IMG/VR virus record: IMGVR_UViG_3300020472_000098
Coordinates: 1 to 32,407 of that record
DNA length: 32,407 bases
Strand: one strand, 5' to 3'
Source: a virus
The first letter of the stretch is position 1. Each line of letters begins with the position of its first letter. The notes beneath the pieces were generated by a model. That model was given only the letters and a program-made list of their open reading frames with translations. It was not told the origin of the DNA and did no database searches. Positions 1 through 32,407 of the stretch are shown one piece after another. Position numbers and translations under genes: made by a program.

Positions 1-732
1 ATCTGAATCATCATATTTTACATTTGGTGGTCCTACTTCAGTTGAACCGTATTGAAATTCAACACCATCTTTCATAAAAGGTAAATCATCTAAATCACCC
101 TTTTCACTCCAACCACGCCAACCAGCTGTTGATAAAACATTGGGTCCAGCATCTCCATTAGCGGTTTCAGTAAAATTTGACCATTTTAAATAATTTTCTG
201 GTTCGCGGAATACATCAGAAAATACATCTCGTATAAATTCAAATTCTAATGTATAATTTCCTTCATCAACTCCTAATTTTAATAAAACTTCATTTGGTTT
301 TACATAAATCTTATCAGTAACTTCATCTTTATATACATCTAAATATATAGGTAATTCATCGTGGGAATGACAAATCCTTTGAGTAATTTCTCCTCCTACA
401 TTATAATCAGCACAATGTTCTTGAATTACTCCTTCAATAATGTCGTGATTATGAGCAACATTCTTATCAAAATTATTAAAGGTAGTTGTATATCCATTTT
501 GAAGTGTATCAGTTATTGTAAATATGTGATTATGTCTTTTGACATTAAGATCATCATTATATTCTTTTAAATATTTTCTACTTGTTATTGTTTCAACAAG
601 TTTACCGTGACTATCAAATATTCTACAAACGACATAATCGCCCGCAGCTTCATTAAATTTATATGTACTTTCTTCAAGAAATATTAAATCTAATTGTTCT
701 TTTGTAAATCTATCTTTGGTTTTTATTGCCAT
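1..732 (-). CDS. Probable virion-associated protein, C-terminus beyond the left edge
   Basis: The frame is open from an ATG at 732-730 to the left window edge with no stop, giving 244 codons, so the C-terminus is missing. An in-frame TAA lies directly before the ATG, and GGAAAA about nine bases upstream serves as ribosome binding site. I do not recognise the family. The protein starts MAIKTKDRFTKEQLDLI. A middle stretch (about residues 93-125) is rich in His and Cys (HNHD, QEHC, CHSHD), which could bind metal, and the later part is rich in W, G and N, like the fibre proteins upstream. It begins 11 bases after the stop of the 1029-aa fibre gene, so it is probably co-transcribed with the tail block. 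A fibre, fibre-tip or chaperone role is inference only. Confidence 0.7.
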   Translation of the reverse strand, partial: MAIKTKDRFTKEQLDLIFLEESTYKFNEAAGDYVVCRIFDSHGKLVETITSRKYLKEYNDDLNVKRHNHIFTITDTLQNGYTTTFNNFDKNVAHNHDIIEGVIQEHCADYNVGGEITQRICHSHDELPIYLDVYKDEVTDKIYVKPNEVLLKLGVDEGNYTLEFEFIRDVFSDVFREPENYLKWSNFTETANGDAGPNVLSTAGWRGWSEKGDLDDLPFMKDGVEFQYGSTEVGPPNVKYDDSD

Positions 733-743
733 TTAATTTTCCA

Positions 744-3700
744 TTAACCACATTTTTTAGGTTTTTTTCCACCACCACCGTATGAAACACCACTTCCTTC
801 TGTTCCGCCATATTTTTGTTCATCTTTATTACTTTCATTAAATGCATTTGCATCTGGGATATCAATAGAACTATCTTTACTAACAGGAATACCTTCATCT
901 TGTTTTGTAAGTGAATAATCACCAATTAAAATTCCTTTGTTACCATTTCCACTTGTATCTCTTATAGTGGTTCCTGTTAATAAATATCCATTTATTTCAA
1001 TAAGACACTCATCTTTTAAACGAGATTTATTAATATTATCCGATGTCCACTCTGGATTCTCTTGAGTATAATATGGAACTTTAACTTCATCCTTATTAAT
1101 AAATATTTGTCCAATCGAAGTTTCTTCAGGAAATTGATTATTTGTTCCATCCCAATAACCATAAATATTAGTTTCACTAAATAAATTAGTATTTCCGATA
1201 TATTCTGGGGTTGATGGATGAAGTCCCTGTTCTGATACTCTGTCATCAATTAATAACATATGATTTAAATCAAAAGGTTTTTTAAAATATCTAACTTGTT
1301 CAATATCGGCTTGGCCAAAGAACTTACCAAGTTCATCATTATAACTCGCTAAAGTAGCTAATTCTTTATCTAAATATTCATATTGTGAAAATTCATTTTT
1401 CTTTATAACATTATTTAAACTTTCTATGTATTGACTTTCATCACTTATACCACCTATAACTGGAGATGTATATGGCCAAGGTATATATTTATAATCCCAA
1501 CCACCTATGTCTTGAAATTCTTGTTCATATGTATTATGAATATTTAAATTCAATCTAGCTGTTCCTAATCTCCAATCTACTAATTTTACAAAATCTGGAT
1601 TTTGTGGATGTTCAAAATAAGAATAAACTATATATTTAATAATTTTCAAACCTGCATTTTGGTAAGTATGATTAAGCTGATGTGGTACTTGTGCACTTTC
1701 TACCATATCTGCTGCCTTTGTCGCATCGTGGTTCATAATTTGATAGTTATGACCATTAATAAATTGAACTGGATTCCAAATATTCTGTTTTTTCTGTACT
1801 TCTGTAAGTTCAGATAATCCTGTTGGAACTATACTTTTTATTTCATTTATTGTATCTGGTTCTCCCTCTTTCCAATCCCAATTAACTACAAAAGCTGAAA
1901 ATTGTAAATACTTTATAAAATTTTTAGGAGAAGTTTCATCTCTAGCCTCCTGCCATTCTCGTAATGGATATTGATATCTATCAGGATATTTAATGATATT
2001 AAAATTATCTCCAGCTTGTGATATTGAAAATTGTAATGTTACTTCAGCAGGTGCTGATGCTTTATTTTTATCCTGTATATCATCATAATATCTCTGTAAA
2101 TCCATAGTATCATCACCAGTTTTAGTACTTATGTGTGTTATTGGTCTCCATTGAAAACCAAAATAATCATAATACTCTTCACATTCATACATTGGTTTTC
2201 GTGTGACATAATTATCTGCTACTGTTGTTTGTTCATATACAGCTTCGTCCATTGTATAATCTACACAATAGTATTGGTCTTCATAATATGGACTACCTGC
2301 TCCTGCTTGAAAAACCAAGTCACAAGAGTCACATCCACTACCCATATTAGAATTTTCACATGCACCAACATAACCTGGAATTCCAGAAGATCCAAGACAA
2401 TTATCAGCATTTACACAATCAGTTGATGATGGGAAATCTGCATCCTCATATTCAGAATCATCATCAACACATCTATAAGCTGTTCCATCATAGATTATTT
2501 CGTGTGTCCAAGTTCCATTTTGTGCGATACATTGTGCTTCAGTTCCAGGGACTCCTTCAGCCTCTTCAATAATAGTATTAATTGTTTCTGAATAACCCTG
2601 TGTCCAAGTTTGTTTTGGACATCCATATACTGGATCTTTATCAAACATAAAATCAGTTATTAATTTAGCGTGTGTATTATATTCTTTTTTACCTGTGGTA
2701 TTATCATTAACTTTAGTTAGATAAAAATTATCAAGATACATTGTCATTGGATTTAATGATATTATATTAAAACAAAGAGTTGGACCATTACCAGCATACA
2801 TCCATTCACGATCTCCACCAGCTCTGACTGTATCATTAGTAGGTGAATGGTGGTCAGTAAATACATAATATCCACTTTCACCAAGTGAATTTCTATCGGG
2901 CATTTCTATTGTTGAACCATAGGTTAATCTAAACCAAAAATACCTTCTCTTCCATCCATCAGACATCAAAATTTCACCTAAATATTCTCTTTGTGCAAAA
3001 TGTCCACACGAATCCCAACCCATTTGTTCACAATTACCATAAGGTCCTGTATGAAAATCAAAAGCTGGAAGTTTAAATCCGTCTTGATACATAGTGAATC
3101 CTTTCATACTATGTTGTGGAGAATCGTGATTTCCTTGATACGCTGGACCTAACGAACCTTCTGTAATATTATAATCAAAAGAACCTATGTATTCATCACC
3201 TATTTTTGTTAAACTATCCCATTGATCAAAACACACATGCATTACTGAATAACAGGGTTGGACACCAGAGTTCCATAAGTTACCATCATCACCTTCAACT
3301 TTACACATTGGGCCTTTACCACCACCATCAAACATAACTTTCATAGTATGTTCACGACCAGCTTCATTCTTTTTAAATTGTAATCTAATATCACCATCAT
3401 ACCACATTGTACCACCAGCGCCTTTACCTGAACCTGGAGTGCCTGTTGCGTGAGAATCATATTGATCAGCTTTAGAAATAAATTTACCATCACATCCATT
3501 TGGCCAACAATCACCTGATAAAGTTCCTATCATATCACCAGATTCTCTTACATTTCTTGACGCACCCGCCGTGCCTCTCCAATCTTCCATACCTGCTATT
3601 GTTTCAGGAAGAATATTAGTAACTCTTTCAGTAGCTTCTCCAATCGCGTTTTGTTCTTTATATCTTTTTAATACTGGACTTTCTATTTCATAAGAATATA

Positions 3701-3833
3701 AATCACCATCTGGATGAGACATTTTATTATAATATCCTAATATCTCACCTGTGGTCAAACTAACTGTATATTGTGCATCAATACCTTTTTTAGGTCTATT
3801 GGGAACTATAATTTTTTTTGTTTCTTCTGACAT
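744..3833 (-). CDS. Large tail fibre/adhesin-like protein (1029 aa) with PKD-like segment
   Basis: This 1029-residue protein has no signal peptide or membrane segment and is rich in W, Y, N, D and G. A cysteine-rich part covers about residues 410-560. Around residues 640-760 a PKD-like pattern appears (VNWDWKEG, later HTYQNAG followed by beta-strand-like sequence), typical of immunoglobulin-like modules in extracellular and phage fibre proteins. Residues about 783-797 (PVIGGIS), 846-852 (VRYFKKP) and about 950-985 (DTSGNGNKG, IGDYSL) match segments of the 3903-aa protein encoded just upstream, so the two share C-terminal modules. The end is Gly- and Lys-rich. The ATG lies one base after the stop of the giant gene, preceded by AAAGGA, so translation is probably coupled. 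A host-recognition fibre is the likeliest role; the exact position in the virion cannot be told. Confidence 0.8.
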   Translation of the reverse strand: MSEETKKIIVPNRPKKGIDAQYTVSLTTGEILGYYNKMSHPDGDLYSYEIESPVLKRYKEQNAIGEATERVTNILPETIAGMEDWRGTAGASRNVRESGDMIGTLSGDCWPNGCDGKFISKADQYDSHATGTPGSGKGAGGTMWYDGDIRLQFKKNEAGREHTMKVMFDGGGKGPMCKVEGDDGNLWNSGVQPCYSVMHVCFDQWDSLTKIGDEYIGSFDYNITEGSLGPAYQGNHDSPQHSMKGFTMYQDGFKLPAFDFHTGPYGNCEQMGWDSCGHFAQREYLGEILMSDGWKRRYFWFRLTYGSTIEMPDRNSLGESGYYVFTDHHSPTNDTVRAGGDREWMYAGNGPTLCFNIISLNPMTMYLDNFYLTKVNDNTTGKKEYNTHAKLITDFMFDKDPVYGCPKQTWTQGYSETINTIIEEAEGVPGTEAQCIAQNGTWTHEIIYDGTAYRCVDDDSEYEDADFPSSTDCVNADNCLGSSGIPGYVGACENSNMGSGCDSCDLVFQAGAGSPYYEDQYYCVDYTMDEAVYEQTTVADNYVTRKPMYECEEYYDYFGFQWRPITHISTKTGDDTMDLQRYYDDIQDKNKASAPAEVTLQFSISQAGDNFNIIKYPDRYQYPLREWQEARDETSPKNFIKYLQFSAFVVNWDWKEGEPDTINEIKSIVPTGLSELTEVQKKQNIWNPVQFINGHNYQIMNHDATKAADMVESAQVPHQLNHTYQNAGLKIIKYIVYSYFEHPQNPDFVKLVDWRLGTARLNLNIHNTYEQEFQDIGGWDYKYIPWPYTSPVIGGISDESQYIESLNNVIKKNEFSQYEYLDKELATLASYNDELGKFFGQADIEQVRYFKKPFDLNHMLLIDDRVSEQGLHPSTPEYIGNTNLFSETNIYGYWDGTNNQFPEETSIGQIFINKDEVKVPYYTQENPEWTSDNINKSRLKDECLIEINGYLLTGTTIRDTSGNGNKGILIGDYSLTKQDEGIPVSKDSSIDIPDANAFNESNKDEQKYGGTEGSGVSYGGGGKKPKKCG

Positions 3834-3834
3834 T

Positions 3835-6800
3835 TTAATATGGTCCTTTTTCTACCGATACATCAGCATCCGATATATATTCATCTGATTTTGGTGATTT
3901 TGTTTCTTCATCTATTTCAATTTTATAATCTGCTATTTTAACTCCAACATTTCCCATTCCAGCAATATCAGTTATTTTATTACCAGCTATTTGACCAAAA
4001 TCTAAATCAACAATTAAATCTTTTTCATCTATTATTTTATTACTTATGGGAGCGTACATATCATCTTTATCCCACATTCTAGCTGGATTACCAAATGGTT
4101 TTATTATATTATAATCAGTACCCCAACCATATTTTGTTAACTTAAAGTCTCTCGCTCTATTTAATTTTGGTGTTATTGGATAATAATAATTCCAATTATA
4201 ATCATTTGTTCCAACCCATTGTTGAGATGCATCAGTATCTATCTTATAATAATAATTATCATCAATACCTCTAATCCACGCAGCTAATTGAGAAGCTAAT
4301 GGTAAATCAATATCATTAATATCTGTATATACTTGAATTTCAGGATGTATTGATATCCAGTTACCAGGGTTTAATAAATCTGGATTTTCTGAATATGTAG
4401 TCCAAACTCTATATGGATAATCAAATCTAATATTAGTAGTTATTGGATATCTACCTTCACCAGATTGTGGATTATATTTTAATATAACACGATATAAATT
4501 TGAATCTGATGGTTGATTATTATCTCCGTGATTATTGGAAAAGATGTTTGGAGTGTATGGTTCATATTCTGTTAAATCATTTTCTATTACAGCATCTGTC
4601 ACAATAGGTGCATCTTCATTATCAGTTACATATAATTTTGTAGCTTTTCCATCTTCAAGTGTACCTGATTCTCGCGTCCATAATGGTAGCCAAGCTTGTT
4701 GATCTTGATACCATCCTATTCCTGTTATTTTTTCAATATATCTTCCAGTTTCATCTTTTGGTAATAAATCCCAATTTCTATTTATTAAATCTTGGAAAAC
4801 TTCACTAACTGGTGCACCACCCTCTTTTAATCCATTAAATTTTATAAGAAATATATGTCCAATGTCCATAGTTGAACAATCAGAACAACTATAAACATTA
4901 CCCATACTCCATTGTAACGCTGGATTATATATACCAGTATAAAATTTTTCTATTCCTTGTTTTTGACCGAATCCATAATTCTTTGGTATAATATTTTTCC
5001 AATATCTATAATGTCCTGGATTACCAGGGTGAGTAATATTATCTTCAGTAATATCACCATAATCAGGGTCAGCTTGAAATGTAAATTTGTTTATTTTCCA
5101 CCACTCCTGTCCCTCATTTATAAATTCAAACCATTCCAGTTGTTGATTTTCTTCAAGTTCTTCATTCATAGATTGATAAGTAGTTCTATAAACTTCTATT
5201 CTAGCGAAATTATAACCAGCTGTGTACTCTTGATCACTCTGTACAACTGCACTTCCACCATCATAACCGATACTATATTCACACATATGAAGTGGAACTT
5301 TAACAATATTTATATTATTTTCACCTGTAACCCAACCATTACCATCATTAACATAAGGTGGTGATTGTAGACTACAAGTTAATCCAGATCCATAAAAATC
5401 AGTACCCATATTATTACCTAATGTTATTTCAAGATAAGTTGGAAATAAATAATTTGAAACAACTTCAATTTCTAAATGTACAAAGCCTCTAATTCTTCCT
5501 GTTTCATCAATTGGGAAATCTTCCATATTTAAATCTGATTGTAAGGAACTTAAATTTTGATTAGAGTCTAAACTAATTCCTCCATTTGTTTCAGTAGCGT
5601 TAAAGGCAACATTCCATTCATTGTTTTTAAGCATCATTGTCAATGGTGCTCCATCATAAACCTGTCCATTATAGTTTGAATCCCAAAACCACGCGTGGGC
5701 GTTTTCACTTTTATTAAAACTATCAGTAAATCCTAACATTTCCCACATTTGTTTTGGTTTTTTATAATATCTTACTTGTCCTAAATCTATTTCACCTATG
5801 TGATCACCGAGTTCACCGAATATATAATCATAACCATAAAAAATTGGTGTATCATCATCAGTAATAGTAAGATTACCATCTTCATCAACAGGTACATCAT
5901 AATAATTTTGTAACCAAATAGGTAATACTTCAGTAAATTCTAATTTTGTTTCATCTAATTGTACTAAAGCCATTTCACTTTTTAATTTATCAGAATAATA
6001 TCTAAACTCTAAAGGTAAATATGAATAATTAATTTCATTTCCAGTTTCATCAAACACTCTTGTAAAACCTGATTGTCTTTCAACAACCTTTTGATATACT
6101 GATTCTCTTGAAATTCCACCTACAACAGGAACTGTATCTTTATATGGAATATATGTATGTTTCTTTCCACCTAAAGCTGAAAACTCGTGTTCATTATTTG
6201 GATCTTCTGTAATATTAATTCTCACTAAAAACTTTTTAAAGTCACTTACACCAAGATCTCTAATATGATTAAACATATATCCAGTCACTTCATATATTCC
6301 TGATTTTTTATATTCGTGTTTAAAAATTTCATCATTACTTAATTTTACTGGTTTATCAAAATATTCTTGTGTGTCATCACCCCAATTAATAAAGGCAACA
6401 TATAAATTTAAATCATCAAACTCAATCCTTTCTCTTTCTTCAAATAATGATTCTGTTTTACTTGTATGCGAATAACCTTGACGAGCGTAGAAGAAAAATT
6501 GAACTTCAACAGGTGCTGTGTTTTCAAAATATTTAGCAGTATCTACATTTTCATCATAATATTCTGTTAAAATAGATTGTTCTCCATCTAAACTTTGTAT
6601 CGCTCTAACATCTACATCTGGTGAAAAATTATGTTCTACTTCTATTTTTATATTATAAAGTTGTAGTTCCATCATTCCAATACCATAACTCCAACTCAAA
6701 GATGGATAAACTTCACCATCACTATTTTGAGTTACAAATGTTTCATAATAATGCCACTCACCATCATCGGGCATTTGCTCGGAAGATTTTGAACCTCTAC

Positions 6801-9800
6801 TACCCCAATCACTCCAATCATACATTTGTTCTGGTGGTTCGTTTTCCTGTCTACCCTTATATAATCTTACTCCAACTTTGTTTAGATTACAATAACCTAC
6901 ATTCCAATCACCATAAGAATCTGATGTATTACTATGCCATCCACGAGGAGTACCAGAATTAACATTTACATTATTCATAAATCTTTCATTCCATTCATTA
7001 GTTGTTGGTGGTTTATTTCCCCAATCGTAACTATAATCTTGTCCAGATACTAATTCCTCGTGATACATACTATCACATTTATATTTAGCCCAATAAGAAA
7101 ATTTATATTGTGTACCTTTTGGTGTTTGCATATACATAGAAGAACCTCTTTTATGTGTTCCGTGCCACTGCTCACCATTAAGACCCCAACCAGGAGTACC
7201 ATCCATTATATCTTCAGTACCATCACCATTACTATCATACCAATTATTATTATTTGGTGTAGATTGTCCTTCTCCACAAATACCATAATCAAAATTAGCC
7301 ATACTCTCCATTTGTCTTGCCCATCCGTGACTATCATCAGTACTCGGTATAGCACATCCACCTTGTATATTTTTAACTAATCTAATAACAGATGTATCCC
7401 CATAAGGATCATTTTTATCTTCGGGCCAAGGAATTTTTGGATTATTTATACCTACAAACACACTCCCACTATTGTTTACTGTCCAACCACTTGGATAAGC
7501 ATCCGATTTAATTCCAGTTGGAAAACCATCGTGTGGATCTCTGTTACCTATTCCACGCCATATATTTTTAGGTACACTCTTACCAAATGTTTTATCTTCA
7601 TTACTTACATTTCCTTCATCATCTATTATATCATAATCAACTTCTACTATACCAAAATTTTGACCAACTACTTCTTCCCAATCTAAATCTTCATCGTTCA
7701 TTTCATTATAATAAAAACAACCTAATTGAGGTCTAAAATCTCTATCATTTCCTTCTAAAAATGATTTAGAGTTAGTTGGATCTTTTACATAAAAGTCGTC
7801 TTCGGACACTTCTAATTTAGCTGACTCAATGGTTGATGATGGAATATTTATTCCTTGATATGGATCAAAATTTTCTTCAATAGTTTGTTGAGGATATATA
7901 GGGTCTTCAACATCTATATAAACTCTTGTTAATATAGGGTCTGGACACCATTGAGAGCTATAAACACATAAAGAAGCTGGATAATCCACAGGAGTTGAAT
8001 CTGGATCACCAGGTACTTCTTCTATATGTTTACCCCAACCTCTTACAGTAACCATATATCGGCCACCTTTTTCAAATCTAAAATTCATTCCGGTATTAAT
8101 TAAATAATCAACAGCATTACCTGTATAATAATGATATTGTCCGTGTTGTTTAGTAGTACCATCATATAAAACACCTGGATTATTATATTCTGTTTCAGTA
8201 TATTGATTTTCAATATAATCACCACCCTGACTTACTGGATCATCGTAATCTTCTATGGTAACTTCATACCAAATGTTAGCACCATTTCTACTATTATCTG
8301 GGTCAAAATATAAATCCATACCTGTACCATTTCCAGGCATATACCCTCCATAATTTTTATTTTGTCTTGGTGACTCATCGTGATAAACAAATTCAATAGA
8401 CTGAACTACTAAATCACCTTTCTTTGGCATATATCCAGGATTTGGAATTAATGAGTCTTCTGAATCATTAAATAAAAACGCGGTGGCGTAATCAGTAGTA
8501 CCAACAGCACAATTGAAATTTGTTTGTGCGGAGTTAGTATCAGAACAATTCATTGGTACATTCCAAGCATTCATTCCATCCATACTCCATTCATCATTTG
8601 AATTTGGTAAATCACCATATTCATATAAATCATTAACCTCTGTTTGATGGCTGTCAGGTTGGAAAGCAAAAACTGGATAATTTGCACCTTTACCCCATAG
8701 ATTTTCATTAATATTAGAATACCAAAAATTATACATATTATTTCTTGCTGGAATTTCTCTTACCCAATTTTGACTACCGTGGCCAAATCCAGAATAACTC
8801 ATATTTGATGTTAACCACTTCATTTTTTGCGCGTCGGTACTTGTCCAACCACTTTCATTGTATGATAATGCGTTAGTACCATAAGTAGCCCTACAATCAT
8901 GCCATCCTTGTAATTTTGCATTTAAAAGAAAATTTTCACTTGAATAACCATTACTATAATCTAAATCCCAATTGGTTGGCCAATATGCTTCCACCTTCTG
9001 ATCTATAGCTGATTGACAAGGATGCATCCTTCCAACTGTTCTATGATCAGCAGCGTTACCTAAATTCGTTGGATTGTTAGACATCCAAAAATCTCTCAAC
9101 CTATAATGTTCCCAAGAAAGAACTAATGATTTAACTGGTCTGTCTCTATAAGCTGTACAACAACTCCAATGATTTTGATAATTTGTATAATCTTGTCCTG
9201 TACCATTATGTTCACCTAAAAGTAATGGTCCTCCTTGAAAAACTTGTCCTTTAGGTCTTTTAAATCCTTCTTCACCAGGTAATTCAACTAAATAAGGATC
9301 ATTACCAGTAGTACTTGAATAAGTGTTGGCACAATCAGCTAAATTACCTCCACCTATTTGTCTTGTAGAATCTCCAACACAACCATCAGTACATACAAAA
9401 TGTGGTCCTTGCCAGTTCCATTGAGAGTACATTAACATTGTATCAGCTACACCATTTTGAGTACCCCAATGTATAACACCACTTGGCCACATTGAAAAAT
9501 CATAATGTTGTTGACTCGCACCGTAATCCCAATTGTTTTGAGTGTCTGATACCCACCATACAGGTTTTTTCCTATTGAAAGCATCAAGATTAAAACCACT
9601 ATTCACCATCCAATCATAGACAGTGCTATTATTACTTCCTCCAGCTTTATTACCTAAATAATTATTTGCTAAATCATTTGGATCATCTAAATCAGGATAA
9701 AAGTTTGGATATAATTCCGCTATTCCATTATTTTTGTATCCCATCTCACCCCAATCAACAGCCGAACCTGGTTGTATGGGGATTGCTTTTGGCATTGGCC

Positions 9801-12800
9801 AAGGCCGCCAAGAATTGTTGTTATCAGATTCACCATCCCATTCCATTTCAATATTTTCTAATGCATAATTATCACCAACATAAATGTGTTGTCCTAATTG
9901 ATAAGGGCCTATCCATCTATTTACTCCTGTATTAATTGAAGTAACTGTTGGACTTAATTGTCCACAAGTACAAGGATTTGGAACAGCGTCACCATCTATT
10001 TGTCCATTAGCTTCAGCTTTACCACAAGTAAAAAATCTTGGTCCTCTAGCGAATCCATCTATTACAGGATTTAAACCTTCCCAATCAGGACTAATTTCAA
10101 TATGTGCTGAATAATAACCTTGTGAGTCTGGATATAATGACCAATCTGACCTTTTATCAAAAAATCTATTTCTACCATTCCCTCTTGGAGCATCTTGATC
10201 TTTCCAATAATCTGGTATGTTGTTATCATTCATCCAATCACCCATTAGATAATTTAAAGATAAATCTTTTGTTCTTATATTTCTAACAGCAATCGCGTCT
10301 CTTAAACCAAAACTTGTATAAACTAATTGATTTCCAACACTATCGTGATAATTACCCTCACCCCAATTTGAATAACCATATCTATGCCACCAAGTTTGAG
10401 GTAAAGCTCCAAACCAATTTGACCAACCTTCTGTAAAGGCGTTTCCGATAGAGAACGCGTCATTTATATGTTCATCAAATAAATAAACTTTCATAAACCC
10501 AGCATTCATAAAGTCACCATAAGTCAAATCGTGGTATTTCATTCTATGACCTGCTTGGTTATTATTAGTTCCTCCAGTTCCTCCTGCAGTTCTTCCTAAT
10601 CCTTCCGTACCTTCATTATTAGGGAACAAACCACTAAAACCTGCGTGGAAATTATCTATACCCATACCTGGTTGAGCCGCTCTTAAATTTCTTAAAAATA
10701 CACCTCTAGCTTTTAATTTAACTACAAGTTTACCGTGTTTTAATTTTCTTTCAATATCATCTGGAAAATCATACATAATTTGATATGTAGAATTACCTTG
10801 TTGTGGCTCATAATCTGTTGTATGGTGATTCAACGACAAATCAAATGTAAAACCAGGTGCTGGATCACCTACTTGAGCTCCTCCAGGAATATCGTATGCA
10901 TAAAATGCTGTTCCTCTATTTGTCCAAGGTCCTCCGTGAGCTCCATTAGGACAAGATGCGTTAGTATCATATCTTATATCACCCCATATACTTGAACCAA
11001 AACCTGTATTCATTGAACATTCATAAACTGGAACTGTTCCAGCTACATGCGTTTTAAATGCATAAAATAATGGTGCGTCATCTGAAGATGTGTTATCATC
11101 ATTATCAAATGTAGATGTTTTACCTGATTGTGGCCATATATCATACATATCTGAACCATTACCATTATTAACACCTGCTTCTGCTGGAGAAACTCCCTTA
11201 TTCGTGCTGAAAGTTAATCGTGTAGCTGAATATTTAGAATTTCTATACGCGTATACTGGTTGAGCTGTTGCACCACCACCTGCAGCTTCAGGTAAAACAT
11301 AAAATTTAGCAGATTTATAAAAATAATATGAATTTAAAAATGATGACAAATTATCACAATGAAAATTAGTACCATATGTATTAGCTTCTGTTTCATCAGC
11401 ATCTATACATACTACATGCTCCCATAAGCTAGTTCTTTCATATTCATTAACTGGAACTGTTGGAATAAAACTCCATTCATTAGTATCACCTTCAACAAAA
11501 GTTGGAGCGAATACTGAAGGAGTTCCAATCAACCCATTTTCTGTCCAATACTGATGTCCCCATTGGTCATTACCTGGATTTAATTTATTATATCTAAACA
11601 TAGGATAACCCATAGCATATTCATTTGTTGTTAGTATTGATGGTACTTTTCCACCAAATTTAGTTTTAACTTCAAATGGATTACCACTATGATAAGGTTC
11701 AGCGTAACTGACATCAGAATTATAACCCCAATCAACAAGTCTAACAAATGGATATTCTTCACCATTACTATCATCGTGAACAGGCATATGCCACCAGTTA
11801 TCTGAAACCATTTCTATACTTGTTTTCCAATCTGAATCATCCCAATAATCATAATTAAGTATGTATGATACATTTGATTCTATATTATCACCAGGGGTAA
11901 AATTAACTCTATCATCTGCACCCGCTATTGATATATTATAAATGTCTTCTGTTAAAGAAAATGATGAAATTGGTGTTATGATTATAGCAGCTCCTGGTTG
12001 AGTTACATATTCAGTACACCATTGTATCTCTTCTACACCAAGATGTATTTCTGCTGTATTAGTAGGGTTATATTCAGGTGGTGTTGGAATACCATTTGCT
12101 GGATCTCCTGGATTCATACATCCTTTTTGATAAAAATCCGCACAAGATCCTTCTGTATGAACTGAATATACACCTGTTGTATTATCCAACATACCATACA
12201 TATTACATCTTCTTGAACCTTCTAACATTTCATCATAACAAACACTATCATAAAACCATTCATCACCAGCACCAGCTGAAAGAGCATCTACAAAATTATC
12301 TAAAAATTTTGGACAACTTTCATCACCATCAGCACAAACACAATAATTATCAATTCTATCACACCAAGTATTATCAATACAACCACAACTTATTTGAGCT
12401 GTCTCTTGTGCTAATGCTCCGTTAGGAGTCGCGTTTATAATACATTCTGGACACCAAGAAGGAGGTACATTATCATATGTATATAATGGCTCATCAATAC
12501 AATTTCTTGTTACAGCCAAATCAGGAAGATATTCATAAATAAGTGAGGTAGCTTGATCAAATATATTTGTCGTTTCAAATCTAAATACATTAATATCAGT
12601 TGATTGTAATTCTACACAAGCAGCTGATGGATTTGTTCCATTAATTGAAAATATACTACCACAATCATATGGAGTTCTAGCACAATTATCATTCACACAA
12701 AGGTTTGAACTTACATTATATTGTTTTCCCATTTTTATTTTAGTTGTATATGATGGAACAGGAGTAATATTACCAAGTGTAAATTCTCCAGTTTCATTAT

Positions 12801-15546
12801 ATGGACTATTAGCCAACTTTTGACCTGTTAGTGGAGTGCCAATTCTATCGTTAGCGTGGTCTGTTGTTCCAAGATGTGACTCTCCAATGAGAGTTTTACA
12901 AAAACCATATGGATTTATATTAAAATCAGGTGCTTGTGTATAATCAACACAATAACCACAATTGTCCATATATTTTGTTCCAAGAACATCACCAGCACAA
13001 TCTCTACAAGATTCATTCCATAACTCGTGTCCAATTAATATACATACACCACAACTATCTACATCATACCATTCTTCTTCTGGTGTAAGTGCTCTACATT
13101 GATTATGACAAGTAACACAAGGTCCACCAGGTGTCATATCATTTTCTGGACAAGGACAAGAATCATCTTCATCATTTGGATTTTCCCAACAAGTATTTAT
13201 CCAAAGAGGTGTACCATACTCATTTAAAAGAGTTAAGTCTCCACCCTCACTATTAGCATCTGGACAATAATCTGTTGAAGTTTGTTGATTACCCCATCCA
13301 TCACCATCTACATCTTGACAATATGCTATTGGATATATTTCTGGATAATTACAAGTACATCCTCTATCATAAGTACAACAACTATTATCACCATTACATT
13401 GAATAGTCGCTTCTGAATCATAATTACAAGCTGTATTATCTGTACAACCTGGTATAAATTCACCAGCTCCTCCCTCAAAATCTACTACTATACACGCTCC
13501 TAATGTATTGTAATGCATTAATGAATGGCCATATTCATCAACAGCTAACATTTTTTGATTAGCTTTTTGTGAATCCCAATACGCGTTTTGTCGTGATCCA
13601 TCATTATATCCTGGTGGTCTCGTATCAACAAAAGTAGCTGAATTAATACATATACCACTTTGATATGTTCCAGGATCTCCACCAACATATCTTCCTGTAA
13701 ACCACATTAATGGTTCAAATTCTCCGTGTCGATCTTTATTAGGTGGTAGTAGAGGAACACCAGTTGGATTCCAATGGAAATGTAAAACAATTTGACTTGT
13801 ACCATAAGTTTCATAATACCAGGGATGATCTTGATCAAAATATACCCAATCATCAGTTACATAAGTACCAGATGATTCCCAGGGATCTACTGCGTAGGAA
13901 TCATAACCACTTGTCATTGTCATTCCTGCATTAGCCCAAGTACTTCCATTCTCCATCCTTAATTTATCAGCAGGGATTGGGTGCATTTGTGGATTTCCAC
14001 CATTTTGAATATGATTTGTACAATAATTACTATAATAAGATTTTACTTGATCTGGTATATAATAAGCGCTCATTCCTTGAGAGAAAGCTTCACAAAAATT
14101 AGGGTCGTCAAATTGAGCTCCCGCTATATTCGTCCATTCATTCGCATTCCACGCGGCAACTCCATTTCTTCCTTGATTTGGCTCATAGTTATTAGCTAAA
14201 TTACCAACAAGAGATGTTATCTGTTGGTCAGCTTGTCCACCTTCCATCAGTTGTTGAACTTCTGGAGTAGTAATATCAATATTTGTTATGTGAAATTGAT
14301 AGCCTAAAATAGGTGAATTTGATCTATACCAAATTATAAATTGATTCCACATATCTCCATTTTCTTCCCACCATTCTCCAGCCTGCATTATATATAATTC
14401 TACTTTTGGTTCTTGTCCTATTTTAGCTATATGCCAGTTATTCTTATTCCAACTATAACAACTTCCCCACTCATTACCCTGCCATATTCCACAAGTATCG
14501 TGTGCTTGATAAACATTAAAAATTTCACTATAATAACGATTCTGAAAAGCTGTATCAGTTGCGTTTGAAGAATTAGAATCAAATCTGCTTTCCATATTAT
14601 TATAGTCACTCTCCCACATATCTGATAATGTTTGACCAGTATTTTTATCAATCCAATAGGCTTTATTATCTACAAAACAACATCCAAAAGAATTTCTCCA
14701 ACAACCATCATCACTTGAAAATTGACCATTATCACTACAACCAAGAGCTTGTCCACATTGATTAGCGTACTGACTACTGACATCACCTTGTGGCCATCCT
14801 AAATTATGAATGTAGTGAGGTTCACCAACCGGAGCGTCAGGGGTAAATCCATAGGAGAAGGGCATTCCATAATAATTACAAGTATGGGGCATTCCTCTGA
14901 CATCGGGAATATCATCTCCACCACCAGAACCACCACCTTGATTACCGCCGGTGCCTCCACCGCCTTGGTTACCGCCGATTGGAGGACTACCACCTTGAAA
15001 GTAAGGTTCTGAACCATTTATTCCACCTTCTTGGATTCCTCCTGGAAACCAATCTCCTTGTCCAAACACCTCATCCATTCCATTACTTTCGGCTTGGTAC
15101 GCCCAACACTCACCAGGTGTTGTATCAGTATGACACATAGAACAATCTACAGCTCCTGCGAACTGACACGGTTGTGGACAATCAGATGTAGTTGTACACG
15201 CTAATCCCATTGGCCACATATGATTGGCTTGATTGGCGGGAATAACGGTTTCTCCAGAATTATCTATTATTGGATTTCCTTCTTCATCTATCGATGTATC
15301 AATACACGCTTCTTCTGGACAAGAACACTCCCATTGAGCTTCATAACCATTAAAATCTGGACAAAGAGTAACACTTGGAAATAAAGTTTCATATAAATTA
15401 GCACCAGTAGTTCCAACAGCTCCTTCTACACAAGAAGTAGCTTCTGTAAAAATCGGATTGTTGTTATCATCACAAGACAAAAAATATGTTTGATGTCCTG
15501 CTCCTTGTGAACAACATTCAGGTAAATTATTATTACTAATTGCCAT
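3835..15546 (-). CDS. Giant modular tail fibre/adhesin (3903 aa), cysteine-rich
   Basis: A single uninterrupted 11.7-kb frame takes up over a third of the window. The N-terminal third is very cysteine-rich. A Gly-rich linker lies at about residues 180-213. Around residue 700 is GCTDNTACNYD, near 745 DVDGDGWGN (like calcium-binding loops), and near 849-866 DCAGD followed by DNCGYC; these motifs recur in marine Bacteroidota secreted proteins and marine phage fibres. The middle 2000 residues are rich in W, N, Y and G with no family I recognise. A PKD-like module sits near 3020-3100 (NWGDD at about 3054, HEYKKSGIYEV). PVVGGIS (about 3140), VRYYKKP (about 3254) and a terminal module (about 3843-3880) are shared with the 1029-aa protein. 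GGGA upstream of the ATG is the likely ribosome binding site. A very long host-binding fibre is most likely; no catalytic motif was seen. Confidence 0.85.
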   Translation of the reverse strand: MAISNNNLPECCSQGAGHQTYFLSCDDNNNPIFTEATSCVEGAVGTTGANLYETLFPSVTLCPDFNGYEAQWECSCPEEACIDTSIDEEGNPIIDNSGETVIPANQANHMWPMGLACTTTSDCPQPCQFAGAVDCSMCHTDTTPGECWAYQAESNGMDEVFGQGDWFPGGIQEGGINGSEPYFQGGSPPIGGNQGGGGTGGNQGGGSGGGDDIPDVRGMPHTCNYYGMPFSYGFTPDAPVGEPHYIHNLGWPQGDVSSQYANQCGQALGCSDNGQFSSDDGCWRNSFGCCFVDNKAYWIDKNTGQTLSDMWESDYNNMESRFDSNSSNATDTAFQNRYYSEIFNVYQAHDTCGIWQGNEWGSCYSWNKNNWHIAKIGQEPKVELYIMQAGEWWEENGDMWNQFIIWYRSNSPILGYQFHITNIDITTPEVQQLMEGGQADQQITSLVGNLANNYEPNQGRNGVAAWNANEWTNIAGAQFDDPNFCEAFSQGMSAYYIPDQVKSYYSNYCTNHIQNGGNPQMHPIPADKLRMENGSTWANAGMTMTSGYDSYAVDPWESSGTYVTDDWVYFDQDHPWYYETYGTSQIVLHFHWNPTGVPLLPPNKDRHGEFEPLMWFTGRYVGGDPGTYQSGICINSATFVDTRPPGYNDGSRQNAYWDSQKANQKMLAVDEYGHSLMHYNTLGACIVVDFEGGAGEFIPGCTDNTACNYDSEATIQCNGDNSCCTYDRGCTCNYPEIYPIAYCQDVDGDGWGNQQTSTDYCPDANSEGGDLTLLNEYGTPLWINTCWENPNDEDDSCPCPENDMTPGGPCVTCHNQCRALTPEEEWYDVDSCGVCILIGHELWNESCRDCAGDVLGTKYMDNCGYCVDYTQAPDFNINPYGFCKTLIGESHLGTTDHANDRIGTPLTGQKLANSPYNETGEFTLGNITPVPSYTTKIKMGKQYNVSSNLCVNDNCARTPYDCGSIFSINGTNPSAACVELQSTDINVFRFETTNIFDQATSLIYEYLPDLAVTRNCIDEPLYTYDNVPPSWCPECIINATPNGALAQETAQISCGCIDNTWCDRIDNYCVCADGDESCPKFLDNFVDALSAGAGDEWFYDSVCYDEMLEGSRRCNMYGMLDNTTGVYSVHTEGSCADFYQKGCMNPGDPANGIPTPPEYNPTNTAEIHLGVEEIQWCTEYVTQPGAAIIITPISSFSLTEDIYNISIAGADDRVNFTPGDNIESNVSYILNYDYWDDSDWKTSIEMVSDNWWHMPVHDDSNGEEYPFVRLVDWGYNSDVSYAEPYHSGNPFEVKTKFGGKVPSILTTNEYAMGYPMFRYNKLNPGNDQWGHQYWTENGLIGTPSVFAPTFVEGDTNEWSFIPTVPVNEYERTSLWEHVVCIDADETEANTYGTNFHCDNLSSFLNSYYFYKSAKFYVLPEAAGGGATAQPVYAYRNSKYSATRLTFSTNKGVSPAEAGVNNGNGSDMYDIWPQSGKTSTFDNDDNTSSDDAPLFYAFKTHVAGTVPVYECSMNTGFGSSIWGDIRYDTNASCPNGAHGGPWTNRGTAFYAYDIPGGAQVGDPAPGFTFDLSLNHHTTDYEPQQGNSTYQIMYDFPDDIERKLKHGKLVVKLKARGVFLRNLRAAQPGMGIDNFHAGFSGLFPNNEGTEGLGRTAGGTGGTNNNQAGHRMKYHDLTYGDFMNAGFMKVYLFDEHINDAFSIGNAFTEGWSNWFGALPQTWWHRYGYSNWGEGNYHDSVGNQLVYTSFGLRDAIAVRNIRTKDLSLNYLMGDWMNDNNIPDYWKDQDAPRGNGRNRFFDKRSDWSLYPDSQGYYSAHIEISPDWEGLNPVIDGFARGPRFFTCGKAEANGQIDGDAVPNPCTCGQLSPTVTSINTGVNRWIGPYQLGQHIYVGDNYALENIEMEWDGESDNNNSWRPWPMPKAIPIQPGSAVDWGEMGYKNNGIAELYPNFYPDLDDPNDLANNYLGNKAGGSNNSTVYDWMVNSGFNLDAFNRKKPVWWVSDTQNNWDYGASQQHYDFSMWPSGVIHWGTQNGVADTMLMYSQWNWQGPHFVCTDGCVGDSTRQIGGGNLADCANTYSSTTGNDPYLVELPGEEGFKRPKGQVFQGGPLLLGEHNGTGQDYTNYQNHWSCCTAYRDRPVKSLVLSWEHYRLRDFWMSNNPTNLGNAADHRTVGRMHPCQSAIDQKVEAYWPTNWDLDYSNGYSSENFLLNAKLQGWHDCRATYGTNALSYNESGWTSTDAQKMKWLTSNMSYSGFGHGSQNWVREIPARNNMYNFWYSNINENLWGKGANYPVFAFQPDSHQTEVNDLYEYGDLPNSNDEWSMDGMNAWNVPMNCSDTNSAQTNFNCAVGTTDYATAFLFNDSEDSLIPNPGYMPKKGDLVVQSIEFVYHDESPRQNKNYGGYMPGNGTGMDLYFDPDNSRNGANIWYEVTIEDYDDPVSQGGDYIENQYTETEYNNPGVLYDGTTKQHGQYHYYTGNAVDYLINTGMNFRFEKGGRYMVTVRGWGKHIEEVPGDPDSTPVDYPASLCVYSSQWCPDPILTRVYIDVEDPIYPQQTIEENFDPYQGINIPSSTIESAKLEVSEDDFYVKDPTNSKSFLEGNDRDFRPQLGCFYYNEMNDEDLDWEEVVGQNFGIVEVDYDIIDDEGNVSNEDKTFGKSVPKNIWRGIGNRDPHDGFPTGIKSDAYPSGWTVNNSGSVFVGINNPKIPWPEDKNDPYGDTSVIRLVKNIQGGCAIPSTDDSHGWARQMESMANFDYGICGEGQSTPNNNNWYDSNGDGTEDIMDGTPGWGLNGEQWHGTHKRGSSMYMQTPKGTQYKFSYWAKYKCDSMYHEELVSGQDYSYDWGNKPPTTNEWNERFMNNVNVNSGTPRGWHSNTSDSYGDWNVGYCNLNKVGVRLYKGRQENEPPEQMYDWSDWGSRGSKSSEQMPDDGEWHYYETFVTQNSDGEVYPSLSWSYGIGMMELQLYNIKIEVEHNFSPDVDVRAIQSLDGEQSILTEYYDENVDTAKYFENTAPVEVQFFFYARQGYSHTSKTESLFEERERIEFDDLNLYVAFINWGDDTQEYFDKPVKLSNDEIFKHEYKKSGIYEVTGYMFNHIRDLGVSDFKKFLVRINITEDPNNEHEFSALGGKKHTYIPYKDTVPVVGGISRESVYQKVVERQSGFTRVFDETGNEINYSYLPLEFRYYSDKLKSEMALVQLDETKLEFTEVLPIWLQNYYDVPVDEDGNLTITDDDTPIFYGYDYIFGELGDHIGEIDLGQVRYYKKPKQMWEMLGFTDSFNKSENAHAWFWDSNYNGQVYDGAPLTMMLKNNEWNVAFNATETNGGISLDSNQNLSSLQSDLNMEDFPIDETGRIRGFVHLEIEVVSNYLFPTYLEITLGNNMGTDFYGSGLTCSLQSPPYVNDGNGWVTGENNINIVKVPLHMCEYSIGYDGGSAVVQSDQEYTAGYNFARIEVYRTTYQSMNEELEENQQLEWFEFINEGQEWWKINKFTFQADPDYGDITEDNITHPGNPGHYRYWKNIIPKNYGFGQKQGIEKFYTGIYNPALQWSMGNVYSCSDCSTMDIGHIFLIKFNGLKEGGAPVSEVFQDLINRNWDLLPKDETGRYIEKITGIGWYQDQQAWLPLWTRESGTLEDGKATKLYVTDNEDAPIVTDAVIENDLTEYEPYTPNIFSNNHGDNNQPSDSNLYRVILKYNPQSGEGRYPITTNIRFDYPYRVWTTYSENPDLLNPGNWISIHPEIQVYTDINDIDLPLASQLAAWIRGIDDNYYYKIDTDASQQWVGTNDYNWNYYYPITPKLNRARDFKLTKYGWGTDYNIIKPFGNPARMWDKDDMYAPISNKIIDEKDLIVDLDFGQIAGNKITDIAGMGNVGVKIADYKIEIDEETKSPKSDEYISDADVSVEKGPY

Positions 15547-15557
15547 TTATATTCCCT

Positions 15558-17315
15558 TTATTCTGGAAGTCTAAAACCACGAGCTCTCAACAAATCAGAT
15601 TTAGAAATTATCTCAACCTTACACCTATTTCCGTGAGCAGACTTGGCTATATATTTGGTATCATATATAACATCAGAACTTTCAGCTTTAATATTTCCAT
15701 TCCAATATTCTGGAGTTCTTGTATGATTTACTGATAAACCTGATCCATTAGTTGGATAATTATTTAAATTTGTAAAGTTAGTTTGAGTTCCACCAACTGG
15801 TTCATAAAAACTTGGATCATATGTAGCTACTATAAAAAACCATTCATTAAAATCTACTGGTATTCTTGTATAAGTTAATAATTTCTGTTCATCTGTATCA
15901 CCAAAATCAGGTACTCCAACAGCTCTATCGATACCTATTCCGTGATAATTATCACTATATGCTACCCCAGAACTTCGTAATTTATTTTGATATTGTGATT
16001 CATCTGAACCTTCTAACTCTTCTTCCTTTACTACTAACCTTACAAATCTTTCATAATCACTTTTTTGAAACCAATCAGTTAGGTGTGCACCTAATGGGTG
16101 TGTAGCTCTCTCACTATCAACCCATTCTTTCCAAGTAACTCCTGTTGAAGTCATTGTATCGTGTGCGTGTATTGTATATGTTTCTAAAACAAATCCTTTT
16201 GGTCCAGCTTCTCTTCTTGGATTTCCCCAATTGAATAAAGTACCTGAATTAACTTTGTCTAAAAACCTAACCCACATAGTAATGGTAAATCCATCAACAA
16301 GATAACTTGGTCCTATAATACCATTATTTTCAACTTCCCTTTCCATTCCAATTTCATTACCTTCTTCTGACCTTACAATAATAGCTTGATTTAATCTTCT
16401 TATCTTTAAAAACCCATCTGATTTGTTTTCGTATAAAGGTAATTCTGGTTCAGTAGCTGAAACAACTTGATCAATATCTCTTAAATAAAGATTTAAGTCA
16501 TCCCTTAACCATTGTAGACTTTTATTAGTATTTAAATCATCTTCACTATCTTTTAATCTTGTTATAAATGAATCATCATCAGAAACTCCATCTCTATGTC
16601 TTTCTGAAATATCGTGTTCATCTTCATATCCTTCTTCAGGTTCAATATCTCCATCTTCATCATAATCATCAAATCTTGGGAGGTGTCCTTTTAATAAACT
16701 ATAATCAGCAAAAAACTTATTTACTTGCTCTTGTCTTGTTGTCTTTTGTGGTAACAATTCATAAATTTTTGTATCTAAAATTTCAGAAGCTTGTACTGGA
16801 TCAACTCTTGTAATTGTATTTTGAAATTGAAGGAATTGAGCTAAAGCTTCAAGTGCGTAAGGACAAGGTAAATTTGGAAGACCAGAATACCCAGGAACAT
16901 TAAAAATAATTTCTCTCATATCCATCGCATCGTCTGCAGCAGCTGGTGGTACATAATTACCATACTCATCTTCAGTAGCTGCACCTGAAACAATTTCCAA
17001 AATTAAATTACCTGGATCAAAATCTATTTGTTCAGTTACATAGTATGTAGTTACTTCATTTATTATAGTATAAAAATCTTTATTCTTTTCTTGATAATCC
17101 CTGTCATATAAAACAATAAAATCCGCTTTGTTTCCATCTCCTCTTGTAACTTGTCCAGCAGAAATTATATTTTTATATTGATTAAAATTTGACGCGTAGG
17201 TTGAATCTAACCCCTTTTTTATAATCAAATTAAATACAGCGTCAACTATTCTCTCACGAGTAGCTTTATATTTAGTAGAGTGTTGAATCCAACTGTCATC
17301 ATTAAAGTTCGCCAT
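15558..17315 (-). CDS. Structural protein with LamG/concanavalin-like domain
   Basis: The protein has 585 residues. The N-terminal half (1-190) is mixed alpha/beta with no family I know. A very acidic stretch lies at about 213-250 (DDYDEDGDIEPEEG). From about residue 338 the pattern is that of a laminin-G/concanavalin-like jelly roll: GFTITMWVRF, then LFNWGNPRR, later FNEWFFIVATYD, which matches the strand order of LamG domains in marine phage virion proteins. The C-terminus ends with KSDLLRARGFRLPE. The gene lies between the DNRLRE-like protein (6-base gap) and the giant fibre (11-base gap), with AGAGGT before the ATG. It is probably a baseplate-to-fibre connector or carbohydrate-binding tail component. 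The fold is a fair call; the function is inference. Confidence 0.75.
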   Translation of the reverse strand: MANFNDDSWIQHSTKYKATRERIVDAVFNLIIKKGLDSTYASNFNQYKNIISAGQVTRGDGNKADFIVLYDRDYQEKNKDFYTIINEVTTYYVTEQIDFDPGNLILEIVSGAATEDEYGNYVPPAAADDAMDMREIIFNVPGYSGLPNLPCPYALEALAQFLQFQNTITRVDPVQASEILDTKIYELLPQKTTRQEQVNKFFADYSLLKGHLPRFDDYDEDGDIEPEEGYEDEHDISERHRDGVSDDDSFITRLKDSEDDLNTNKSLQWLRDDLNLYLRDIDQVVSATEPELPLYENKSDGFLKIRRLNQAIIVRSEEGNEIGMEREVENNGIIGPSYLVDGFTITMWVRFLDKVNSGTLFNWGNPRREAGPKGFVLETYTIHAHDTMTSTGVTWKEWVDSERATHPLGAHLTDWFQKSDYERFVRLVVKEEELEGSDESQYQNKLRSSGVAYSDNYHGIGIDRAVGVPDFGDTDEQKLLTYTRIPVDFNEWFFIVATYDPSFYEPVGGTQTNFTNLNNYPTNGSGLSVNHTRTPEYWNGNIKAESSDVIYDTKYIAKSAHGNRCKVEIISKSDLLRARGFRLPE

Positions 17316-17321
17316 AACCTA

Positions 17322-18440
17322 TTACCTCTTTATTTTAAATTCAAAATCATTATCAAAAATTTGTTCCTGTCCATCATCATATTTTATTTTATAAATTATC
17401 TTATATATCCTATCAGGATAAAAACCATTTAACCATTGAATAAAATAATTTGATTTAGAATCACACGATAACTTTGTATAACTTGTATTATCTATATCTT
17501 CAAATGGAACTATTGTTTCTCCTGTTGCGATGTCTATTATTGAATAACTACCACTACCTTCTGGTATATAAGAACCACTAGCAGTTTGAACTGATGTTGA
17601 AAAAGTTTTTTGGATATATCTTTTTCGAGCCGCTACTCTAAACTTAATTTTATCGTTTTCTTTGTAGCTATCTCTTAAACCAATCATATACAAATAATTA
17701 TCAGCTAATCCACTTGAAGTAATTTGTAATAAACTACCAGTATTAGAACCAGTAGCTGGTTTATGATCATCCCATTTAACTTCTAATACAGGTGGATATA
17801 TCGTATGTGTATTTCTTGAAAAGAATTTTAACTTACCTGTTGTAGATGAATCTGTTTCTCGACTTCCACTAAATCTTAAAAGTATTCCAGAATTAGTAAC
17901 TCCTCCTGATAACCAAGCGTTAACAATTGGTGTAATATTCATATTGATATCAGGTGATTCATCTGAAAAAGATTGTGATGAATATATAGTTGAACTTACT
18001 TGTCCTCCAGGCGTTGTCCAATTTGTTTCTGAATTACCCATTTGATTATTTCTATTATCCCAACTTACACCATTTGTTGTAATAGGACGATGAATAACTT
18101 TACCACCACCTTCATCCCAATCTTCCGTTAATAATCTAGCATCTATTTTGTATGTAGACGATAACGCTTCATTACCTTCAGCTTCAAACATTCTTAAATA
18201 AAATTTTGGATTTGTAATTTTACCATCTACTATTGATTGTGATAATGAATTACCAGTTTCGTTCAGATTAAATTGTACAAGACCCCTTGTTTGATAATCA
18301 AATGAATCATTGTAAAATTCTTTTTTAATTTCAATTATTTGATCTTTACCAAAGTTAGCGTCTTTATAATCTGTTCCATCTATATGACTTGAACCACTTG
18401 AAATCCACGATGTTTTAGTTGCGAAATATCTTGTATGCAT
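17322..18440 (-). CDS. DNRLRE/CBM96-like tail structural protein
   Basis: The protein has 372 residues. Residues about 20-225 follow the DNRLRE/CBM96-like beta-sandwich pattern: RGLVQFNLNE near the start, LLTEDWDEGG and GVSWDNR in the middle, then NITPIVNAWLSGG, NSGILLRFSG, FFSRNT and PPVLEVKWDD. In bacteria such domains bind polysaccharide on secreted proteins; in phages they occur in tail and baseplate components. The remaining 150 residues are beta-rich and unassigned. Its ATG overlaps the gp6 stop as TAATG, with AGGAG upstream, so it is translationally coupled to gp6. Position right after gp6 suggests the periphery of the baseplate, where T4 has gp7-gp10, but I see no similarity to those proteins. 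Confidence 0.75.
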   Translation of the reverse strand: MHTRYFATKTSWISSGSSHIDGTDYKDANFGKDQIIEIKKEFYNDSFDYQTRGLVQFNLNETGNSLSQSIVDGKITNPKFYLRMFEAEGNEALSSTYKIDARLLTEDWDEGGGKVIHRPITTNGVSWDNRNNQMGNSETNWTTPGGQVSSTIYSSQSFSDESPDINMNITPIVNAWLSGGVTNSGILLRFSGSRETDSSTTGKLKFFSRNTHTIYPPVLEVKWDDHKPATGSNTGSLLQITSSGLADNYLYMIGLRDSYKENDKIKFRVAARKRYIQKTFSTSVQTASGSYIPEGSGSYSIIDIATGETIVPFEDIDNTSYTKLSCDSKSNYFIQWLNGFYPDRIYKIIYKIKYDDGQEQIFDNDFEFKIKR

Positions 18441-20638
18441 TAGATTACTACTCCTCTCACATTCTTGTTAGGATACCTTAACTCAAATACAGATGGTGTA
18501 ACTGATGGTAAAATTACTCCATCTCCAGCTATGGCATCAGGACCATAAAATTGTCTAAAATCATATTTCCAATTATATTTACCAGAATTTACTGCTTGAG
18601 ATGAAGTACCTTGACTAAAGTCCCACAATAAATCTGTTCCTGCTATATATTGATTTGTATGAACTAAATCTTGAAAATCTTGAGTTAATTCTACAAAATT
18701 AACTTGTCTAACACCATCTACATCCATTAATATATATTCCAAATCTGATGTGTATATTGTTTGGTGAAATTGCATTGAATCAACATCAAAATATTCTGCT
18801 ATTTTATCAATACAATCTAATTTTACTTGTGCTTTATTCGCTGTCTTATGAGCCACTACTTCAAAAGCTACACCAAAATTTACAACCTTTCCATCATCAA
18901 GTAATATTTCATCCGTCATTAATCTATATTCATTTAGATAAGCCTTTAAATTTTGAAGTAATATACTTGTTGGATGAACTAATCTTTTAGCGAAATCATA
19001 AGATAAACAACTAATTCTAATAGTTGATAACGCGTTTGTTGTTACATCTTCTCCTGCGGTAGTTTGACCAACGATTCCTGTTTGTACTCTAAAATCATCC
19101 CAACTTTGATAAAAATTCATTAACTGGGTTAACTTTTCATTCAATTCTGGTTGAACACTTCCAACAGTTATTGAATGATTTACATCACCTAACAAATTAT
19201 TAAAATCAAATGAATCAATATTACCAGATGCATCTAAATCTAATCCAGCTAAAACATTACTAACCGCCGCGTTAGTTGTTAGTCTCTGTACAAAAACTTT
19301 TGCTATCTTTCCATACTTTGTTGGTAAGTTTAAAGCTCTACTTTCATAATCTTTTTTATTTACACAACGATTTTGAGTAGCAAAAAATCCTTTAGCTCTG
19401 TATCTAATATCCTCTATTGATTCAGGACCCGCACCGCCACGAAATGGATTTATATTTATAGCTGTTGGTGATTGATTATTACCAGTCAAAAGTCTATCTG
19501 GTGTACCAATTACTCTATTGATAGAATTGGCTTCTACATTTGATGTTATTCCACCACCGACTCTATAATTTATAGTTAAAGTTGTATTAGATGGAGCTTC
19601 TCCTAATGTTGAAGTATCATCACCAGCAAATGGATCTATATAACTTAATAAATTTTGAGTTTGACCAGGGATTGTAATTCCAACTTGATCAGTGGCTAAA
19701 AATTCTGTTCCTGTTATTTGGCCGTTTTTTAATATACCATTTCCAAATATTAAAGATGTAGTATTGTCATCATTTGTTCTTACAACAAATCGTTTAGATG
19801 TCTTTCTAAATTCCAAAGAAAATGGTACTGCTACTTGAGTATGTGTTGAACCACCCCAGGTGGTAGAATCTTCCATAGCACTTGTTCGATTACCATCTCT
19901 ATAAAATGTATCGTGTGGTATTCTGTCTTGAGCTAAATATTCAACTTCATACCAATTGTTTCCATTTGAATCTTTAACAGATACAATATCAATAACATTT
20001 TCATCAGAAATATTTATTTCAGTAAATTTTTGTGGATTACTAATCCTAACAGATTTGACTTTATTTTTAGCTGATATGGCTGGAACATCTCTTTTGAGTG
20101 TATATTCTGTAGCTACACCATTTGCATCAGTATTTGTTACTTCTGGTTCAGGTAACCCAGAACCACTCATTGTAAAATCACATATATCTAATGTTTGAAA
20201 TGTAAGTGATTGATCACTTGAAGCACCTAACTCTAATCCTTTATTAATAATTTGCGCTTGTCCCCAATCTGGTTTTATATTATTTATATCACTAACATCT
20301 ACATCTACTGTTTGAGATATTCTTACCAATCCGTGTGATGGCGTAGTAGCTCGTACTTTATAACCAAGAGACGAAGCTAAATTAATAATATTTCTTCTTT
20401 CCTCTGTTAAAGGTAACATCATTTCTTTATATTGTTGATCTATATAAAATGACAATACATCACCAACATACGCGGCCATTTCAATTAACATCATACCAGG
20501 AGATGTTTCGTTAAAATCTCTATATGTATTAGGAAAATAAGTTCTAGCGTAATTTATTAACGCGTTTTTTAAACTTGAAAAATCCTTATTCAGATAATTT
20601 ATATTTGATGTTTTAAAATCTTGTTCCTTATATGGCAT
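18440..20638 (-). CDS. gp6: Baseplate wedge protein gp6-like (baseplate J family)
   Basis: The protein has 732 residues; T4 gp6 has about 660. The N-terminal stretch is diagnostic: INYLNKDFSSLKNALINYAR, then ETSPGMMLIEMAAYVGDVLS, IDQQYKEMMLPLTEERRN and IINLASSLGYKVRATTPS. Later parts have baseplate J-like features (EFLATDQVGITIPGQ, GGAGPESIEDIRYRAKGFF, CVNKKDYESRAL). In T4, gp6 dimers form the ring that joins wedges and drives the sheath-contraction switch. An unusual DLDASGNIDSFD segment at about residues 464-475 looks like an EF-hand or dockerin calcium loop. GGGAG upstream of the ATG is a good ribosome binding site. It follows gp25, the usual neighbour in T4-like marine phages. Confidence 0.93.
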   Translation of the reverse strand: MPYKEQDFKTSNINYLNKDFSSLKNALINYARTYFPNTYRDFNETSPGMMLIEMAAYVGDVLSFYIDQQYKEMMLPLTEERRNIINLASSLGYKVRATTPSHGLVRISQTVDVDVSDINNIKPDWGQAQIINKGLELGASSDQSLTFQTLDICDFTMSGSGLPEPEVTNTDANGVATEYTLKRDVPAISAKNKVKSVRISNPQKFTEINISDENVIDIVSVKDSNGNNWYEVEYLAQDRIPHDTFYRDGNRTSAMEDSTTWGGSTHTQVAVPFSLEFRKTSKRFVVRTNDDNTTSLIFGNGILKNGQITGTEFLATDQVGITIPGQTQNLLSYIDPFAGDDTSTLGEAPSNTTLTINYRVGGGITSNVEANSINRVIGTPDRLLTGNNQSPTAININPFRGGAGPESIEDIRYRAKGFFATQNRCVNKKDYESRALNLPTKYGKIAKVFVQRLTTNAAVSNVLAGLDLDASGNIDSFDFNNLLGDVNHSITVGSVQPELNEKLTQLMNFYQSWDDFRVQTGIVGQTTAGEDVTTNALSTIRISCLSYDFAKRLVHPTSILLQNLKAYLNEYRLMTDEILLDDGKVVNFGVAFEVVAHKTANKAQVKLDCIDKIAEYFDVDSMQFHQTIYTSDLEYILMDVDGVRQVNFVELTQDFQDLVHTNQYIAGTDLLWDFSQGTSSQAVNSGKYNWKYDFRQFYGPDAIAGDGVILPSVTPSVFELRYPNKNVRGVVI

Positions 20639-20656
20639 TATTTATTCTCCCTGATA

Positions 20657-21100
20657 TTAAACATTCCAATGTAACTCCACACTATCCAAAGAATTTGGAT
20701 CTTGTTGTATAGAAAATTCTATAAATATAGATAATGTATGACTACCATAATTATCAGTTTCATCCATTGTAACTTTTATATCTTTAACAATAACAAATGG
20801 AAGCCAACTTGTCATCGCGTTCATTATTTCATCTTGTATAGCTATAACAGTATCCTCTGTAAATTGTTCAAATATAAATCTTCGAAGACTAACACCTAAT
20901 TTAGGCTGTAAAAATCTCTCACCCTTCTCCGTTTTTAATAACATACGGATATTATTTTTAATAGCTAATAAAGTAGTTGGTGTAGCTTTAAACCATCCTT
21001 CTGTACCAGTTGATTTATGAAATGGATAATCAATTCCAATAAAAACCTGTTCATCTCTATCTTGTAAATATGGTTTTAATATGTTATTCTTCTGTGCCAT
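20657..21100 (-). CDS. gp25: Baseplate wedge protein gp25 (GPW/gp25 family)
   Basis: The 147 residues fit the compact GPW/gp25 family (T4 gp25 has 132). The hallmark is a helix leading to LLKTEKGERFLQPKLGVSLR (about residues 53-72), followed by FEQFTEDTVIAIQDEI and a closing beta-hairpin (HTLSIFIEFSIQ). In contractile tails this protein sits in the wedge core and contacts gp6 and the first sheath ring. It is encoded directly upstream of gp6 (18-base gap) and starts one base after the stop of the 167-aa gene. The Shine-Dalgarno sequence before its ATG is weak, so re-initiation after the upstream gene is likely. Confidence 0.92.
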   Translation of the reverse strand: MAQKNNILKPYLQDRDEQVFIGIDYPFHKSTGTEGWFKATPTTLLAIKNNIRMLLKTEKGERFLQPKLGVSLRRFIFEQFTEDTVIAIQDEIMNAMTSWLPFVIVKDIKVTMDETDNYGSHTLSIFIEFSIQQDPNSLDSVELHWNV

Positions 21101-21101
21101 T

Positions 21102-21605
21102 TTACATCGCCACTAAAAATTCTTTATGTAATCTTACTTTTGTAAATTTATTCTTTTCTAAACTTGTATCTTGTTTAGGTACTTTAGCTGCTGGTTTACC
21201 TACATACGCGTGTCCAATAGCTATCATCGCACCACCCTGTCCACCAGTTTTCATATAATTAATAGGATGTATTAATACACCCTTTGTTCCCATTGATACA
21301 ACTCCTGTTCCTGGTGCTACTGTTGCACCACCTCCTCCAGATGTAGCAACTCCTATACCAGGTGCTACAGTTGTCGTTACACTTGGTAATACATCCGCTT
21401 GGATGGGCGCGGCTGTTTTGATTTCTTCAAGTTCAACCATAGCCTTTAATTCTGTAATAGTCCAAGTTTGTTTTAATAAAAAGTCAATAATCGCTTTAGC
21501 TTGCATTTGTGATGTCTGTTTTAAACTCTTCATTTGTTGAGCTGTCAAATCAGGACATCCCATTGAAACTTTTATTACTTCCATTAAGTCCGCTTGTAAT
21601 CCCAT
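21102..21605 (-). CDS. Unknown small virion-region protein with VAPGxGV repeat
   Basis: The protein has 167 residues and I do not recognise it. The first 65 residues look helical (DLMEVIKVSMGCPDLTAQQM, IIDFLLKQTWTITELKAMVE). A low-complexity middle follows at about 75-105, with a near-repeat of TVAPGIGVATSG and TVAPGTGVVSMG. The C-terminal part (GVLIHPINYMKTGGQGGAMI, GHAYVGKP) ends in a basic segment. AAGGA precedes the ATG. It lies between a 130-aa unknown protein (2-base gap) and gp25 (1-base gap), so it is translated with baseplate genes. A baseplate accessory or tip protein is plausible but is inference from position. Confidence 0.7.
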   Translation of the reverse strand: MGLQADLMEVIKVSMGCPDLTAQQMKSLKQTSQMQAKAIIDFLLKQTWTITELKAMVELEEIKTAAPIQADVLPSVTTTVAPGIGVATSGGGGATVAPGTGVVSMGTKGVLIHPINYMKTGGQGGAMIAIGHAYVGKPAAKVPKQDTSLEKNKFTKVRLHKEFLVAM

Positions 21606-21607
21606 AA

Positions 21608-22000
21608 TTATTTTCCTTGTTTTTTATCCATAGCTTTCATTACCGCACTATAATCTTTAGTAAGAAAATCAGGTGCTTGTTCTTCTGAAAAGCCCATTGA
21701 GTTAGCTAACTCATTCTTATTACCATTTTTCATACCACTATATTGATTTCCAAGAACTTCACTCATTCTACTTGAATCAAATACTCCACCACCCAATGTA
21801 TCGTCCGCGGCTGTTTCATTTAATATATCGTTAATAACACCATTTTTCGAAAACTTTTTTTCTTTAAAAGTTTTTTTAGGTGTTGGTTGTAAATTTATAT
21901 TAGATTGAGATTTACTTTCATTTATAAAATCTTTAAAAGCTAATTGTAGTTCTTCTCTAACTACTTCTCTAATCATCATTTTCCATTCGGATTTTTTCAT
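21608..22000 (-). CDS. Unknown 130-aa protein beginning MKKSEWKMMIREVVREEL
   Basis: I place the start at the ATG at 22000 because AAGAGG lies seven bases upstream. A longer reading from a TTG at 22048 would overlap the gp5-like gene and lacks such a site. The first 30 residues form an amphipathic basic/acidic helix (EWKMMIREVVREEL), a type of N-terminus I associate with small proteins of T4-like marine phages. The middle is Lys- and Gln-rich and probably disordered; the C-terminal part (FSEEQAPDFLTKDYSAVMKA) is helical. No catalytic motif is visible. It sits between the gp5-like hub gene (14-base gap) and the VAPGxGV-repeat protein in the baseplate block. Function unknown. Confidence 0.7.
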   Translation of the reverse strand: MKKSEWKMMIREVVREELQLAFKDFINESKSQSNINLQPTPKKTFKEKKFSKNGVINDILNETAADDTLGGGVFDSSRMSEVLGNQYSGMKNGNKNELANSMGFSEEQAPDFLTKDYSAVMKAMDKKQGK

Positions 22001-22014
22001 ATTATACCTCTTGT

Positions 22015-23262
22015 TTAGTTTTCTTCTATGTAATGTTTTGAGCTCCAAAACTCTGGTTGAGCTAATTTACTCTTTAAAGAACTTAATTGAGCCATAACAT
22101 CTGGTGTTGGAGTACCTGATACCGTCACATATGGAATAGCAGTTACTTTCATTGTTTCAACAACTCCTATAAGTTCTTCTAAAAATTCTTTTAATTTTGT
22201 ACCTAATACTATGGGCTGTTTTTTCTCCATAGCTTTCTTTCCTAAATAAATATTTTTAGATTCAATAATTGTCTCATTATTTGTGTTAATTGTTAAAGTT
22301 TGTCCAGCTCCAATATGAATATGTTGAAACGCTGATAAAAATATACTTTGTTTCCTACTATCAATCGTCACTTTATCTGATCTAATAAATAGTTGCGGTT
22401 CTTTATATTCGTAATCATAAACATCTTTTCCAATTGGTCTTTCTGATTTAACTTCTTCTGAATCAGATGATAATACATATGGTTTTGGAATTGTTGTTTC
22501 TCCCTCAACTTCAGCGTCCCAGGGGAAATGATGATGTAACTTTCCCTTCTCCAACATAGCTATTATTGAAGAATCACCAATTGTACTTTCTGTTGAATTG
22601 GCTACTGTTGATCTACCATTAGAAATTATAAGATGTGGTGCTATATCTCTACTACCAAGTCTAATACTATTACCATATCTACCTTCTAACATTAAATCAC
22701 CAACACCTAACTCGTTAATACCTTTATTTTCTACACCTTCTGGTGAATCTAACTCTTTATTTATAAATTTTTGTCTTCGTGCTACTGGTAATGGTTTAAA
22801 ATTTCTACTCTGTCCAGACTGCATACCAGCAGATACTTTGGCGAATAATCCTTTTGCAAAAGTACTTGGGTCTTTTATATTAATTGGATCTGGATTAAAA
22901 TTTACATTACCTGTACTATTCAATGGACCTAAAAAATAATTAACCCCAGCGAATGTAGCTAATAATACAGGATCTCCTTTGGCCGGACAATCAGACATTC
23001 CTCTTAATAATGGAAAATATTTGGTAGTTTGTGTTGATTTAAAATTTGGTTTACTCGCACCACTACCCATATGTGATTTAGCAATTATAGCATTAATATC
23101 TCCAGGAGATTGATACGCGGCTGATTCGTGTGATGTTATAACATCCAAAACCTTACCTGGTACAAACTGAAACCACACCTCCATAGGAAATCCCATTGTC
23201 TTACCCAAGAACGAAGTTCTTTTACTTTTAGGTGGATCTATTGTTACAAATTGTGAACCCAT
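22015..23262 (-). CDS. gp5: Baseplate hub/needle protein gp5-like, without a lysozyme domain
   Basis: The protein has 415 residues. The N-terminal part (about 15-130) matches the OB-fold hub domain of gp5/VgrG-type proteins in T4-like marine phages: SFLGKTMGFPMEVWFQFVPG, then YFPLLRGMSDCPAKGDPVLL and GVNYFLGPLN. The later part has the strand-rich repeats of a needle or stalk (GRYGNSIRLGSR, LFIRSDKVTIDSRK, FQHIHIGAGQTLTINTNNET), followed by a helical tail. The lysozyme domain that T4 gp5 carries between hub and needle is not apparent, so cell-wall cleavage must come from elsewhere or is not needed. The ribosome binding site is unusual, a run of five G five bases before the ATG. It lies upstream of gp25 and gp6 in the same block. 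Confidence 0.82.
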   Translation of the reverse strand: MGSQFVTIDPPKSKRTSFLGKTMGFPMEVWFQFVPGKVLDVITSHESAAYQSPGDINAIIAKSHMGSGASKPNFKSTQTTKYFPLLRGMSDCPAKGDPVLLATFAGVNYFLGPLNSTGNVNFNPDPINIKDPSTFAKGLFAKVSAGMQSGQSRNFKPLPVARRQKFINKELDSPEGVENKGINELGVGDLMLEGRYGNSIRLGSRDIAPHLIISNGRSTVANSTESTIGDSSIIAMLEKGKLHHHFPWDAEVEGETTIPKPYVLSSDSEEVKSERPIGKDVYDYEYKEPQLFIRSDKVTIDSRKQSIFLSAFQHIHIGAGQTLTINTNNETIIESKNIYLGKKAMEKKQPIVLGTKLKEFLEELIGVVETMKVTAIPYVTVSGTPTPDVMAQLSSLKSKLAQPEFWSSKHYIEEN

Positions 23263-23273
23263 AATACCCCCGA

Positions 23274-23663
23274 TTAATTATCTATTATTGATTGTTTTTT
23301 TATTAATATTTCATCACTTTTTTTTTGTAAATCTTCTACATCATCTTGAAGCGCGCTGATTAAATCTTCTTTTTCAGCGTCTGATAATAAGAATGATTCG
23401 TCATCAGAACCAGAAGATTTAGCTATTATTCTTTGTATTACTCCAGCTAACTTAACAAGATGCTCATCATTCTTAACCGCCACATCAAATAATTCTTTTA
23501 TTAATGGTGCCACTAAAACCGCGTCATCAAGAGTCTGAATCATTCCGTGAATCTCTTGAATCAGTAAATCTAATTGTAACTTCTTATTCTTCTGATTATC
23601 ATAAATATCTTTAGTCAAATCTTCAAATGTTTTTCCTTTGAATATTTCATCGTTGGACTTCAT
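23274..23663 (-). CDS. Helical 129-aa phage protein, first gene of the virion block
   Basis: The protein has 129 residues, is almost all helical and is acidic. Residues 20-60 (KNKKLQLDLLIQEIHGMIQT) and 100-129 (DLISALQDDVEDLQKKSDEI) look like coiled-coil segments, and an SGSDDES acidic linker lies between them. I cannot assign a family; the pattern recalls small conserved proteins next to tail genes in T4-like marine phages. AGGAG before the ATG is a strong ribosome binding site. It is the first gene after the terminator of the preQ0 operon, so its transcript probably starts in the AT-rich gap at 23664-23732. A baseplate assembly or scaffold role is possible but unproven. Confidence 0.75.
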   Translation of the reverse strand: MKSNDEIFKGKTFEDLTKDIYDNQKNKKLQLDLLIQEIHGMIQTLDDAVLVAPLIKELFDVAVKNDEHLVKLAGVIQRIIAKSSGSDDESFLLSDAEKEDLISALQDDVEDLQKKSDEILIKKQSIIDN

Positions 23664-23732
23664 ATAATACTCCTAATTAGAATGTAACTATTCATATATA
23701 AATATAAGAATTGTAAAAATATATATAAAAAT
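23664..23732 (-). promoter_or_regulatory. AT-rich leader, probable start region of the virion transcript
   Basis: This stretch between the operon terminator and the first virion gene is almost entirely A and T, apart from the AGGAG ribosome binding site at its gene-proximal end. A promoter is expected here because the terminator isolates the block from the upstream operon. I could not find a convincing minus-strand TATAAATA late element or a -35/-10 pair with correct spacing, so the start point is not assigned. Confidence 0.35.
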
Positions 23733-23758
23733 AAAAAACCCACTTGAAGATAAGTGGG
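23733..23758 (-). terminator. Intrinsic terminator after the gp55-like gene
   Basis: The arms CCCACTT (23739-23745) and AAGTGGG (23752-23758) pair perfectly around a six-base loop. Read on the minus strand the hairpin is followed directly by six T (23738-23733) and more T-rich sequence. It begins nine bases after the stop codon of the gp55-like gene, so it closes the preQ0/DNA-modification operon. Confidence 0.9.
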
Positions 23759-23766
23759 CTTAATAT

Positions 23767-24480
23767 TTAAAAGAATTTGTTTATTCTATTCTGGTGGGCT
23801 AATTTACTCGAACTATGTTGTTCATTTAGGAACTTTTTATAGTGTTTTTTAAACTTATTTATAACATTTGTAATATGAGTTGTATGTACATTTGTCATTT
23901 CTCTAATAAGAATATATAAAGCTTTTTTATTATGATTTTCTATTTCATCATTTCTCTTCATAAGTTCCAATACAGCGTACGCTATATCTATATCTCTTTT
24001 TCTTTTAAAGATATTTAATATATTTTCTTCAAAATACAGAATAACTTCACCTAATAATTCTTTAAAATCATCATCACCCAACGCTCCTGTTCTTTGGTTT
24101 TTATACGCAGTTGATATTGGATCGTGTGTTTTATATTTTTTATAATTAGCGTTATTGTGTAATATCAAATAATTTTTAGCTACAATAGAAAAGTAACTAA
24201 AAGCTTTTGAACCTTTTGTGTGATCATATTTATGTAAGTTCATTACCATAAAAGCCACAACTTCGTGTTGAATATCAACAAAACCATAATCAAAATAACT
24301 AAACTTAAATGTGTTTATTATATTTTCAGCTAATTTCATAAAAGCCGTGTGTATTCCTTTCTGATATACTTTACTTCTTTCTTCTTGATCTTTTTCTCTA
24401 TCTAATGAATTATACACGACAATGGCGTCTTGGACATCCATATCGAAATACATATTCTTCTTACTTTTTGGTCTTGGCAT
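23767..24480 (-). CDS. gp55: Late-transcription sigma factor, gp55-like
   Basis: The start is set at the ATG at 24480 (MPRPKSKKNMYF), seven bases after GAGGAG; a longer frame from 24510 lacks such a site. The 237-residue product has a sigma70 region 2-like core at about 72-108: EVVAFMVMNLHKYD followed by GSKAFSYFSIVAKNYLI, the helix that in sigma factors contacts core polymerase and melts the -10 region. Two later helical segments end in a Lys-rich, helix-turn-helix-like part (REMTNVHTTHITNVINKFKK). T4 gp55 is 185 residues, so this one is longer. In T4 it directs late promoters with the sliding clamp. Here it is the last gene before the terminator, overlapping the membrane-protein gene by 20 bases, and the virion genes follow. 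It could instead be another phage sigma-like factor. Confidence 0.78.
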   Translation of the reverse strand: MPRPKSKKNMYFDMDVQDAIVVYNSLDREKDQEERSKVYQKGIHTAFMKLAENIINTFKFSYFDYGFVDIQHEVVAFMVMNLHKYDHTKGSKAFSYFSIVAKNYLILHNNANYKKYKTHDPISTAYKNQRTGALGDDDFKELLGEVILYFEENILNIFKRKRDIDIAYAVLELMKRNDEIENHNKKALYILIREMTNVHTTHITNVINKFKKHYKKFLNEQHSSSKLAHQNRINKFF

Positions 24481-24742
24481 CTTCAGTCTCCTCTGTTTCA
24501 AATATCTCATTTAATAATAGTTGGATATCTTTTAATTGTTTAAAAAAGAATCCTGTTTCATCGTCTGATTCATAATGTCCATTCGCATCAACTTGTTTCA
24601 TTTTTTCTGTTGAGAATTGAATTATTTGTTGGAATTGTGATATCAAGTTTTCATATTGATTTATTCTTCTCAATGAAAAGAATAATAATGTAGATGATAC
24701 TACACTAATCAATATGAATAATATAAAAAATGTCCACCACAT
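24461..24742 (-). CDS. Small membrane-anchored protein (93 aa)
   Basis: The product starts with a single hydrophobic helix (residues about 2-24, MWWTFFILFILISVVSSTLL) followed by a basic turn (SLRRINQ), which suggests an inner-membrane anchor with the rest in the cytoplasm. Residues 28-90 are polar and helical and probably form a coiled coil (ISQFQQIIQFSTEKM, FKQLKDIQLLLNEIFE). AGGAG sits upstream of the ATG, eight bases after the HD gene stop, and its 3' end overlaps the sigma gene by 20 bases. Function unknown. It could be a holin-like or membrane-tethering factor, but nothing in the sequence proves this. Confidence 0.78.
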   Translation of the reverse strand: MWWTFFILFILISVVSSTLLFFSLRRINQYENLISQFQQIIQFSTEKMKQVDANGHYESDDETGFFFKQLKDIQLLLNEIFETEETEDAKTKK

Positions 24743-24750
24743 ATTATCTC

Positions 24751-25491
24751 CTAATTTGCAAACAACTCATCAAATTTATTTTTGAGGTTGTCTACTTGTT
24801 TTTGTTCTTGTTTTGTCTTTGGTACACTTGTATTTACTATTTCTTCATCAGCGTGTTGCCAATCTTCATACTCAATACGAGTTGTAGTCATATCAGCTTG
24901 ATGAAGAATATGTTGCATATTAGACTTTAATTTCTTTTCAGGAGCATATGATTTAAGATATTGAATATTTCCATCATCATACATTCCATCTGTTAATTTA
25001 ATTCCAATAAATTCATTCTGTGTCATTGGTATTCCATATTGACCTAAAATCCAAATACCTCTATCAGGTGGTGTCATAAATTTTAAATCAGGATTATTTG
25101 TATAAATCTTTCCTTGATTCTTTCTATGCCACTCTGATGGATTAGGTATATAATGGTCCTGTTCCAAATCACCAACCTTACCCAAGTCGTGATGTAAAGC
25201 TGCGAAGATTAATTCTTCAACAGTATAATCATCAACATAAGCTCCGTTGTCTTTCCATATTTTATAGAACGCTAAAGAATATTTAACGATGTTTAAAATA
25301 TGTTGAACATAACCACCTGGTGTACAAAGATGAAAATGTTCTTGACCACTAGCTGGTGCGAACATCATTCTATCCTTGAAGTCATTATACATTGATAGAA
25401 GTTTTTCTTTTCGCTCTCCATCAAATGTATTTTCAATAAGTTGTATTAACTTATCCCAATTTTCTTGTATCTGTTCTGGTTTCAATTTCAT
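24751..25491 (-). CDS. HD-domain phosphohydrolase
   Basis: The start is set at 25491 (MKLKPEQIQENW), where GGAG lies upstream and the ATG overlaps the queC stop as TAATG; a longer reading from 25554 would run far into queC. The 246-residue protein has the metal ligands of an HD hydrolase: H64 in GYVQHIL, H101-D102 in ALHHDLGKVGD, and a candidate last Asp at D200 in HQADMTT. HD proteins cleave phosphoester bonds in nucleotides; many phage members act on dNTPs, nucleotides or cyclic nucleotide signals. Because it is locked into the deazaguanine operon, roles in guanine-nucleotide supply or in destroying a host signal are possible. Substrate cannot be read from the sequence. Confidence 0.88.
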   Translation of the reverse strand: MKLKPEQIQENWDKLIQLIENTFDGERKEKLLSMYNDFKDRMMFAPASGQEHFHLCTPGGYVQHILNIVKYSLAFYKIWKDNGAYVDDYTVEELIFAALHHDLGKVGDLEQDHYIPNPSEWHRKNQGKIYTNNPDLKFMTPPDRGIWILGQYGIPMTQNEFIGIKLTDGMYDDGNIQYLKSYAPEKKLKSNMQHILHQADMTTTRIEYEDWQHADEEIVNTSVPKTKQEQKQVDNLKNKFDELFAN

Positions 25492-26279
25492 TATTGAGCT
25501 CCTTGTTGATATTCTTTTTCTAATTGTAAAGCACCCTCTAAAACATTTTCCCAAGTATCAACATACTCGACAGGGTCCTTCCTACCTAATTGATGGAAAG
25601 CTAATATTCTTTCTACATCAGCTCCTGACTTACCACTTGATCTTCCTTGTTCATCAGGGTTATATGATGTATTTGTATTAGCAAAAATTACATTAAAATC
25701 AACTCCATCAAGTTTATTAATTGATTCTTCAGCGTCTTTAAGTATTGTGTATTTATCTCCTTCTAAATACGGAAGATAAAAACTTACTCTGTCACTATCC
25801 CAATTACCGATTTGAAAAGCTTTTTCAATAGCGTCATAAAATTCTGGACGACAATCTGGATAAATAGCGTGATCACCTGAATGAACTCCTAATCCAATAT
25901 TTATTAATTCATTATGTTTATTAGCTAACGATAACGCGTATCCATAAATTACAGACGCGAATATTGCATTCCTATTTGGAACTACGGTAGCTTTCATATT
26001 CTCTTGTTCATAGTGTCCTTCTGGTACTTCTACATCATCAGTTGTTAAAGCCGAATCAAATACTGACATAGCACCTGATATATCTGAAACCATTTGATGT
26101 ACTTTATATCCTTTTGATTTTAGATATTCTACATTTGAATTAGCTCTTGATAATTCAACTCTATGTTTTTGTCCATAATAAAAGGATAAACAATATACTT
26201 CGTATCCTTTCGCTAATAGGTGAACTAACAACCCTGTTGAGTCCATTCCACCTGATAATGATATTACTGCTTTTTTCAT
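25491..26279 (-). CDS. queC: 7-cyano-7-deazaguanine (preQ0) synthase QueC, zinc cysteines absent
   Basis: QueC converts carboxy-deazaguanine to preQ0 with ATP and ammonia. The PP-loop SLSGGMDST (residues 7-15), the FYYGQKHRVE segment and VVPNRNAIF (99-107) are all present, and the length (262) is slightly above the usual 220-230. The C-terminal zinc site is changed: the normal CYN...CGxCxxC pattern reads TSYNPDEQGRSSGKSGADV, so the four cysteines are replaced by S205, S215, S218 and D221. The following ERILAFHQLGRKDPVEY still aligns with the family, so this is not a frameshift. AGGAG precedes the ATG, eight bases after dpdA. It may still make preQ0 through a metal-free fold, or may make a different product such as the amide. 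Confidence 0.93.
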   Translation of the reverse strand: MKKAVISLSGGMDSTGLLVHLLAKGYEVYCLSFYYGQKHRVELSRANSNVEYLKSKGYKVHQMVSDISGAMSVFDSALTTDDVEVPEGHYEQENMKATVVPNRNAIFASVIYGYALSLANKHNELINIGLGVHSGDHAIYPDCRPEFYDAIEKAFQIGNWDSDRVSFYLPYLEGDKYTILKDAEESINKLDGVDFNVIFANTNTSYNPDEQGRSSGKSGADVERILAFHQLGRKDPVEYVDTWENVLEGALQLEKEYQQGAQ

Positions 26280-26287
26280 ATTCTCTC

Positions 26288-27472
26288 CTAAAAAAATGTA
26301 TTTGTTATTTTTTTCACTTCTTGATTCGGATTACTTAATTTCAGATATAAAGGTTCGTATTTTTTATAAACTTCCATAGGTGAATCCGACTTAACCATTT
26401 CGTCAATTGATTTTAATAATTTAAACATATCTACATTTACTATCTGTTCTACTAAACCATCGTGACTATTCATTATTTCTTTTATTCTATCTATACATTC
26501 AACAAGAACATATAAATTATGAATTGACATACTTGTAAAAGCTCCCCTTGTCCAATCATAAATTGTTTGATAAGAGATACAATCTTTTATAAGACTATCG
26601 AATTTTGTTACTTGTGGTAAAGGTAATTCATTATTGAATATATCTTTTTTCTTTGGAAAGTTAACACTTTCAATTGTCATTTTTTTCAAAGAATAATTCA
26701 TATAATAACCACCAAACACAACAGCATAGTCTGGTGATGAACTATCAGTTGTCACTCTCATATTACTACCAACACTATGTAACGATTTTTGTAATTGTTG
26801 TAACATAAAAAAATCTGATACTTTAGCTGTACCAAGTAAATGTAACCATTTATTGTTTTGTTTTAAATGTTCCTTACCATCTAATAAAATCGCGATAGCG
26901 TATAATGTACTACTTAACTTTGAACCTTGAACACCACCAATTGACCAACCTTCAAATTGAAAATCTTTAACTGCGTTATACCAATCTAATGTTCTATTAT
27001 CAAATCCAGCTTGTAATATATTTATAAAGTCAGCTGAACCTTCTTGTCTATGTTTAGCGAAGTACTCAAAATTTTCAGTTGAAAGTTTTAGACACTCATC
27101 ATAATCTTTAAATACCTTACCGCCAGGTGGGATATCTAAATTCATAGCGATATCACAATTGTCTTCTAACCATCTTAAAATAGTTTCTCTTAATTCAGGT
27201 TTCCAAGTTAAGTTACCAGTTTTAATTTGAAATCCACCACTATCACCAACTACTAATACATCATCTCCTAATCCAAAATCTTTACGAGCATTTTTATTTC
27301 TGAAGTTAGCTCCTGCTGATAATAAAAAATAAGGATATCTTAAATCACCCATATCAGAAGAATAGAATCTACAAGGTGTTCCATTTTCAAATTTAAAATT
27401 TTGTTTTAATTCAGGAGCTACTCCTGCTGAAGAGAAACTTGGAAAATATATAAAATCTTTAAAAGAACTCAT
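26288..27472 (-). CDS. dpdA: DpdA-like DNA guanine transglycosylase (TGT family)
   Basis: The start is placed at 27472 (MSSFKDFIYFPSF), eight bases after GGAG, giving 394 residues; it overlaps the upstream gene by 14 bases. TGT-fold motifs are clear: VGDSGGFQI with D77, MNLDIPP with D113, SIGGVQGS (substrate pocket GG), WLHLLGTAK, and TTDSSSP with D243 at the place of the nucleophile. In tRNA TGT a CxCxxC...H site binds zinc; here the matching region reads CISYQT then SIHNL, so only C298 and H318 remain. Because the phage encodes preQ0 synthesis with this enzyme but no QueF or QueA, exchange of guanine in DNA for a 7-deazaguanine, as known for DpdA proteins, is the likeliest role. A tRNA-acting TGT is the alternative. 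Confidence 0.85.
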   Translation of the reverse strand: MSSFKDFIYFPSFSSAGVAPELKQNFKFENGTPCRFYSSDMGDLRYPYFLLSAGANFRNKNARKDFGLGDDVLVVGDSGGFQIKTGNLTWKPELRETILRWLEDNCDIAMNLDIPPGGKVFKDYDECLKLSTENFEYFAKHRQEGSADFINILQAGFDNRTLDWYNAVKDFQFEGWSIGGVQGSKLSSTLYAIAILLDGKEHLKQNNKWLHLLGTAKVSDFFMLQQLQKSLHSVGSNMRVTTDSSSPDYAVVFGGYYMNYSLKKMTIESVNFPKKKDIFNNELPLPQVTKFDSLIKDCISYQTIYDWTRGAFTSMSIHNLYVLVECIDRIKEIMNSHDGLVEQIVNVDMFKLLKSIDEMVKSDSPMEVYKKYEPLYLKLSNPNQEVKKITNTFF

Positions 27473-27884
27473 GCTTTGTCTCCATATTATTTTTAAAATA
27501 TTGTAATTGTTCTCCAATACCTTTTCCCTGTAAAGGAACTGAACAATTGTTTTTTAATAATGGTAATAGATATTCTCTATAATTATTTCCTACATAAAAA
27601 TATAATTCATCATCATTATTAATTTTATTTTTCATTTGTTCATATACCATATTGGACCATTTAATTTTTTCATCTTTTGAAAAATCATTTAATGTCATTT
27701 CATAATTTGTTATTTCATCATTCAAATCTAATAAACCATATTTAGCTGAAAGAATATATATCTTCTTATATTTAGAGGAACAATATCCAAAAGACTTTCT
27801 AAAAAAATCTGATGTATATAAATCCTTGGCTTTGTATTTACCAATTCTTTTTTCCTTAACACAAGATATAAATGCTACATCCAT
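27459..27884 (-). CDS. DUF6884-like protein
   Basis: The 141 residues show the pattern of the DUF6884 type: ISCVKEK near the start, AKDLYTSDFFRK (19-30), IYILSAKYGLLDL (42-54) and TNYEMTLNDF. These proteins are often near 7-deazaguanine DNA-modification genes in phages. The motif order resembles a nucleoside- or base-binding Rossmann-like fold, but the activity is not known to me. The ATG overlaps the folE stop as TAATG and lacks its own Shine-Dalgarno sequence, so it depends on folE translation; its 3' end overlaps dpdA by 14 bases. That tight link supports a role with DpdA, such as target selection or base modification, but this is inference. Confidence 0.75.
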   Translation of the reverse strand: MDVAFISCVKEKRIGKYKAKDLYTSDFFRKSFGYCSSKYKKIYILSAKYGLLDLNDEITNYEMTLNDFSKDEKIKWSNMVYEQMKNKINNDDELYFYVGNNYREYLLPLLKNNCSVPLQGKGIGEQLQYFKNNMETKHEFF

Positions 27885-28513
27885 TATAATGTTTTTATAA
27901 AGTTATAAAACTCTGTTCGAGCTTGATTATCATTATCCATAAATACTCCACTTAATTTAGCTGTCTTCATTGTAGCATCGTGTTTAACACCACGAACACA
28001 AGCACACATATGATTGGCTTCCATAACTACACCAACACCAAGATTACCTTCACATAAACTATTAATATGATCGTGAATCTGCATTGTTAGGTTCTCTTGT
28101 ACTTGTGGGCGTCTAGCGAAAAATTCTACCGTTCTATTTAATTTACTTAAACCAATAATTTTACTTGTAGTTGTTGGAATATAAGCAACATGCGCGACAC
28201 CAATAAAAGGCAGATGATGATGAGAACAAAAAGAATTTACTTTTATATTTCCTTGAAATACAATACCATCATAACCATCAACATTATCAAATGTTGTTAT
28301 AGTAGGTGGTTTCGTATAACAACCTTCAGCTAAATCATTAACAAATGATTTCGCTACTCTCATCGGTGTGTCTGAACTATTTGGGTCGTTTCTCCAATCA
28401 AACCCAAGAGCATCCATATACTTACCATAATGTTTAGCTGCTTCTACAATCATTTTTTGTTTTTCTTCTTCTGTTAAAGGTTTATTACCATTTGCATATT
28501 TTAATTTACTCAT
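27884..28513 (-). CDS. folE: GTP cyclohydrolase I
   Basis: FolE opens the guanine ring of GTP to give 7,8-dihydroneopterin triphosphate, the entry step to preQ0. The 209 residues contain the whole GTP cyclohydrolase I signature: SFCSHHHLPF (C96 and H99 as zinc ligands), SKIIGLSKLNR, RRPQVQENLTMQI and HMCACVRGVKHDATMKT (C170 as third zinc ligand). Unlike its pathway partners, all metal ligands are intact. The ATG follows the queE stop directly, with GAGGAG inside the end of queE, and the stop overlaps the next start (TAATG). A phage copy would raise flux beyond host folate demand. Confidence 0.97.
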   Translation of the reverse strand: MSKLKYANGNKPLTEEEKQKMIVEAAKHYGKYMDALGFDWRNDPNSSDTPMRVAKSFVNDLAEGCYTKPPTITTFDNVDGYDGIVFQGNIKVNSFCSHHHLPFIGVAHVAYIPTTTSKIIGLSKLNRTVEFFARRPQVQENLTMQIHDHINSLCEGNLGVGVVMEANHMCACVRGVKHDATMKTAKLSGVFMDNDNQARTEFYNFIKTL

Positions 28514-29263
28514 TTATACTCCTCGTTTATCACCATAAGCGATAATATGTAATCGTTCCGCGTAATTATAACCAAGTTCAGTACATAATTCCATTAACCA
28601 AACTCTTCTTTTTTTTAGTTCTTCTTCTACTAACCCTTCGGGCATTAACCAAACTTTATCATTTGGTATATTTAATATTTTCTGTAAATCTTTAACTTCA
28701 CTTAATTCTTTTAGATTTGATATAACAGGTTTCAACTGATAGTCAGGATGATTATCAATCAATTGTTTCATAGCATCATAGTTACATCTCCACTTCTCGT
28801 GTTTCTTCTTATCAGCCTCTGTAACTTCACGATTAGCGAATGGCATCCAAGTTCCAGGACGAGGTGTTGAGTTTGATAGTTTAGGTGATAAAGAAATTAA
28901 ATCACCTTCCGTTTGTACAAACTCTGAACCTTCTGTTTCAATTGTAATTGTGTGTTCATATGATTTACCAATTTTACATAACTCTTGTAATAATTTTTTA
29001 TATAAAGTTGGACCACCACCTGTAATCATTGTATGTTTGATTTGTGGATTGTCTTCATATACCTTAACAATATCATTCAAAGTAAACTTACCAGCTTCTG
29101 GTTTCCAAGAGGCGTAAGGTGTGTCACAAAATGAATTTGAGAATTGACATCTCAATCTACAACCTGTAACACGAATTAAGATATGAGGCATTCCCATATA
29201 TTTACCTTCACCTTGTAAACAAGTATAAGTTTCTCCTAATGGTTGATTCTTATTATAGTCCAT
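28514..29263 (-). CDS. queE: 7-carboxy-7-deazaguanine synthase QueE (radical SAM), altered motifs
   Basis: QueE rearranges carboxytetrahydropterin to carboxy-deazaguanine with a [4Fe-4S] cluster and SAM. The start at 29263 (MDYNKNQPLG) puts the typical short leader before ETYTCLQGEG; in-frame ATGs at 29302 and 29290 are alternatives, and none has a strong ribosome binding site. The protein has about 249 residues. HILIRVTGCRLRC and CDTPYASW frame the cluster, but the cysteines C35, C39 and C46 are spaced CX3CX6C instead of CX3CX2C. The SAM-contacting GGEP motif reads TGGGP (81-85). SPKLSNSTP and the C-terminal VWLMPEGL region fit the family. It overlaps queD by 11 bases and abuts folE, so the assignment is supported by context as well. 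Confidence 0.93.
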   Translation of the reverse strand: MDYNKNQPLGETYTCLQGEGKYMGMPHILIRVTGCRLRCQFSNSFCDTPYASWKPEAGKFTLNDIVKVYEDNPQIKHTMITGGGPTLYKKLLQELCKIGKSYEHTITIETEGSEFVQTEGDLISLSPKLSNSTPRPGTWMPFANREVTEADKKKHEKWRCNYDAMKQLIDNHPDYQLKPVISNLKELSEVKDLQKILNIPNDKVWLMPEGLVEEELKKRRVWLMELCTELGYNYAERLHIIAYGDKRGV

Positions 29264-29696
29264 AATCAGCCCAATTGTTTTCGTGTTCATATACTCGTAC
29301 ATTATCTATCCAAACTCTACCATTTGTTTTTTCTGTTATCATAGGACTTACATTATCAAAAACCCATTTACAAGAATCTTCGATACCAGGACCATATCCT
29401 TCGGGCATTACATTTAAGTTAACACCACCCAATTTGTGTAGTCCTTCAAATAATCCAAGTAAGGGATCATCGTGAGCTAAAAGTAATCTATGGTCCCATT
29501 GTTCTTCTAACCATTTCTTAACATCTTTTAAATCACCGAAATCCATAACCCAACCTTTTTCATCTCGTTCTTCACAAGCAAATGTAAATTCTACATATCT
29601 ACCATATCCGTGAACAAATGAACAATGTCCATCATCTTTATATTGACGATGTCCTGTTGATATTGGTCCTATTCTTTTTGACGATTTAAATTTCAT
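29253..29696 (-). CDS. queD: 6-carboxytetrahydropterin synthase QueD (PTPS family), variant zinc site
   Basis: QueD turns dihydroneopterin triphosphate into 6-carboxy-tetrahydropterin. The 147 residues show the PTPS layout: zinc ligand H16 in STGHRQY, catalytic C25 in GHCSF, the VHGYGR segment, WVMDFGDLKDVKKWLEEQWD, catalytic D68-H69 in WDHRLLL and E137 near the end. The second zinc segment is normally HGH; here it is HGY, with H29 kept and Y31 in place of the third histidine. It is the first gene of the operon, about 50 bases after a sigma70-like promoter, with AGGAG upstream at slightly long spacing, and overlaps queE by 11 bases. Confidence 0.9.
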   Translation of the reverse strand: MKFKSSKRIGPISTGHRQYKDDGHCSFVHGYGRYVEFTFACEERDEKGWVMDFGDLKDVKKWLEEQWDHRLLLAHDDPLLGLFEGLHKLGGVNLNVMPEGYGPGIEDSCKWVFDNVSPMITEKTNGRVWIDNVRVYEHENNWADYGL

Positions 29697-29713
29697 AATT
29701 TTTAAGCTCCTAT

Positions 29714-29743
29714 AATATACACATAAAATATAACATAAGTCAA
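29714..29743 (-). promoter_or_regulatory. Putative sigma70-like promoter of the preQ0 operon
   Basis: On the minus strand TTGACT (29743-29738) is followed after 18 bases by TATATT (29719-29714); each differs from consensus by one base, and TATTAT lies two bases further on. The site is in the 54-base gap before queD, just upstream of AGGAG, and the next terminator is at 23733, so it could drive all nine genes. Host-sigma recognition suggests early or middle expression. AT-rich sequence makes chance matches possible. Confidence 0.6.
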
Positions 29744-29750
29744 GGTCTTT

Positions 29751-30287
29751 CTAAAAGAAATCATTAGTTGTTACTATTAATTCTTTCATAGCGTTTGTAA
29801 CATTACCATAAATCTTTTGTGGTTGTTTTGGATTCCACATTAATTTAATACCCATTTCTTTATAATGTTTCATTTCTCTAATATCTGAAAAAGGCATATT
29901 ATCAGTAACTTTACTTAACTTATGATTTTCATCTTTTGTAGTTACGATAGTTGGAACAAGGTATTGAACATTTTCTTTTAAATAATCTAAATCAACATTA
30001 CCTTTTTTCCATTCATCAAATAACCAATTAGCACATTTAACATTACTATACACATGCTCATAAGTAGTTTGACCTGAACCATCATAATCTTTTGTTTTAT
30101 AAGCTTCTACTGAAATCAACCCTGTGTTGATTCCAGCGGAATTAAATGAATAGAATAAATCTTTAAAAATTGTATTCCACCATTTTTTTTCTGATTCATA
30201 GTTTTCAGAATTGTTAGCGTCTTCAAAAGCTTCAAGTAATCTTTGCATAAAGAACTCTTGTCTTTGTGTTATAGAAAATCTTATCAT
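29751..30287 (-). CDS. Unknown 178-aa protein coupled to the DUF262-like gene
   Basis: The start is set at 30287 (MIRFSITQRQEFF) because it overlaps the upstream stop as ATGA and a near-perfect AGGAGGT lies six bases before it; a longer frame from 30329 would run into the neighbour. I do not recognise the family. The sequence is soluble and mixed alpha/beta, with FEDANNSENYESEKKWWN, FKDLFYSFNSAGINTGLI, DYDGSGQTTYEHVYSNV and a C-terminal WNPKQPQKIYGNVTNAM. No nuclease motif such as HNH or PD-ExK is obvious. The coupling to the DUF262-like gene and strong ribosome binding site suggest that the two are made in fixed ratio and work together. Confidence 0.75.
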   Translation of the reverse strand: MIRFSITQRQEFFMQRLLEAFEDANNSENYESEKKWWNTIFKDLFYSFNSAGINTGLISVEAYKTKDYDGSGQTTYEHVYSNVKCANWLFDEWKKGNVDLDYLKENVQYLVPTIVTTKDENHKLSKVTDNMPFSDIREMKHYKEMGIKLMWNPKQPQKIYGNVTNAMKELIVTTNDFF

Positions 30288-31426
30288 ACTAACACCTCCT
30301 CTACACAACCATACGATTCTACATTCCAATAAGACATAATTAAATCAATCCTATCTTTGACTCTTTTACCACCTTCCATACCAGTTAGTTGTTTGTAAAG
30401 ACAAAAACTTAATGATTTACTTGTGGTTATATCTAATTGATGACTTGGTTTCTTTCGTTCTATCTCATCTTTAAACCATTGTGTAGCCCATTTACTATAA
30501 TCATCAATAATAAAACCATCTCGTTTATGTGTTGAAACACACATATATAAATTAACAAAATAATTTTTTGTTACTCTATTGTCACCTTTGTGTTTTAATA
30601 TTTTAGCTACATCATCAAGATTAGATTCAAATTGTTCTTTGAATGATACTTCATTGAAATAAGTTGTGTCTTCATAGAATTTATCTAATTCTTTTCCAAC
30701 AATACTATTACACTCAAGTTTTGATTCAAACAACGCACATTGTGCTAACGCTGAATCCCAATCCATTTTATCTCTTTTGAAATCAACTAAACCTTGTGAA
30801 AAAATTATATGTTGATGATCTTTATTCGCAACTCCACGAGCTAACTCTCTAATTAAACTCGCTAATTCAGTTCGAACCGCTTGACGATCTTCTTGTGGTG
30901 TCATCTCATTACCATTGTTAATAATGTGAAACATTCTCGCTGTAGTTTTATCATCAGCTGTAAACTTCTGAACTCTCCAATTAGAATATAATATTTTCTC
31001 CTGTACTTCTTTTGGACATTGAGAAAAATATAATCCATCACAATTATAAACTTTACCATCTATTACTGGACGATATTTTTTTGGTAACTGAAACATATCA
31101 AGAACAAACATATTAGTTGTTCTGATTCTGTGGCCACCATCAACTATTTCCCACATCCCACTAATAACTCTCCAATATAAATCAGGGAATGGTATGTCAA
31201 TTAATAAAGAATTGATAATACCTTGTCTCCAAATTAAATCAGCTTTGTCTTCTCTCTGATATGGTGGTGCGTCATCTAATTTACTCTCTAAACCACTTTC
31301 CCACTTCATTACTTGATGTTGGTTATCAAATTGTTTTTCAGTTCCAAAATATCGTAAGATAGTTTCAATTGGAAGTTTTTCATCTTTTAAGAATGTTATT
31401 TTTGTTTTATTTAAGAATACTGCCAT
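30284..31426 (-). CDS. DUF262-like (ParB/GmrS-type fold) protein
   Basis: The protein has 380 residues. The N-terminal region carries the DUF262 hallmarks: PYQRED (55-60), then WRQGIINSLLIDIPFPDLYW (66-85) and EIVDGGHRIRTT (93-104). Family members normally read DGQQR at the last site; the change to DGGHR may affect nucleotide use. A middle segment (MFHIINNGNEMTPQEDRQAV) also fits. The long helical C-terminal half does not show the HNH nuclease of GmrSD-type enzymes, so nuclease activity, if any, may lie in the partner. AGGAG lies before the ATG and a sigma70-like promoter about 75 bases upstream. DUF262 proteins act in restriction of modified DNA and in phage-bacterium conflict; here the gene is beside a DNA-modification operon. 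Its precise role is unknown. Confidence 0.82.
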   Translation of the reverse strand: MAVFLNKTKITFLKDEKLPIETILRYFGTEKQFDNQHQVMKWESGLESKLDDAPPYQREDKADLIWRQGIINSLLIDIPFPDLYWRVISGMWEIVDGGHRIRTTNMFVLDMFQLPKKYRPVIDGKVYNCDGLYFSQCPKEVQEKILYSNWRVQKFTADDKTTARMFHIINNGNEMTPQEDRQAVRTELASLIRELARGVANKDHQHIIFSQGLVDFKRDKMDWDSALAQCALFESKLECNSIVGKELDKFYEDTTYFNEVSFKEQFESNLDDVAKILKHKGDNRVTKNYFVNLYMCVSTHKRDGFIIDDYSKWATQWFKDEIERKKPSHQLDITTSKSLSFCLYKQLTGMEGGKRVKDRIDLIMSYWNVESYGCVEEVLV

Positions 31427-31499
31427 TTTTTATTTCTCCTATGTTTATGAGGTGTACTTTGTTTTGAGTATAATGTATCATTATTTATTTTATTGATTT

Positions 31500-31527
31500 A
31501 TTATATTTATCTCTTAACTTCTTTCAA
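31500..31527 (-). promoter_or_regulatory. Putative sigma70-like promoter of the DUF262-like gene pair
   Basis: On the minus strand TTGAAA (31527-31522) and a perfect TATAAT (31505-31500) are separated by 16 bases, 74 bases before the ATG of the DUF262-like gene. It lies downstream of the GATC-rich inverted repeat. The spacing is one base short of optimal. Confidence 0.55.
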
Positions 31528-31545
31528 CCTCTATTATTATTAGTT

Positions 31546-31604
31546 ATTATATAATGATCTAATAGATCTTGATCTGATCGATCATTGATCATATATTATA
31601 TAAT
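31546..31604. repeat. GATC-rich imperfect inverted repeat
   Basis: The arms at 31546-31559 and 31587-31604 are reverse complements except for a four-base insertion (ATAT) in the right arm. Between and within them are six GATC sites in 35 bases (31556-31590), including the palindromes AGATCT, TGATCGATCA and TGATCA. The right arm contains the stop codon of the 114-aa gene. No T-run follows on the minus strand, so a standard terminator is not supported. Possible roles are a protein-binding site, a replication element or a regulatory hairpin between the two transcription units. Confidence 0.7.
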
Positions 31605-31940
31605 TTGTATTAACATTATTGCTAAAGCTAAAATTAATGTTAAAATTGTTTTCATTGTCATAACCTCACCCAAGTACAGATATGTCATAATTGGAAATGT
31701 CATCATACTTGTAGCGAATCCCATAAACCTAACCGCCCACAGATTACCAAATCCTTCATAACCTATTTTAGTCGCCCACCAAAATAATAAACTAATTGGT
31801 ATTCCTAATAAAGCCATAATCCACATTGATTTTGGACCTTTAGCCCATTCCCAAACTAATTGAGAATTGAGTTGATACCAAATTATTATATTATTAAAGA
31901 AAAATAATAATATTGTAATTATAATATATTTGTTTATCAT
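31596..31940 (-). CDS. Four-helix membrane protein, EamA-like C-terminus
   Basis: The 114-residue protein is mostly hydrophobic, with about four membrane helices (residues 5-22, 38-56, 68-88, 92-113). The last two, with MTFPIMTYLYLGEVMTMKTI followed by a hydrophobic helix, resemble the closing pair in EamA/small-transporter proteins (pattern YLFLGE...), but the length is far below a full transporter, so it may form oligomers or only look similar. Its ATG overlaps the stop of the 72-aa gene (ATGA), with GAGGAA upstream. Function unknown; a role in altering the host inner membrane is possible. Confidence 0.75.
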   Translation of the reverse strand: MINKYIIITILLFFFNNIIIWYQLNSQLVWEWAKGPKSMWIMALLGIPISLLFWWATKIGYEGFGNLWAVRFMGFATSMMTFPIMTYLYLGEVMTMKTILTLILALAIMLIQII

Positions 31941-32155
31941 TTATTGGATTTCCTCAAATGTCTTTTTTCTGCTTTAGACATCTTATTGGATTTTGTTTTT
32001 GTAGGTTTTGTTTCAGTTGTTGTTTCTACATCACGAACTTTTTCTTTCCAAACTGATTTTGGAACATATCTCCAACCTTCGTGAAATAATTCAGATGCTT
32101 GATCATCTGATACTCTTTTAATGTGTTTACTATCCACACTCATCATACATTTCAT
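31937..32155 (-). CDS. Small basic phage protein (72 aa)
   Basis: The product begins MKCMMSVDSKHIKRVSDDQA and has a compact first half (SELFHEGWRYVPKSVWKEKV) followed by a Thr/Lys-rich, probably disordered tail ending in basic KRHLRKSNK. GAGGAA lies before the ATG and the stop overlaps the next gene. The globular part looks like a small conserved phage domain that I cannot name; the basic tail could bind nucleic acid or ribosomes. Confidence 0.72.
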   Translation of the reverse strand: MKCMMSVDSKHIKRVSDDQASELFHEGWRYVPKSVWKEKVRDVETTTETKPTKTKSNKMSKAEKRHLRKSNK

Positions 32156-32177
32156 AGTGCTTCCTCTATTTTATTTT

Positions 32178-32407
32178 TTAATAACTTATATCTGTCATCA
32201 GATATTGTTCATCAACATACTTATACATCGTAATATTATCGTATTTGAATCTACTATTAGTAGTAAGTATATCAACTCTATTTGTCCATTTAGGGTTCAT
32301 TGTATCCCTAACCTGATATACACCATCCCTTTCACCAGTTCCTTCGATTACGATGTAATCTCCGTAGTTAAAAGGCCCACCCCATCTTGACAACAAGTCT
32401 CTTGATA
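32178..32407 (-). CDS. C-terminal fragment of a possible double-psi-barrel (3D/RlpA-like) protein
   Basis: The frame is open to the right window edge, so the N-terminus is missing; a TTG at 32396 is unlikely to be the start. About 76 codons are visible. The segment WGGPFNYGDYIVIEGTG, then GVYQVRDTMNP and RVDIL, resembles the G-D-x-V-x-I...V-x-D...VDIL pattern of 3D and RlpA-like double-psi beta-barrels, which are found in peptidoglycan-acting proteins and some phage proteins. Only part of the domain is present, so the call is tentative. It precedes the 72-aa gene by 22 bases. Confidence 0.5.
   Translation of the reverse strand, partial: SRDLLSRWGGPFNYGDYIVIEGTGERDGVYQVRDTMNPKWTNRVDILTTNSRFKYDNITMYKYVDEQYLMTDISY

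Follow-up and report, generated by a model that had tools for sequence, protein, structure and literature searches.

The window analysed here is a 32-kb viral record (32,407 nt) from a marine phage, probably a fragment. Its minus strand carries a queE gene (28514..29263, (-)) for a CDG-synthase-like radical SAM protein of 249 amino acids. The longest open reading frame at this place is 28514-29302(-), with 262 amino acids counted from the first ATG; the ATG at 29263, Met14 of the long frame, is the likely start, because three close homologues begin MIDYNK at the same place. The long frame reads, in order, LGETYTCLQGEGKYMGMPHILIRVTGCRLRCQFSNSFCDTPYASWKPEAGKF, TMITGGGPTLY, ITIETEGSEF, SLSPKLSNS and, at its end, GDKRGV. 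As initially annotated, the gene overlaps queD (29253..29696, (-)), which covers its start by 11 nt, and abuts folE, whose start at 28513 directly follows the queE stop at 28514.

On the same strand, queD (PTPS family; PF01242, 3.3e-24), queE and folE (GTP cyclohydrolase I, 27884..28513, (-); PF01227, 2.3e-46) are joined by genes for a DUF6884 protein (27459..27884, (-); PF21818, 3.3e-41), a DpdA-like guanine transglycosylase (26288..27517, (-); PF01702, 6.5e-06, just under the cut-off) and QueC (25491..26279, (-); PF06508, 4.7e-41), giving queE the folE, queD and queC neighbours by which a QueE can be recognised. The DUF6884 gene lies between dpdA and folE, and its product weakly resembles the peroxide-stress protein YaaA. 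Viral contigs of the GGGP clade described below keep homologues of queD, queE, folE and dpdA around the gene, with dpdA near queE in most of them, and many also have queC and the gene at 24751. The latter ORF (24751-25554) adjoins queC, has a weak phosphohydrolase PHROG match and is found beside dpdA in most of these contigs. In the published scheme FolE, QueD, QueE and QueC lead to preQ0, which DpdA puts into DNA, and folE, queD and queE of phage 9g complement E. coli mutants (PMC6884629). The part of the window that was searched yielded neither a QueF nor an amidotransferase. The straightforward expectation is therefore dPreQ0, and from the gene content we infer a dPreQ0-type modification of the phage DNA.

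The neighbouring QueD is itself a variant, with HGY replacing the HGH zinc motif; it retains the catalytic Cys, Asp-His and Glu and carries a His immediately before the Cys. Among six QueD loci including that of the window, those of flavobacterial phages and Fastidiosibacteraceae also have the first zinc His replaced by Phe (FRQW), and six Fastidiosibacteraceae genomes encode no PTPS-family protein besides this variant. From these residues a rearranged metal site looks likely. Elsewhere in the window, ORFs of 3903 aa (3835-15546) and 1029 aa (744-3833; no PHROG match) neighbour baseplate-like genes at 18440-20638, and the protein at 30284-31426 matches GmrSD_N (DUF262) weakly, along with PHROG families of unknown function.

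The initial annotation had called the protein a convincing QueE, and both profile and structure comparisons agree. Its top NCBIfam matches are all five QueE models, at 42-54 bits against cut-offs of 200-300 (the best scored 54.1 vs 300), and its relatives likewise fall below the curated NCBIfam cut-off. Pfam Radical_SAM is just under its own cut-off (28.4 vs 29.5 bits). PHROG 2076, which is QueE-like, matches at 2.2e-43, and strong sequence matches in the PDB are confined to the QueEs of E. coli, B. subtilis and B. multivorans. A confident AlphaFold (AF2) model, built from 52 window, viral and genome homologues (mean pLDDT 92.4, pTM 0.89), has QueE chains as its top five PDB matches, with B. 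subtilis first (probability 1.00, TM 0.57-0.65 by query). The QGEG motif, the substrate Arg, SPK and the basic C-terminal tail of QueE are all in place: the tail ends GxKRGV (GDKRGV here, GNKRGV in B. subtilis), and the Arg corresponds to R27 of E. coli QueE, whose Ala mutant is dead (PMC11142719). Membership of the queE_Cx14CxxC subfamily (TIGR04508) was rejected on spacing, which is CX3CX6C and not CX14CX2C, and on score (42 vs 240 bits). We consider it very probable that the window protein would function as a QueE.

Two departures from the canonical sequence had been pointed out, and both are present. The cluster motif C-RLR-C-QFSNSF-C (CX3CX6C; 29126..29161, (-)) lies within GCRLRCQFSNSFCDTPY, with its cysteines at 35, 39 and 46 from Met14 (48, 52 and 59 in the long ORF) and a Cys2-Cys3 spacing four residues longer than in CX3CX2C. 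Spacing aside, the three-cysteine radical SAM motif is followed by CD[TS] as in other QueEs, in GCRLRCQFSNSFCDT; the cysteines are invariant across 52 aligned rows and the motif is conserved in the GGGP clade. The SAM-amino motif GGEP is replaced by GGGP (29009..29020, (-)), here read as TGGGP, at the end of strand beta2, which in the model runs from residue 90 to 95, as far as the first Gly. Since the solved B. subtilis QueE has GGNP, the GGEP Glu does not define the family. Two further features had been missed. At the end of strand beta3 (model strand 118-123) the protein has ETEG (28928..28939, (-)) for the usual ETNG, ETSG or ETAG, a change that co-varies with the first; the codon of its Glu, the proposed relocated acid, is 28931-28933 (-). 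After SPKLSNS comes an extra segment of ~20 residues (28805..28867, (-), extent approximate), a third mark of the family: the distance to the conserved Lys is 43-46 residues in ETEG proteins vs 13-39 elsewhere. Because CX3CX6C and GGGP are both kept in dozens of viral contigs, neither is a sequencing error or a chance event.

Relatives were collected from viral-contig scans, which gave 20 close relatives, and an alignment-based scan, from which 80 of at least 591 candidates were kept; 52 loci from a genome collection, class- and phylum-wide profile searches, phage records and four separately added haloarchaeal plasmid QueEs completed the set. Motifs were read by profile alignment in 207 distinct QueE sequences, and because part of the viral set had been fetched by GG[GS]P or ETEGS patterns, that class is enriched in the counts that follow. 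GGGP occurred in 30 of the 207, invariably with CX3CX6C (30/30) and always on viral contigs, so the combination sought in viral metagenomes recurs and is not a one-off. GG[S/A]P with CX3CX7-8C accounted for 71 (plus one incomplete row), GG[E/D]P for 103, with Cys2-Cys3 spacings of 2, 6, 11, 15, 17, 22, 23 and 34, and GGNP for one; one further row was incomplete at the motif.

These spacings bear on the suggestion that the loop and GGGP are linked traits, which did not hold. Extended Cys2-Cys3 loops occur together with GGEP, in phage phiSM (X6), a Campylobacter phage (X17), haloviruses (X22-23), NCTB and a Vibrio phage (X34) and some bacteria (X11, X15), and conversely B. subtilis QueE combines the Glu-less GGNP with an ordinary CX2C. 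When independent pairs on the tree were compared, loop extension and Glu loss were not associated, and we rejected the idea of the two as one adaptation. Loops of 11 to 34 residues were seen in viral and some bacterial GGEP QueEs at eight loci; we found no earlier description of such repeated expansion.

The residue that does co-vary with GGxP is the one after ET in ETxG. It was Glu in 102/102 GG[G/S/A]P proteins, a few of which read ETES or ENEG with the Glu retained, and Asn, Ser, Ala or Gly in 103/103 GG[E/D]P proteins; the GGNP of B. subtilis pairs with Gln, and the four haloarchaeal QueEs agree with the pairing. Profile-based genome searches, independent of the GG[GS]P and ETEGS patterns, gave the same co-variation. 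In the AF2 model, positions 97 and 124 (long-ORF numbering) lie at the C-terminal ends of the consecutive strands beta2 and beta3, on the same rim. The co-variation traces back to only ~2 evolutionary events, of which one lies on well-supported branches; so small a number does not allow a significance test. For that reason we treat the relocation of the SAM-holding acid from strand 2 to strand 3 as a hypothesis, one to which we give an even chance.

A tree computed with the trait columns removed placed all ETE sequences in one group (SH-aLRT 100), with the GGGP clade as one group inside it (SH-aLRT 79). The closest rows outside the ETE group are QueEs with GGEP and CX3CX2C that came from genomes in the gammaproteobacterial search; planctomycete QueEs come next. 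The proposal of a distinct phage subclass therefore stands in part: GGGP/CX3CX6C is a coherent viral clade, but the wider family (GG[G/S/A]P, CX3CX6-8C) is not confined to phages, since in Fangia, Cysteiniphilum and Facilibium the only QueE on the chromosome belongs to it. Fastidiosibacteraceae QueEs (four loci, Fastidiosibacteraceae/Francisellaceae) fall among the viral rows, and a single clade of viral rows was rejected with a p-AU of 0.016 for a group named only after the tree was seen. Transfer of QueE from phage to Fastidiosibacteraceae is likely on this topology.

Six Fastidiosibacteraceae genomes have no QueE other than the sister form (GG[A/S]P, CX3CX8C, ETE), which lies next to queD, and each genome has one TGT (E about 1e-165) and one QueA (about 1e-128). 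Were the variant QueE dead, these bacteria would be expected to lack queuosine synthesis of their own. Its use as a sole copy in cells supports the view that the ETE family is almost certainly an active QueE, and argues indirectly for activity in the GGGP clade.

We favour, as the reading that is probably correct, a working CDG synthase in a preQ0/DpdA pathway, with the role of the GGEP Glu taken over by the ETEG Glu. The window gene would encode a working 7-carboxy-7-deazaguanine (CDG) synthase, QueE, acting between QueD and QueC in the phage FolE-QueD-QueE-QueC route to preQ0; the phage DpdA would then place preQ0 in phage DNA. Like other QueEs, the enzyme would hold a [4Fe-4S] cluster by its three cysteines, with SAM on the free iron of the cluster, and a 5'-deoxyadenosyl radical would start the ring contraction of 6-carboxytetrahydropterin. 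The Cys2-Cys3 loop, four residues longer, would be a lengthening of the kind that QueEs tolerate. With the GGEP Glu lost to GGGP, the new ETEG Glu on the neighbouring strand may take over its job, holding the methionine amino group of SAM or its surroundings.

It is also possible, though we think it unlikely, that the protein is a functional QueE in which loss of the GGEP Glu is simply tolerated, SAM being held mainly by backbone carbonyls. ETEG would then mark the family for an unconnected reason, such as the binding of metal or substrate, and would have become fixed along the same ancestral branch. The QueE of B. subtilis functions with GGNP (solved structures 5tgs/5th5), and BioB has AAW instead of GGE, so backbone contacts alone can suffice and a replacement acid may not be needed (PMC3715490). 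Only one or two independent events link the GGxP and ETxG sites. However, G, S and A interchange at position 97 within the family, yet no GG[G/S/A]P sequence is without the Glu at the ETxG site, and some GGEP relatives have merely Ala or Gly there. In BlsE, moreover, all GGEP alanine mutants are inactive, the Glu-to-Ala mutant E75A included (PMC3715490), so that activity should suffer if the Glu were lost without compensation.

The low scores, under all of the NCBIfam QueE cut-offs and slightly under that of Pfam Radical_SAM, would fit a radical SAM protein that has degenerated or been repurposed and lacks CDG synthase activity, in a phage that draws on host CDG or preQ0. We regard this as very unlikely, since the whole clade preserves all three cysteines, the QxEG core, the Arg for the substrate, the lysine of SPK and a basic tail at the C-terminus, the operon retains folE, queD and queC, and some genomes with a queuosine pathway have no QueE other than the sister form; on the same grounds of kept motifs, kept operon and sole-copy sister form, we rejected an inactive relic. 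Least probable of all is a product other than CDG, made from an altered substrate or by an altered reaction in an active site shaped by the loop and insert: three linked departures from canonical QueE and a variant QueD partner speak for it, but the genes for QueC and DpdA lie close by, as preQ0 insertion would lead one to expect, and the relatives in cells belong to genomes whose queuosine pathway is ordinary.

Our verdict is an undescribed QueE subfamily of ordinary function; no description of the GG[G/S/A]P/ETEG class was found in the literature searched, which included few subscription papers. Among radical SAM enzymes GGE is a textbook motif, and the main interest of the variant is as a natural test of the GGE glutamate: a Glu-less family that always bears another Glu nearby amounts to a ready-made double-mutant experiment. 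Motif filters and curated QueE models miss this widespread, active-looking class, and phage deazaguanine DNA-modification genes may therefore be under-annotated. The fuller picture, which we give an even chance of being right as a whole, is of an undescribed subfamily in marine and freshwater phages, captured as the housekeeping QueE of Fastidiosibacteraceae, with the SAM-clamping acid moved (GGEP/ETNG to GG[G/S/A]P/ETEG), a stretched cluster loop and the extra segment after SPKLSNS.

Among known systems, the QueEs of Flavobacterium phage immuto and Cellulophaga phages phiST/phi13:1 (42-43% identical over 95%) share with the window the queD-queE-folE neighbourhood, ETEG and the extra segment after SPKLSNS, but have CX3CX7C and GGSP where the window has CX3CX6C and GGGP. 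The sole QueEs of Cysteiniphilum, Fangia and Facilibium (40-45% identical) have ETE, lack the GGEP Glu and lie beside queD; they differ in being cellular, in CX3CX8C and GG[A/S]P, and in belonging to a queuosine-pathway genome. B. subtilis QueE (PDB 5tgs/5th5), the best fold match, has the KRGV tail and no GGEP Glu, but is only about 21% identical, with CX3CX2C and GGNP paired with ETQG. The QueE of Cellulophaga phage phiSM has the CX3CX6C of the window, but with GGEP and ETNG and 31% identity. Burkholderia multivorans QueE (PDB 4njg-4njk) also has an extended cluster loop, in its case a single one (CX14CX2C; PMC4389238), which unlike that of the window lies between Cys1 and Cys2, with GGEP/ETNG kept.
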